Shown: positions 1 to 54,848 of the stretch, in pieces
How the letters are laid out: the number at the start of each line of letters is the position of its first letter
Numbering within the stretch: position 1 is the stretch's first letter
Origin: a virus
Virus record (IMG/VR): IMGVR_UViG_3300048029_000697
Span: 1-54,848 of that record
DNA: 54,848 bases
Strand: one strand, 5' to 3'
Translations under genes and position numbers: made by a program
Notes under the pieces: model-generated
Databases searched by the model: none
The model's input: the letters and a program-made list of their open reading frames with translations, nothing else
What the model was told of the DNA's origin: nothing

Positions 1-164
1 ATTTTCTCATTATGCGAGCCTGATTCTGCTATTAAAAGTAACACATCATCATCTTTATTTCCTGATTCATGAATAATTGCATGATGAGGAAACGGAGATA
101 ATCCGTCAGACAACAATGTGCGCATATGTTTGAAGTTTGATAATCTGTTGTCTGGAGTGTTCAT
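1..164 (-). CDS. Appendage/tail-fibre-like protein, N-terminal part only (runs off the left edge)
   Basis: Reading leftward from the ATG at 164, 54 codons are open to the edge of the window, so only the N-terminus is visible. The start overlaps the stop of the upstream gene (ATGA), a typical coupled junction. The visible residues (RLSNFKHMRTLLSDG, then SPFPHH and a DDDVLLLIAES stretch) match the N-terminus of the neighbour at 161-1579 (RISDFEERKVLYSDS, EPFPHA, DDNETLFLLARP), so the two are paralogues sharing an N-terminal domain, probably the part that docks on the virion. Function is inferred from the paralogue; the C-terminus and total length are unknown. Confidence 0.7.
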   Translation of the reverse strand, partial: MNTPDNRLSNFKHMRTLLSDGLSPFPHHAIIHESGNKDDDVLLLIAESGSHNEK

Positions 165-1579
165 CCTAATCTTTTTGTCCCTTCAATGCTTGAAAAAGTA
201 TGTATTGTATAATTGCTGTCCACTTTGGTTCCGAAAATAATTTTAAATGAACTATTATTTACACTAGATATTGCATGCGGAACAATATTGTTTGGACCTT
301 CGATAGTCACTGTAACCGCCGGAGTATCTTTGTAGTGAAAAGGAAAATTAATTTCTACAACATCAGTTTCTTGTTCGATATTAGTATAAAACCTTTGCGA
401 ATCATGACGTCCGGCTGCATTATCAGAACAAACTACATGAGGGTATGTATTATAGCGCTGCTTGTTTACCTCGGGCTTAGTTGACGTCGAAAGCGCTGTT
501 GTGTGAAGAATATAATTGTCGTCATCAAGCTCTTTCGAAAACTTAACTACGAAATCATGTCTTGAAGCATTTTCTATAATAAGTGGGATTATTATGCCTC
601 CCTTTGTATTTTGCAGAGAAACAGACATAACAGGTTTTTCTTTAAATGTTTTAGGTAAATCAATTAAATATTTGTCTTTTCCTTTCCTTAGTTTTTTAGA
701 AAATGTTATATTTTCATCATCAGCTCCATAAACCCTGTTAAAAGACTTATTTATCTCGTCGTATGTGAAAATATCTTGAATGAAAGCCTTGCCAGATACG
801 GAAAGCTCTCCTAAAGGTGTAACGTTGTTTACTGCAAGAAAACCGTTATCAAATAAACGCATTTGCTCTTCATTATTTGTGGAAAAAATAATTTTATCTT
901 TAGAGTCTTCTATTAACTTAATTCTTGTATTACTTCCTGCTTCAATATCTATTTCGTTAATTTTGAACTTTATTAATGTATCGAGGTCATCTCTGTGATA
1001 TATATTCTCTTCCGCATATAAATTACTAGAAAGTGATTTATTTCCGAAAATTAAAGCATTACCTATTTGCTGAGAATCTCCGATCCTAAGAAAATCACCT
1101 TCTTGATAGTGAGTCCCAGTTTGAGTTAAGTCTCCCAAAAAACATGAGTCTCCTGAAATGTGAACTGTATACAGAGATTTATCTAAATTTCTTTCGAAAA
1201 AGTTCTTTCCAATTTTTATATTTTGTAGCAAGCCCGTTTCTCCCACGAAAATATTTCCACTTATATCATTTTGTTGGGTGCTATCTATAACCTCATTCAC
1301 ATTAATCCTACTTAAAAAAGTACAATTATCTGTAAAAATTTTTTGCCCACTAACTAATTGCGAGCCCGTTAAGTACATTGAATTATCTAAAATATTACTT
1401 TTTAGATCTGGGTATGTAATTGTTTCATTTTGAACTTTAGGTCTCGCCAGCAAAAATAAAGTTTCATTGTCATCTAAAGATTGGTCATTTAATTTTGGCG
1501 CATGAGGAAAAGGCTCTGCAGCAGAATCTGAATACAAAACTTTTCTTTCTTCGAAATCTGAAATTCTTTTATTAGGCAT
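161..1579 (-). CDS. Virion appendage / tail-fibre-like protein with two C-terminal beta repeats
   Basis: 472 residues. The N-terminal 50 residues are shared with the truncated gene to its left. A middle region (about 65-250) has the fibre-like pattern of short segments such as YLTGSQLVSGQKIFTD and GNIFVGETG, typical of phage fibre shafts. The C-terminal part holds two related beta domains: about 315-365 (KPVMSVSLQN, then DFVVKFSKELD and YILHTTA) and about 415-465 (TPAVTVTIEG, then SFKIIFGTKVD and YTIHTFS). They look like a tandem duplication of a small receptor-binding-type fold. No enzyme motif was seen. The ATG at 1579 follows a late-type promoter element by 13 bases. Likely a structural or adsorption protein; which part of the virion it decorates cannot be told. 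Confidence 0.6.
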   Translation of the reverse strand: MPNKRISDFEERKVLYSDSAAEPFPHAPKLNDQSLDDNETLFLLARPKVQNETITYPDLKSNILDNSMYLTGSQLVSGQKIFTDNCTFLSRINVNEVIDSTQQNDISGNIFVGETGLLQNIKIGKNFFERNLDKSLYTVHISGDSCFLGDLTQTGTHYQEGDFLRIGDSQQIGNALIFGNKSLSSNLYAEENIYHRDDLDTLIKFKINEIDIEAGSNTRIKLIEDSKDKIIFSTNNEEQMRLFDNGFLAVNNVTPLGELSVSGKAFIQDIFTYDEINKSFNRVYGADDENITFSKKLRKGKDKYLIDLPKTFKEKPVMSVSLQNTKGGIIIPLIIENASRHDFVVKFSKELDDDNYILHTTALSTSTKPEVNKQRYNTYPHVVCSDNAAGRHDSQRFYTNIEQETDVVEINFPFHYKDTPAVTVTIEGPNNIVPHAISSVNNSSFKIIFGTKVDSNYTIHTFSSIEGTKRLG

Positions 1580-1592
1580 AAGGAGTCTTTTT

Positions 1593-1605
1593 ATTATACA
1601 CTTAA
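1593..1605 (-). promoter_or_regulatory. Late-type promoter element for the leftward appendage genes
   Basis: Read leftward the sequence is TTAAGTGTATAAT, one of the two best copies of the recurrent AGTGTAWWAT element. It ends 13 bases before the ATG at 1579. No TTGACA-like -35 box lies at the usual distance. It sits back to back with the rightward copy at 1612-1625. Confidence 0.5.
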
Positions 1606-1611
1606 TAGATC

Positions 1612-1625
1612 AAAAGGTGTAAACA
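1612..1625 (+). promoter_or_regulatory. Late-type promoter element (divergent partner)
   Basis: AAAAGGTGTAAACA, a weaker copy of the AGTGTAWWAT element. The presumed -10 hexamer TAAACA ends 5 bases before the ATG at 1631, so transcription would begin at or near the start codon. The spacing matches the copies at 6108-6120 and 52253-52265. Confidence 0.35.
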
Positions 1626-1630
1626 GATTA

Positions 1631-2764
1631 ATGGCATGTACAGCTTCACGAATCACTTATGAAAAATTAGGTGTCTTAGTTACTGATTTTCCTGCATATA
1701 AAGAAGCAGGCACAACATCAGGGCAATTAATTAGAGTTCAGAATATGAATTTTGGTTTTCAGCATCCAGCTATAGATGTTAAAGAAATCGGTTCAGATGA
1801 GTTGGTTCAAAACGTTACACAAAAAGATGGAGAGTCCCCAATCATACGACAACCCGAGGTTAGTTGCGAAATAGAGTATTTATTTTCTAGCGGAGAGAAT
1901 GAAAGAGTCATAGGTTTTTATACTTACTCTGATGGTAGTGTTTTTAAAAATTATTTTGAAGCTGAAACTTCTGACGATATAAGTATTATAGGAGTTTCTG
2001 CAAACGAAGGAAATATTACCGATTTAAATTTCGTAGATACTGAAGATTTTTCTGGATATAATGTTATTGGTGTTGGAAATTGTTTTTTAACTCAATATTC
2101 CTATAATGCCCAAGTAGGATCTTTACCTACGGCCTCTGTGTCATACGCAGCAAGCAATTTAAAGTTTGATTTGTATGACCCAAATGATACCCCAACTCTT
2201 CCATCAATTAAACTTGGTGTTGATAATATTTTTTCTGAAGAAAAAATATACCTCAATTCCGACTCTTTTAATCCAGAGGTGGTTGATGGTGCAAATGCTA
2301 TAATGCCTGGCGATATGATTATAAAAATAACTAAAACCGCAGGAGAATATGGTGGAGCTCCAGTTGAATCTGTTGATGCTGCTATACAAAATGTTTCTAT
2401 CAATATGCCTATTCCAAGGCAAGACATCTATGGGTTTGGTAGTAATTATGTATTTGGTAGAAAACTAAAACTTCCAATTATAGCTTCCGCAAGTATAAAT
2501 ATGATCGTAAGAGAGTATGCGACAGGTCAAATAGAATCTTTCTTTGAAGAAGGTTCTAAGTATGATATCTTAATTAAGCATACCGATAGATATCATCATA
2601 GCGGAAAACTGGAATTAGCTTCGGTAATTAATAATATAGCTATAGATAATGCCCAACTTAGATCTCAATCTTTTTCAAATCAAATAGGCGGACAATCTAC
2701 CGTATCTACTAATTTTAATTTCGGGATTAGTTCTGCAAAAGGATTGAGGATATATCAAGTCTAA
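1631..2764 (+). CDS. Tail-tube-type structural protein (paralogue of 2817-4109)
   Basis: 377 residues. It shares an ordered set of motifs with the leftward gene at 2817-4109: LIRVQNMNFGF here against LRRVQSANYSF there; ENERVIGF against VNERILGM; an SYNAQVGSLPTASV segment against SIEAAVGGMPTANV, each followed by NLK; and IQNVSINMPIPRQ against IQSFSIDVPLSRS. The two are clear homologues. By position next to neck proteins and by length, the family is most likely the tail tube or a tube-like minor tail protein. The gene is alone on the plus strand, convergent with its paralogue across a shared terminator. Start at ATG 1631; no clear Shine-Dalgarno site. Whether this is the major tube or a minor variant cannot be decided from sequence. 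Confidence 0.6.
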   Translation: MACTASRITYEKLGVLVTDFPAYKEAGTTSGQLIRVQNMNFGFQHPAIDVKEIGSDELVQNVTQKDGESPIIRQPEVSCEIEYLFSSGENERVIGFYTYSDGSVFKNYFEAETSDDISIIGVSANEGNITDLNFVDTEDFSGYNVIGVGNCFLTQYSYNAQVGSLPTASVSYAASNLKFDLYDPNDTPTLPSIKLGVDNIFSEEKIYLNSDSFNPEVVDGANAIMPGDMIIKITKTAGEYGGAPVESVDAAIQNVSINMPIPRQDIYGFGSNYVFGRKLKLPIIASASINMIVREYATGQIESFFEEGSKYDILIKHTDRYHHSGKLELASVINNIAIDNAQLRSQSFSNQIGGQSTVSTNFNFGISSAKGLRIYQV

Positions 2765-2768
2765 CAAA

Positions 2769-2794
2769 AAAGCCCGCCATAACTGACGGGCTTT
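2769..2794. terminator. Bidirectional rho-independent terminator
   Basis: Perfect 8-bp stem AAAGCCCG / CGGGCTTT with a 10-base loop (2777-2786), A-rich on the left flank and T-rich on the right, so it can work in both directions. It lies between the stops of two convergent genes (2764 and 2817). Confidence 0.88.
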
Positions 2795-2816
2795 AAAGTT
2801 TTCTATAATTATATTA

Positions 2817-4109
2817 CTAAGAAAATTCGCCAGTAATTGTCAGGGCATTTCTTGATCCAGAAACCATCAATCCTCTTGCTAAGTCTTCTGGGCCACCAAT
2901 CTGGGCAGTAAAAGTTAAATCAACAGATTTATTGTCTCCAATCGAAGAACTAAATGATTCACCTTCGAGCAAAGCCCCTTTTACGCGATACTCAATAGCT
3001 TTCTTTCCTGTGCCGTAAGGCTCTGGCTCGCGAAGAGTAAAAACTAAATCGTGTTCTTCTGTGTCCCAAATAAGGTCTGCAACATTACCTTCTTTAAGGT
3101 CAGACATAATAGCACTAACACTTACGCTAACATTAACTGGATAGTCTACAACTCTTGCATACCCATAAGGACTTCCAAGTCTGTTAAGCACAGATCTAGA
3201 AAGAGGGACATCAATTGAAAAACTTTGAATATGTGCCGCTCCTGCGGTATAGTCATGAGGAGCGTCTTCGTAAGGTAAATTCTCGAATTCTCCAGCTTTT
3301 CCGTCTGTACCTAAGGCCATTGTAATATCTCCTGGACGCAAGCAAGACCACCCTTCTGTTTCTGCATTAGGGTCTGACGCACTATCATTTAAAACTCCAC
3401 TAATTGCTGGAGGAACGTTAAACTCTATCCCGTCAACTGGGGTGCCATAGTTAACATTAATAGCTGGAGAACTTAGTCCCGTTGTTCCTACATAACTTTT
3501 TAAATTTAAACCGTCTACAGTAACATTTGCTGTAGGCATGCCTCCTACTGCAGCTTCTATAGAATAATTAGAGATATAACCATTTCCAAGTGCAATAACA
3601 CTTTTCATGTTGTCCATATCCTGATTATTAACTGCATCATGACCTTCGCAAGTTGTAAGTATAAAAAAGTTTTGCCCATCGTGACCAACTGGATCCCCAC
3701 AAACTAAGCCATCTACGATTTCATCAGCAAGAGCACTTTGCTGACCTAATACATTCATGCCTAAAATTCTTTCATTCACTCCATTTGTAATGTAATAAGA
3801 AAAATCCAGCGTTACGGTAGGAGGGTCAATTGCAACTGAGTCAATTCTTCCTAATTGCCCAAACTGATTTACATCTTGCCTGTTGATAGAAAAGCTATAG
3901 TTTGCGCTCTGTACTCTCCTTAGTTGTTGAATACCTGTGCGAATATCTTCTCCCTCTGCAACTGCGGATGCGTAAGTTGCGTGCGTTTTGTATCCTGCTC
4001 TAGTGCTCCAGTCCGTTGAAGTGCTGAAGTGATGACCTGTTGCATCAACTGTGCCTGCATATAATGCCTCACTTTGATAAATTACTCGTGCTCTATGTTT
4101 GTCTGCCAT
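2817..4109 (-). CDS. Tail-tube protein, probably the major one
   Basis: 430 residues, last of the leftward series head closure - neck - unknown - tube, which is the usual order in siphophages, so the role is inferred mainly from position. It is beta-rich and shares motifs with the proteins at 1631, 15358 and 17034. The first third holds RVQSANYSFSINRQDVNQFG and a PTVTLDFSYYITNG strand. The middle holds YSIEAAVGGMPTANV. The last third holds FSIDVPLSRSVLNRLG. The C-terminal segment SFSSSIGDNKSVDLTFTAQI resembles SFSNQIGGQSTVSTNFNFGI of the 1631 protein. Its own upstream region carries only a weak late-type element, surprising if this is the abundant tube subunit. Confidence 0.65.
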   Translation of the reverse strand: MADKHRARVIYQSEALYAGTVDATGHHFSTSTDWSTRAGYKTHATYASAVAEGEDIRTGIQQLRRVQSANYSFSINRQDVNQFGQLGRIDSVAIDPPTVTLDFSYYITNGVNERILGMNVLGQQSALADEIVDGLVCGDPVGHDGQNFFILTTCEGHDAVNNQDMDNMKSVIALGNGYISNYSIEAAVGGMPTANVTVDGLNLKSYVGTTGLSSPAINVNYGTPVDGIEFNVPPAISGVLNDSASDPNAETEGWSCLRPGDITMALGTDGKAGEFENLPYEDAPHDYTAGAAHIQSFSIDVPLSRSVLNRLGSPYGYARVVDYPVNVSVSVSAIMSDLKEGNVADLIWDTEEHDLVFTLREPEPYGTGKKAIEYRVKGALLEGESFSSSIGDNKSVDLTFTAQIGGPEDLARGLMVSGSRNALTITGEFS

Positions 4110-4130
4110 AATATTTTAAAAGGTTAAATT

Positions 4131-4142
4131 TCTTTCACTAAT
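4131..4142 (-). promoter_or_regulatory. Weak late-type promoter element
   Basis: Leftward ATTAGTGAAAGA. It keeps the TTAGTG half of the late element, but the hexamer is AAAGAA rather than TAWWAT. It lies about 20-30 bases before the ATG at 4109. Included as a degenerate copy only. Confidence 0.2.
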
Positions 4143-4167
4143 TACATTTTTTATTTTAAAAAGGGAA

Positions 4168-5016
4168 TTATGATCGTGGAAATCTTAAATTTGTAATTTC
4201 AAAATCAATAAATCCTACAAATAAAGTTGGGTCTATATTTTTATTTATTCTATCACTTAATTTAGAAACTCTTGCTTCTTCTATGTGAAAGTATTGTTGT
4301 TTTGTGTTGTCTGAAAGTTCTCTATAATTAAAGTCTATAACATCTCCATATTCATTTAATGGATAATCTTCAAAACTTAATTTTGCATATACTTCATTTT
4401 TTGCATCATTAAAAATAGATAGTGCGCCGTCAAGTTGATATGTATTTTCCGCGAAAACAACACATCTTATATTTGTTGATGTTTTATCTTCTCCTCCAAA
4501 AGCGTAAGGTTCGTTTTCAGAAACTTCTGAATTAACAAAAATTGCTGGTATAACTTGTTTGTAAGGCGCGATTCCTGATACATCTTGTTTAAATCTATTA
4601 TTTGTATCGAATTTACTATCTATTATTAATTGCTCTTCTGTTTGATTAGTAATATAAAAATTGAAATCTTTTACTGAATATTCTCCGCTAACTGTTGTTT
4701 TAGAGTCTCCGAATGAAGAATCAAGTATTGCTCGACCATTATCGAAGTCTAATTTTAATCCATTTGTATCTCTTGGAATAAAGGTGCCGTTGTCATATAC
4801 TCCACTAGGAATATTTGCGCCTTCTATACTACTGTCAAAAACCCACTGTTTGTGAGGGCTACTGTAGCTAACTAATCCTGGACCTAATCTATCATCACTT
4901 GTATTTGGATAGAAAGTTGATACATAATTTGTATAAGCTTCACCTTTTCTTAATAGAAAATTATCTGCCCATAACATAAAACTTGTTGTTACTTCGTGTT
5001 GGAATTGCGGTTTCAT
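4168..5016 (-). CDS. Virion protein of unknown function between neck and tube genes
   Basis: 282 residues, not recognised. The gene lies between the gp10-like neck gene (stop at 5019, a 2-base gap) and the tube gene, where siphophages usually encode the tail terminator, though it is longer than typical terminators. The N-terminus (HEVTTSFMLWADNFLLRKGE) is helical and aromatic. The rest is beta-rich with many acidic and Asn residues, including LKLDFDNGRAILDSSFG, and ends FVGFIDFEITNLRF. No cysteine-rich or catalytic motif was seen. A head-tail joining or tail-terminator role is plausible from position alone. Confidence 0.45.
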   Translation of the reverse strand: MKPQFQHEVTTSFMLWADNFLLRKGEAYTNYVSTFYPNTSDDRLGPGLVSYSSPHKQWVFDSSIEGANIPSGVYDNGTFIPRDTNGLKLDFDNGRAILDSSFGDSKTTVSGEYSVKDFNFYITNQTEEQLIIDSKFDTNNRFKQDVSGIAPYKQVIPAIFVNSEVSENEPYAFGGEDKTSTNIRCVVFAENTYQLDGALSIFNDAKNEVYAKLSFEDYPLNEYGDVIDFNYRELSDNTKQQYFHIEEARVSKLSDRINKNIDPTLFVGFIDFEITNLRFPRS

Positions 5017-5018
5017 AT

Positions 5019-5651
5019 TTAAAAATTGCGCGCAGATATTCTTTGTGCGCCACTAATATTATTTAAATTCTTTTCAAATTCTTCTAGCATAGGTTTTATA
5101 TATGTCATTCTAAGCCTACCTCCTGACCTATTACCTCCTTGTATACCTTCGGAGGAGCGGCTGGTTTTGGCATCAACATACATATATTGACCTAAGTTTG
5201 GTATGCCCCTGCCTTCAAGCTCTCTTAGCCAACTAGCTCCTTGAGACCATGGCATTGGGGTCACTTTATAAAGATCATTTATTGATGGCATATTTACTGC
5301 ATAAGCCCAAATAAATCCTGATCTCATAACTCTTCTTTGTTTTATTAAAATATCTGCTCTTACTAATAATTTTTCAATTGGCTCAATAGCATCATAACCT
5401 GATTCGAAACCTATGAATCCAAAAAGATTGCCTTCTGCCAAACCTCCGCTGTAATTAGACGCTCCTTCTGCAACTTTTAATTCTCTGGTAATAGGATGAG
5501 ATCTGAAGTCTGAAAGAAGTTTTTGATGAGCTGTTTTAAATTGCTTATCTATTAAAACACGAACTTGTAAGTTTAAATCTTTATCTGATCTAAGTTGTTT
5601 TTGAACGCTGTCTCTAACAGATCTATCTTTTATTCTAGCCACTTGATTCAA
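5019..5651 (-). CDS. Neck / tail-completion protein, HK97 gp10-like candidate
   Basis: 210 residues. The N-terminal half is basic and helical (IKDRSVRDSVQKQLRSDKD, then a KTAHQKLLSDF segment), as in gp10-type neck proteins, followed by a Gly-rich middle containing GLAEGNLFGFIGF and a C-terminal helix (KPMLEEFEKNLNN). Its start overlaps the end of the upstream head-closure-like gene by 17 bases. Family assignment rests on gene order, size and overall pattern rather than a diagnostic motif. Confidence 0.5.
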   Translation of the reverse strand: MNQVARIKDRSVRDSVQKQLRSDKDLNLQVRVLIDKQFKTAHQKLLSDFRSHPITRELKVAEGASNYSGGLAEGNLFGFIGFESGYDAIEPIEKLLVRADILIKQRRVMRSGFIWAYAVNMPSINDLYKVTPMPWSQGASWLRELEGRGIPNLGQYMYVDAKTSRSSEGIQGGNRSGGRLRMTYIKPMLEEFEKNLNNISGAQRISARNF

Positions 5652-6102
5652 TTGGTCTGAGGTACAAAGTATAAAATTGAACTACATCAAAAAGTCCGTG
5701 AGCTCTAGGGTCAGATTCTACTCTAAACATTCTGCCATCAAATTCAATTCTTTTAGCTTCTTTTATATATTGATAGTCTTCGATTTTTAATTTAATTCTA
5801 ACTAAACTATTTGCGTCTGGTCTATCAACTTTTATTTGCGCATCTGCTTCTCCAAAATTTTCTAAACTGCGATCTGTGTCATATCTTATTCTTGCTTTAA
5901 ATACTTTTTTAACTGGAACATTTTCTACGCTTTGATTCGTCGCTCCTGCAGTATTATATAAATAGTTGTAGTTTGGGTCTGTGCTAATAATTACCTTTTG
6001 AGCTTCTTTATATACAATTATATCTCTTCCAAATGTATCATGAAGATCTAATAAGTGAGCCGCAATTGTAGCTCTGTCGGACGATGATAAAAATTCTGCC
6101 AT
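5635..6102 (-). CDS. Head-closure / head-tail connector-like protein
   Basis: 155 residues. A helical N-terminus is followed by a compact beta region (VFKARIRYDT, AQIKVDRPD, SLVRIKLKIEDYQYIKEAKR, FDGRMFRVESDPRAHGLFD, FYTLYLRPIE), the pattern of small beta-barrel head-closure or stopper proteins that seal the portal ring. It is the first gene of the leftward group neck-unknown-tube and lies directly behind a late-type element; the hexamer ends 5 bases before the ATG, leaving no room for a ribosome-binding site. Confidence 0.5.
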   Translation of the reverse strand: MAEFLSSSDRATIAAHLLDLHDTFGRDIIVYKEAQKVIISTDPNYNYLYNTAGATNQSVENVPVKKVFKARIRYDTDRSLENFGEADAQIKVDRPDANSLVRIKLKIEDYQYIKEAKRIEFDGRMFRVESDPRAHGLFDVVQFYTLYLRPIESSG

Positions 6103-6107
6103 AACTA

Positions 6108-6120
6108 ACTTTACACTAAA
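6108..6120 (-). promoter_or_regulatory. Late-type promoter element for the neck gene group
   Basis: Leftward TTTAGTGTAAAGT. The presumed hexamer TAAAGT ends 5 bases before the ATG at 6102, implying a leaderless or nearly leaderless transcript. It is paired back to back with a rightward copy at 6127-6140. Confidence 0.45.
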
Positions 6121-6126
6121 CTATAT

Positions 6127-6140
6127 TTTTTGTGTATTAC
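6127..6140 (+). promoter_or_regulatory. Late-type promoter element for the rightward tail operon
   Basis: TTTTTGTGTATTAC, a variant of the AGTGTAWWAT element, 19 bases before the ATG at 6160, with AAGG in between as a possible ribosome-binding site. Divergent from the copy at 6108-6120. Confidence 0.35.
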
Positions 6141-6159
6141 CTTTGTAGGTACAAGGTTT

Positions 6160-6447
6160 ATGGACGCAGAAGGTATTTTCAGAAAGTCCTATCAAAGGAA
6201 TACGGTTTCCCTTTTTAAGGGTTTCCTCGTTATGCTTGAGGATTTACATAATGAGCATCAGATTCATTTCGACAAATTAAAAAAGAATCTACCTGAAGGC
6301 TGTAGCCCTATTATCGATCAAGCTAATTACTTCGATGAAAAAAAGTTGCAATACTTAAGAAAAAGAACTTTAGATATTGGTAACGAAACTATTAGAAATA
6401 TCGAAACAGAATTAGATAATTATACTATAGGATTTACATTTAAATAA
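6160..6447 (+). CDS. Small conserved-looking phage protein, unknown function
   Basis: 95 residues, helical and charged, starting MDAEGIFRKSYQRNTVSLFK and ending IETELDNYTIGFTFK. An upstream in-frame TTG at 6130 would add ten residues, but the ATG at 6160 is preferred because AAGG precedes it by a few bases and the TTG lies inside the promoter-like element. Eight bases separate it from the next gene. It leads the tail operon, so it may be a small assembly factor. No motif allows a firmer call. Confidence 0.55.
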   Translation: MDAEGIFRKSYQRNTVSLFKGFLVMLEDLHNEHQIHFDKLKKNLPEGCSPIIDQANYFDEKKLQYLRKRTLDIGNETIRNIETELDNYTIGFTFK

Positions 6448-6454
6448 AAATATT

Positions 6455-7276
6455 ATGGCAACTACGGAAACACTAGAAAAGACACCAACTATGAACGATA
6501 CTCGTAAAAAATTACGTGAAATTTATAGTTTTACTTTTGAGAAGAAAGAAAAGGTTAAGCAAACTCAAAAGAAAAAAATTAAAAATGAAGAGACTGGAGA
6601 AGAAGAAGAAGTCTCCATGACAAAAGAGGTTGAAGAAGCTGTGCCTTATAGGCTTGTTATGAAACAACCAACTCGTAGGCAAATCGAAGATGCGGAATTA
6701 GAATTTAGTGTTGAGATGAGTAAGTGTGTTAAAAAAGGAATTCTTACTAAAGCCATGTTAGCGAAAAAGTATAGCGATACAGGAGGACTGCTTCCTGAAG
6801 AAGATGCAAAAGCTCTAACAAAAATGTACATCCGTTACGGCGAATTATCTCAAGAAAGCGAAAGGATCAGAATTAAAAGTAATATCTCTAACGAAGACCA
6901 AAAGAAGTTGGATGACATTTCCGCTGAGATTACCGAACTTAGAAAAAATATTGTTGATGTAGAAACTTCATATTCTAATTTATTTAATCATACTGCAGAT
7001 GTTCGCGCGGAAAATAAAGTTATTCAGTGGTATATTCTTCATCTGACTTATACTCAAAAAGAAGATAGTGATGATCTTATTCCATTATTTGAAGGAAATG
7101 ACTTCGATCAAAAACTAGAAAGATATTACGAACTTGAAGAAGAAGGAGATGAACTTTATGACATCGTAGGAGGTAAAGTTGCTGCATTATTTAGCTTCTG
7201 GTATTATAGCTCTGGTGCAGTATCAACAGCTGATTTCGCGAAACTAGACGAAGATATCGAAGAAGGTAGGGTTTAA
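6455..7276 (+). CDS. Tail-assembly chaperone candidate (gpG-like position)
   Basis: 273 residues, very charged. A Lys/Glu-rich segment (about 30-65, including KKIKNEETGEEEEVSMTKEV) is followed by helical regions and a likely coiled coil at about 130-165. The C-terminus contains VAALFSFWYYSSGA and ends in an acidic tail. The position immediately before the next chaperone-like gene and the tape measure is that of gpG in siphophages, where such proteins coat the tape measure during tube assembly. No signal peptide or catalytic motif was seen, which fits a soluble cytoplasmic scaffold. The role is inferred from position. Confidence 0.45.
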   Translation: MATTETLEKTPTMNDTRKKLREIYSFTFEKKEKVKQTQKKKIKNEETGEEEEVSMTKEVEEAVPYRLVMKQPTRRQIEDAELEFSVEMSKCVKKGILTKAMLAKKYSDTGGLLPEEDAKALTKMYIRYGELSQESERIRIKSNISNEDQKKLDDISAEITELRKNIVDVETSYSNLFNHTADVRAENKVIQWYILHLTYTQKEDSDDLIPLFEGNDFDQKLERYYELEEEGDELYDIVGGKVAALFSFWYYSSGAVSTADFAKLDEDIEEGRV

Positions 7277-7281
7277 TATGC

Positions 7282-8268
7282 GTGGAAACTGTAGCGCGCA
7301 GAAAAATATTTAGGGATATAGTTCGTGGATACTCTACGGCTATAATCCAAGAAGAGTTTGTATATATTAAACACCTCACACCTCACGATCAAGTAGAACT
7401 TGAAGAGGTAGAAGATAAGTATTTTAAAGTCGCGCAAAAACGGGGAGTTCCAACAGAAAAAGATATGCTTGACTTCTTAATGAAAGAAGGAGAGTGGAGC
7501 GAAGCGGAAGACAAGTTTATTGAAGAAAAAACTATTTTTATTGATAGTTTAAAGAAAGCTCGAGATAAAATGGTGCTTAAAAGTACTATTGATAAACAAT
7601 CTGAGCTTATAGATAAAGAGCAGAAAATTTTATTGGAAAAACAAAATCATAAAATATCTCTTATTGGTAATACTTGTGAAAAATATGCAAAAGATCGTAT
7701 GAATGATTTTTATATGATTAAAAGTTTTTACAAAGATAAAGATTTGAATGATGTATTATTTAGTGAAAAAATTTATGATGAATTAGAAGATCATGATATT
7801 AAAAAATATATATTTAATTATAATCAAATATTTGAGGGCTTTACTGAAGAAAATATACAATATACTATATTAGAAGAATTTTATAATCCATATTTAAGTT
7901 TTGCAGAAGATAGTATGCAGTTTTATGGAAAACCATTTTGTGCATTAACATATAATCAAATAAGATTAATTGTTTATACTAGAGTATTTAAAAATATATT
8001 TGATAGTAATGAAAATATACCAGAAAGCATAAGAAAAGATCCTGCTAAATTGTTAGAGTTTGGCAGTAGTTCAAAAGAAGAAAGAGATAAAGCAAAAGAT
8101 AAACTCTCTCAAGGCGCCGCAGGAACGCTTGTTGGAGCTAAAGATGAAGATTATGAGTATCTTGGTATTGAAAAACCTAAAGGCGGAGTTAGTCTGCATG
8201 ACGAAGCGAAGAAAAAAGGCGGAACTTTAAATATGCAAGATTTAATGAAATTGCATGGAGTAGAATAA
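7282..8268 (+). CDS. Second tail-assembly chaperone candidate (gpT-like position), GTG start
   Basis: 328 residues starting at GTG 7282, five bases after the stop of the previous gene. AGG at about 7268-7271 could serve as ribosome-binding site. The next in-frame ATG lies about 60 codons in and would remove a well-formed helical region, so GTG is preferred. The protein is helical and charged, with a Lys/Glu coiled-coil-like part around residues 85-130 and a flexible Gly/Lys-rich C-terminus (KPKGGVSLHDEAKKKGG). It is in the -1 frame relative to the upstream gene, as in G/GT systems, but no good slippery heptamer was found at the junction. Role inferred from position before the tape measure. 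Confidence 0.45.
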   Translation: METVARRKIFRDIVRGYSTAIIQEEFVYIKHLTPHDQVELEEVEDKYFKVAQKRGVPTEKDMLDFLMKEGEWSEAEDKFIEEKTIFIDSLKKARDKMVLKSTIDKQSELIDKEQKILLEKQNHKISLIGNTCEKYAKDRMNDFYMIKSFYKDKDLNDVLFSEKIYDELEDHDIKKYIFNYNQIFEGFTEENIQYTILEEFYNPYLSFAEDSMQFYGKPFCALTYNQIRLIVYTRVFKNIFDSNENIPESIRKDPAKLLEFGSSSKEERDKAKDKLSQGAAGTLVGAKDEDYEYLGIEKPKGGVSLHDEAKKKGGTLNMQDLMKLHGVE

Positions 8269-8270
8269 TA

Positions 8271-8283
8271 TTTAGTGTATAAT
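8271..8283 (+). promoter_or_regulatory. Late-type promoter element before the tape measure gene
   Basis: TTTAGTGTATAAT, together with the copy at 1593-1605 the closest to consensus. It starts just after the upstream stop (8268) and lies 25 bases before the ATG at 8309. The leader contains AAGGAATAAGG, a possible ribosome-binding site. No -35 box was seen. Confidence 0.5.
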
Positions 8284-8308
8284 TACCTGAACTAAGGAAT
8301 AAGGTAAT

Positions 8309-11300
8309 ATGGCTATAAATCTTGACGTACACGGTAATACACAACCTCTTGAGGCAGCGGTTCAGTCTGCTGTAAACAGAATTCGGCGTCAACCTATTAG
8401 AATAAGTGTTGACGATAAGGGCGCGACCCAACCTTTAGGTAATATGAAGCGGGCTGCTGATGAATTCAGTAAGTCTATGGAAGCCGCGAATGCTCGTATT
8501 ATAGCTTTCGGCGCTTCGATGGCAATAATCAACGGTATGGCGGACGCATTTAAAGGAATGGTTCGCAATATGGTTGAAGTTGAAAAATCTTTGGCGGATA
8601 TTAATGTTGTTATGGGTCTGAGTACTCAAAAGCTTGAAGCGTTTAGTGATGGTTTATTTAAAGTAGCTAAAGAAACTGGTGCAGCATTTAAGGTTGCAGC
8701 TGACGCTGCGACAGAGTATGCTCGTCAAGGACTTAATGTAGAAGAGTCTTTAAAAAGAACAAAAGACGCTCTTATTCTTACTCGATTAACAGGTATGGAT
8801 TCTGCGGAGGCAGTGAAGTCATTAACTGCCGCAATGAATACCTATGGTAATCAAATTAAGGATACTACTCAATTAGTAAGTAAATTCGCCGCAGTTGATG
8901 TTAAGTTTGCAGTTAGCGCAGAAGATTTTGCTGACGCTATATCTAGAACTGGTGCAGCAGCTAAAGGAGCTGGAGTCAATATTGATGAGTTAATTGGCTT
9001 AGTCACTGCCGCTCAGCAACAAACAGCTCGAGGCGGTAAGGTTATTGGTAACTCCTTTAAAACTATTTTTACTCGTATCGGAAGAACTGATACTTTAAAT
9101 CAACTAGAGAATTTAGGAATTGCTGTTAGAGATATCGAAGGTAAGACTCTTGGAGCAAAGAAAATATTAACTGATCTCGCAAACACTTTTGATTCATTAT
9201 CCGAAGCCCAAAAAGCGCAAATAGCTCAGACAGTCGGTGGCGTTTTTCAAATCAACGTTTTAAAAGCTGTTCTTGGTGATGCCGCTAAACAAAATGGTAT
9301 TCTTGCAAACGCTACTCAAATTTCTGCAGGAGCAACAAACGAAGCTATAGAGAAAAATGAACAATTAAGGAATACCATGGCCGCAATGGCAACCGAAACT
9401 GGGTTGGCAATTAAACAGGTATCTGCTCAAATCGGAGAGATAATGCTTGCTCCCGGAATTGAAAAAGTTTTAAATATAGTTAAAAGTGGAGCAGAAGGTT
9501 TGTCTGGACTTTTAGGGGATGGAGAGGGAACTGGAAGTAAATTTGCAAATGGATTCCTAAGGGGCTTAGGCAATGTAATTAGCGGTCCGGGTTTAGTTGT
9601 TATCACTGCTGTATTTGGAAAGTTATTCTTAAAAGCGGCAAGCTTCGCTAAAGAAAGTTTAACTTCATTAATTGGAGTAACTAGCGAAGCTCAGAAACAA
9701 AAAGCAATTCAAACATCTCTTGTAGGACTGTTTGGAAGAAGTTCTGAATTAAGTAAAGAAATGTTGCGCACGGACATTTCTCGAACAGAAAAAGAAAAAA
9801 TAATTCTTGGACTTTTAAGAGCTCAAGTAGCTGAAGCAAAAATGCTCGACTCTGTCGCTAAAAGCAGTGCGGCTACATTATACTCGAAAGGCTTCGGAGC
9901 AAACCTAACACCTCGCAGAGGCCGTGCTTACGGTCATATACCGAATTTCGCAAATCCAGAAAGAGAGCAAGCCGCTCGTGGTGGATATGCTGCGGGAAGT
10001 ATTCGATCAATGAATATGCCTGGCGAAGGATCTGTGATTTATAATAGCGCAGAAAAAGTAAAAACATTTTCAGGATTAAATCAACCAGCAATAATGCCTC
10101 CTTTGTCTAGTAAGGCAGGCGAAAATTATCAACAAGCTTTTGTAGGTATGCATGGATTTGATCCATACGCAGCTAAAGGATACATTCCGAACTTTAATTC
10201 AAATTTAATTGATGCTAGACATGTGGCAACAATGCTGATTCCTTTTGAAGGGTTTGGTAGAAAAATGTCTGGAGCAGGTAAAGGGGTTGCCCCTTCAGCA
10301 AAAGGAGGCAGGCCTGTATTTGGCCAGAAATTAAATAAAAATATTTTATTTAATATACTGGGCGTAAAAAAAGGAGGTTATTCTGAGTCGGCAAAAGATA
10401 ATCAAGGCAGAGTCGTACCTAAAGCATTGACGGAGCTTGGAGATGTTATCGGCAAACAAACCGTAAAAATTGCTAATCAATTAAATTTAGGTAATAATAT
10501 AGCAAAAATTCCTGAGGCTTCAGGTGCAGCAATCTTACAGGAATTTCTTGGGCCAAAAGGCGGGAGGAGTGGAGCTAAAGGGGCAATTAGCGGGCTATAT
10601 GGAGCAGTGTTTGAGGAGGCCTTATCTCAAAGGTTGAAAACTGAATCCACAGAAAGAGATTATATGGGTGGCGATTTTGATGTAAGGATGGCTACTCCAG
10701 AATTAAAAAAACTATATGGCCCTATGGCTCCTCGTGGGGATTATAAGGTATCTGACGGTCGAGAACTTCAGGCATCTATGTCCGCAAAAATTGCTAAGGA
10801 GATAATTTTTAGAGGACAAAGAGCTAATTCGCCAAAATCAAAAATGGCTCAAACGTTAACTGGTAAAGGTTCTGTTAGGCTCGGAATGGGCAAAGGTAAT
10901 ACTCCTGTTTTGCTGTCTCAAGGCTATATTCCAAATTTTGCAAACCCATTATCTGATGCAATAGGTAGAGAACGAGAAGCAGGGGTTCCCGTTTCTCAAA
11001 TCAGAGTAGGATCGCACCCAGCTCTGATGAATAAAGGTAATCCAATTGGTCTTGGAGTAACTAATACTCGCGACGAACCAAATGGATTAAAAGATGTATT
11101 TGGAGCAAAAGGGTATGTTCCAAATTATGCTCAATTTGAATTAAGCGATTTTAATAAAGGGTCTTGGGCCCAAAATAAAAAATATTTAAATAAAGCTAAT
11201 AGGCTTCTCGATAACTTAAATCAGCAACTCGCATCAGGTACGATTACTAGAAAAAATTACGAAGGCAAGGTTAAGATGTTAACTAGGTCTACCGTAGATC

Positions 11301-14300
11301 AAGATGCCGTTTCTAAAAGAATTGTTAAACAAAGCCAAAAATATACTAGCGCTTTAAGTAGAGCCTCCGCAGCAGTTTCTTCTTCCTATCAAGCAGGAAA
11401 AGGTAGTTTGTCTTCATTGAATAAAAGATTTGAAAATCACCGAATTGGCAAGACTTTTGGTAGTACAGGTGCGCAAATGGGTTTAATGATGGGTCTTCCT
11501 ATGGCTGCAGGATTTATGAGAGGAGACGACCCGACTAGTAAGACTAGGTCAGCTATGGGAGGAATGGCTGAAGGAGCGGGCATGGGTGCGTCTTTTGGCA
11601 TGATGTTTGGACCTTTAGGTACTGCAATTGGCGCTGCAGGCGGAGCTTTAATGGGCCTTGTGGGAGGGTTCAATGACGCTAGGGAAGCTTCAAAAGCAGC
11701 CGAAAAAGCTAATTTAGAATATGCAAAAAACGTGGGCTCTAGTCTCGCCGCTTCTTTTGCAGATAACCAAAAAATTCAAAATCTATTTACTCAAAGCATT
11801 CCTGAAATCAAGGCGATTCAAGATGAAATAACTACAGCTAGAGCAAAAAGCCTTGAAGTAAAGAAAGGCGTTTTTACAGCTGGCCCAGTTGATGGGATTA
11901 ATTGGAGTGGTCGGCCGCAAATTTCCGTTCAAAAGAACTACAAAGAAGAACAAAAGGCTAAAGATAAGACGCAAGAAGCTGGTGACAAAATACGAGACCT
12001 TTTTCAAAAAGCGTTAGGTGGTTTACCTAAAGATTTTAAATTTTCTGCCCAAGAGGTTTTGACGGAAGAACAGCGAAACAGTGGCAAGCAGGCTGAAATG
12101 AAACAATTTACTGGAGAAAAATATTTAAAAGAGATAGGTAAGTTAAAAAATTCTAAAGATTTAATCGCAGCATACAATAAAATGGTTGAATCTTTTAGGG
12201 AAATCAAAGATGCTAATGAAGAAGTTAGGGAAGGAGTAATAAGACAGCTACAAATGCAGAAAGTTGTATTAGATGCTGAAGCTAAAGCTGCGCAAAATAT
12301 ACATACTATCAATTTAAAATATCAGAATAATATTCTTTTAATGGGTCAATACGAAAAACTTTTTGGAAAGGTTATGTCTGAACAGCAAAAAGCTCAAGAA
12401 AAATATAATATGAGCGTCTATAAAGCTGCTAGAGCTTACGACATTGCTGAGCAAACTATTAAGGACCAACAAAAAATGGGCTTAATAAAAAAGATATCAC
12501 AAAGCACTGAACTTCAAAGAGTTCTTCTTGACTCTGAGGAAGGTCAAGAAATGACCCCAAAAGAAATAGAAAGCAGATTATCTGGAACAACGCTGACTGA
12601 ATTAAGAAGTAAATTAAAGGATATCGCTAAGGATGAACATAGCCTTAGATCAATGATTTTAGAGCTTTTAAATGTAGAGGAGAAAAAATCTAATAACCAA
12701 TTGGCCCTTGCTAATCAAAAACAAAATATGGCTCAATCTGAAGCGGCAATACAATTGAATATAAATACTATCCTAGCAGAAAGAAACGAAATGCTTAAGG
12801 ATATGAATGACAAAATGAAAGAATTTAATTCTTCTGCAGATTTTGAAAGGTCAATGAGAGGTTTTGATCAGCAATTAGAAAGCGCTAGATTTTCTGCTGG
12901 AGGTTATCGAACTCAAGAAGAAACTCTTGCTTTTAATCGAGCTCAATTTGAAAAGTACGAATCTGCAAATATTGAGGATAAATACGATAGAAATATTATG
13001 TCTCAGATAACTTCTTTATCTAATAAGATGGAGATACCTTTAAATGAAGATCAACAGAAAGCAATATTAAAAGATTCTTCTGCAGAAAATATGCAAAATA
13101 TATATAAGTCAGCTTTGGGTATAGAGAAAAAGAAGGCTGCTTACCAGCAAGGCTCCTTGTATCAAGACAAAAAGAATATCACTGACGATATAGCCGCAAA
13201 TTCTACGCGTCAAACCTTGCTTCAGATGGACATTGATGATAATCCCTCAGATAAAGAGCTTCAAAAAGATCTCGAAAAAGCTAAGGAAACTGGAAGCGAT
13301 CTAGATAAGCAGTTATCTGATGTTAATCAAAAATTAAAAGCAAACGCAGGAGTGTTTGAGAAGATTGAAGACTCTGCAAAACAAATAAACAAAGAAACTG
13401 CAAATGGCTCTACAGAAATAGAAAGACAGCTAAAGTTAAAGGAAAGAGAGCTGGGGGTTCAAAGAGGAATACTTAAAGCCAAAGAAGAAGAGTACGCGAA
13501 AAGAACTGGAGAAGGAGCTTTTAGTTATGGATTTAAGCAAGAAGCTAAAAAAATGGGAGAGCAAACAAAGGAATTGAATTATCAACTAGGAACGGTGACC
13601 GCAACCCATTTTCGTGATGGACTTGTGACCGCCATGGATGCAGCTTTAGATAAAAGTAAAGATTTAGGAGATGCACTTCAAGGAGTGGCTATGGGATTTT
13701 TATCGGCTTTAAGAAATGCTTTTCTTCAAAGTGCCGCAAATCAAGTCGTCGGAGCAATGGGTTTATCGCAAGGAGGTAATGTGAGAAAATACTCTAAAGG
13801 CGGTGGCGTTCCTGCAATGGTCACTAATGGAGAATATGTAATGAGTAGAAGAGCTGTAAATAAATACGGCTCAAACTTTATGCATAGTTTAAATGCTAGA
13901 GGCAAAACTCCAAAATTTTCTAGCGGAGGAGGAACCATGGGTCTCGCCGAAGCTTTCGGACAACCAGCAGGTGGAACTATGGGTCTTGCTGACGCTTTTG
14001 CTCCACAACCAGAATATAGTAAAATTTCAAGACCATCAATGAGACAAAGAATGCGCAAATTCTTTAATAACGAAAAGAATATGCGATTGTATCAGCAAGA
14101 ATATGAAAAAGCCCGCGCATCTTCTGCAATAACTAAAAAACAAGATTTAGCTTCGTTTTTTGGTTCTGGCCCAAAGGCTCCGTCTCAGCCAAGTGTGGAC
14201 GTCAAAAAAATGGCTAGCTTTAAAAAAGATATGAAAAAAATCCCTGGAATTAAAAGTCCTGGAGGGAATTTTGCAGGAAAAGCTCCTCATGGAGATGTAT

Positions 14301-15358
14301 TAGCTGCCCTTAAATCTGGAAAAGATATAAATAAAAGCGCAGCACAACCGGGATTTTTTGATAATTTATTTGGTGGATTATTTAGTGTTATATCTGCTCC
14401 ATTTAAAATGCTCGGCTCTATTTTTAGTGGATTTGGTGGAACACAAGGAAAATACAATGGAGGTAGCGTACTTAAGTTTGCTGAAGGAGGAGGAGTTCCT
14501 GGCTCTGCTCGAGCTGCAGGAGCTAGAGAAAGATTAAGTAGTCGAGCTCATCAATACAGAAAAATGTCGGGCTTTTTCTATAGCGGGCAAGCCAAAAGCG
14601 TTGGGCTTAAAGCTGATGTCGATGAAATGCAAGGTCTTTTAGCAGAAGACAGAAGGCGAGCTCAGGAAGCCGCCGCAAAAAAAGCGAAAAAGAAAGCTAG
14701 AAGACAAGCTCTTTTATCAACCGTAATAAGTGCGGGGCTAACTTATGGATTAAAAAATATAAATTTTGGAGGGGGAGGAGCAGATTCAACTCCTTTATCT
14801 GGAGATCAAGGAGGAGGAGCAAATATAGTTCCTGTGACCGAGGGAGGTTCAGGTACTCAAACGAGCTATCAAGATATAACTGATGCAGATCTAGCAAACC
14901 CTTTTGTTAGTCAAAATTTATCTCTTAAAGAAGCTTTAATGGTAAAAATGCCATATTTTGGGGGAAAAATAAATAAATACGCCAGCGGAGGACACATCTC
15001 TGGCAAATCTGGTATCGACCAAATTCCTGCAATGCTCAGTGAAGGAGAATACGTTATTAAAGCAAGTAGTGCTCGCCAGCTAGGCAAGCCGATGTTGGAT
15101 AAAATAAACGCAGGAAAATTTTATGATGGTGGAGAAACTTCTCCAATGTCAGAAAGCAAAGGAACTTCTGCTGGGGGCAACACTAACAATATTAATATTT
15201 CCATAAATACAGCTAAAGGGTCTGAAGAAAAAAAGCAAGATGGAGGAGCTCCCGCTCAAGAAGGAGGGGATAAAATGAAGTTGTTGTCAGAAAGAGTGAA
15301 GCAGCAAGTTTTAAGTATTATAGTCGAAGAACAAAGGCCTGGGGGTCTATTAAGTTAA
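8309..15358 (+). CDS. Tail tape measure protein with inserted nuclease-like domain
   Basis: 2349 residues; sets tail length and threads the tube. Residues 1-420 are a TP901-type tape-measure core (AFGASMAIINGMADAF, later ARGGKVIGNSFKTIFTRI). About 540-940 carries four Y-[IV]-P-N-[FY] motifs (Tyr541, 625, 873, 936) that bracket two inserts. The first (about 640-840) has E769/E770, D791 and D811-Y-K813 in the order of a PD-(D/E)XK nuclease. Around 1050-1120 is a hydrophobic Gly/Ala/Met stretch (GLMMGLPMAAGFM, then AIGAAGGALMGLVGG) that may span the host membrane. About 1240-1780 is charged and coiled-coil-rich. The C-terminal third has two GEYV motifs (VPAMVTNGEYVMS and IPAMLSEGEYVIK), common near tape-measure C-termini. 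It overlaps the next gene by one base (TAATG). Confidence 0.92.
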   Translation: MAINLDVHGNTQPLEAAVQSAVNRIRRQPIRISVDDKGATQPLGNMKRAADEFSKSMEAANARIIAFGASMAIINGMADAFKGMVRNMVEVEKSLADINVVMGLSTQKLEAFSDGLFKVAKETGAAFKVAADAATEYARQGLNVEESLKRTKDALILTRLTGMDSAEAVKSLTAAMNTYGNQIKDTTQLVSKFAAVDVKFAVSAEDFADAISRTGAAAKGAGVNIDELIGLVTAAQQQTARGGKVIGNSFKTIFTRIGRTDTLNQLENLGIAVRDIEGKTLGAKKILTDLANTFDSLSEAQKAQIAQTVGGVFQINVLKAVLGDAAKQNGILANATQISAGATNEAIEKNEQLRNTMAAMATETGLAIKQVSAQIGEIMLAPGIEKVLNIVKSGAEGLSGLLGDGEGTGSKFANGFLRGLGNVISGPGLVVITAVFGKLFLKAASFAKESLTSLIGVTSEAQKQKAIQTSLVGLFGRSSELSKEMLRTDISRTEKEKIILGLLRAQVAEAKMLDSVAKSSAATLYSKGFGANLTPRRGRAYGHIPNFANPEREQAARGGYAAGSIRSMNMPGEGSVIYNSAEKVKTFSGLNQPAIMPPLSSKAGENYQQAFVGMHGFDPYAAKGYIPNFNSNLIDARHVATMLIPFEGFGRKMSGAGKGVAPSAKGGRPVFGQKLNKNILFNILGVKKGGYSESAKDNQGRVVPKALTELGDVIGKQTVKIANQLNLGNNIAKIPEASGAAILQEFLGPKGGRSGAKGAISGLYGAVFEEALSQRLKTESTERDYMGGDFDVRMATPELKKLYGPMAPRGDYKVSDGRELQASMSAKIAKEIIFRGQRANSPKSKMAQTLTGKGSVRLGMGKGNTPVLLSQGYIPNFANPLSDAIGREREAGVPVSQIRVGSHPALMNKGNPIGLGVTNTRDEPNGLKDVFGAKGYVPNYAQFELSDFNKGSWAQNKKYLNKANRLLDNLNQQLASGTITRKNYEGKVKMLTRSTVDQDAVSKRIVKQSQKYTSALSRASAAVSSSYQAGKGSLSSLNKRFENHRIGKTFGSTGAQMGLMMGLPMAAGFMRGDDPTSKTRSAMGGMAEGAGMGASFGMMFGPLGTAIGAAGGALMGLVGGFNDAREASKAAEKANLEYAKNVGSSLAASFADNQKIQNLFTQSIPEIKAIQDEITTARAKSLEVKKGVFTAGPVDGINWSGRPQISVQKNYKEEQKAKDKTQEAGDKIRDLFQKALGGLPKDFKFSAQEVLTEEQRNSGKQAEMKQFTGEKYLKEIGKLKNSKDLIAAYNKMVESFREIKDANEEVREGVIRQLQMQKVVLDAEAKAAQNIHTINLKYQNNILLMGQYEKLFGKVMSEQQKAQEKYNMSVYKAARAYDIAEQTIKDQQKMGLIKKISQSTELQRVLLDSEEGQEMTPKEIESRLSGTTLTELRSKLKDIAKDEHSLRSMILELLNVEEKKSNNQLALANQKQNMAQSEAAIQLNINTILAERNEMLKDMNDKMKEFNSSADFERSMRGFDQQLESARFSAGGYRTQEETLAFNRAQFEKYESANIEDKYDRNIMSQITSLSNKMEIPLNEDQQKAILKDSSAENMQNIYKSALGIEKKKAAYQQGSLYQDKKNITDDIAANSTRQTLLQMDIDDNPSDKELQKDLEKAKETGSDLDKQLSDVNQKLKANAGVFEKIEDSAKQINKETANGSTEIERQLKLKERELGVQRGILKAKEEEYAKRTGEGAFSYGFKQEAKKMGEQTKELNYQLGTVTATHFRDGLVTAMDAALDKSKDLGDALQGVAMGFLSALRNAFLQSAANQVVGAMGLSQGGNVRKYSKGGGVPAMVTNGEYVMSRRAVNKYGSNFMHSLNARGKTPKFSSGGGTMGLAEAFGQPAGGTMGLADAFAPQPEYSKISRPSMRQRMRKFFNNEKNMRLYQQEYEKARASSAITKKQDLASFFGSGPKAPSQPSVDVKKMASFKKDMKKIPGIKSPGGNFAGKAPHGDVLAALKSGKDINKSAAQPGFFDNLFGGLFSVISAPFKMLGSIFSGFGGTQGKYNGGSVLKFAEGGGVPGSARAAGARERLSSRAHQYRKMSGFFYSGQAKSVGLKADVDEMQGLLAEDRRRAQEAAAKKAKKKARRQALLSTVISAGLTYGLKNINFGGGGADSTPLSGDQGGGANIVPVTEGGSGTQTSYQDITDADLANPFVSQNLSLKEALMVKMPYFGGKINKYASGGHISGKSGIDQIPAMLSEGEYVIKASSARQLGKPMLDKINAGKFYDGGETSPMSESKGTSAGGNTNNINISINTAKGSEEKKQDGGAPAQEGGDKMKLLSERVKQQVLSIIVEEQRPGGLLS

Positions 15359-17037
15359 TGAGTAGTAGTTATTCCAATTATGAACAAACTATTGTTCTTA
15401 ATGGATACGCATTATCTGGCGTTCAGTCTGTTGATGGTAGTTACGGTATAGCAGAGAAACCTGTTAGAGTAGCTGGTGTTGGTTTTATTGATGCTTTAAT
15501 TGATTCTCCTTTACAAGGAAACTTTTCTATAAATAGAACAATGGTCAGCGCAGATCCAATGCTAGAAACCGACTCTATAGGAAAGTATAAATTTGATGAA
15601 GACGAAATTAGTGGAGCTATCTTATATAATAATAGCACCAAGGGCTTTGGTTTTAATCAGGCAAGATTGAATAGATATTCGGTGTCTTGTACTGTTGGTC
15701 AGTTACCTGAGATACAAACTGATTTTACAGTATATGGAGAATTGGGCAAAAATGTTTTTCCGGGATTTGAATATTTTGTTAATGAAAATTTTGAGCATCA
15801 TCCTTTTACTGGTTATGTTTTTTATGCTTATCAAGATCTTAATTTTTCTGATTTTTTTAATGTTAATATCACATCTGAAGAACCGAGTTATTCTGATACA
15901 CATTCTATATATCTTAAGGACGCTTTAGATTTAACTCATAAATTTGGTGATTGGTATGAATCAGAATGGTTTATTAGGAGCAAAATAAATTCTTCTTCTG
16001 ATGCATTTATTGATGCCGATTTAAATTATATTCAGGGAGGTGAAATCGATGAGGTTACTCAAGGTTGGTTTTATATGGGTAAGTTAGGTTTTGTTAATTT
16101 ATCTACTACAAATCAGCCTATTAAGGCTGTTTGGCTGTCGAAGATAATAAAAGATTCTAATGGAAATGAATCAGTTATGTTTTTGCATTTTTCTGATAAT
16201 GCAACCCCTCATGGAATGGCGTATTTAAATACAAATAATACATCTTTAACTGGACCAAATGGGTGGATTGCTTTTTTCCCTGATCCTGATAATGATTATG
16301 GTATCATATACTATAACACTACGGACGCTAATTGGTACGGCGTAAAACGTGATGGCACAACACATAAATTTAATTTGTTTGCTGGTGGTAGAAATATTCT
16401 TGCAGGAAATAATTTAAATAATTCTTGGAACGACTCTTCTCTAAAGGTGGGTTATCAAAAATTTTCCGAACTTCAAGATACATCTATTCTTTCTGAGGAT
16501 GGATCGGTGTTATATTTAGGGCAAAATGCGTTTAGTAAAGATTCTGACTATTCTGCGATTATATATAAGACTCACCCACCTATTAGATTTACAGATCAAG
16601 CAAGTATGACAGTAAATGTTAGTGATTTTAGCATCGACGCTATTAGCGATTTTTCGTTTACAAGAACTTTAAATTTAACCCCTGTTTATGCTTTGCCTAG
16701 AGGCACAGAAGCAGACTGGGTCGCTGGCTCAAAACCTTCAGTACCTAACCTTCAGCCTGTTCAGGTTGACACTCAATACCCAATTGAAACAGATATAAAT
16801 TTTACTATGATCGCTAATGAATATGAAATTAGAGAAATAAAAGATAGAATTCAATCTGCGCCAAAAAGTACAGTTTCAATAGAAATTCGAGATGGACAAA
16901 CCAAGGAAATGATTAATGCGTATACAGGTCATAACGTTCGGTTGATAGGAGAATCAATCAACTCTTCGATTGAAGGAGAAATGTCTATTTCTTTAACTTA
17001 TAAAGGTTATGACACTTTACATAATCCAGTATCATGA
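15358..17037 (+). CDS. Tube-like minor tail protein with inserted tryptophan-rich module
   Basis: 559 residues. The N-terminal 145 residues follow the tube-family pattern (GSYGIAEKPVRVAGVGFID, then a GKYKFDEDEISG segment and RYSVSCTVGQLPEIQTDFTV). The C-terminal 130 residues continue the beta fold (TDINFTMIANEYEI, MSISLTYKGYDT). Between them, about residues 195-330, lies a Trp/Phe-rich insert (GDWYESEWF, TQGWFYMGKLGF, GPNGWIAFFPDPD, NWYGV) related to segments in three other tail proteins here. It follows the tape measure directly and is followed by another tube-like gene with ATGA overlap. A role at the distal end of the tube is likely, with the insert exposed on the outside. Confidence 0.6.
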   Translation: MSSSYSNYEQTIVLNGYALSGVQSVDGSYGIAEKPVRVAGVGFIDALIDSPLQGNFSINRTMVSADPMLETDSIGKYKFDEDEISGAILYNNSTKGFGFNQARLNRYSVSCTVGQLPEIQTDFTVYGELGKNVFPGFEYFVNENFEHHPFTGYVFYAYQDLNFSDFFNVNITSEEPSYSDTHSIYLKDALDLTHKFGDWYESEWFIRSKINSSSDAFIDADLNYIQGGEIDEVTQGWFYMGKLGFVNLSTTNQPIKAVWLSKIIKDSNGNESVMFLHFSDNATPHGMAYLNTNNTSLTGPNGWIAFFPDPDNDYGIIYYNTTDANWYGVKRDGTTHKFNLFAGGRNILAGNNLNNSWNDSSLKVGYQKFSELQDTSILSEDGSVLYLGQNAFSKDSDYSAIIYKTHPPIRFTDQASMTVNVSDFSIDAISDFSFTRTLNLTPVYALPRGTEADWVAGSKPSVPNLQPVQVDTQYPIETDINFTMIANEYEIREIKDRIQSAPKSTVSIEIRDGQTKEMINAYTGHNVRLIGESINSSIEGEMSISLTYKGYDTLHNPVS

Positions 17038-17957
17038 GCAATTCGTTTTTGAGATTTGAAAATAGCCGTATTCAAATTGGAGGCAAGAATATTATGGTAA
17101 ATGCTGCAAATTTATCTATTTCTCCAAAACTTACTGAAGAAAAAGTTTACGGTAGAACAAATCTTAGTATATGCGGAGCGCCAACTCAATTTATTGAATT
17201 TTCTCCCATTGGAATGCTTCAAGGGCAATTAGAAATAAATTTTTATATATCTGCTGAAACTTTCTTAGTGAATAATAATCCTAACTCAATAGAAAGAATG
17301 TTTGAAATAAAAGCTGGTATGTCTGATGCACCAATTAACGATAATATTGTCGGGAGATATAAATTTGATGGAATGTTTCTTAAAAGCTTTAGTTTTACTT
17401 TATCGCCTTTCAAGAATTTAATTGCTACTGCGGTTTATGATATATACAGCACTATTAAAAGATATAGAGAAGCTATAGATAGATTCGCTCAGCCTGTTGT
17501 GGATTTCGCTCATGGATTACAATCGTTTGGTAATGTTAAGATAAGTGGGGCTGATGCAGAAAGTGCGATGGGTAGAAAATTTGAGATTAGTAATCTAAAA
17601 TATAATATAAATGTGACAAGAAAAGTTCATAGCCATATTCGCGATAACGAACATACTTCTGTAAACACAAGACCGGAAGGAGCAACTCCATACAGAATCA
17701 CCGCAGAAAATATCACTAGCGAAATGAATATTGAATCTAACGAACTTATTCCTAATCTTAATCCTTACGGAGATCAACAAAATGCTTCAAGCCCTTTTGG
17801 CTTAAAAGATTCGACAGTCACCGCTTACTTGTACGGACTAACAGGACAACAGGTTGCTAAATTTTCAACATCAGGTAAAATACATACTCAATCACTAGAA
17901 GTTTCAGAAGGTAGTTATGCAAAAGGATCTATGACTATTAAGGAGGTAATCAAATGA
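17034..17957 (+). CDS. Tube-like minor tail protein
   Basis: 307 residues, coupled to both neighbours by ATGA overlaps. It shares the tube-family layout with the preceding protein: a GRYKFDGMFLKSFSFTLSPF segment aligns with GKYKFDEDEISG and RYSVSCTVG of that protein, and FEISNLKYNINVTRKVHSH resembles the SI[ND][VM]P region of the 1631 and 2817 proteins. No Trp-rich insert is present. Position between tape measure and the M-like gene suggests a distal tail or tube-tip ring. The similarity is by eye and weaker than that between 1631 and 2817. Confidence 0.55.
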   Translation: MSNSFLRFENSRIQIGGKNIMVNAANLSISPKLTEEKVYGRTNLSICGAPTQFIEFSPIGMLQGQLEINFYISAETFLVNNNPNSIERMFEIKAGMSDAPINDNIVGRYKFDGMFLKSFSFTLSPFKNLIATAVYDIYSTIKRYREAIDRFAQPVVDFAHGLQSFGNVKISGADAESAMGRKFEISNLKYNINVTRKVHSHIRDNEHTSVNTRPEGATPYRITAENITSEMNIESNELIPNLNPYGDQQNASSPFGLKDSTVTAYLYGLTGQQVAKFSTSGKIHTQSLEVSEGSYAKGSMTIKEVIK

Positions 17958-20900
17958 CACTACCTTTTCCTGAATCATATAATCAAAGTTCAAATGCGAA
18001 GTATTCTCATGAAAGAGTAACTCATACCTCTAATTATTCGGGAATATTTCAAGCCGGAGCTTCTTATGAAAAATTTGATTTTGTATATAATACTGGCGAT
18101 GGGTTATTTTATTACGCCACCGAAGATATGTCTTATGGCGGTGGAGCTATTTTATCTGGATCCCATAGGTTTACCTTGGACCCTGACGGCCCTACTGTAA
18201 ACGGAAGAGAATCTCATTATATACTTGATGATCATAGTGAGACAGATGGCTTAGGTAATACTTTAAAAGTCGGTCAAACTATAAATTTAGAAGGATGCAT
18301 TCAAAACGCTTCGGGTTTGTATAATGTTATAGATATTAAGAAAAATTATGTTTCTTCTTTAGATTATGATTCAGATGGAACTATAGCAGGTTCTTTAGGA
18401 GGTTCTTCTATAGATCTATCTGTAGATGGGTGGTATAGTTCTGATTGGTTTGTGGTTGCTAATAAAGAGAATTCTGATATTGCTATAGATGAAACTGAGT
18501 TTTATGTCCCTTCTTCAAGTAGTTCGTGGATCTTTCATTTGTTTTGGGGTTGGATATATATTTACCCTGAAAAGGAAAATGGACAATATACTCAAAGTTT
18601 TTGGTTTTGGAAACCTGCAGATAATATTAGAGGAGACTCTTCTTTGAGGGCTGGACAAGGCGTTTGGATTTATGCTGATAAATTAGCTCTTGGAAATGAT
18701 AAATCTGCTCAAAATGGATTCGTTTATATTGAAGCTTCTCACAATCATTCTATTTCCGCTTCAAGTAATTTGCATAGTACGCAAGATTTAATAGGTGTTT
18801 TGCTGGTGGATAAAAATGGAAATAACCTGAGAGAAGATCAACAAGATTTTATTGACTCTTGGCAAAATCTAACAATTACTTCAGCAGAATATACTTCATT
18901 ACCTACAAACAGTTCTACGCGAAGACGAAGAGGTGTGATATATACATTGGGTAAAAATGATTTTCAACAAGATTCTATGATTGATACTCTTGGGCCGGAT
19001 GGTTGGGTATACATATATAAACCAAGTGATACTAATTTATATAAAGGAGGATTTTATAATTATAATAATGAATCTTATTATGTAATAGATAAAAAACATA
19101 ATTTACAAAAAAACAGTTCTCAAAGCAGAACCCCTAAAGATAATCCGGATCTAGACTCGGAAAATAGAGTTGGAGATGGTAAATTTGATAGAATTCAGAT
19201 CCAGGGAGTAACTGATCAGATAGCTATTAATTCTCTTGAAGAAGCTGGTTCTCATGAAATTATTTTAACCGCAATAAATGAAGACCCTAATGGTAGTGAT
19301 AGTTGGGTTACCAATAGGTTTTTCTTCGATGCGGATTACGGATCTAATGTTCAGTTTCAAGCAAAAAATAGAAGAATGGATTATGGAAATGGTTATTATA
19401 AATTGTTTCCGGTTTCAACTAACTCTTTGAAATTTCAAGCTAATTTAAAATTTGCAAATAGAACTAATAAAGAGGCTAATGCAATTATTCATTTTGTAGA
19501 AAATCATCTTGGTCAATTAGAAAAAGATAAAAATATAAGTTATTTAAAATATTCTCAAGGAATTTCTGGATTTAGGTGGGATGGAAATTCAACGTTTCAT
19601 CCTTATGATTCTTTAAGTAATCAATCTAAAACATTTTATTGCGGAAATTTTAATCATTCATTGAATTTTGAAGATAGTAATAATATAAGTCTTAGCTTAA
19701 CTAATTTAAATACTTCTATTCTAAACAAAGGAGAATCATTGTTCACTAAAAGAGCTCCTAGCTATGATAGTAGTGAAACTTATCAAAAAAATGATATTGC
19801 ATATTCAGAAATAAATAATCAATATTATTATTGGTATAATCAAACAGGTGTCGCCGGCAAGGATCCAGTAATAAAAAATTCTGAATGGACTAGGGCTAGC
19901 GGTGAATATACTGATATTAATAAAGAGTATTGGACTAGAGAATTCTTTTGGCTACCTTCTATAGGTTTAAATGTTAATCAAAAACCTAGGTTGAATACAG
20001 TTTCTTTAAGTTCTAAGTATACTCAGATCTATAACGATGGAATTAATGAAAGTTTACTAAAATTAAATTTAAAATTTAATAATAGAAGCGACGAAGAGGC
20101 TTATGCTATACTTCATTTTTTAGAAAGTCATTTAGGTTATATTCCATTTTTATTTTCTCCCCCAGCTCCATATGAAGCTCCGCAAAATTTTGTGTGCCAA
20201 TCCTGGGATCATACTTATAAATATAAAAATAATCATGATATAACCGCAGTTTTCGAGCAATATCCATTTAACTTTGAAGCGCAAACATTAACCAATTTTT
20301 CAACGCAGCCAATTGTTGGGCCGGGTGAATTACACTTTACCGACCCTTTGATTTTTGCATCTAAATTAGGCGACGATAATATAAACCCAAATAAAGTTTT
20401 AAGGAAAAAAATGTTTTTAGAGAACGTTGGAGGAGAAACCGTAAATATAAGTTCAATATCGCTAGATACAAATTCAAATGATGTTAATTTTTCTATTTTA
20501 GGAAATGTGCCAAATAATCCGGCTATTATAGTTGAAGAAGAATTGTCTAAAGAACATTACACATATCCAATTCCTTCATACGACGCTTCCTTTCCACATA
20601 ACCTACCTTTTGGCCTTAACGGTAAAACAATAAGGTTAGAGGGTTATGATAATGGGATTGAGGGTGGTGAATATTTTACAGAAGTTGATGCAAATGGAGT
20701 TGAATTAAATGAATATTTTCAAAGAAATAATGGAGATATAAAGAGAATTACTTCTGGGCAATCCACCAACTATTCTGAATCTAGTTACTTTATATCTTCT
20801 ATATTTACTTCTATTAGAAAAACAAATAAGTTAAAGCCTGGTCAAAGAGGTTATCTTTATGTAGTTTACCTTCCTTCAAGTTTAGATATAGAAGATTTCC

Positions 20901-21244
20901 TTGTGGATCAAAATAATGATGAAATTTTAGTAAGAACTTTGAAATCAAGCGCAACTTCCATAGCTTCATGGGGGGCGAGTCATTGGCAAAACAATGGAAA
21001 TGGCGAAGGTAGATTTATGCCTACAGTAAATGGATCAAATGATTACGAAGCTTATGTGAAGTACCACGCTGACTTATTTAATTATTATTATCATCAAGTT
21101 CATTCGGCTAGTGATTATGAAACGAATAAGGTTGTTTTATCTAAACAAAATAGATATTTTTCTCAAAATGTTATAATAGAGAGTGATACATTTCTAAGTC
21201 CACAAGAAGGTCAAATTCAAATATATATAGAAGTAAATGAGTAA
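17954..21244 (+). CDS. Large minor tail / tail-tip protein with two gpM-like domains
   Basis: 1096 residues, preceded by the best Shine-Dalgarno site of the window (AAGGAGGT, 6 bases before ATG). Two copies of one domain are visible: about 470-590 (LKFQANLKFANRTNKEANAI, then HFVENHLGQL) and about 680-780 (LKLNLKFNNRSDEEAYAILH, then FLESHLGYIPFLF). This pattern matches lambda gpM-type minor tail proteins. The N-terminal part holds a carbohydrate-binding-like segment and, at about 155-260, a Trp-rich module (DGWYSSDWF, WGWIYIYPE, SFWFWKP, GVWIYADKL). A second carbohydrate-binding-like segment (YDSSETYQKNDIAY, ending NSEWTR) lies between the two M-like copies. The last 300 residues are beta-rich and unrecognised. 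It overlaps the L-like gene by 8 bases. Confidence 0.65.
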   Translation: MTLPFPESYNQSSNAKYSHERVTHTSNYSGIFQAGASYEKFDFVYNTGDGLFYYATEDMSYGGGAILSGSHRFTLDPDGPTVNGRESHYILDDHSETDGLGNTLKVGQTINLEGCIQNASGLYNVIDIKKNYVSSLDYDSDGTIAGSLGGSSIDLSVDGWYSSDWFVVANKENSDIAIDETEFYVPSSSSSWIFHLFWGWIYIYPEKENGQYTQSFWFWKPADNIRGDSSLRAGQGVWIYADKLALGNDKSAQNGFVYIEASHNHSISASSNLHSTQDLIGVLLVDKNGNNLREDQQDFIDSWQNLTITSAEYTSLPTNSSTRRRRGVIYTLGKNDFQQDSMIDTLGPDGWVYIYKPSDTNLYKGGFYNYNNESYYVIDKKHNLQKNSSQSRTPKDNPDLDSENRVGDGKFDRIQIQGVTDQIAINSLEEAGSHEIILTAINEDPNGSDSWVTNRFFFDADYGSNVQFQAKNRRMDYGNGYYKLFPVSTNSLKFQANLKFANRTNKEANAIIHFVENHLGQLEKDKNISYLKYSQGISGFRWDGNSTFHPYDSLSNQSKTFYCGNFNHSLNFEDSNNISLSLTNLNTSILNKGESLFTKRAPSYDSSETYQKNDIAYSEINNQYYYWYNQTGVAGKDPVIKNSEWTRASGEYTDINKEYWTREFFWLPSIGLNVNQKPRLNTVSLSSKYTQIYNDGINESLLKLNLKFNNRSDEEAYAILHFLESHLGYIPFLFSPPAPYEAPQNFVCQSWDHTYKYKNNHDITAVFEQYPFNFEAQTLTNFSTQPIVGPGELHFTDPLIFASKLGDDNINPNKVLRKKMFLENVGGETVNISSISLDTNSNDVNFSILGNVPNNPAIIVEEELSKEHYTYPIPSYDASFPHNLPFGLNGKTIRLEGYDNGIEGGEYFTEVDANGVELNEYFQRNNGDIKRITSGQSTNYSESSYFISSIFTSIRKTNKLKPGQRGYLYVVYLPSSLDIEDFLVDQNNDEILVRTLKSSATSIASWGASHWQNNGNGEGRFMPTVNGSNDYEAYVKYHADLFNYYYHQVHSASDYETNKVVLSKQNRYFSQNVIIESDTFLSPQEGQIQIYIEVNE

Positions 21245-22313
21245 ATCAACATCAAATCTATCAAAGCAAATGCTTTCTATAGCTCCTGATGCTCTTATAG
21301 AGCTATATGAGATAGATTTTAGTATTATGCAAGAAAATGTTGCTTATTTTAATGATATTGCTGATATTAATTTTGGGGACAGTTCCATATATAGATTTTG
21401 CGGTATGATCAATGGCGCTAATCCAATTTATTGGCAAGGTAAAGCGTATCAACCTTTACCTATAGAAACAGATGGTTTTGAAAAAACCGGAGACGGGAAG
21501 CTTCCTAGGCCTCGACTTAAAATCGCTAATCCAGATGGCATTTTCTCTTTGATACTAAAAACTAATAAGGATTTCGCTAATTGTAAAATTTCAAGAAAAA
21601 GAACTTATGCTAGATTTTTGGATGCAGAAAATTATCTCAACAGAAACACGAATGATGCCGGAGATAATCATTTTGGTTCTCCTGATTCTGATGCTCATTT
21701 TCCTGATGATATATTTTTTGTGAATAAAAAAATATTAGATGCTAAAAACTTAATCGAACTTGAATTAGTTTCTGCTTTAGAACTCGAAAACACATTTGTT
21801 CCTGGAAGAACTGTTTTGTCTGCTTATTGTACTTGGAAATATAGGTGTAGTATAGGTTGTGGATACAAAGGGCTTCCTATAGAGGCTTCGGACGAAACTA
21901 GCTTAATAACTGGTTTCGCTAAAAACAAAAATAAAGCAGGAGCAGGGGGAAGCATTGATAGTAATTTGACTTTTAATGATATTCCTGAGTGGAATCGATA
22001 TGGCAAAAATGGTAATTCACAAAATATAAACGGTTATTCCTTGGGAGATATAGTAAAAATTATAGGAAAAGGCTCTAATAATCCTTACAGGACAACTCCT
22101 AATGTTTTTGTATGTGTTCAAGCACACGAAATCGCTAAAGATCATCACCCTTTTGTCGATAACGATTACTGGATAAAAGACGAATGCCGTAAGACTTTAG
22201 ATGCTTGTCAACTAAGGTTTGGCGAAGAATTACAGGAATACAATAAATCAAAAAATAATTCTCTTCCGTTTGGAGGTTTTCCTGGCACAGAAAGATTTCC
22301 AATTGAGGGATGA
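21237..22313 (+). CDS. Lambda gpL-like minor tail protein with inserted carbohydrate-binding-like module
   Basis: 358 residues. The N-terminal domain (about 15-190) includes a YRFCGMINGANPIYWQGKAY segment, and the cysteine region has the arrangement of lambda gpL, which binds an iron-sulfur cluster: C-x5-C-x3-C in AYCTWKYRCSIGCGYKG (about 197-208) and C-x6-C in DECRKTLDACQLRFG (about 316-323). Between the two Cys pairs lies an unusual insert (GYSLGDIVKI, NVFVCVQAHE, VDNDYWIKD) that looks like a carbohydrate-binding module. Overlaps ATGA with the JAMM-domain gene. It would sit at the tail tip between the M-like and J-like proteins. Confidence 0.75.
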   Translation: MSKSTSNLSKQMLSIAPDALIELYEIDFSIMQENVAYFNDIADINFGDSSIYRFCGMINGANPIYWQGKAYQPLPIETDGFEKTGDGKLPRPRLKIANPDGIFSLILKTNKDFANCKISRKRTYARFLDAENYLNRNTNDAGDNHFGSPDSDAHFPDDIFFVNKKILDAKNLIELELVSALELENTFVPGRTVLSAYCTWKYRCSIGCGYKGLPIEASDETSLITGFAKNKNKAGAGGSIDSNLTFNDIPEWNRYGKNGNSQNINGYSLGDIVKIIGKGSNNPYRTTPNVFVCVQAHEIAKDHHPFVDNDYWIKDECRKTLDACQLRFGEELQEYNKSKNNSLPFGGFPGTERFPIEG

Positions 22314-22618
22314 TAATTTCAAAAGAGATTAAGGAAAAAATTAAAGAATACGCTTTACAAAATTTGAATGAAGAAGTATGCGGCTTTATTGAGAATGGGG
22401 AAGTTTATTATTGTAAAAATTTAAGTCAAAAACCGAAATATCATTTTTTTATAAATCCAATATTATTAATTGAAAAAGATGTTTCATGCATTTATCATTC
22501 TCATGTGATAGGAACGTGTAAACCATCAAGAACTGATATCATCTTCCAGAAGCAAATTGATATCCCTTTTTTAATTTATGGAGTTATTGATGATAGTTTT
22601 TATTTTTTAAATAATTAG
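22310..22618 (+). CDS. JAMM/MPN-type metalloprotease domain protein, gpK-like (no NlpC/P60 half)
   Basis: 102 residues, a complete minimal JAMM domain: E21/E22 near the N-terminus, then H63-S-H65, seven residues, S73 and D76 (YHSHVIGTCKPSRTD), the zinc-binding signature E...HxH(x7)SxxD. In lambda-like tails gpK pairs such a domain with a C-terminal NlpC/P60 peptidoglycan hydrolase; here that second half is absent. The role is likely processing or assembly of the tail tip. The start overlaps the L-like stop (ATGA), and its stop codon TAG lies inside the promoter-like element of the next gene. Confidence 0.8.
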   Translation: MIISKEIKEKIKEYALQNLNEEVCGFIENGEVYYCKNLSQKPKYHFFINPILLIEKDVSCIYHSHVIGTCKPSRTDIIFQKQIDIPFLIYGVIDDSFYFLNN

Positions 22619-22626
22619 TGTAATAA
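22614..22626 (+). promoter_or_regulatory. Late-type promoter element before the tip (I-J) gene
   Basis: ATTAGTGTAATAA, overlapping the TAG stop of the JAMM gene, 15 bases before the ATG at 22642. The leader contains AAGGTATAAGG, a possible ribosome-binding site. Confidence 0.4.
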
Positions 22627-22641
22627 GCTTAAGGTATAAGG

Positions 22642-25600
22642 ATGAAGACGGTTTATTTACATGGAGATTTAGGTAAGAAGTTTGTGCATAAATTAGAGGT
22701 TGACGCAAAAACTATCCCTGAGCTTATGTGGGCTCTAGAATGTAATCTGGACGGGTTTTTTGAGCATATGTATAAATTAAAGTCGGAAGGAACTGAGTAT
22801 ATTATGCTCTCAAAGTACGAGCCCAAAAATAAGGAAAGTATATCCCCTGAAGATGTTGTTTTGACTAAAGATTTTGAAATGAAATACAAAAATAAAGAGA
22901 TTCATTTAGTTTGCGCAATTCAAGGAGGATTTGTAGTAAGCGCTATTGTAGGATTAGCAACAGCCGTTGGTACTGCTGCAATTGGAATCGGGTCGGCATT
23001 AATGACTGGTCTTGGCACTTTAGGTACTGCGATGGGTATTGGCGCAGGAGCAGGAGCAGGTTTTACTGCGGCAGGCTTTATAAAAGCTATTGCAGTAAGT
23101 GTTGCAATCAGTTTTGTAATGCAAGCTCTATTCAAGCCCCCTGAGCCACCTAAACCAGGAAAGCAAATTTCAACAAAATCATATTTGCTTTCATCCTCTC
23201 AGAATAAAACGGCTCAAGGTATTCCTGTTCCTTTAGGTTATGGGAGGCTACAAGTTGGGTCTACTACTATAGATGCAAAAAAAAGTACGCATATTCTTAA
23301 ATCGAATAGCAAAAGCGATCTGTCTTTGGAGTCTTATACTAATGTAGAATATATAGATTTATTATCCGAAGGCCCTATTGAAGGGTTCGTAAGTCAAGCT
23401 GGAGGAGCTATAAGTGGGAATGATATTCGCGAAGGAATTTTTCTTAATGGAGTGCCTGTAAAAAATCCATCAACTCTTACTACATCTAAGATTCCCCTTC
23501 TATTTAGAGGAAAAACAGTTACTACAAACTCCCTTAAGGAAGGTAGCTTTAATTTCATTCTTAATGAAGAAGAAGAAATGCCAGAAATATCTTACGGCAA
23601 TGATTATGAGTATAAAATAATGACTGATGAGGTGTCATATGTAATCGAATACGACACTCTTCTTTATGGTGCAAGTCCATATGATAATGGTGAGAAAAAA
23701 TCAGAATACACTTTCGCTCAAGACGCTGTAAATAATGGAGCTAAAAAATTTACTCACGCAATAAGAAATCAATTTATAAATAAATGCATTATCACTATGG
23801 CCGTGCAGCTTTCTCAAAGCGACGATCAAGGTAATACTTTAAGAAATTCTTGCAGATTCTCTGTTTATATATCTAAAAAAGGAAGCCCTGTTAATATATT
23901 AGATCTTTCATCGGGAGTTATAAGTCTAAAATTTTATGACAAGGAGGGAGACATTGTTGAATTAAATTATGCTGAGATGAGAAAACAACAAGAAATTGAA
24001 CGAATAGAAGAATCGAAAAGGGCTGCGGAATTTGCAGAGGAAAAAAATACTTATGTGAAAGTTGCTACTTATATAAATTCTCCGGCTAGATCGTCAAAAA
24101 TTGCTTTAGGAAAAGGCTTCTCTAAATCAAATCGACTCAACACGCCTGAAGGTAAAATTAGAGCCGGCCTTGCTTACGTAAACGGCAGTCAGGTAACTAA
24201 TGAAGAATTGGATATTTATTTAAAATGGAAGAATACTGACGAGGTTGATGGCTTGGTCGATATGAAAAAAGAATCCTCATTAAGTTTTAAAAGAGGGCCG
24301 TTTTCTATGCTTGGGGATCTTTCTAGAGAGGACCTTCTAACTCTTGGTCACATTTTTAATCCATGGATTAAATCATTGCCAGACCAAGGAAATGGCGACT
24401 CTTCTAATGTAGGATTAAGTATCTCGAGAGATAATTTCTTTATAATAGAGGGTATTGCTTCATCTCCTTATAAATTTGATATTGAAATAGAATTTGATCC
24501 AGAAGAAAATTATAATGCGATGCAGGGGTCTACGATTATAACTGTTGTGAAATTAAGCTCAGAATATGACCCTGCGGATAAAACAGGTGGGGGGCAATAT
24601 GATTCTACTGACGATGAAGAAAATAAAAGTCGATTGGATTCTGTAGGAGGAATAGGAAAACAAAGGCTTTTGCAAGTTTCTGATGTACAAGAAAGATCCT
24701 CAATTAAATTAAGCTACCCTCATAGCGCTTTATGTAAAATAAAATTTGATAGTAAAAATTTTAGTCAACTACCTTCTAGGGCGTATCATTTAAAATTAAA
24801 GAAAGTATTAATCCCTTCAAATTACGATCCTATATCTAGGAAATATAAGGGTCCTTGGAATGGATTTTTTAAAGGCCAAACTATTGATGGAGGTTCTGTT
24901 AATAATATTTCTGACGAATTTAGATATTGGACAGACAACCCTGCTTGGATATTTTATGATTTAGTGCAAAATCCTAGATATGGATTGGGAAAATATGGTT
25001 TAGAGGAATATAATATAGATAAATGGCAATTATATAAAGCCGCAAAATATTGTGACGAACTGGTTGAAACTAGACACCCTCCCGAAACATTAACTTTTTC
25101 CCCTCGGTCGTGTGCTACAAATAACAATATATCTAATCAAGAAGGAGACGGAGAAGAGGGAAGTTTTGAAATTAGCTTTCATCAAAACGGTTTTTATAAC
25201 TCTAATGGTACTGATATTGAATACACCTCTTATTCTGAAGGCGAATTTAGGAAAGATTTTGGTGAAGGTGTTGAATTTCAAGGTCTTAAAGTAGCTATTT
25301 TTATGTATCAACATAATTTTTCAGAATCAACCATGCAGCAAAATAATGCCAGGCAGTTAGTAAGAAAGAATTCGTGTGTTCGTAGAGGCGAAATAGTTAT
25401 CGAAGAAAGAGTTTTAAAAGAGTCTAATCCAGCAAAAAAAAGTATTACTGTATTTGGCCCATCGCTAGAAGAAATACCTTCGACTTTTTCAATAAATGGA
25501 AGAAGAAGAACATTAGGCGCCGCCTGCCTACAAAAAAACTATCCTGTTATAGAACCACGGTTTACATGCAGCACATATCTCCACGAAAGAGGCGAGGCTT

Positions 25601-27816
25601 TGACGGTTATGAACAATTTAGCTTCTGTATTCAGAGGAATTATTGGGTATGATTTTGGTAAAATTTTAACTATACAGGACAGCCAAAAAGATCCAATTAT
25701 TTTATTTAATAATTCAAATATAGATCGAGAGAATGGATTTATGTATTCTGGTATGGATAAAAATAAAAAATTTACATCTTGTTTAGTTCGGTTTAATAAT
25801 AAAAATAAAAACTATAAGCCAGATTTAGTATATGAAGAAGATTCTGCAGCTATGAGGGTTTATGGATATCAAGAAAATGAGGTTATGGGTTTAGGAATAA
25901 CCTCTGAAACTCAAGCTAGAAGATTAGCTAGATGGGTTTTGTACTCGTCTCAATTAGAAAATGAAAAAATAAGCTTTACTACCTCTGAAGAAGGTTCTTA
26001 TTTATATCCTGGTGCAATTTTCGAAGTGTCTGATGAAAATAGAGCTGGTAAGAATATGAGTGGCAGGGTTTTGGATATATCTTCGTTTGAAGGTGAGTCT
26101 CCATATATTTTGATAGATAAATCTGCAAAAGACTTTGTTTCCATAAATAAAGTTGAGTTTTCAGTAAATGTAGGACTTCCTTTTCTGACTGATAAAATCA
26201 TAGACGGAAGAGCTTCTTCACATAAATCTTCCGAAGATCAAGATGCTGAAATTGAAAGTTATAATACACCTCAATTTATTAAGTTTCAGGCTAGTATAGG
26301 AGTTAATGAAAATATTAATAAATTTGGACCTCAAGGACAAAAAACAATTTTATCTAATCTAATAGTTAAGATTCCTTTTTCTGTTGATTTAAATAAAAAT
26401 GTTATTAAGGCATACAATCATAATTTAGAAAACGGAGATCGAGTTAGATTCATTTCATCTGGATTATTACCCGCTGGTCTAGATAAACTTAGAGTTGGAT
26501 CTTCTTCTTATTTTGTTGTTAATGCTGGATTACATACATTTCAAGTAGCTTCGACATTAAATGGCGATCATATAAATATCTCAGACCGTGGACGAGACCA
26601 GTTTTCTAATACAGGTGGACTTCATTACTTTGCTGTAGAAAGCTCAACTTTTACGAAAAGATATATTGATCAAGTAGAAATTGGAGCATCATACTCTTTA
26701 CAAGGAATTTTTGGATCAGAAATTACAGAACAAGCGACTCATAACCCAAGCGATTTAGAAAACTATTTTATTTTTACTTCAGAAATTGAAAGTGATTGGT
26801 ATGAATCTTTAATGTTTGGAACTGTTAATATACCAAGTGATAATGGTTTTATATTTTCTACTTCATTAGGATGGATTTATATCGGATCAATGAATTATGC
26901 AAGAAATGATGACAATGAATTTTTTTGGTTTTGGTCTGCGGAATTTGGGTGGGTGTCTACTACTAATAATTTATATAATCAATACTGGTGGTCTAGTAAT
27001 GATCAAAAATGGATATATGTGAAGTTTTTACAAACAGGTTCTAGTTTTTCTCCGTTAATGTTTTTTGTATTTCAAGAGAACCATAACTATTCAAAAAATG
27101 ATATTTATAGCATTCCTGATGGAGGAGATTTTTCAATTTTACACGCTGCTTCTTCTTCCGGTTTTTGGATTACATCTAAAGCAAATATGGGCAGTTCTCA
27201 GATTCAACAATTTTTAGGAGTAACCCCCTCAGAGGTGGAAGCAGAATTAACTTTGCAAGATGTACAGAAAAATCCCGCTTATCATTCAACAGTTATAAGT
27301 GATTGGGAAAAAGTTTCATCGTTAAATAATGATGTTACTAACATGGACGCTTTAAGAATAAAATTTGAATCAGGGCACGGTTTAGATTTTTTTAAAAACA
27401 ATAAAATTACTATAAGAGATTTTGACTCAAGCTCTTCTAGTTTAGATGATAATGTAATTAATAAAACTTGGAATATTATTTTTATTAGCAATGATGAAAT
27501 TGAGTTAATTGATTCTAGTCATGCATATTCAATTTTTAATGCTACAATCAACGAGAAAGGAAGTGTAGAGTATATAGAATCTATTCAAAATAGATTATTT
27601 AGATCTTTTGAGTCTCAATTATTTAGAGTTCTTTCTGTGAAAGAAGTTGAGGATAGAAAATTCGAAGTAAATGGTATGGAGTATAATGACTCAAAATTTG
27701 ATTCTGTGGATAAAAATTTATCAATTAAAATGCCTGCACTACCTATTCCGCCTCAAGCGGATATGTCTTTACCAGAACCTCCGGAAAATTTAGTGTTAAC
27801 TGATTTAACTATTTAA
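22642..27816 (+). CDS. Central tail-tip protein, gpI-gpJ fusion
   Basis: 1724 residues. Residues 1-165 are gpI-like: a ubiquitin-like start (MKTVYLHGDLGKKFVHKLEV) followed by a long Gly/Ala-rich hydrophobic stretch (about 92-170, including GAGAGAGFTAAGFIKAIAVS). From about 180 it is gpJ-like (VPLGYGRLQVGS, YIDLLSEGPIEGFV, the ILFNNSNIDRENGFMYSG region, and ASVFRGIIGYDFG). In lambda, I and J are separate genes, so this is a fusion. The C-terminal third (about 1380-1480) carries a Trp-rich module (SDWYESLMFG, LGWIYIGSMNYARND, EFFWFWSAEFGWV, KWIYVKF). The protein should form the tip plug and contact the outer membrane receptor. Only 4 bases separate it from the fibre gene. Confidence 0.88.
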   Translation: MKTVYLHGDLGKKFVHKLEVDAKTIPELMWALECNLDGFFEHMYKLKSEGTEYIMLSKYEPKNKESISPEDVVLTKDFEMKYKNKEIHLVCAIQGGFVVSAIVGLATAVGTAAIGIGSALMTGLGTLGTAMGIGAGAGAGFTAAGFIKAIAVSVAISFVMQALFKPPEPPKPGKQISTKSYLLSSSQNKTAQGIPVPLGYGRLQVGSTTIDAKKSTHILKSNSKSDLSLESYTNVEYIDLLSEGPIEGFVSQAGGAISGNDIREGIFLNGVPVKNPSTLTTSKIPLLFRGKTVTTNSLKEGSFNFILNEEEEMPEISYGNDYEYKIMTDEVSYVIEYDTLLYGASPYDNGEKKSEYTFAQDAVNNGAKKFTHAIRNQFINKCIITMAVQLSQSDDQGNTLRNSCRFSVYISKKGSPVNILDLSSGVISLKFYDKEGDIVELNYAEMRKQQEIERIEESKRAAEFAEEKNTYVKVATYINSPARSSKIALGKGFSKSNRLNTPEGKIRAGLAYVNGSQVTNEELDIYLKWKNTDEVDGLVDMKKESSLSFKRGPFSMLGDLSREDLLTLGHIFNPWIKSLPDQGNGDSSNVGLSISRDNFFIIEGIASSPYKFDIEIEFDPEENYNAMQGSTIITVVKLSSEYDPADKTGGGQYDSTDDEENKSRLDSVGGIGKQRLLQVSDVQERSSIKLSYPHSALCKIKFDSKNFSQLPSRAYHLKLKKVLIPSNYDPISRKYKGPWNGFFKGQTIDGGSVNNISDEFRYWTDNPAWIFYDLVQNPRYGLGKYGLEEYNIDKWQLYKAAKYCDELVETRHPPETLTFSPRSCATNNNISNQEGDGEEGSFEISFHQNGFYNSNGTDIEYTSYSEGEFRKDFGEGVEFQGLKVAIFMYQHNFSESTMQQNNARQLVRKNSCVRRGEIVIEERVLKESNPAKKSITVFGPSLEEIPSTFSINGRRRTLGAACLQKNYPVIEPRFTCSTYLHERGEALTVMNNLASVFRGIIGYDFGKILTIQDSQKDPIILFNNSNIDRENGFMYSGMDKNKKFTSCLVRFNNKNKNYKPDLVYEEDSAAMRVYGYQENEVMGLGITSETQARRLARWVLYSSQLENEKISFTTSEEGSYLYPGAIFEVSDENRAGKNMSGRVLDISSFEGESPYILIDKSAKDFVSINKVEFSVNVGLPFLTDKIIDGRASSHKSSEDQDAEIESYNTPQFIKFQASIGVNENINKFGPQGQKTILSNLIVKIPFSVDLNKNVIKAYNHNLENGDRVRFISSGLLPAGLDKLRVGSSSYFVVNAGLHTFQVASTLNGDHINISDRGRDQFSNTGGLHYFAVESSTFTKRYIDQVEIGASYSLQGIFGSEITEQATHNPSDLENYFIFTSEIESDWYESLMFGTVNIPSDNGFIFSTSLGWIYIGSMNYARNDDNEFFWFWSAEFGWVSTTNNLYNQYWWSSNDQKWIYVKFLQTGSSFSPLMFFVFQENHNYSKNDIYSIPDGGDFSILHAASSSGFWITSKANMGSSQIQQFLGVTPSEVEAELTLQDVQKNPAYHSTVISDWEKVSSLNNDVTNMDALRIKFESGHGLDFFKNNKITIRDFDSSSSSLDDNVINKTWNIIFISNDEIELIDSSHAYSIFNATINEKGSVEYIESIQNRLFRSFESQLFRVLSVKEVEDRKFEVNGMEYNDSKFDSVDKNLSIKMPALPIPPQADMSLPEPPENLVLTDLTI

Positions 27817-27820
27817 TATA

Positions 27821-30800
27821 ATGGCTACAACAACTCTAGGAATAAAGTTCGATATTGAAGATTTAGATGCAGCATATGAGGTTGTTGGTACTTCTGATAA
27901 TTATTCTTTTCAATATAATCTTGGGGTTGGAAGTTCTTTAATAAATAATGATCGAGGATCTTCAAATAATACTGTTAGAAAAACTATACCTTTAAAAGGT
28001 AATTATGGAGTATTTGATGTTAGGGTTTATGCTATAAGTAATATAGGTATTCGTTCTGAATTTATACAAGAAAGGATTACTATTAGTCCGCCAAATTTCG
28101 ATGGAACATTTACTTTTAATAACTTACGTATCGCAGGTCTTCCCCCTGCTAGTCAGAATAATATTATTGATGTAATAACTCCAGAAGAAGAAGGAGATTT
28201 ATTGGTAACTCAATCCGAATTTCTTGGTAAAAAAAGTAAAATTCAGTGGGAATTAATTCCTCCTGTAGGTCACGCTCAAGAAGGTTCATCTTTAAGTTCA
28301 GAATTGCTTAATGATGATTTTTTTGATCATTTTGAAGTCACAATCAAAAGAGGAGTAAATGGTATAGTTGTTGGTAATTCAATATTAAATGACTCTGAAG
28401 CTCTTCAGGTAAAACTTAATTCATCTGAGCCTGCGCAAGCTTTAAGTTTTTACAGAAATTTTGAATTAGATATAGATCCAGCTTCTTTTATCGATTTAGA
28501 TTTGGAGAGAGTTAATTCGTTTGAAATTGTAGCTTACGATTCTTTTGGAAGGACTTGCACAGGTATACTTACGGGAATAAATTACGAGCCAACTATAAAT
28601 TCATTTTCTCATTCAATGAGGGGCTCTAGCACTTCTTTTTCTTGGTCTTCTGTTGATAACGATTTTTCCTTTGTTAAAATAAGCGGGATTGCTATACCAT
28701 CAGAAAAAAATCTATTTTCTAGTGATAGTATTCATGATAATTTTTACTATTATACTAATTTAAAAAATGCGAGTCCGTGGAGAAATATTCCTAATAAGGT
28801 ATACGAAAGAAATCAAACTATTCTTCATTCTGACGGACTTGTTTACCAAGCAAGAGCTACTCATACAGCAAGTTCATCTAATAGTCCTGCAAACTCTAAT
28901 TATTGGAATCAATTAGAAGAACCTTTTGACTTTAAATACATAGAGGAAACTGCTACTGAAAACAATCATGAGCAGATGCAGGTATTTGGTTATTCTTATT
29001 ATTATGGATTTGAAGCTAATGATAGTTTTGGTCCTGGTAAAAATTATAATCTAACAACAACAGGATTACATGAAGAAGGTCCTTTGCAGGATTTTACTTC
29101 TTTGATTAGAATAAATAATTTAAGATTTAGAGAAAGAGATAGTGATTTAATATTTGATTGGGACTTAGTTGATAATGACGGGAATTCCGTTGATTTATCT
29201 GAAAGAAAATTTATATTTACTGAATCAGATGTTCCATCTTTATTAGGTATTAGCGGCTCTTTATTTGATGCAGATACCGAATTGTTTTTATCTGGAATAA
29301 CCGTTGGAGATGAAGCTTCATCCGCCGCATTAAATGATCAAGGCGAAAAAGAAAAAGTAGAAGGTTTGCATAACGCTAAAGTATTTAACAATTATGAATA
29401 TACCAGAGAAATAAATAACGCAATTTATAAAGCCGGAGGATTTCCTTCTGACGCTTATGATTTTAGCTCTTCGACTGTTTACTCTCCTGATTCTGGACCT
29501 AAAAATGTAACTACTAACTTAGGTTTATTTGAAATAAAATCGCAAAATAGTATATCAACTCCTTTTATTAGACCTTCTTACTCTGATTGGGATTCTGCTA
29601 GGAATTATATTTATAGAAGTTCTACTCCTCACTCGGATGTAGTAAGTTATGGGGGTAATGTTTATAAATCAACTCAAAACTCTGGTCCAGAATATACTAA
29701 TGGATTTTTTAATGAATATGATTCATATAACTCTGGAGACATAATTACTTCACCAAAATCTAATGTCTCAATTTTTGAAGAAGATATAAGATATGAGCAA
29801 GATTCTGTTGTTTTGTATAGCGGAGAAGCTTATATAGCTTTAAGATCTCAATCTATTGGTAATGCTATAACTCCTAGTATAGAAAGCGATTTCTGGAGAG
29901 TCGCCACTGAAGGGGTAGACTATAAGGATTCTGTGTTCAAAGCAAAAGCAAATATATCTTCACCTATTACTATCGACCCATCTATAGATTCTGCTAATTG
30001 GGAAGAACAGACTCCAGAAGTTTCCGATAAATTTCAATTACAAGTTTCGTTTTATGATGAGTTTGCGAATTATAATGCTAATGATCTTGTATATAGTGAA
30101 GATATTGTTTATAAAGCTTTACAAAATAATCCGACCGGACAACCTATCTTTGCTACAACTGATGCTGGGGGTGTTGATGATATTAATTATATAAATTCTC
30201 ACTGGATGCCTATATGGGAAAGAGATACTAAATATGATGATATAGTATTTAAACATATAGGTATTCCTCAGAGCGGAAAAAGATCGGTTGGTTTAGAGGT
30301 CGCGATATTGGATAATTATGGAGAAATAATTCAAAAAGAAAAGATTATCGGACAAAATTATGAGCCTAGTATTTTAGCTAACGGTTTTAATGTAGATCCA
30401 TTTAGCGAAGTAACTAAAGTTAAATTTAATTTTAATTATGCTTTTGGAGCTCAAGAATCTACCACTAAAGTTCATTTGTATAGATCTACTCAACCTAATT
30501 TTAGCATATATGATGATCGTGGATTCGCTATAGATAAAGTCGGTAAGATAAATGTTGGTGGGCAAGAAATAGATTCTCCCTTGGTTAAAATAAATTTAGG
30601 AGCTGGAGACTCTACTTTTGGACAAAATATAACTACTATTGTTGATTCTCCTCCTATAAATGATGAAATTACTGGCTACTATTACAAGATATTACCTTTC
30701 GATGCTTTTGGTAGTGGTGATGTATATAATTTAGAAAATAATCAAGGAGCCTTAGACCTTATTAAGATATATCCCAAGGGATATAGTAGTCAAGATCCAA

Positions 30801-33800
30801 GTATTCCTGCTGGTCCTATATCTGAAAATATTCTTAAAAATTTAGTTCCTGGGCCTGTTATAGATTTCAGTGGAGATACTGCATTTGAAAACTATTTTCT
30901 TAACTGGGCAGCGCCAAATTATAGCGTAGGAAGATTAGATATTGTTCCTGACGATGTTAAATATTATGAAATTTGGGAATCAGAAGATGATCATTTGCAT
31001 TTTGGTACATTAAATGTTAATTTAACTCAGGCGTCTAATACAGGATTTAATAGAATTGGACAAGAATTAAGTAGTGTTGGTCCTATACCTCCAGAACTTC
31101 AAGACCCTGGAAGTGGAATTACAAATGCAACTAATATATTAAATAGTCCGGCAATTTCTCAATTATCTCAAATCACTCATAAAGGAGGAATAAATGATAA
31201 AAGATATTTTTGGGTTAGGCCAGTAGATCAAGTTGGAAATAAAGGTCCATTTACTGGAGCTGCTAATTTGAGTACAGATGACGTGAAGGGGCTTGAGTTA
31301 ATCTTGGGTCAAGCAAAAACAACTGACCTCGCCGATTTCGAACAAAACTTGACAGATTCATTCCCTAATGTTTTAGCTTTAGTTCCTAACGACCCTTTCT
31401 TTGATAATTATCCATCAACAAACCAAATTAGTTGGGATAGACATTTTGTTTATTACAATGGAACTGGTTATGTAATAGGAGAAGGATTCGCTGATACTGA
31501 TGAACCGTATGTATATTGGAGCGCGACAGGTAAACAAGCTACTCATGGATATGATGTAACTCCACTCACAAGTCAACAAAGTGGGGATTTAGGACTAACT
31601 GGTCCTGGGGGAGGCCCTTTGAATAGTAGTATAAGTAATCCTCTTCGAAATATTCTCTACAGCGGTAATTATAACACATCGAAATATCATCCTGCAGGAG
31701 AGGGAGACACTACAGAATTAAATGGAGACCCTTATAATAATAACTTAAAACCCTCTTTATTGGGAGAAGAGCATGATTTTATTATTGCTCGTAATGCTGC
31801 AGGTACCGCTACTCCTATGTGGCACGCTTTTGCAAATGCATCAATAGGAACCGCTCATATAAGAGAAGCAGCCATAACGAGCGCTAAAATCCATACATTA
31901 ACTGCAGATAAAATTAGATCTGCAGAAGTACGAAGTCAGGATATCCAAGTAGGCGGAACTGGGCAAATAAGAAGTGTAGGTTTTTCTGGTTTAGCTCCAA
32001 CTAGCACGGGTCAACAAAAAGGTTTTGCCGTAAGCGGAGATGGAAGTTTTGTATTCGCAGGAGACGATGGTAGATTATATTTTGATAATGGGGTATTAAC
32101 TCTTGCCGGAAAATTAAGAACTGAAGACGATAAAGAATATACGTTTCCAGATATGACCGCTGAACCTAATTCGTTTTTTTATGTTGAGCAATCAGATGGA
32201 ACCTATATACCTGAAGATGATAATGATGTTTGTGATATTATTGCTAGATTTCAAAATAGCTCTATTGAATCTGATGAGGTTAGATTTAGAGCGGATAAAG
32301 TATTTGTTGGTGGAAATATAATTCCAATATTTGGTTACGATGATCGCGATTCAAATGGAAAATATGATATTAGTGGATTTACATATGATCCGTCTGAGGA
32401 TTTTACAGATGGATTCGTTAAGCAGGCAAGAGCAGAATTTAGTGTCACCGGATTTGATCATATAATTAATTCTACATTACCTAATACATGTAATTCAATT
32501 TTAATATCTGCTTCTGGAGAAAAAACTTCTACCGAAAGATCAATTTCTGTTAACTTTATTGCAGATGGCGCGGCTTCTATATATGTTGAATTAGATGCTG
32601 CTCAACAAGTTTATAAATATAATTACGATAGAGAATTTGAAGACAATAATAAAACACTATCATTAAAAGCTGTTCCATATAATACATATGGTTCATTGCA
32701 TTATATATTTTCTACTGGTAAGGATTTAGATAATTTAGTAGAGATAGCTAATCAGCGAAATAACTCTAGTTATACTATAAATAATTTAGATCAAAAATTT
32801 AATGATTATGATGACACTCCATTTCTTGCTCATGTTGAAATTAGTGGAGTACATAATACTCAAGTTATTGCTAGTGATTTTGTAACTATATATGGAGCGC
32901 TTCCAGGAAAAGACTCATATACAGTATTTTTAGATAACGAAAACGTTTCATTTCCTTCTGACGAAAATAATCGCGTTCACGGTTCTGATTTTAAGGACTT
33001 TTCTACTAATGCTATATTTATGAAAGGTTATCAAACTTATGAATATCTTTCTGGATCTAATCAAACCGGTACATATTCTTGTAAAAGCATAGAAAAAAGT
33101 GATGCCGGTATATCATATAGCGCTACTAAAAATTCATCTGATCAATTAAATATAGAACTAACAAATCTGCCAGATTATTTAACTACTGGATTTTTAAAAA
33201 TAACCTTACAGGATAATCATTATAAAGCTGGTTCAACAAGATCAGATCTCGGACCTATTGAATTTGAAAGGTTGTATACTTTTAGCAAAATAAAAGAAGG
33301 TTCTGCGGGAAGAAATCTTACATTAACAGCTACGGATCAAACAATTGAGTATAACTCTTTGGGTATCAATCCCACACCTTCAAGCGTTACTGTCACAGCT
33401 TCTGTAGAAAATTTTTACCCAAATAATGGAACAAGTTATCCTAAGTTCGAATTTTTCTCTGGAAACTTTAATAATAAAATTCAAAATAAAAGCACTACGA
33501 GTGAGTATATTCATAATGATATTCCAGCTTCATATGATAGCGCTCATATTCCTGTAACAATATTATGTAAAGCTTACGATTACGACCCTGTAGCCGGTGT
33601 TGAAAAACTTAGCGCTACTGATCAAGTAACTATATTTGGATTAAAGGAAGGCTCTAATGGTATCACTATTTTGCAAACACAGGAATTTGCAAATATACCA
33701 GTTAAAAATACTAGTTCAGGCGCTGTAACAGATTATGATTACAGTAATACAGAAAATACAATTAGCTGTTTTGAGGGAACTAATGAATTAACTTACAGGG

Positions 33801-36124
33801 GAACATCAAGCGGAACTACGCCAAATAGTTTTTATGTAACAAATAGAACTTTATCTTCTAGTATACAGGGTTATACTTTTCAAAATATAAATAATAAACC
33901 TGTTAGTAACATTACAGCATGGAAAAATATTGCCTTAACAACTGGATATATAGAATATACTATTCGTACAGTTGATCATGATGGAGGAGTAAGGACTTTT
34001 AAAATTAGACAAAATATAACATTGACTAAAGATGGAGCAATTGCAAGAAAAGTTGACTTAACTGCAAGCAGACAAGGTATAAAATACGACACAAGAGGAA
34101 AGAGAATAGGCTCACAGCAGGTAAACTTTATTGCTAACGCATTTAATCAATTGACTGGCACAACTAATTATTATAAATGGAGTATATCTAATACTACTGT
34201 TGGCTCTTTTACATCCAGCACTAGTTCAAATACCGCTACCTTTACTGCTCCTTCTGATATTTTTGAACCAATTAAAGTAAAAGTTGAAATAAGTGAAGAC
34301 GGCGGAACTAATATATTAGCTTCAGACGAAGTAACTATATATGCAATTCAAGACGGTTCTGATGTTATCACATCAATTTTGAGTAATGAAGCTCATTCTT
34401 TGACTAAATCTTATAATAGCGTCATAGATGTTTCGGGAAGCAATACTGAAATTAGGGTTTATCAAGGAAGTACAGAATTAGAATTCACTACTGGAACAAT
34501 TGCTAATTCTCGTTTTAAGGTAGAAGTGGTCTCTAAGAGTGCTTTTATTGGCAACCAAACTCTCTCCGTCAGCGGTAAAGCTTGCTCAACTTCTGGAATT
34601 CAGTCAGGCGTAAATTTTGGAAGCGCAGATTCAGGTTTTATAAAGTTTAAAATTACAGCTCAAAATGACGAAGGTTATCCAACTATTATATATAAAACTC
34701 AAACATTTTCTTTGTCAAAACAAGGTAACAAAGGAGTCGGTGTTGTTTATAGAGGTAAATGGGCTGCTAATGAGTCATATATAGGCGCAGAAGAGACATC
34801 TGCTAGAGGAGACGTTGTTTATTATAACCACAATAATAGTAGTTACTGGATAGCCATAGAAGATCATACTAGCACCAACAATTTTGTTAATGACTTGAAT
34901 AATGGTAAATGGCAAGATTTTGAAGCAGAATTTAAAAGTGTTGCAACTGATTTGTTATTAGCTAATGATGTCGCAATTACTCATAGTTTATCCTTAGGCA
35001 CCTCAGATCCAGAAAACCCTAATGTTGGTTCTGGAGGCGTAATTAAATCACCTCCAGCGAAAACGTTTGGCGATTCTACACAAGGATTCATTCTATCTAA
35101 TACAAAAATTTCAAATCAAGATGTAACCCAGTTTGAAGTAGGTGATACAAATTCTCATATTAAGTTTGATTCTTCTTCGGAAAGAATAGAATTAAAAGGA
35201 TCTCTCATATTAAATGGCATAGATGCTACAGCTGGAGGGTCTACTGTTGGGTTTAATAGCTTAGATGGAACAAACGCGACATTTATTGGGGGTGGCTACG
35301 ATAATAGTATTACTGGTTATGGTGGATATCACGGATTGGCTTCTGCGATTATCGGTGGAGCATATAATGATATAACCGGGAGATTCTCTACAATAGGTGG
35401 AGGTTTTGATAATAATGTTGGAGATAATTTCTCTTTTATTGGTGGTGGATTTAACAATGAAATGCCTCAGTTTGTTAGCGGTAATGCAGGAGCGAATATA
35501 ATTGGGGCAGGTGTTAATAATTCAATTGACGGAGGGAGTAGTCAAAGTATAATCGCAGGAAAATATAATACTATAGAGTATGATCCACCAGCTATTAGCT
35601 TTGGTTCGTATATTGATACGATATATGATTCAAGCCAGAGAAAAGTTATACTTGATTCTAAGAGATTTCCTTTGAGCGCCTATCTTTTCGGAAGAAACGG
35701 TACTGACGCTGTAATAGCAAGCGAAGCTTCTTCGAGTACTTATGATTATACCATAAATAATTCTAAATTCGGAGCGATAGTTCAAATCTCAGAAAAAATA
35801 TTAAGAGGTGATGAAATTCTAAGATCAACTCCATACTCTTGGATGCATATTGAGTATGGATTTTATAATGATGTTTCACTCACTTTATATGTTATACCCA
35901 GTTTTAATGAAGGATCTGAAAGTAATTATTGGGCTTTTGGTCTTGCCCCAAATACTATATATGATGGATGGATCTATATTAGTAATTCATATAGTAATCA
36001 AGGACACTGGATTTGGAGCGAAAGTAGATCATGGATGTTTATTTGGAATCAAGCTACCTATCCAGACTTTGCTGGAAAATATTATTCAAACGATACTAAC
36101 ACTAACAATAATATATCATTATGA
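27821..36124 (+). CDS. Giant central tail fibre / receptor-binding protein
   Basis: 2767 residues. The N-terminal 1300 residues are fibronectin-III-like and beta-rich, as in gpJ C-terminal halves, with several carbohydrate-binding-like segments (for example HSDGLVYQARATHT with NYWNQLEE, and RYEQDSVVLYSGEAYIALRS with SDFWRVATEG). At about 1343 is the fibre motif GTAHIREAAITSAKIHTLTA with DKIRSAEV after it. Residues 1500-2300 hold Ig-like repeats joined by KEGS/KPGKDS-type linkers. About 2486-2590 has six YadA-head-like repeats (FIGGGYDNSI, IIGGAYNDI, TIGGGFDNNV, FIGGGFNNEM and similar). The C-terminus is a Trp-rich module (SWMHIEYG, DGWIYISNSYSNQGHWIWSE, SWMFIWN). It probably extends from the J-like tip and binds surface sugars. 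The next gene continues the fibre. Confidence 0.85.
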   Translation: MATTTLGIKFDIEDLDAAYEVVGTSDNYSFQYNLGVGSSLINNDRGSSNNTVRKTIPLKGNYGVFDVRVYAISNIGIRSEFIQERITISPPNFDGTFTFNNLRIAGLPPASQNNIIDVITPEEEGDLLVTQSEFLGKKSKIQWELIPPVGHAQEGSSLSSELLNDDFFDHFEVTIKRGVNGIVVGNSILNDSEALQVKLNSSEPAQALSFYRNFELDIDPASFIDLDLERVNSFEIVAYDSFGRTCTGILTGINYEPTINSFSHSMRGSSTSFSWSSVDNDFSFVKISGIAIPSEKNLFSSDSIHDNFYYYTNLKNASPWRNIPNKVYERNQTILHSDGLVYQARATHTASSSNSPANSNYWNQLEEPFDFKYIEETATENNHEQMQVFGYSYYYGFEANDSFGPGKNYNLTTTGLHEEGPLQDFTSLIRINNLRFRERDSDLIFDWDLVDNDGNSVDLSERKFIFTESDVPSLLGISGSLFDADTELFLSGITVGDEASSAALNDQGEKEKVEGLHNAKVFNNYEYTREINNAIYKAGGFPSDAYDFSSSTVYSPDSGPKNVTTNLGLFEIKSQNSISTPFIRPSYSDWDSARNYIYRSSTPHSDVVSYGGNVYKSTQNSGPEYTNGFFNEYDSYNSGDIITSPKSNVSIFEEDIRYEQDSVVLYSGEAYIALRSQSIGNAITPSIESDFWRVATEGVDYKDSVFKAKANISSPITIDPSIDSANWEEQTPEVSDKFQLQVSFYDEFANYNANDLVYSEDIVYKALQNNPTGQPIFATTDAGGVDDINYINSHWMPIWERDTKYDDIVFKHIGIPQSGKRSVGLEVAILDNYGEIIQKEKIIGQNYEPSILANGFNVDPFSEVTKVKFNFNYAFGAQESTTKVHLYRSTQPNFSIYDDRGFAIDKVGKINVGGQEIDSPLVKINLGAGDSTFGQNITTIVDSPPINDEITGYYYKILPFDAFGSGDVYNLENNQGALDLIKIYPKGYSSQDPSIPAGPISENILKNLVPGPVIDFSGDTAFENYFLNWAAPNYSVGRLDIVPDDVKYYEIWESEDDHLHFGTLNVNLTQASNTGFNRIGQELSSVGPIPPELQDPGSGITNATNILNSPAISQLSQITHKGGINDKRYFWVRPVDQVGNKGPFTGAANLSTDDVKGLELILGQAKTTDLADFEQNLTDSFPNVLALVPNDPFFDNYPSTNQISWDRHFVYYNGTGYVIGEGFADTDEPYVYWSATGKQATHGYDVTPLTSQQSGDLGLTGPGGGPLNSSISNPLRNILYSGNYNTSKYHPAGEGDTTELNGDPYNNNLKPSLLGEEHDFIIARNAAGTATPMWHAFANASIGTAHIREAAITSAKIHTLTADKIRSAEVRSQDIQVGGTGQIRSVGFSGLAPTSTGQQKGFAVSGDGSFVFAGDDGRLYFDNGVLTLAGKLRTEDDKEYTFPDMTAEPNSFFYVEQSDGTYIPEDDNDVCDIIARFQNSSIESDEVRFRADKVFVGGNIIPIFGYDDRDSNGKYDISGFTYDPSEDFTDGFVKQARAEFSVTGFDHIINSTLPNTCNSILISASGEKTSTERSISVNFIADGAASIYVELDAAQQVYKYNYDREFEDNNKTLSLKAVPYNTYGSLHYIFSTGKDLDNLVEIANQRNNSSYTINNLDQKFNDYDDTPFLAHVEISGVHNTQVIASDFVTIYGALPGKDSYTVFLDNENVSFPSDENNRVHGSDFKDFSTNAIFMKGYQTYEYLSGSNQTGTYSCKSIEKSDAGISYSATKNSSDQLNIELTNLPDYLTTGFLKITLQDNHYKAGSTRSDLGPIEFERLYTFSKIKEGSAGRNLTLTATDQTIEYNSLGINPTPSSVTVTASVENFYPNNGTSYPKFEFFSGNFNNKIQNKSTTSEYIHNDIPASYDSAHIPVTILCKAYDYDPVAGVEKLSATDQVTIFGLKEGSNGITILQTQEFANIPVKNTSSGAVTDYDYSNTENTISCFEGTNELTYRGTSSGTTPNSFYVTNRTLSSSIQGYTFQNINNKPVSNITAWKNIALTTGYIEYTIRTVDHDGGVRTFKIRQNITLTKDGAIARKVDLTASRQGIKYDTRGKRIGSQQVNFIANAFNQLTGTTNYYKWSISNTTVGSFTSSTSSNTATFTAPSDIFEPIKVKVEISEDGGTNILASDEVTIYAIQDGSDVITSILSNEAHSLTKSYNSVIDVSGSNTEIRVYQGSTELEFTTGTIANSRFKVEVVSKSAFIGNQTLSVSGKACSTSGIQSGVNFGSADSGFIKFKITAQNDEGYPTIIYKTQTFSLSKQGNKGVGVVYRGKWAANESYIGAEETSARGDVVYYNHNNSSYWIAIEDHTSTNNFVNDLNNGKWQDFEAEFKSVATDLLLANDVAITHSLSLGTSDPENPNVGSGGVIKSPPAKTFGDSTQGFILSNTKISNQDVTQFEVGDTNSHIKFDSSSERIELKGSLILNGIDATAGGSTVGFNSLDGTNATFIGGGYDNSITGYGGYHGLASAIIGGAYNDITGRFSTIGGGFDNNVGDNFSFIGGGFNNEMPQFVSGNAGANIIGAGVNNSIDGGSSQSIIAGKYNTIEYDPPAISFGSYIDTIYDSSQRKVILDSKRFPLSAYLFGRNGTDAVIASEASSSTYDYTINNSKFGAIVQISEKILRGDEILRSTPYSWMHIEYGFYNDVSLTLYVIPSFNEGSESNYWAFGLAPNTIYDGWIYISNSYSNQGHWIWSESRSWMFIWNQATYPDFAGKYYSNDTNTNNNISL

Positions 36125-36738
36125 GTATTCCTGATATAAACACTGACAATCCTGATTCAATAAATCCTCCGAGGACTATAACTAATAACCCTTTGCCTCC
36201 ATCAGATTCTAACTTGTTTGGAGGTGGGTATGACGGAATTAATGCAATATTAGCCGGACAAAATAATATTATTAAAAATTCAAGAGGGTGTTCTATTATA
36301 CAAGGATATGGAAATAAAATTGAAGATAAAGTTAATACTCATATTATAGGAAGTTTTACTACTGCCGCTTTAACTGACGCTTTTTATGTTGGTTGTTTTA
36401 ATGGACTACATGTAAATGGGGATGTTGTTGCATTTACATCTTCCGATGAAAGATTAAAAGATGATATTACATTAATAGAAAATCCTTTGAGTAAAATCTT
36501 ATCGTTAGACGCTGTAGAATTTAATTGGAACGATAATCAAGAGGTTTATTCTGGTCACGATATAGGACTTATCGCTCAACAGGTTGAAGAGGTAGCTCCT
36601 GAAATAGTAACTACTAGAGAAAATGGGTTTAAAGCAGTAAAATACGATCGAGTAACTTCGTTATTGGTAGGCGCAATAAAAGAACAACAAAAAATAATAG
36701 AATCTTTAGAGGAAAGAATATCTAAACTAGAAAATTAA
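36121..36738 (+). CDS. Fibre tip with S74 intramolecular chaperone domain
   Basis: 205 residues. Residues 30-110 continue the YadA-head-like repeats of the preceding protein (NLFGGGYDGINAILAGQNNI, then SIIQGYGNKI and THIIGSFTTA). About 112-205 is a peptidase S74 / intramolecular chaperone domain: SSDERLKDDITLIENPLSKI with Ser at the usual self-cleavage position, then GHDIGLIAQQVEEVAPEIV, YDRVTSLLVGAIKEQ and a C-terminal coiled coil (LEERISKLEN). Such domains trimerise fibres and cut themselves off. Unusually, the domain is on a separate reading frame from the main fibre, coupled by an ATGA overlap. It is followed by a terminator. Confidence 0.88.
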   Translation: MSIPDINTDNPDSINPPRTITNNPLPPSDSNLFGGGYDGINAILAGQNNIIKNSRGCSIIQGYGNKIEDKVNTHIIGSFTTAALTDAFYVGCFNGLHVNGDVVAFTSSDERLKDDITLIENPLSKILSLDAVEFNWNDNQEVYSGHDIGLIAQQVEEVAPEIVTTRENGFKAVKYDRVTSLLVGAIKEQQKIIESLEERISKLEN

Positions 36739-36800
36739 ACGCAATGATAACTTGAATTAAGAATAAACTTAATGATACAGTGAACTGCGTTTGATTTTTA
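36737..36800. terminator. Hairpin terminator between convergent operons
   Basis: Outer stem AAACGCA (36737-36743) / TGCGTTT (36786-36792) and an inner stem ATTAAG / CTTAAT with loop AATAAA, followed by a T-rich run on the plus strand. It lies between the stop of the fibre-tip gene and the stop of the leftward annealing-protein gene. The large internal loop makes it less canonical than the hairpin at 2769-2794. Confidence 0.55.
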
Positions 36801-36804
36801 AATT

Positions 36805-37626
36805 TTATTCATTCATGACTTTCATTAGTATTCTTGCTTGCGTTGCAGGAATATCTGAATAATCATTCCAGTTTTTGACTTCATCATTTTTATATTTTCC
36901 TGAAGCCCACCAATCACGAAGTACTACTTTAAACTCTTCGAAATTTCCGCAATTTAATTTATCCTTAGCTAAGTTTTCGATCATTGAATAAGGAGTTAAT
37001 GTGGCTGATATATTAACTTGAGCATTATTATTGTTGGATGATTTATCTATCTCATCATCGCCTACAATATGAACATTGAGAAAATTTCTAACACAACGAA
37101 CAAACGCACGGTTACATGCAATGGTCTCTAAAAATTTAGTTGCAAAACTACTTGTATTATTTAACGTTGCATTTGCCATGTCTTGAAAAGTAACTGCTTT
37201 GCCTCCAGTTTCATAATTAGGTAAAAATGTAACCCTACAAATAACTGCAACGTGGTCTGCTTGACATTTTACGACTTCATAAGATACATCTGAGAAGCCT
37301 CTTAGCTTAGCGAGCTCTTTAATTCCTGAAAGCTTAATGAGTAACTGATGATCTTTTAGTCCATCAATTGTTCGCGGTACATCTTTTTTACGTAAATCAA
37401 ACCATGACTTATTAGGGAATAAATGTTCATCTTTAATCATTGACCTCCAATTTACCGAACCATCTTCATCAAATTCATAATCTACTTCATTTAGTAGTCC
37501 GAATTCATTTCTACAAAAACGACCTGGGCCATTTTTATATTTTTCGGGGATAGATTTTTTGGAAGATTTTATGGTTGCTTGAGATTCGTATGTAACTGAA
37601 TTATCTGCGGTTGTTTTTGTTGACAT
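36805..37626 (-). CDS. Single-strand annealing recombinase candidate (Rad52/Erf-like)
   Basis: 273 residues from the ATG at 37626, one base after the stop of the preceding gene (TAATATG). An ATG at 37710 would add 28 residues but overlap that gene by 83 bases, so the downstream start is preferred. Features that suggest an annealing protein: a conserved-looking core (KLSGIKELAKLRGFSDVSYE, CRVTFLPNYETGG) and the run CNRAFVRCVRNFLNVHIVGD followed by DEI, resembling the R-x3-R...L-x-I-x-G-[ED]DE stretch of Rad52/Erf-type proteins. The last gene of the leftward operon. An SSB-like gene lies upstream in the same operon. The call is inference, and profile comparison would be decisive. Confidence 0.45.
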   Translation of the reverse strand: MSTKTTADNSVTYESQATIKSSKKSIPEKYKNGPGRFCRNEFGLLNEVDYEFDEDGSVNWRSMIKDEHLFPNKSWFDLRKKDVPRTIDGLKDHQLLIKLSGIKELAKLRGFSDVSYEVVKCQADHVAVICRVTFLPNYETGGKAVTFQDMANATLNNTSSFATKFLETIACNRAFVRCVRNFLNVHIVGDDEIDKSSNNNNAQVNISATLTPYSMIENLAKDKLNCGNFEEFKVVLRDWWASGKYKNDEVKNWNDYSDIPATQARILMKVMNE

Positions 37627-37627
37627 A

Positions 37628-38782
37628 TTATTTTTCGTTGTAAAGTTTAAATGATTTAATTTGTTCCCAGAATTCTGGTGTGTCGATAATTGTGTCGCTG
37701 TTTTGTTCATTTTCTTTCCATGCAGCTTTACTATTATATATTTTTGCGTTTGATATTACTTTAATTTGACTTTTATAACGAGTATTATCGCAGACTTTAT
37801 CTATATTGTCAAGATCTTTTTTTGTTGTTTTTTTGTGGGCATGTATTTCCCAGTCGAAAAAATGTAATCTTAGTTCATTTAAATCGTTTTCATTTTCGCA
37901 TAATAATTTAAATTTAACTCCACCTCGCTCTAGTGTTTTAAAGTATTTTGGGTCCGTGTCTTTATTTACGAAATAATTAATTTGATTTATATTATGTCTG
38001 ATAACATCTAAATATTTTACCGACATTGGTTGATTAAGAAAAATATTACATTTTCTATTATATGCCCATTCTACTATATTTGATTCGTCAAAAAATTCGT
38101 GCCCCCAAATGTTTATCGGTTGACCTTGTGCGAATGTTGCCGGCATGACGTGGTTTGGGATAACAGATAGAGATGGGAGATGGTATTCTGAGCCTATATG
38201 AATTGTTTCTATATTATTTAAATTATGAGGTATATCTAATAAATCCAATACTCCTCTGGCAATATCTTCTGGTTTTATTAAGTTTACCATTTTAGGTAAT
38301 TCTTTATTAGAAAAAGAAGGTTTTAAACCTTTTCTGTGAGACTCTAGTAGTATATGATTTTTCTTATCTCCCCAATAAGGCCCACAACATTCTTTATATA
38401 ATATGCTGTATAGCGAAACTATTTTTTTATTAAAACCAGACGCTACGTGAGTAGAAAATGAATCGTTGCCAAAATGTAATAAGCTTTTTTCTATTATGTA
38501 AGCTGTTTGTCTTATTGTTGTCGCTCCATTTAAATGCTCGCAGTGATTCAATTTTATGTCGTCTTTTCCCCCTATCTGTACCAAATGTATATCTTCTTTT
38601 TGCAAAAAGGGCAATATCATTTCTATTACATCATTATAGTAGTCGTAATTTTTCGAATCCATTCCGCTACTAGCATGAATTGTAATATATTTATTAAATG
38701 GAGAAGGGAAAAAAGAAGTCTCGATAAAGGGTTTATCTATTTTAACCCCACATGAAAGTGCATATTGTTCTATTAAGTGCAT
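37628..38782 (-). CDS. C-terminal half of a GT9-type glycosyltransferase fused to an extra domain
   Basis: 384 residues. Residues 1-170 look like the C-terminal Rossmann half of ADP-heptose-type GT9 enzymes (YITIHASSGMDSKNYDYYND, HLVQIGGKDD, LNGATTIRQTAYIIEKSLLH, FGNDSFSTHVASGF). The matching N-terminal half is at the end of the preceding protein (38773-40680), so one GT9 enzyme is divided between two genes overlapping by 10 bases. Residues 190-384 form an additional, unrecognised domain (IWGHEFFDESNIVEWAYNRK, FFDWEIHAHKKTT). Presumably the two polypeptides associate to give an active enzyme transferring a sugar to a surface glycan. Confidence 0.65.
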   Translation of the reverse strand: MHLIEQYALSCGVKIDKPFIETSFFPSPFNKYITIHASSGMDSKNYDYYNDVIEMILPFLQKEDIHLVQIGGKDDIKLNHCEHLNGATTIRQTAYIIEKSLLHFGNDSFSTHVASGFNKKIVSLYSILYKECCGPYWGDKKNHILLESHRKGLKPSFSNKELPKMVNLIKPEDIARGVLDLLDIPHNLNNIETIHIGSEYHLPSLSVIPNHVMPATFAQGQPINIWGHEFFDESNIVEWAYNRKCNIFLNQPMSVKYLDVIRHNINQINYFVNKDTDPKYFKTLERGGVKFKLLCENENDLNELRLHFFDWEIHAHKKTTKKDLDNIDKVCDNTRYKSQIKVISNAKIYNSKAAWKENEQNSDTIIDTPEFWEQIKSFKLYNEK

Positions 38783-40680
38783 AATTCGAATTGTATTTTA
38801 TCTTTTCCATTGTGAATGTAATTTAACATTTTTTGAGTTCCAATAAAAGGAAGAAAAGCTATCTCAAAAAAACCTTTATGGTTACCTTGTCCTTCCATGG
38901 CCGGTAAGCTATCTAAAGATTTACTGTAAGGAATTACTTTATGAATATAAGGGTTTCCGTCTAATATTTCAAAGTATTCAGGCTTTGTTGCATAATAAAT
39001 ATTATAGTTTGGGTATAGTTCTTTTATATTTTTCAATAAAGATGTAGACATGTAGATATCTCCTATACTTTGAGGCATTGAAAATAAAATTCTATTTCCT
39101 TCGTCTTCTTTATCTAAAATATCAGTAAAATCTATTTTTTCCTGCTTTTTGTTTTCTTTTTTAGCTACTTGTTGAAAATGTTGTAATACTCCGTCTCTAT
39201 CCATATCGGTGGATAGTCTATTCTTCCAGTGTTTAAATCCATCATCTGATTCGTTTACGTCTAATTGTAATATATTTTTATATATATCTTTTATAAAGTC
39301 GTCGTCGTTTTTTATTTCAGGTGGAATATAGTTTGGGTTTTTTTCAATAGGTTTAAAATCATAATCCCAATTTACTTCAGGCATGTTATCTATGATAGAT
39401 TCTAATTTTTTACCTATAGCCTCTATACTATAGTTTTTTATTACAAAGTCGCGAGCTTGTTCACCTAGAAGTTTGAGTTTAGAGTCTTTCATGCTGTAAA
39501 CTTTTTTTAACTGACTTGCGATACTTTCTGGATTTGTACTAGCCTTGATAAACTGAGTGCCTGGCTCTCTATATTCTGACCAACTAAGAGGTAGTCCAGC
39601 ACTATCCTCTGTGCAGCAATCTTCACCACAACTATAATTAGTTACTAAAGTTACAAGCTCTACAAGTTTCGCCTCCTGTATGGGTATTTCTTGACCTCCG
39701 CTGGTAAAAGGATGACAATAAACATTCATCAGGTTGTAAATCTCATTAAGCTGTTCTTCAGTAACTCCAAGCCTAGTGTTTGGGGTTACTTGGGTTTTCT
39801 CTGCACCACATAAACCGCAATCTTTCTTTTCTTCTTCGTAAGGTTTGATTTCAAAATTTTTGCAATGCGCACAAACATATGTTGTTAAAACGTTTTTAGG
39901 GTTTATACCCTTTTCTTTTATCAATCTAGGTATATCCCAACCTTCCTTCCAATGAGTATGTAATAATAATTTAGCCGAACATTCTGGATTTTTTTCGCAA
40001 AATATTTTGTAACCCTCTAGTAAATTTGGAACGCTTTTCCTTAACTGATTTCTAAAAACAAATCCAATAATAAAATCATCTTTATCTATTTTAAGTCTTG
40101 ATCTTAATTTAAGTTTTTCATCGCTTTTAAATTTGAAAAAATTAGTGGTGTCTATAGCTCCATGTAATGTGTCTACATGTTTATGTCCTAATCTATTTAA
40201 TTCTTTAGATGCAAAAGATGACCAGGTGTAATAGTTTTTTATTTTGTTAGCATTCTTGACCGCTTCGGGTAATATAGGTAAACTGTCTAAAGTAGTCCAT
40301 ATCATACAGTTTATATTATTCCACCATTTTTTATCGGTATATCCAGAGAAAGCCCATATGTCTTCAATGCCTATGTAAGCATCAGGCTTTTCCCTTTCTA
40401 TGATTTTATCAATAGTTTGACCTCCATAACCAGCATTTCTAGCTAGAGCTTGATCTTGATTCATTTTCTGTAAAGTGACTGGGTCACTCGGTAGAGAACC
40501 TTCGGTTTTCCATGGTAATAGTTTTAAAGAAGGATCTCCCCATCTCATTCCATTAGAGAACTCAACTAAATCATACTTACCTGTTTTATGTAAATGTAGT
40601 AATATATTTTTAGTATTTTTTCCAAAGCCTGTATAAGCTTTACAGTGATTACTATGAATTAATACCTTTTTCCTCTTCAT
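38773..40680 (-). CDS. GT4 glycosyltransferase with zinc ribbon, DUF4214-like and GT9 N-terminal segments
   Basis: 635 residues, a mosaic. Residues 1-435 are GT4/GT-B-like (HSNHCKAYTGFGKNTKNILL near the N-terminus; SRLKIDKDDFIIGFVFRNQL; HPFTSGGQEIPIQEAKLVEL as the nucleotide-sugar site). A four-cysteine ribbon is inserted at 270-291 (CAHC, then CGLC). About 459-510 resembles DUF4214 (FIKDIYKNILQLD, then GFKHWKNRLS), often linked to glycan enzymes. From 528 to the end is a GT9-type N-terminal Rossmann start (ILFSMPQSIGDIYMSTSLLK, IYYATKPEYFEILDGNPYIH) that stops short; the rest of GT9 is in the next gene. The start overlaps the upstream stop (TAATG). Confidence 0.75.
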   Translation of the reverse strand: MKRKKVLIHSNHCKAYTGFGKNTKNILLHLHKTGKYDLVEFSNGMRWGDPSLKLLPWKTEGSLPSDPVTLQKMNQDQALARNAGYGGQTIDKIIEREKPDAYIGIEDIWAFSGYTDKKWWNNINCMIWTTLDSLPILPEAVKNANKIKNYYTWSSFASKELNRLGHKHVDTLHGAIDTTNFFKFKSDEKLKLRSRLKIDKDDFIIGFVFRNQLRKSVPNLLEGYKIFCEKNPECSAKLLLHTHWKEGWDIPRLIKEKGINPKNVLTTYVCAHCKNFEIKPYEEEKKDCGLCGAEKTQVTPNTRLGVTEEQLNEIYNLMNVYCHPFTSGGQEIPIQEAKLVELVTLVTNYSCGEDCCTEDSAGLPLSWSEYREPGTQFIKASTNPESIASQLKKVYSMKDSKLKLLGEQARDFVIKNYSIEAIGKKLESIIDNMPEVNWDYDFKPIEKNPNYIPPEIKNDDDFIKDIYKNILQLDVNESDDGFKHWKNRLSTDMDRDGVLQHFQQVAKKENKKQEKIDFTDILDKEDEGNRILFSMPQSIGDIYMSTSLLKNIKELYPNYNIYYATKPEYFEILDGNPYIHKVIPYSKSLDSLPAMEGQGNHKGFFEIAFLPFIGTQKMLNYIHNGKDKIQFELCT

Positions 40681-41249
40681 TAAAAAGGCGCTTGTTCGCT
40701 ATCTTTTGATGATTGATTTTGACTACCTCCGCCCTTAGATTCTTTTAGTCTTTTAATCTCTTCTCTTCTTCTGTGTTTATATAGTTCAGAAAGGTAAAAA
40801 GAGAAAAATTCAAGAAGGTTTTCTACTTCTCCAGGCTCTAATGGTATCCTGAAAGTCTGATTCCCGTTTCTGGTAACATTAATTCCAAATGCCGGGATTA
40901 CTATCCACTCCTCTTTATCTCCTTGTTTGACTTTAGTTTTTTTATCCCAGGGAGTACATTTAATTGATGTTTTGTTTTCTTCGAACGCGTGAAATGTAGA
41001 AAACTCATTTCTATTCTTAAAAGAACTAATTATTCCGCCGATTTCAAATTCTGTAAATTTAAGGTTAATTCTTTTATCTGGATCACTACCGTTTCCAGAG
41101 AAGTTGCCGGTTTTTTTTCTATCGTCCCAGCTGTATTGTTGAATTGCGCTAGCGTAAATTACCGGCTCTTTTACTTTGTTTACGCCAATTTTGAAATTAA
41201 AGGCGCACCCTGTGTTTTTACTGTTTGGTTTATAAAGTGAAATGCTCAT
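40680..41249 (-). CDS. Single-stranded-DNA-binding-like protein with SSB-type acidic C-terminus
   Basis: 189 residues. The body is beta-rich (YASAIQQYSWDDRKK, GNFSGNGSDPDKRINLKFTE, EIGGIISSFKNRNEFSTFHA, TSIKCTPWD), a pattern I associate with small PC4/Whirly-like or other phage ssDNA-binding proteins, followed by a helix (ENLLEFFSFYLSELYKHRRR) and a disordered tail ending SKDSEQAPF. The terminal acidic-Pro-Phe resembles the protein-docking tip of bacterial SSB. The gene has its own sigma70-like promoter (41258-41285) inside the glycosyltransferase operon, and its start codon lies in a hairpin of the read-through transcript. It may act with the annealing protein at 36805. A classical SSB is also present at 50468. 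Confidence 0.5.
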   Translation of the reverse strand: MSISLYKPNSKNTGCAFNFKIGVNKVKEPVIYASAIQQYSWDDRKKTGNFSGNGSDPDKRINLKFTEFEIGGIISSFKNRNEFSTFHAFEENKTSIKCTPWDKKTKVKQGDKEEWIVIPAFGINVTRNGNQTFRIPLEPGEVENLLEFFSFYLSELYKHRRREEIKRLKESKGGGSQNQSSKDSEQAPF

Positions 41250-41270
41250 GATAAAAGATTATATATCATG
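41247..41270 (-). other. Hairpin covering the start codon of the SSB-like gene
   Basis: Arms CATGATA (41247-41253) and TATCATG (41264-41270) form a perfect 7-bp stem with a 10-base loop. On the leftward transcript the ATG at 41249 lies in the 3' arm, and the loop corresponds to the -10 region of the local promoter. Transcripts reading through from 48850 would contain it; those from the local promoter would not. Confidence 0.4.
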
Positions 41271-41285
41271 AATTATTTTTGTCTA
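41258..41285 (-). promoter_or_regulatory. Sigma70-type promoter for the SSB-like gene
   Basis: Leftward TAGACA (rc of 41280-41285), 16-base spacer, TATAAT (rc of 41258-41263), then 8 bases to the ATG at 41249. Transcription would start at or just before the start codon. No AGTG lies upstream of the -10, so it belongs to the sigma70 class. Confidence 0.55.
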
Positions 41286-41294
41286 GTATTTATT

Positions 41295-42176
41295 TCACCT
41301 AGTATTTATGTCTATAGAATTTATATCATGACACCAATCTTCTTCGCTGTATAACTCATCATATTTCCTATAGCTAGAGGTCCATATATGTTTAGGTAAA
41401 TTTTTTATTCTAACTATATCGAAGTGTTTTTTCATTAACTCTATAGATTTATTATCTGTTGCTGATTCTTGTTTTTTTAGATGAGGATCCCAATAACTAT
41501 TAATGATCGCTTTGCAAATAAGTTGCTCAGGGAATCTAGTTAATTCTTGTTGGCAATACGCTGTGGAAAGTTTGAAAGACTCAAGCATCCTGGATTTTAT
41601 TCCTCCTATAATATGGTCTGATGGATGAAATTTATTTTGCCAATCATATCTAAAATAAATATTAGATGTAACTATTTTATAGTGATTGTATAATCCTGTT
41701 TCGCTATTTTTAGTATCTCTATTATCTCTTAGCTTATTTAAAAATGGATCTAAGACTGGATAGCTTTCGTCCGAGCGAACTTTAATACAAAAGTATTTAG
41801 ACGCAGCTTTTATTCCATTTAATGTAGTATAATTTTGATAAACCCAAGGAGCCTGACTGCCTGTTTTTCTTTTTTTTATATTTATATTGGAATATTTATT
41901 TATTACTAGTTTTATTTTATCTTTGTATTTTTCAAGCTTGGAAAGATCATCCGTTTCCCAGCAGCTAACTATGACTTCGCCATAGTTTAAATATTCTGGA
42001 ATAGTATTAATTGATCGTTCATTTAAAGGCCCTTGTATTATAATAGAAAAGGTGTCTGTAAACTCCTCCATTGACCGAAGGTAGTTTTTTAAAAATTTAT
42101 AACGTATTCTTTGCTCTAACGATAAATGTTCGTTATGGCTTAAGTAATTTAAAAAATGGTCATCAGATAATTTCAC
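41295..42176 (-). CDS. WavE-like lipopolysaccharide glycosyltransferase
   Basis: 293 residues. The segment TFSIIIQGPLNERSINTIPE followed by YLNYGEVIVSCWET is characteristic of the WavE family of LPS core biosynthesis, and CIKVRSDESYPVLDPFLNKL gives the R-S-D metal/donor site of the GT-A-like fold. C-terminal EQLICKAIINSYWD and HFDIVRIKNLP also fit. No signal peptide was seen, so a cytoplasmic enzyme. It overlaps the gene upstream by 4 bases. An 11-base direct repeat (CTAGTATTTAT, at 41283 and 41299) straddles its stop codon. The precise donor and acceptor sugars cannot be read. Confidence 0.75.
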   Translation of the reverse strand: MKLSDDHFLNYLSHNEHLSLEQRIRYKFLKNYLRSMEEFTDTFSIIIQGPLNERSINTIPEYLNYGEVIVSCWETDDLSKLEKYKDKIKLVINKYSNINIKKRKTGSQAPWVYQNYTTLNGIKAASKYFCIKVRSDESYPVLDPFLNKLRDNRDTKNSETGLYNHYKIVTSNIYFRYDWQNKFHPSDHIIGGIKSRMLESFKLSTAYCQQELTRFPEQLICKAIINSYWDPHLKKQESATDNKSIELMKKHFDIVRIKNLPKHIWTSSYRKYDELYSEEDWCHDINSIDINTR

Positions 42177-42595
42177 TTTAAATAATCAGAACACAAACCA
42201 AAACAAATCGGACCTGCATATTCTCTAGCGTCATCTACTACTAAAATACTTTTATTACAGACATGTTTTCCGGGGTAAGTCCATATGAAATTTTTAGAAG
42301 TTAGTGTGTGGTCGTCGTTTTGATGCCAAAAATAATTCAAAACTTTAAACTCAGATAATATATCTATAGCCATTAAGTTTTTGCAATGAATCCATAATTT
42401 TTGATAATTATTAATAAGGAAACTAACAGAGCATTTATATTGAGGTTTGTCATGACCAAGCCATAATTCTTTATCCCCCCATATATCTACCTCTACATCG
42501 TAACCTTTAGAAAGAGCTTCTTTTATATAGTCCGGATGATTCTCTCTTTCTGGGATTGGCCCAGAAATATTTCCTCTATGAGATACTAATATCAT
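42173..42595 (-). CDS. Short glycerophosphodiester-phosphodiesterase-like protein
   Basis: 140 residues, about half a usual GDPD barrel. The N-terminus has the family signature: SHRGN, then ENHPDYIKEALSKGYDVEVD with the paired acidic residues of the metal site, then WLGHDKP matching the HD motif. The C-terminal half of the barrel appears shortened, ending CFGLCSDYLK. It overlaps the downstream WavE-like gene by 4 bases and the upstream HAD-nucleotidyltransferase gene by 20. The role would be hydrolysis of a phosphodiester in a glycan or lipid precursor. It could also be a catalytically altered relative. Confidence 0.65.
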   Translation of the reverse strand: MILVSHRGNISGPIPERENHPDYIKEALSKGYDVEVDIWGDKELWLGHDKPQYKCSVSFLINNYQKLWIHCKNLMAIDILSEFKVLNYFWHQNDDHTLTSKNFIWTYPGKHVCNKSILVVDDAREYAGPICFGLCSDYLK

Positions 42596-43952
42596 GTTTT
42601 AAAAATGTATCTAAATCTTCTGGAGTGCCTAATCCCCACATTTTATCAATATGAAATGTTTTTACTCTAGCACCTTCAAGTAAGGCTTCGTTATAAACGG
42701 GGCATACATAAAATTCATTATTGACTCTAATATTTTTCTTAATCATACTTTCTGCGCATCTAATATAATCTGCACCCTTTTTAAAAAAATAAATTCCTAC
42801 TGTTGCGTGTTCGCTAATAGGTTTCTTTTCTGCAACCTCTGTGACAAATCCATCTTCATTTAATTTTGCATAACTCCATTTTGGGTGAGTGGAATGAAAT
42901 GTTAGTATAGATCCATCTATATCATCAGCCATAGATGAGTACATAAATTGATTACTATCCCATTTTACATATTGATCTGAATTTGCAAGAACAAGCGGTT
43001 CATTATTATCTATGAATTCTTTTGCTAGTAAAGTTGTACATGCAGCGCCTTCTGTCATACCCTCGACTTGTACTATTTCGCAATTTGGGGATATTAAATT
43101 TAAAGTGTGTTGTAATGAATATTTTTCGTAATGAGATTTTTGTACAATGAATATATGCCTTGCATCTATATTTAAGTTTTCAACAACTCTTTGAATCATA
43201 GGTTTTCCATTAACATCAATAAGAGGTTTGGGAAAGGTATATCCGGCCTGCTCGAATCTTGAGCCAGCTCCCGCCATTGGTATTAGTACGTTCATTTTAT
43301 CTCCTTGCCATTTTGGTGAAATTTTAGATCGCTGTTCTGCGCTAATTATAGTATGATTTAGTTTGGTAAATGTCAAGTCTTTAGAGTTTTTAACAGCGCA
43401 CAAATAACCTCCGCTCCTTATTGCGCCTTTCCTGCCTATATGAGAATCTTCAATTATTACTGTTTCATCTGGATTAACTCCGCACTTCAACATGCATCTC
43501 ATGTAAATCTCGGCATTAGGTTTTGGGTTATTTACATCTTCATTAGAATATAAAAAATCTATGTAATCAAAAAAACCTTTTCTTATTAACATTAATTTTG
43601 AAGTCTCTCTTATTGAATTTGTTGCGCATGCAATTTTGTAGTTTTGTGATTTTAATTTTTTAAGAATATCTATTATTCTGTAGTCGGGTTTATATTCATC
43701 TATTTCTTGTAGAGTTTTTTGTTGTTTGAGTTCCCATACCCTGTTGTGGTATTTTTCTGGAAGATTTTTTTCGGCGGTTAACTTTTTTAATTTTTGAGTT
43801 GTTGTTAATGCGTCATACTTACAAAGATGCTCTTCTTTGCTAATTGTATATTGATCACCTATTTCAGCGAGAGCTTTGTTCAGAGCAATGAAATGTAATT
43901 CGCGCGACTCAACTAATACTCCGTCTAAATCAAATATAATTAATTTAATCAT
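42576..43952 (-). CDS. HAD phosphatase - sugar nucleotidyltransferase fusion with internal start
   Basis: 458 residues. Residues 1-200 are a HAD hydrolase of the beta-phosphoglucomutase type (IIFDLDGVLVES, nucleophile D8 and acid D10; CATNSIRETSKL as motif II; later NPKPNAEIY and VIIEDSHIGRKGA). Residues 220-458 are a GT-A-type nucleotidyltransferase (LIPMAGAGSRFEQAG, FPKPLIDVNGKPMIQRV, NSDQYVKW as the metal site, WGLGTPEDLDTF). An AAGGAG Shine-Dalgarno (43301-43306) lies 5 bases before internal ATG 43295, so the transferase alone (239 residues) is probably also made. Together they would dephosphorylate and activate a sugar for the neighbouring transferases. Confidence 0.85.
   Translation of the reverse strand: MIKLIIFDLDGVLVESRELHFIALNKALAEIGDQYTISKEEHLCKYDALTTTQKLKKLTAEKNLPEKYHNRVWELKQQKTLQEIDEYKPDYRIIDILKKLKSQNYKIACATNSIRETSKLMLIRKGFFDYIDFLYSNEDVNNPKPNAEIYMRCMLKCGVNPDETVIIEDSHIGRKGAIRSGGYLCAVKNSKDLTFTKLNHTIISAEQRSKISPKWQGDKMNVLIPMAGAGSRFEQAGYTFPKPLIDVNGKPMIQRVVENLNIDARHIFIVQKSHYEKYSLQHTLNLISPNCEIVQVEGMTEGAACTTLLAKEFIDNNEPLVLANSDQYVKWDSNQFMYSSMADDIDGSILTFHSTHPKWSYAKLNEDGFVTEVAEKKPISEHATVGIYFFKKGADYIRCAESMIKKNIRVNNEFYVCPVYNEALLEGARVKTFHIDKMWGLGTPEDLDTFLKHDISIS
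43301..43306 (-). promoter_or_regulatory. Internal Shine-Dalgarno site within the HAD-nucleotidyltransferase gene
   Basis: Leftward AAGGAG, 5-base spacer ATAAA, then ATG at 43295, exactly at the first residue of the nucleotidyltransferase domain (Met220 of the long protein). This position and quality suggest a real second translation start. Confidence 0.65.
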
Positions 43953-43953
43953 G

Positions 43954-44568
43954 TCAAATATCTGAAACTAAAGTTAATCCTAAATATTTTTTTTCGTAAC
44001 CCCCTATCTCTTTGTTGCCATAAAATTGATATTCAAAGTTTAAGTTATAAGGTTCTAGGTTTAAGTTGTGTTTGCACGCATTTTCATGTTTTGATTTTAA
44101 ATGTTGGTTCGGAAGATTAAAGCTCGTAACTATTAACCATTTTGTTTTACTTTTTTTAAGTAAGTTGAAAAATTTTAATATATCGTCGTGATCTAAGTGG
44201 ATTAATACATCTCTGCATATAAATAAATCAGAACGAGGTATATTATCGTGGCATATGTCTAATTGTTGAAATGTTATGTTAGTTGATTTCATAGAATTAG
44301 GTATAATATTTAGACAAAATTTACATACATCTACCCCTAAGTAATGCCCTTTATATTTTTCTAAAAATTTATGTTGCCATGCAAAATCTCCACAGACATC
44401 AACTATGGATTTTATTTTTTTCTCTGAGATTATTTTTGATATAAATTTAGAGTCATTATTAGTAAATGCATGACTAGAACCTCTTCCTGACAATGTATTT
44501 CCATGTCGACCCCATGCTCTTCTATCGTAAATATTTTCAAAATGACTTCTTATTTGATTTTTATCCAT
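43954..44568 (-). CDS. Class I SAM-dependent methyltransferase
   Basis: 204 residues. A Rossmann motif I is visible at about 54-64 (SIVDVCGDFAWQHKFL), followed by the acidic end of strand 2 (GHYLGVDVCKF), a motif-II-like QQLDICHDNIP and SDLFICRDVLIHLDHDDILK. N-terminal FENIYDRRAWGRHGNTLSGR is seen in methyltransferases of glycan clusters. It lies one base from the HAD-nucleotidyltransferase gene and one base from the upstream transferase gene, so co-translated. A likely role is methylation of a sugar of the glycan made by this operon; other small-molecule targets cannot be excluded. Confidence 0.7.
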   Translation of the reverse strand: MDKNQIRSHFENIYDRRAWGRHGNTLSGRGSSHAFTNNDSKFISKIISEKKIKSIVDVCGDFAWQHKFLEKYKGHYLGVDVCKFCLNIIPNSMKSTNITFQQLDICHDNIPRSDLFICRDVLIHLDHDDILKFFNLLKKSKTKWLIVTSFNLPNQHLKSKHENACKHNLNLEPYNLNFEYQFYGNKEIGGYEKKYLGLTLVSDI

Positions 44569-44569
44569 T

Positions 44570-45250
44570 TTACATTTCTATCCAATTATTATCTAAGTAT
44601 ATGTAGTCTTCTGTTTCAGGGAAAAGTTCTATATGCTCTTTGGTTTTCCCGATTGGTATATAGCCAGGCTGAGGTTCTGAATGTATCAGAATTTTTTTAG
44701 TATACTTAAGTATTTTGGGTACAAAATGATTAGTTAAAAAAAACTCATCCGCGCCGTATATTGTTTTATCCCCTTCGTACTCATTTATAAGTTCTGACGT
44801 TGAGAAAGGAGGTTTTTTTGACGATATACAACCAGCCATATAATATCTAGGTTCTTTTTTATTGTATAAAGCTAATCTATCGTGAGCAAACCATATACAT
44901 TCTGACATATAATCTTTTTTCATCCAGTCGTTAATACAAAAAATATCGTTTTCCTGCATTGGGAAATCTAGATCCCTGCAAACTGTTACATCTGCATCAT
45001 CAAAAGCTAAAAACCTCCAAAAACAACCTTCTCTACCTTTAGAGGTCGGCATTTCTATAAGCTCAGTGTTTTGCATTAATTTTAAACGACTAATAATATC
45101 TTTTGGAGCTGTATTATCGTAATACATCCTAAACTTCCAGTCAGGCATGAAATCATAAACGAATCTAGCATTCCTTATTGAACCTAAAGCATATTTGCGA
45201 TAAGATATAGCTCTATTACCAAAAAGACAGGTGGATATTACTTTTTTCAT
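44570..45250 (-). CDS. GT-A-type glycosyltransferase-like protein
   Basis: 226 residues. YRKYALGSIRNARFVYDFMP near the N-terminus, then FRMYYDNTAP and a VTVCRDLDFPMQENDI region with the D-x-D metal motif (CRDLD), and GADEFFLTNHFVPKIL near the C-terminus, together match the layout of GT-A enzymes found in viral and bacterial glycan clusters. The start overlaps the stop of the GT7-like gene upstream by one base. No membrane segment. The sugar is unknown. Confidence 0.6.
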   Translation of the reverse strand: MKKVISTCLFGNRAISYRKYALGSIRNARFVYDFMPDWKFRMYYDNTAPKDIISRLKLMQNTELIEMPTSKGREGCFWRFLAFDDADVTVCRDLDFPMQENDIFCINDWMKKDYMSECIWFAHDRLALYNKKEPRYYMAGCISSKKPPFSTSELINEYEGDKTIYGADEFFLTNHFVPKILKYTKKILIHSEPQPGYIPIGKTKEHIELFPETEDYIYLDNNWIEM

Positions 45251-45924
45251 TATATATCTACGGATAAGAATCTTATATTATTTTTAATCGTCTCCGATTT
45301 AATTAACGAGTATTTTAGATTATTTAGTCCTGATTTTTTTATATGGTTTATTTTTAGATTTTCATTTTTTTTAGAAAATATGTAATTTTCTTCTTCTGAA
45401 ATTTTTTTCTTCTCTCCTGTATAAATTTCGTTGGATTTTATGTGGGGTAATTCTTGTATTAGCCTCTTGTAGTCATCATGATTGTTTTGCGAAATAGAGA
45501 ATTTATTAAAAATATATCTATTATACAGAGCTCTATCCTCTATCCCCCAACCCCATATGTGATTAGGAAAGCCATTGCATTTCAAGAAGCTTTCGCTGGA
45601 GAATTTACAAATACCTCCTAATGAAGAGTCGTGAGCACTAAATATTCTTAATGCGTCAAATTTCTCTACAGTATATACATTTTTAATTAATTCTTCTTCT
45701 GGTATTAGGTCTACATCATGGGTAAATATAAAATTAGAATTAAGTCTTTCTTTGAATCCTATATTTAGAAGCTTGCCTCTATTAAATTTTTTGTTATTCT
45801 CTTGATTAACTATTATGATTTCTACATTATTTAGATAAGTTTCAAATTGTTTCATACAATTATTCAATAGAAAATTAAGATGATCAAATCTATTTCTAAA
45901 TGGTATTATTATCGATGTCTTCAC
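45250..45924 (-). CDS. Galactosyltransferase-like GT7 (C-terminal domain type) enzyme
   Basis: 224 residues. It starts with a GT-A nucleotide-sugar fold (TSIIIPFRNRFDHLNFLL), has the HDVD metal site (FIFTHDVDLIPEEE) and the GT7 C-terminal signature GGICKFSSESFLKCNGFPNH followed by IWGWGIEDRALYNR. This is the beta-1,4-galactosyltransferase-like family, known from animals and from bacterial and phage surface-glycan clusters. The ATG overlaps the upstream stop by 4 bases. The C-terminal 60 residues are Lys/Asn-rich and lie outside the fold. Confidence 0.8.
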   Translation of the reverse strand: MKTSIIIPFRNRFDHLNFLLNNCMKQFETYLNNVEIIIVNQENNKKFNRGKLLNIGFKERLNSNFIFTHDVDLIPEEELIKNVYTVEKFDALRIFSAHDSSLGGICKFSSESFLKCNGFPNHIWGWGIEDRALYNRYIFNKFSISQNNHDDYKRLIQELPHIKSNEIYTGEKKKISEEENYIFSKKNENLKINHIKKSGLNNLKYSLIKSETIKNNIRFLSVDI

Positions 45925-46823
45925 TTTAAGTATTTATTTTTTGCGTGAGTTCTGATTTCATTAAATACGTTTTCGTTCCAAACGAATTTATTTTCGAATT
46001 TATCGTAAACTTCTTGATTCAGCCAACTGTCTAGCTTGAAGTTTTTAGGGTTACTATGTTCCCCTATTTCACCTATATACTTAAAGTTATTTGTCAAAGT
46101 AGATATTTTTATCATACCTCTTGCTGCAAAAGCCGCTGAAGTACAAGAGTCTTGACTTGATACTATTTTATTAGGGTCAGCTCCTATTGACGACATCAAA
46201 TCCAAGATTTCTTTATGAGGTCTGAACCTATATTCTTCAGGTAGTAGATTCCAGTATTTTTCAAGAATGTCATATATTTTCTCGTAAGAGGATTTTCTCA
46301 TTGCATATGCCCACAAGTGGTCCATTAATACTAGCTTATCTTTATTATCTTCTTGCATTTTTATAGGTAATCTGTCGTCGCTATCGTGCAGGTAATTTAT
46401 GTAGGAATATTTATATGATTTTTTAGATCTATGATGCTCACCAAAACAATTGATCATTGCGATTCTTTCGTCATCTCTGAATTTTTCAATTAAAAAATCT
46501 AATTGCTGTATATAGTGTGGAGCTAAAACTGAATCGTCTTCTATTAAAATCAAGAAATCGTTATCTTTAAAAACTAATTCTCTTGCGTATTTCATTATCC
46601 TAGCTACTCCCTGATTTGATTTAGCAATAAATGTTTCACAGTGAGGTATCATCTCTTTTGATAATTCAAAAGATTTCTTGACCAAATCTACATCTTCTTT
46701 GAATCTAGGCCCATCTACAACGCAATATACTTTTCTATCCCAGCACTGGCTTGATACTGAATGTAATACCTTCTTGAAGTATTCTGGCCTATTATATGCA
46801 GTGAGAACTATTGGCGTCTTCAT
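45921..46823 (-). CDS. GT-A glycosyltransferase (GT2/GT13-like)
   Basis: 300 residues. The N-terminus TPIVLTAYNRPEYFKKVLHS is a typical GT-A start; SNQGVARIMKYARELVF and FLILIEDDSVLAPHYIQQLD give the acceptor helix and the E-D-D metal motif, as in N-acetylglucosaminyltransferase-I-like proteins. A second half (HLWAYAMRKSSYEKIYDILE) probably binds the acceptor. It overlaps the genes on both sides by 4 bases. The gene is inside a run of five overlapping or abutting transferase genes, consistent with stepwise building of one oligosaccharide. Confidence 0.7.
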   Translation of the reverse strand: MKTPIVLTAYNRPEYFKKVLHSVSSQCWDRKVYCVVDGPRFKEDVDLVKKSFELSKEMIPHCETFIAKSNQGVARIMKYARELVFKDNDFLILIEDDSVLAPHYIQQLDFLIEKFRDDERIAMINCFGEHHRSKKSYKYSYINYLHDSDDRLPIKMQEDNKDKLVLMDHLWAYAMRKSSYEKIYDILEKYWNLLPEEYRFRPHKEILDLMSSIGADPNKIVSSQDSCTSAAFAARGMIKISTLTNNFKYIGEIGEHSNPKNFKLDSWLNQEVYDKFENKFVWNENVFNEIRTHAKNKYLK

Positions 46824-47593
46824 TGACTAATGATAGAGTTATGACCTTTATTTCTCCACTTTTTTCCATCCTTGCATAAAATTGTATTTATATTTCCAAA
46901 AGAATTTGTTCCTGTTAACTGTTTGTATTTGCAGTTCTGCATATTTAAACATATAGTTATTACTGATTCAGGGACCTTGATCATGTATTCCGGATATCCT
47001 TCATTCCAAAGAATGTTAATTGCATTAACGTAATAATCTAAACAATTCATATATTTTTTAATTTCATCAGGAGGTCCTATCGCGAATTGGTCATTGATTT
47101 GATTTGGTAGCGAGGCTTTGTCGTATACAAAACTAAAACTAAACTCTTTTTTTATCTCTTCTTCATGGTTGTAAATATTATCACTTTCAAATAAAGGTAA
47201 TCTTATGAATTTATTTTTAATACAATCTTTTATTTCATGTTTTTTAATTTCCTCTAATATTTGAATATCTGGCCTTAGTCTGATTACTAGATCATATTTA
47301 GTTTTTTGATTACAAAATAAATTATAAACAGCTTTCATATTAAAGAGCATCGGTAGTAAGCCTTTGCTTGGTTTTACTGGGTGTTTATGTGAATCAAATA
47401 GCTTTAGGTCTTCACTTCCCGTAATTGCAAACTTTTTAGGTTTATAGTGATTATAGAAATCCGGGTAATTCTCTGTACTCCATGTGGTAAAAAAGATGTC
47501 AGGCTTTAAGGGTTTTATAATATATTCAGTGATAGACTCAGAACATTCTGCCCAGTCTCCTAATTTTCCACTAAAAAGTAATGCTGTTTTCAT
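46820..47593 (-). CDS. Putative glycosyltransferase, GT-A-like
   Basis: 257 residues. The start MKTALLFSGKLGDWAECSES and the segments DIFFTTWSTENYPDFY and TKYDLVIRLRPDIQILEEIK resemble a group of virus- and LPS-cluster-encoded transferases in which the R-P-D stretch takes the place of DxD. FAIGPPDEIKKYMNCLDYYV in the second half fits acceptor recognition. It overlaps both neighbours by 4 bases. No specificity can be assigned, and the family identification is by pattern only. Confidence 0.55.
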   Translation of the reverse strand: MKTALLFSGKLGDWAECSESITEYIIKPLKPDIFFTTWSTENYPDFYNHYKPKKFAITGSEDLKLFDSHKHPVKPSKGLLPMLFNMKAVYNLFCNQKTKYDLVIRLRPDIQILEEIKKHEIKDCIKNKFIRLPLFESDNIYNHEEEIKKEFSFSFVYDKASLPNQINDQFAIGPPDEIKKYMNCLDYYVNAINILWNEGYPEYMIKVPESVITICLNMQNCKYKQLTGTNSFGNINTILCKDGKKWRNKGHNSIISQ

Positions 47594-48543
47594 TCTGTTA
47601 TATATTCCGTTATGTCTCTCTGAGCAACTAAACTCTCAATGTCATCAAGTAGGAATGGGTAAAGTTTATAAGCTGGGTTTACGAGCATATTTTTAATTAT
47701 CTGACTTGCGCTACTAACGTCATAATGTAAGGGGAAGACATATCTTTCATTAAATAACCACCTGATTAAATAAGAATATTGAACGGTTCCATATTTTTGA
47801 CAATATTTTGAGAAAGTAAATGTAGGTTTACCAAAATGATACGGAATGTATCGTATTCCCGAGTCAATACCAAACATAGCTGTACATTTACTTGCTAAAT
47901 AAAATATTTGCCTTAAATCTGCGTGAATTAAATGTAATTTAGGATTTTTTGATCCCAAGAAATCTTTATATTTATGCTTTGAGTCATTATCGTAAAGAAT
48001 TATTAAATTAAAATCTTTTGTTACGTCATTGATTAACCTCTTGATATACCAATCCTCCATATTCGAGTCTGCATTATCTCTTGCATAAAGATGAGCTAAA
48101 ATAAATTTCTTAAAAGGTAACTCTATATTTTGAGTTAAGTTGGTGGTAGGTCTTGGGAATACATTAAAATATTTAAACCAATCGTAATCGTGATTTAACC
48201 AATCTAGAGAATCGATATGCAAATCGTAGAACTTATCATAAACTCCTTTCATTAATTTTATATCGTTAGGTGGCACATTTTTGATTGACCCTCTATAATC
48301 TTCTTCTGGAAAATTTGATGATTTTATTCGAAAATTTTTATATTTCTTTTTTTCTAAAACAAAAACATCATTAAAATGGTCTGGCCATATTTCTCTAAGT
48401 ATGTCTGACTGTATTGAGTTGCCTTCTGTATCTGACCATAAGTCTATTTTACATCCAGGGTGATATTCCTTGATAGCAGGTATGAATCTATTGGCGGCGA
48501 AATGATCACCTAGGCCTCCCTCCATTCTAACAGATATCTTCAT
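47590..48543 (-). CDS. Heptosyltransferase-like (GT9/GT-B) glycosyltransferase
   Basis: 317 residues. The N-terminus VRMEGGLGDHFAANRFIPAI followed by KEYHPGCKIDLWSD is a GT9-type start (G-G-L-G-D). The C-terminal half has FILAHLYARDNADSNMEDWY, LIILYDNDSKH and CTAMFGIDSGIRYIPYHFGK, equivalent to the nucleotide-sugar site of ADP-heptose transferases. A good Shine-Dalgarno (AAGGGAG, 5 bases before ATG 48543) lies inside the end of the upstream regulator gene, which it overlaps by 17 bases. Confidence 0.7.
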   Translation of the reverse strand: MKISVRMEGGLGDHFAANRFIPAIKEYHPGCKIDLWSDTEGNSIQSDILREIWPDHFNDVFVLEKKKYKNFRIKSSNFPEEDYRGSIKNVPPNDIKLMKGVYDKFYDLHIDSLDWLNHDYDWFKYFNVFPRPTTNLTQNIELPFKKFILAHLYARDNADSNMEDWYIKRLINDVTKDFNLIILYDNDSKHKYKDFLGSKNPKLHLIHADLRQIFYLASKCTAMFGIDSGIRYIPYHFGKPTFTFSKYCQKYGTVQYSYLIRWLFNERYVFPLHYDVSSASQIIKNMLVNPAYKLYPFLLDDIESLVAQRDITEYITE

Positions 48544-48850
48544 GCTGTCTCCCTTTGATTAGGATATTTTTGGAATTTACTACAACAGTCTTCAGTTGTG
48601 TCATTGTATTCCCTGCTGTTTTTTTTCTTAAAATATGTTTGGCCTTATGAAGCCTATTTAGGCTTGCTGATATTTTACCATAAGACATACCACCCAATTC
48701 ACCAGCTATCTTGTTGTTGGAAAAATATATGGGTTTACCGTGCCCTGCCTTATCGACAAGATAAGAATAAACAACTAGATCGTTGCCAATTAAATTTCCC
48801 GAAATAATATCTTCTTGGATAGCTAATGGTATTTGGATGAATTTTTTCAT
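48527..48850 (-). CDS. Winged-helix DNA-binding protein, likely operon regulator
   Basis: 107 residues. About 20-85 reads as a winged helix: DLVVYSYLVDKAGHGKPIYF, then SNNKIAGELGGMSYGKISAS and LNRLHKAKHILRKK (recognition helix and wing), as in MarR- or replication-initiator-like domains. First gene of the leftward operon. The sigma70-type promoter upstream leaves only 7 bases before ATG, so the transcript is probably leaderless. By position next to a divergent promoter pair with a candidate palindromic operator, it may switch leftward and rightward early transcription. Whether it represses or activates is unknown. Confidence 0.65.
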   Translation of the reverse strand: MKKFIQIPLAIQEDIISGNLIGNDLVVYSYLVDKAGHGKPIYFSNNKIAGELGGMSYGKISASLNRLHKAKHILRKKTAGNTMTQLKTVVVNSKNILIKGRQHEDIC

Positions 48851-48857
48851 TCGGTAG

Positions 48858-48886
48858 ATCTTAAACTAATTAACGACTTTTGTCAA
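48858..48886 (-). promoter_or_regulatory. Strong sigma70-type promoter of the leftward early operon
   Basis: Leftward TTGACA (rc of 48881-48886), 17-base spacer, TAAGAT (rc of 48858-48863), then 7 bases to ATG 48850. The predicted start of transcription is at the start codon, give or take a base. Confidence 0.8.
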
Positions 48887-48926
48887 GCTACATTTAAAAA
48901 ATTAAACTAGCGACATACGAAAAATT

Positions 48927-48952
48927 GTATATTGTTATTCAATAGGATATAC
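48927..48952. promoter_or_regulatory. Candidate operator palindrome between divergent promoters
   Basis: TATTG (48930-48934), 5-base spacer TTATT, CAATA (48940-48944), nested in GTATAT...ATATAC arms (48927-48932 and 48947-48952). It lies roughly 40-50 bases upstream of both -35 boxes, a place where a regulator could affect both directions. The region is strongly AT-rich, so chance symmetry is possible. Confidence 0.3.
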
Positions 48953-48988
48953 TATATATCTTAATTTAATAAATATATAAAATAAGAA

Positions 48989-49017
48989 TTGACTTTTACT
49001 GAATTATCATCTATACT
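48989..49017 (+). promoter_or_regulatory. Strong sigma70-type promoter of the rightward early operon
   Basis: TTGACT (48989-48994), 17-base spacer, TATACT (49012-49017), then 6 bases to ATG 49024. The predicted transcription start coincides with the A of the start codon, so the first gene would be translated from a leaderless mRNA. No Shine-Dalgarno site precedes this ATG. Confidence 0.8.
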
Positions 49018-49023
49018 TGTTCT

Positions 49024-49335
49024 ATGGAAAATATTATAGACCTAGCTAAAGAAAAGTGTTTCATAATTAAATGCTCAGATTGGAATATAGTCCTATCTGC
49101 GGAATCAGAAACAGAGGCATGTACTAAAGCATTAATTAATATGCTAGCTGAAAGAGGTAAGGATTTAAAGTTATCATCAGTTATGGTTTCATCTAAAATA
49201 ACCAAAGACTTTATACCAAACGAAGTAGATGATGATTTTAATGAAGTAACTAGCTATCATTCGGTTTCTAGGATGTTAGCTAATGCAGGTTTTCATGATT
49301 TATCAGTTAAAGTTAGGAATATTTTCGGAGCATGA
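49024..49335 (+). CDS. Small acidic early phage protein, unknown function
   Basis: 103 residues, first gene of the rightward operon. The N-terminus MENIIDLAKEKCFIIKCSDW, followed by VLSAESETEACTKALINMLA and LKLSSVMVSSKI, resembles small proteins I have seen in marine phages, but no function is attached to them. The alpha-beta layout suggests a small regulatory or host-takeover protein. The start at 49024 is supported by the promoter geometry (leaderless). It overlaps the kinase gene by 4 bases (ATGA). Confidence 0.65.
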   Translation: MENIIDLAKEKCFIIKCSDWNIVLSAESETEACTKALINMLAERGKDLKLSSVMVSSKITKDFIPNEVDDDFNEVTSYHSVSRMLANAGFHDLSVKVRNIFGA

Positions 49336-49877
49336 ATATCATAGGAATATCAGGATTAGCTAGGTCAGGGAAAGATACTTTATATTCTTTATTAGCGAAA
49401 AAGTTAAAAGACGAAGGGCTCTCGTCAACTAGAATAGCATTCGCAGATGAATTAAAAGAAGAATGTAATGATTTCTTGTTTAAGAATGTAGGAATATCAG
49501 CATTCACAGAGAAAAATTCCGAAAAGGAAATCATTAGACCTTTCTTGGTTTGTTACGGATCAAAGGTAAGACGAAGGCTTAATGAAAACTGCTGGATAGA
49601 AAAAGTTTCCCATAGACTTAAACAGATAAATGGAGTAAATTACGCATTCATTACTGACGTAAGATACGAAAACGAAATAAATTGGGTTAAATCAAAACAA
49701 GGTAAAACCATTCATATATCAAGAGAAGGAAATATAGCTCCAAACGAAGAGGAGTTGAATAACAATCCCAAATTAATTAAAGCTTCTCAATATAAATATG
49801 AGTGGAAAAATTTCGAAGAAGTAGATAATCTATATATACAAAACAAAATTAACCAAATATATAATGAACTTTTTTAA
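49332..49877 (+). CDS. Deoxynucleoside monophosphate kinase
   Basis: 181 residues. The P-loop GLARSGKDT (residues 8-16) with preceding MNIIGIS, followed by RIAFADELKEECNDF (acceptor-binding LID/NMP region) and FITDVRYENEINWVKSKQGK near the C-terminus, matches phage dNMP kinases such as T4 gp1. It phosphorylates dNMPs to dNDPs for phage DNA synthesis in the cytoplasm. The gene overlaps its upstream neighbour by 4 bases and the sigma-like gene by 14, so it is co-transcribed with the replication and regulatory genes. Confidence 0.85.
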   Translation: MNIIGISGLARSGKDTLYSLLAKKLKDEGLSSTRIAFADELKEECNDFLFKNVGISAFTEKNSEKEIIRPFLVCYGSKVRRRLNENCWIEKVSHRLKQINGVNYAFITDVRYENEINWVKSKQGKTIHISREGNIAPNEEELNNNPKLIKASQYKYEWKNFEEVDNLYIQNKINQIYNELF

Positions 49878-50475
49878 TAATCACACAGACCTAGAGCTTA
49901 TTAATAATATCAAAAATAGAACTGATATTGAGGCTAGTTTAAATGAATTAGTAGAAAGACATAGTGGAATATATATTGATATGGTTAATGCTTACTCAAC
50001 GAAGGATAATCCATTTATAGACAAAGAAGACTTAATCAACGATAAGGAATATAAAATTTTCTCCGCAGCACTAAAGTATGATGAAAGTAAAGGTGCGAAA
50101 TTTAGTACGTATCTAGGAAACGAAACTAAATGGAATTGCTTAAATACTTACAACAAAAACAAGAGGCGTCCAGTATTTCAATCAGAATATATAGAGAATA
50201 TGTCAGATCAAGAATCTAAGGAATCTAACGATATCGCCAATTCAATCAAAAAAGATATTTTCAATAAAGTTCTTAACCTTATAGGTTCCCACCCAGATAA
50301 AAGAGTCGAAAAAATATTTAACATGAGATACATAGAAGGAAATAAAAACAAAGTAATGCCTTGGAAAAATATAGGAGATTCATTAAATCTGAGTATCCAA
50401 GGATGCATTAATATACATAACTCAGCAATAAAAGACATACAAAACGAACTGAAAGGAGAATTTAATTTTGAATAG
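49864..50475 (+). CDS. Phage sigma-factor-like protein (sigma70 regions 2 and 4)
   Basis: 203 residues. Region 2: helices from about 22 (IEASLNELVERHSGIYIDMV, KEDLINDKEYKIFSAAL) leading to KYDESKGAKFSTYL (71-84) and NETKWNCLN, the hallmark 2.2-2.3 segment of sigma70-family proteins. Region 4 (about 143-196): VEKIFNMRYIEGN, then WKNIGDSLNLSIQGCINIHN, a helix-turn-helix able to contact promoter DNA. Region 3 is lacking, as in small alternative sigmas. The gene is early and follows a host-type promoter. Structural genes carry a distinct AGTGTAWWAT element without -35, so this protein is the natural candidate for a late sigma. The DNA specificity is inference. Confidence 0.75.
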   Translation: MNFFNNHTDLELINNIKNRTDIEASLNELVERHSGIYIDMVNAYSTKDNPFIDKEDLINDKEYKIFSAALKYDESKGAKFSTYLGNETKWNCLNTYNKNKRRPVFQSEYIENMSDQESKESNDIANSIKKDIFNKVLNLIGSHPDKRVEKIFNMRYIEGNKNKVMPWKNIGDSLNLSIQGCINIHNSAIKDIQNELKGEFNFE

Positions 50476-50851
50476 ATTTATAGGATTAGGTAACTTAACA
50501 AAAGATCCAGAGGTAAAAGAAACTAAAACCGGAAAGAAGGTTTGCGTATTCACTATAGCCATAAATAACAGGCCATCAGATAATGTTCTATATATGGACG
50601 TAGAGGCATGGAATAAAACTGCGGATAATTGCGCAAAATTTCTTAGTAAAGGCAGGAAAGTAATGGTAGACGGAAGGCTTCACTTAAATTCATGGAAAAA
50701 CTCAGAAGGGCAAACTAGAAACAAAATTTTCTGCATTGCAGATATAGTTACTTTTTTAAGTGGAAATAATGAGAGTTCTAACGATAATCATTCAGAAAAA
50801 GAAAACGACACACGAGAAGAAGACGACGAATTCTCAGATATCCCTTTTTAA
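50468..50851 (+). CDS. ssb: Single-stranded DNA-binding protein, TTG start
   Basis: 127 residues from TTG 50468, with AAGGAG 9 bases upstream; no ATG exists at the conserved N-terminus. FIGLGNLTKDPEVKETKTGK, then VCVFTIAINNRP, VEAWNKTADNCAKFLSKGRK and VMVDGRLHLNSW give the OB fold of bacterial SSB. The C-terminus is acidic and ends DDEFSDIPF, the partner-docking tip. It protects ssDNA during replication and recombination. Overlaps the sigma-like gene by 8 bases and shares one base with the transferase gene downstream. A second, unrelated ssDNA-binding candidate is at 40680. Confidence 0.95.
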   Translation: MNRFIGLGNLTKDPEVKETKTGKKVCVFTIAINNRPSDNVLYMDVEAWNKTADNCAKFLSKGRKVMVDGRLHLNSWKNSEGQTRNKIFCIADIVTFLSGNNESSNDNHSEKENDTREEDDEFSDIPF

Positions 50852-51906
50852 TGAAAAAAATTATATTCAAAGGCCCACTAAATTCATTATCTTTCGGTAA
50901 TGTATCATTTAATCTACTAAAAGAATTGTATAATGAAAATTACGATGTATCCATCTTCCCCACAGGAAATATAGATGTAAGTTCTTTTCAGGTTCAAGAC
51001 CAAAGCTTCAAGAAGTGGATTGAGGCTGGAGTTAACTCAAGATATAGTAAACTAGATAAAAATTCAACTACATTACAAATGTGGCACCTAAATGGGGCAG
51101 AGAATAGGATAACAAAAAGGCAAATACTTTATACTTTCTACGAACTAGATTCACCAACAGAAGCTGAGAGCAGAATAGCAGAACTTCAAGATAAATTAGT
51201 ATTTAGCAGTTCTTTTGCTAAATCCCATTTTAATGAAAGTCATTTCGCCCCCTTAGGATTCGATACTTCATTTCATAGAACAGGAAAAGAATATTTAAAT
51301 AATAAAATCCATTTCGGTTTGATGGGTAAATTAGAGAAAAGGAAACATACTCAAAAAATAATTAGAGCATGGATAAAGAAATATGGCAACAACTATAATT
51401 ACCAGTTAACATGTTGCATCACAAACCCCTTTTTCAAGAAAGATCAAATGGAAGCCTCCATCAGGAATATTCTTGAAGGTAAAAGCTACGGAAACATTAA
51501 CTTCCTACCGTTTTTACCTAAAAACTCGCAAGTAAATGATTTCCTTAATTCAATAGATATTGACTTAGGGGGAATGAGTGGTGCTGAAGGCTGGAACCTA
51601 CCTTCCTTTAATGCAACATGCTTAGGTAAATGGAGTATAGTTTTAAACTCAACCAGCCATAAAGATTGGGCGAACAAAGATAACTCTATTTTAATAGAGC
51701 CTGACGGCAAAGAAGAAGTATATGATAATATATTTTTCAAAAAAGGTTCTGATTTTAATCAAGGGCACATATATACATTCAATGAAGAAGAGTTTATAGA
51801 AGCAATGAATCTAGCTGAATCAAAATGTAAATCATTAAATACAGAGGGAGAAAAACTAAAAGATAAATTTACATATAAAAATACCTTAGATAGGATATTA
51901 GAATAA
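50851..51906 (+). CDS. Glycosyltransferase (GT4/GT-B type) in the early operon
   Basis: 351 residues. The N-terminal half opens with FKGPLNSLSFGNVSFNLLKE and has LQMWHLNGAENR and ILYTFYELDSPTEAE; the C-terminal half has GLMGKLEKRKHTQKIIRAWI, FLNSIDIDLGGMSGAEGWNL and PSFNATCLGKW, corresponding to the E-x7-E donor site region of GT4 enzymes. It is the only transferase outside the leftward cluster and is linked by TAATG overlaps to ssb and to the next gene. Because it sits with DNA-metabolism genes, modification of DNA as well as of a surface glycan is possible. Substrate unknown. Confidence 0.7.
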   Translation: MKKIIFKGPLNSLSFGNVSFNLLKELYNENYDVSIFPTGNIDVSSFQVQDQSFKKWIEAGVNSRYSKLDKNSTTLQMWHLNGAENRITKRQILYTFYELDSPTEAESRIAELQDKLVFSSSFAKSHFNESHFAPLGFDTSFHRTGKEYLNNKIHFGLMGKLEKRKHTQKIIRAWIKKYGNNYNYQLTCCITNPFFKKDQMEASIRNILEGKSYGNINFLPFLPKNSQVNDFLNSIDIDLGGMSGAEGWNLPSFNATCLGKWSIVLNSTSHKDWANKDNSILIEPDGKEEVYDNIFFKKGSDFNQGHIYTFNEEEFIEAMNLAESKCKSLNTEGEKLKDKFTYKNTLDRILE

Positions 51907-52250
51907 TGCCACTATATACATACGAACACCCAGAAACAGGGGAGACGATAGACTTAATACAAGGAATGAATGAAGATCATGTTTTTGTAGATGAAAAAAG
52001 CGTAAAATGGAAAAGAGTGTGGAATATCCCTCAAGCAAAAATCGATTCCAGTACAGATCCTTTTGATAATAAAGCTTTTATAGAAAAAACTTCAAGCCAA
52101 AAAGGTTCCTACGGAGACTTAATAGATCAAAGTAGAGAGCTTAGTCAAAAAAGAAAAGATAAACTTGGGTATGACCCTGTTAGGCAAAAATATTTTAAGG
52201 AATATAGTAAAAAAAGAAACGGCATAAAGCATCACTTAGATAGGGATTAA
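51906..52250 (+). CDS. FmdB-like protein lacking the zinc cysteines
   Basis: 114 residues. The N-terminus MPLYTYEHPETGETIDLIQG followed by VKWKRVWNIPQAKID resembles the FmdB-type zinc-ribbon proteins (MPxYxYxC...) common in marine phages, but none of the four cysteines is present. The C-terminal half is Lys-rich (SQKRKDKLGYDPVRQKYFKE, YSKKRNGIKHH) and likely disordered or nucleic-acid-binding. It is the last gene of the tight early operon (TAATG with the upstream transferase). A regulatory or small structural role is possible; the family link is tentative. Confidence 0.5.
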   Translation: MPLYTYEHPETGETIDLIQGMNEDHVFVDEKSVKWKRVWNIPQAKIDSSTDPFDNKAFIEKTSSQKGSYGDLIDQSRELSQKRKDKLGYDPVRQKYFKEYSKKRNGIKHHLDRD

Positions 52251-52252
52251 AA

Positions 52253-52265
52253 AAAAGTGTAATAT
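52253..52265 (+). promoter_or_regulatory. Late-type promoter element before the repeat fibre gene
   Basis: AAAAGTGTAATAT. The hexamer TAATAT ends 6 bases before ATG 52272. It separates the fibre genes from the early operon ending at 52250, consistent with the fibre being late-expressed. Confidence 0.45.
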
Positions 52266-52271
52266 CTTCGT

Positions 52272-54167
52272 ATGCCTAACGAAGATTATAAAAACAATCC
52301 GTTATACACAGATATAACGAATCTTGACTCCCTTTCACCTACCCCTACATTTTCATATAATTGGAATTCAGAAAGCGGTAGGTGGGAACCTGCAGGGGCT
52401 GTTAATATTGAAAGTATTGATATTTCTGGAGACCTTAACATTGATCTAGGTCCAACTAATGAAATTTTAAATACCTTATCATCCAAAACTCAAGGAATTC
52501 ATGATTTAATTTCCTTAGAAACGAACCATATATTATCAGGAGTAACCTCAGGGTTGTCTAATATACATGAAACACAGGTAGATAACTCTAGGAGCACAAA
52601 TAATTTACTGGAGTTAATTAATGAAAATTTATCCGGTATACAAATAGACGTTTCTATAGACAGCGATGTTGAGACTCATAGATTACTTTCTGGAGTATCA
52701 GGAGAACTTTCTAATCTCGATACTGAAGATATTGAGACTCATAGATTACTTTCTGGAATATCAGGAGAACTTTCTAATCTCGATACTGAAGATATTGAGA
52801 CTCATAGATTACTTTCTGGAGTATCAGGAGAACTTTCTAATCTCGATACTGAAGATATTGAGACTCATAGATTACTTTCTGGAATATCAGGAGAACTTTC
52901 TAATCTCGATACTGAAGATATTGAGACCCATAGATTACTTTCTGGAATATCAGGAGAACTTTCTAATCTCGATACTGAAGATATTGAGGCTCATAGATTA
53001 CTTTCTGGAATATCGGGAGAGCTTTCTGATCTTGATGTAGAAGCTATAGTCGATCTTTCTGAAACTAATAGGCTTCTCTCAGGAATATCAGGAGAATTAA
53101 CTGAACTAGAAGTTAGTTTAGATAGTTTTGAAACCAATAGGCTTCTCTCAGGAATATCAGGAGAACTGACCGAACTAGAAGTTAGTTTAGATAGTTTCGA
53201 AACCAATAGGCTTCTCTCAGGAATATCAGGAGAACTGACCGAACTAGAAGTTAGTTTAGATAGTTTTGAAACCAATAGGCTTCTCTCAGGAATATCAGGA
53301 GAATTAGCTGAACTAGAAGTTAGTTTAGATAACTCAGAAGGTAATAGATTACTATCTGGAATATCAGGAGAACTTTCTGAATTAGATATAGAAGATCAAG
53401 AATCCCACAGATTACTCTCAGGGATATCTGGAGAATTGGAAAAATTAAACCTGGGAGTAGATAAAGAAAATCATAGGTTACTTTCAGGAATATCTGGTGA
53501 ATTAGTAGACATTTATCAACAAATAGGCAGAAGAGAGTTATATCAGCCCTGGAAACTAAGAACGAAAACAGTTTCTCAAAAAATAGATGAAGATTTCATT
53601 CTTATGGAAAACATCCCTGAAGAATTAAGATATGGAATATTTTCTGGAGAGTGTTTTGGGCAAGATAAACATTTAATGGATGATGTTTTTGGAAATTATT
53701 TCTCAAATGGAAGATTAAATAAAAGTATGCTTGAAACAGGACACCCAGATTATTTTATACAATCGGAATATACTGATCCCAATAGATGTAGCCAGTCCTA
53801 TGCAACCTTCCACAGCGATACTCTATTTGGCTTACGACAAGAAAATGTATCAGCTAGTTTAATCAACTCCTACGAATTAAATGATATAAATAATTTATAC
53901 GAAAGAGGCTTGGTTGACCACGTTATAATATATAACGAATCACCTTACCCAATACAATTTCACACTGCAGAAAGAAGATTAAATAATTCTGAGCCAGTGT
54001 CTCCTAAAATAGATGATATAGTATACCTAGAATCAGATATGGCTGTTAAAATTGATAGCGATGAAGTAGGAAGAATTTTCATCAAAAGGCCTCACACCAT
54101 ATCAGGTTTCACAGTAAAATATTCTATAGTTTACAAAGAGACGGGCTTATACGATAATTTTGAGTAA
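52272..54167 (+). CDS. Repeat-rich fibre-like structural protein
   Basis: 631 residues. About 30-60 is a short beta-like segment (WNSESGRWEPAGAVNIESID). Residues 134-240 hold five near-identical 21-residue repeats (ETHRLLSGISGELSNLDTED plus I) and a degenerate sixth, then 264-355 four 23-residue repeats (ETNRLLSGISGELTELEVSL plus DSF), then more diverged copies to about 415. 21 residues is three heptads, so a coiled-coil or other fibrous shaft is likely. The C-terminal 210 residues are a globular domain (YQPWKLRTKTVSQKIDEDFI, SGECFGQDKHLMDDVFGNYF, HVIIYNESPYPIQFHT), unrecognised. Likely a head or tail fibre. Three bases... two intervening bases separate it from the next repeat protein. Confidence 0.6.
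   Translation: MPNEDYKNNPLYTDITNLDSLSPTPTFSYNWNSESGRWEPAGAVNIESIDISGDLNIDLGPTNEILNTLSSKTQGIHDLISLETNHILSGVTSGLSNIHETQVDNSRSTNNLLELINENLSGIQIDVSIDSDVETHRLLSGVSGELSNLDTEDIETHRLLSGISGELSNLDTEDIETHRLLSGVSGELSNLDTEDIETHRLLSGISGELSNLDTEDIETHRLLSGISGELSNLDTEDIEAHRLLSGISGELSDLDVEAIVDLSETNRLLSGISGELTELEVSLDSFETNRLLSGISGELTELEVSLDSFETNRLLSGISGELTELEVSLDSFETNRLLSGISGELAELEVSLDNSEGNRLLSGISGELSELDIEDQESHRLLSGISGELEKLNLGVDKENHRLLSGISGELVDIYQQIGRRELYQPWKLRTKTVSQKIDEDFILMENIPEELRYGIFSGECFGQDKHLMDDVFGNYFSNGRLNKSMLETGHPDYFIQSEYTDPNRCSQSYATFHSDTLFGLRQENVSASLINSYELNDINNLYERGLVDHVIIYNESPYPIQFHTAERRLNNSEPVSPKIDDIVYLESDMAVKIDSDEVGRIFIKRPHTISGFTVKYSIVYKETGLYDNFE
52671..52985 (+). repeat. Five tandem 63-bp repeats (21 residues each)
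   Basis: Copies begin at 52671, 52734, 52797, 52860 and 52923 with GAGAC[TC]CATAGATTAC, differing by only a few bases (for example GGAGTATCAGG against GGAATATCAGG). A sixth, more diverged copy starts at 52986 (GAGGCTCATAGATTAC). They code for the fibre shaft. Confidence 0.95.
53061..53336 (+). repeat. Four tandem 69-bp repeats (23 residues each)
   Basis: Copies begin at 53061, 53130, 53199 and 53268 with GAAAC[TC]AATAGGCTTCTC. The core RLLSGISGEL is shared with the 63-bp repeats, so the two arrays are diverged forms of one unit with a 6-bp length change. Confidence 0.93.
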
Positions 54168-54169
54168 TT

Positions 54170-54848
54170 ATGGATTTCTTCGAAATAAAGAAGCCTATAA
54201 GAAGGGTTGGTCTAGACCAATATATCATAGGTAATAATACTACTGATCCATTAATAAAAATAGATGGTCCAACTATGACCATGGATGAGTTGACCGTAAG
54301 AAAACTTAATGTAGATCTCGCAGAGTTTGATATTATAGACGGAGACATACAAAGAACAGTAAGCGGTTTTATAGACTACGCTGAAATTAAAAATCTAGAG
54401 CTATCTACAGGATTATTCTCTGAACTGTCTGGAGTAAACTTCATTACTGAATCAGGATTGATTCAGAATCTAGAGCTATCTACAGGATTATTCTCCGAAC
54501 TATCTGGAGTAAACTTCATTACTGAATCAGGATTGATTCAGAATCTAGAGCTATCTACAGGATTATTCTCCGAACTATCTGGAGTGAACTTCATTACTGA
54601 ATCAGGATTGATTCAGAATCTAGAGCTATCTACAGGATTATTCTCTGAACTGTCTGGAACAAACTTCATTACTGAATCAGGATTGATTCAGAATCTAGAG
54701 CTATCTACAGGATTATTCTCTGAACTATCTGGAGTAAACTTCATTACTGAATCAGGATTGATTCAGAATCTAGAGCTATCTACAGGATTATTCTCCGAAC
54801 TATCTGGAGTAAACTTCATTACTGAATCAGGATTGATTCAGAATCTAG
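54170..54848 (+). CDS. Second repeat-rich fibre-like protein, N-terminal part (runs off the right edge)
   Basis: 226 codons are visible from ATG 54170, two bases after the stop of the previous gene, and remain open to the window end. Residues 1-73 are unique (MDFFEIKKPIRRVGLDQYII, TMTMDELTVRKLNVDLAEFD), then from about residue 75 a 25-residue unit repeats (NLELSTGLFSELSGV with NFITESGLIQ). The unit L-S-[GT]-G-x-x-x-E-L resembles the LLSGISGEL unit of the preceding protein. Probably another fibre shaft; full length and C-terminus are outside the window. Confidence 0.75.
   Translation, partial: MDFFEIKKPIRRVGLDQYIIGNNTTDPLIKIDGPTMTMDELTVRKLNVDLAEFDIIDGDIQRTVSGFIDYAEIKNLELSTGLFSELSGVNFITESGLIQNLELSTGLFSELSGVNFITESGLIQNLELSTGLFSELSGVNFITESGLIQNLELSTGLFSELSGTNFITESGLIQNLELSTGLFSELSGVNFITESGLIQNLELSTGLFSELSGVNFITESGLIQNL
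54392..54848 (+). repeat. Six tandem 75-bp repeats and the start of a seventh
   Basis: Copies begin at 54392, 54467, 54542, 54617, 54692 and 54767 (AATCTAGAGCTATCTACAGG), with the seventh cut at the window end. Divergence is only a few bases per copy (CTCTGAACTGTCT against CTCCGAACTATCT; one copy reads GGAACAAAC for GGAGTAAAC), so the array is recent or kept uniform by recombination. Confidence 0.95.

Follow-up and report, generated by a model that had tools for sequence, protein, structure and literature searches.

The question raised by this locus is how the late genes of an uncultured phage come to be transcribed, and whether a small protein encoded among its nucleotide and replication genes could be the factor that opens them. 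The DNA analysed, here called the window, spans a virus record of 54,848 bases. Tail genes are plentiful in it and include those for a tape measure protein (2,349 aa), for minor tail proteins and for a J-like protein of the central fibre. The protein in question, hereafter sigma-A, is encoded by an intact open reading frame in an operon that also holds the genes for a deoxynucleoside monophosphate kinase (dNMP kinase) and a single-strand DNA-binding protein (SSB). The original prediction was of an early-to-late switch, in which sigma-A is made from a host-type promoter and then directs transcription from a non-host element in front of structural genes. The features on which the argument draws are collected in Table 1.

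Table 1. Predicted features of the window and, in the last eight rows, sigma-like open reading frames (ORFs) of related contigs (contig name before the colon).
Feature	Position	Strand	Remarks
Late box AGTGTAT	1596..1602	-	23 nt before gene 161-1579
Late box GGTGTAA	1616..1622	+	15 nt before gene 1631-2764
Late box AGTGTAA	6111..6117	-	15 nt before gene 5635-6102
Late box AGTGTAT	8274..8280	+	35 nt before tape measure gene 8309-15358
Late box AGTGTAA	22617..22623	+	25 nt before central tail fibre J-like gene 22642-27816
Divergent host-type promoter, TTGACA-17-TAAGAT	48858..48886	-	Leftward operon starting at 48850
Host-type promoter of sigma operon, TTGACT-17-TATACT	48989..49017	+	Ends 6 nt before ATG at 49024
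Sigma operon gene 1, function not assigned	49024..49335	+	
dNMP kinase	49332..49877	+	Precedes sigma-A gene; phrog_139, E=6e-29
Predicted phage sigma factor (sigma-A)	49864..50475	+	203 aa; region 2 about 9-101, region 4 about 119-200; profiles, model, Foldseek
SSB	50468..50851	+	Follows sigma-A gene; phrog_44, E=1e-32
Late box AGTGTAA	52256..52262	+	16 nt before repeat protein gene 52272-54167
Sigma-B ORF	L210:7260-8045	+	
Sigma-B ORF	G007:12926-13714		
Sigma-B ORF	G001:130215-130958		
Third sigma-like ORF	G003:122350-122895		
Third sigma-like ORF	G052:23256-23441		
Third sigma-like ORF	G012:7869-8033		
Third sigma-like ORF	G053:60254-60454		
Third sigma-like ORF	G006:14466-14654		

Sigma-A as a sigma factor

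The likeness to sigma region 2 that had been read from the protein is borne out by the profile search proposed as its check. On its own, sigma-A matches two PHROG sigma families (phrog_351, E=2e-6; phrog_1740, E=8e-6) with partial coverage of the profiles, both values lying below the cut-off for family membership of 1e-3. Against the Pfam family Sigma70_r2 the single sequence is sub-threshold (E=0.035), and the same family is matched by 21 of 66 relatives of sigma-A, at best with 1.5e-6; relatives among IMG/VR candidates number 199. A profile made from the 66 relatives matches sigma factors in the PDB at 5e-5, and finds nothing but sigma factors among its 60 best matches. These best matches are mostly primary sigmas, together with one chain of an engineered ECF region 2 (1e-4), so the closest sequence relationship is not to the ECF families and sigma-A is not filed as a member of them.

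The architecture of the protein is apparent from its AlphaFold model (pLDDT 87), in which two helical domains, residues 9-101 and 119-200, are separated by a disordered linker. Regions 2 and 4 are thus joined by a short linker with nothing between them, and since the intervening domain is absent sigma-A lacks region 3. This is the layout of the ECF (group 4) factors, which have regions 2 and 4 only, without 1.1 or 3. In a Foldseek search of the PDB with the model the matches listed are sigma chains, and in a viral structure library nearly all the named matches are phage sigma factors. The full-length TM-scores are low, about 0.3-0.4 in the PDB, which a variable arrangement of the two domains would explain. 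Region 4 gives a weak match by sequence and is recognised from the structure and a conserved segment, the invariant LSIQGCINIHN, which falls in the predicted helix-turn-helix; the region-4-like element without region 3 had been anticipated in the original prediction. Residues invariant in the family include K79, T82, N86, C92 and L93 in region 2, and S177 and QGCINIHN (179-186) in the second helix-turn-helix. Taken together, profiles and model indicate that sigma-A is a two-domain phage sigma factor with an ECF-type layout, a candidate for binding core RNA polymerase and directing initiation.

Host-type promoters and the early genes

The operon of sigma-A is preceded by the host-type promoter that had been predicted for it. 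When the region is scanned with the consensus alone, the overall number of sites is not significant (23, with 17.5 expected), and support for the host-type promoters comes instead from the quality of the matches, their position and their conservation in relatives. Among the relatives, 39 loci have a resolved promoter upstream of sigma-A, and the first one found is host-type in 38 of them, the remaining locus having both types; with the strict promoter pattern none is resolved in a further 43 loci, about half. Across the clade, promoters of the form TTGAC-N16-18-TANWWT mostly end 6-8 nt before the start codon, most often at 6. The genes that follow TTGACA promoters match ribonucleotide reductase, primase, helicase, DNA methyltransferase and rIIA/rIIB in a scan that took one representative per family from nine contigs, including the window. 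Within the window, a long leftward run of genes on the minus strand (37628-48543), several of them glycosyltransferase- or sugar-nucleotide-like, also lies behind a host-type promoter.

A single box before the late genes

The second element of the proposed switch emerges from a count of 7-mers, made at 83 related loci over the 70 nt that precede each gene. The word that leads the count is GTGTAAT, which occurs 64 times, with 4 occurrences in the reverse-strand control and none in the coding control; it is followed by words that overlap it, and TTGACAA, also enriched, ranks below them. Exact-word enrichment was adopted in place of an EM motif search with a wide matrix, which drifted to A-rich sequence. 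When the bases of AGTGTAAT are tested one by one, GTGTA proves largely necessary, while the first position takes A, T or G and the last T or A. The AGTG-type motif first noticed in the window is a real element whose core is better read as NGTGTAAT.

In the window itself, the 60 nt before genes contain six [ATG]GTGTA[AT] sites where 0.37 would be expected (P=3e-6), and over its whole length the motif is rarer than chance (19 found, 31.8 expected). Structural genes therefore do carry a single-box element distinct from the host type, as had been claimed, and across whole contigs the box is in about 4- to 14-fold excess upstream of genes. Tandem coding repeats of 63, 69 and 75 bases are found in the window at 52665-53374 and 54392-54848; the proteins concerned, which follow a late box and are possibly fibres or adhesins, contain HRLLSGISGELS-type segments repeated in the same way.

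The distance of the box from the start codon, counted from the first base of NGTGTAA and with gene starts set by a simple longest-ORF rule, is strikingly fixed, with a mode of 15, most sites at 15-20 and none at 14; the usual range is 15-18 nt. A box at 14-20 is carried by 103 of 1382 genes in the loci around the sigma gene (reverse strand, 4), by 80 of 1251 in eight larger contigs (reverse strand, 2) and by 101 of 905 in the terminase loci (reverse strand, 1). Pooled, and with the first two sets overlapping in part, this amounts to 284 of 3,538 clade genes, about 8%, against 7 in the reverse-strand control. In the sigma loci alone, the genes with a box in the 60 nt before them fall into 43 protein clusters. 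The spaced box is absent from the 470 genes of eight other phages, at least three of which (S-CBWM1, Slash and phiEco32) carry annotated sigma factors. It had been suggested that gene and motif should co-vary among related phages. The largely fragmentary records allow only a coarse comparison, with outgroups, from which the box is absent; of the two results named as refuting, lack of sigma similarity and relatives with the motif but without the gene, neither appeared. Within the clade the box is the same in near and distant sigma-A clades, so that true co-variation is not seen.

In the same scan of gene families, the boxed genes match protease, minor tail, sheath, tail, virion structural, holin and PhoH families, with a few other matches, such as a kinase and an endonuclease. 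Judged by these assignments, the box and the TTGACA promoters divide the genes into the expected late and early sets. No -35 element is seen over 182 spaced box sites, so that, by computation, the element is a single-box promoter without a -35 sequence, as in the phiEco32 gp36 family; region 4 is nevertheless conserved in sigma-A. A T4-like TATAAATA box is moderately enriched in the clade (57 against 12), but it is thinly spread over loci and may reflect A/T-rich sequence of the host -10 kind. When a further promoter class was sought among genes with neither motif, only words resembling the host -10 box peaked (TATAAT, at 11-14 nt from the start codon).

A second sigma-like protein and the order of the promoters

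A search of the contigs with Sigma70_r2 brought to light a second sigma-like ORF, sigma-B, which encodes about 225-280 aa with a Cys-rich insert, lies some 2.7 kb upstream of the large terminase gene and is conserved across terminase-bearing contigs. Its profile does not align with sigma-A, and a search of annotated phages found no relative. The model of sigma-B is moderate (pLDDT 67) and gives a weak match to ECF sigma chains. Some contigs also have a third, small ECF-like sigma ORF of about 170-186 aa, which has the strongest Sigma70_r2 scores. Of the 15 loci with a resolved promoter upstream of sigma-B, 14 have a GTGTAAT box as the first one found and the remaining one has both types; 14 further loci are without a resolved promoter. 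The two sigma genes thus stand behind opposite promoters (Fisher 6e-13, which is indicative only, as related loci are not independent).

This order provides the strongest argument for sigma-A as the reader of the box. As sigma-B itself lies behind the box, the box must first be opened by a product made earlier, for which sigma-A is the candidate. The arrangement fits a cascade that leads from host sigma to sigma-A, and from sigma-A to the late genes together with sigma-B. The main rival of sigma-A as box reader is sigma-B, which might be the principal reader of GTGTAAT, alone or in positive feedback, leaving sigma-A to serve another early or middle class or only to start the loop. Sigma-B is kept next to terminase, inside the late region, and is ECF-like by fold, though only in a moderate model; against this, an operon that lies behind GTGTAAT boxes rather than host promoters could not start the switch, and no other promoter class was found for sigma-A to read. 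We regard this alternative as unlikely. Sigma-B may, however, share or maintain activity at the box, and here the original prediction needs qualifying: the order of promoters favours sigma-A as the early-to-late switch, but not as the sole reader, since sigma-B could share or take over the role.

A host alternative sigma could also read the box, with sigma-A acting elsewhere, for example on host genes. One report describes phage-borne sigmas with an action on host dormancy (PMC9429907). The box and the sigma gene nonetheless both run through one phage clade, and phages that conserve their own sigma would not need an alternative one from the host; moreover, sigma-A lies among nucleotide and replication genes, as does gp36 in phiEco32, where a dNMP kinase gene is two genes away. 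A host factor as box reader is therefore very improbable. A search for RNA polymerases of T7 type, confined to that type and made without a positive control, found none.

The course of events that we consider probable begins with host RNA polymerase and host sigma, which would make sigma-A early from TTGACA/TATAAT promoters, alongside the nucleotide and replication genes. Sigma-A would then join the host core polymerase and guide it to the single-box promoters, where the box would occupy the -10 position and a -35 sequence would not be needed. Transcription would begin at the AUG or a few bases off, giving leaderless mRNAs for virion, packaging and lysis genes, and among the late genes switched on would be that of sigma-B, beside terminase. 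Such a scheme would give a common group of uncultured phages a concrete switch from early to late genes, with a promoter code open to testing, and would add a new phage sigma and promoter pair in which one box, about eight bases long, makes up the promoter. The pair could serve as a compact orthogonal part for gene expression.

Promoter spacing and predicted leaderless messages

With sigma70, transcription normally starts about 7 nt after the -10 box. Since most host-type -10 boxes of the clade leave 6-8 nt between their end and the start codon, transcription of the early genes is expected to begin at the AUG; GTGTAAT stands in the same position relative to the start codon. In phiEco32 the gp36 box precedes mapped start sites by 6-8 nt (PMC4281155), a distance which, applied to GTGTAAT, places +1 on or next to the AUG. 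The start codon is ATG in 265 of the 284 genes of the boxed class. From this spacing, many early and late mRNAs of the clade are predicted to be leaderless or nearly so.

The near-fixed distance could also be taken to mean that GTGTAAT acts in translation instead of transcription, as a ribosome-binding or leader element of an unusual kind. Such a signal would have to be reconciled with a box that is present at only about 8% of genes, is absent at closely packed genes within operons, and has no evident complementarity to the anti-Shine-Dalgarno sequence. The spacing, too, is sometimes 23-60 nt, and a Shine-Dalgarno-like sequence is then commoner (8/24 and 19/47, as against 5/182, a difference that is partly by construction). 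Host -10 boxes, furthermore, show the same spacing as GTGTAAT, and a translation signal is hardly credible.

With the box taken as a promoter, a more far-reaching version can be framed, in which much of the program of this widespread clade runs on leaderless mRNAs, early host-type and late phage-sigma promoters alike set the transcription start on or beside the AUG, promoter and start codon form one compact unit, and two sigma factors act in series, sigma-A reading NGTGTAAT and turning on sigma-B. This version is put forward tentatively, the balance leaning slightly against it. Were the spacing to mean what it appears to mean, late genes would be translated from leaderless mRNAs, which would inform on translation in the host, and start codons in genomes of the clade would become easier to annotate.

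Distribution of the clade

Sigma-A and the box belong to a large uncultured group of mostly marine phages, a group without a close annotated relative in the collections searched. Compared with one reference, the terminases of sigma-bearing contigs show 56-88% identity, and annotated phages reach only 22-28% among the matches listed. At least 584 terminase stretches of the clade are confirmed, on contigs of up to 203 kb. Sigma-A and terminase are both present in all four contigs of at least 180 kb; most records with terminase relatives are fragments of 33-126 kb, too short to span the distance from terminase to sigma-A, so that its absence from these smaller contigs is uninformative. An actinobacterial host was considered as an idea and found no support; WhiB was absent in the search made for host assignment. 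Two sigma-A-bearing contigs (PBIO01000001.1 and CAJQQA010000103.1) lie in metagenome-assembled genomes named Halobacteriovorax and Flavobacteriales, and are possibly stray phage contigs rather than evidence of a host.

Comparison with known phage systems

The original prediction recognised neither the size of the protein nor its motif in any known phage sigma. Sigma-A has no detectable sequence relation to phiEco32 gp36 (hhalign probability 0.1; no BLASTP match) and aligns with T4 gp55 no better than chance. The switch is less unprecedented than it seemed, since gp36, with its homologue in phage 7-11, is a close functional precedent, indeed the closest: a phage ECF-type sigma for middle and late genes. 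This small protein acts after host-type early transcription on a single box, tAATGTATAtA (PMC4281155, PMC4331800, PMC5333181), and phage ECF promoters have no recognisable -35 (PMC5333181). The gp36 box and that of the clade have TGTA in common, and a dNMP kinase gene lies near the sigma gene in both systems. Unlike phiEco32, the clade has a different box, late messages that are predicted to be leaderless, and a second sigma in the late region. A search of the open-access literature, incomplete in coverage, found nothing on the sigma-A family or its box.

By profile and by fold, the nearest known relatives of sigma-A appear to be the sigma factors of Synechococcus phage S-CBWM1 and, more weakly, those of T4-like cyanophages. 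S-CBWM1 gp055 aligns with the sigma-A profile over both domains (E=4e-7) and the sigma of the T4-like cyanophage S-N03 over region 2 only (E=2e-4), while the window protein alone reaches only E=5e-3 in the phage collection; both kinds are among the best named viral structural neighbours. A search of IMG/VR for relatives of gp055 returned only S-CBWM1 itself, whose terminase is not close to those of the clade. S-CBWM1 has a box of its own, GGTAAAAT, further from the start codon than GTGTAAT is in the clade. This box is strong ahead of some 25-30 genes and is probably a late promoter of that phage. The difference would fit a sigma and its box diverging together between clades, though S-CBWM1 also has two sigmas.

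T4 gp55 is a phage sigma that works on the host polymerase at a single late box with no -35; it has no region 4 and depends on gp33 together with the sliding clamp. Sigma-A would work like gp55 in outline, but has a region-4-like domain and a box other than the TATAAATA of T4. In the SPO1-type cascade (gp28, then gp33/gp34) phage sigmas succeed one another, as is proposed here for the clade. SPO1 promoters have two elements. Bacillus phage Slash likewise has two annotated sigmas, one upstream of terminase and one near thymidylate synthase, and is without the spaced GTGTAAT box (0/60 genes). In Microcystis phage MaeS, GTTATAAT words are repeated upstream of and between genes, and are possibly another promoter or operator box.
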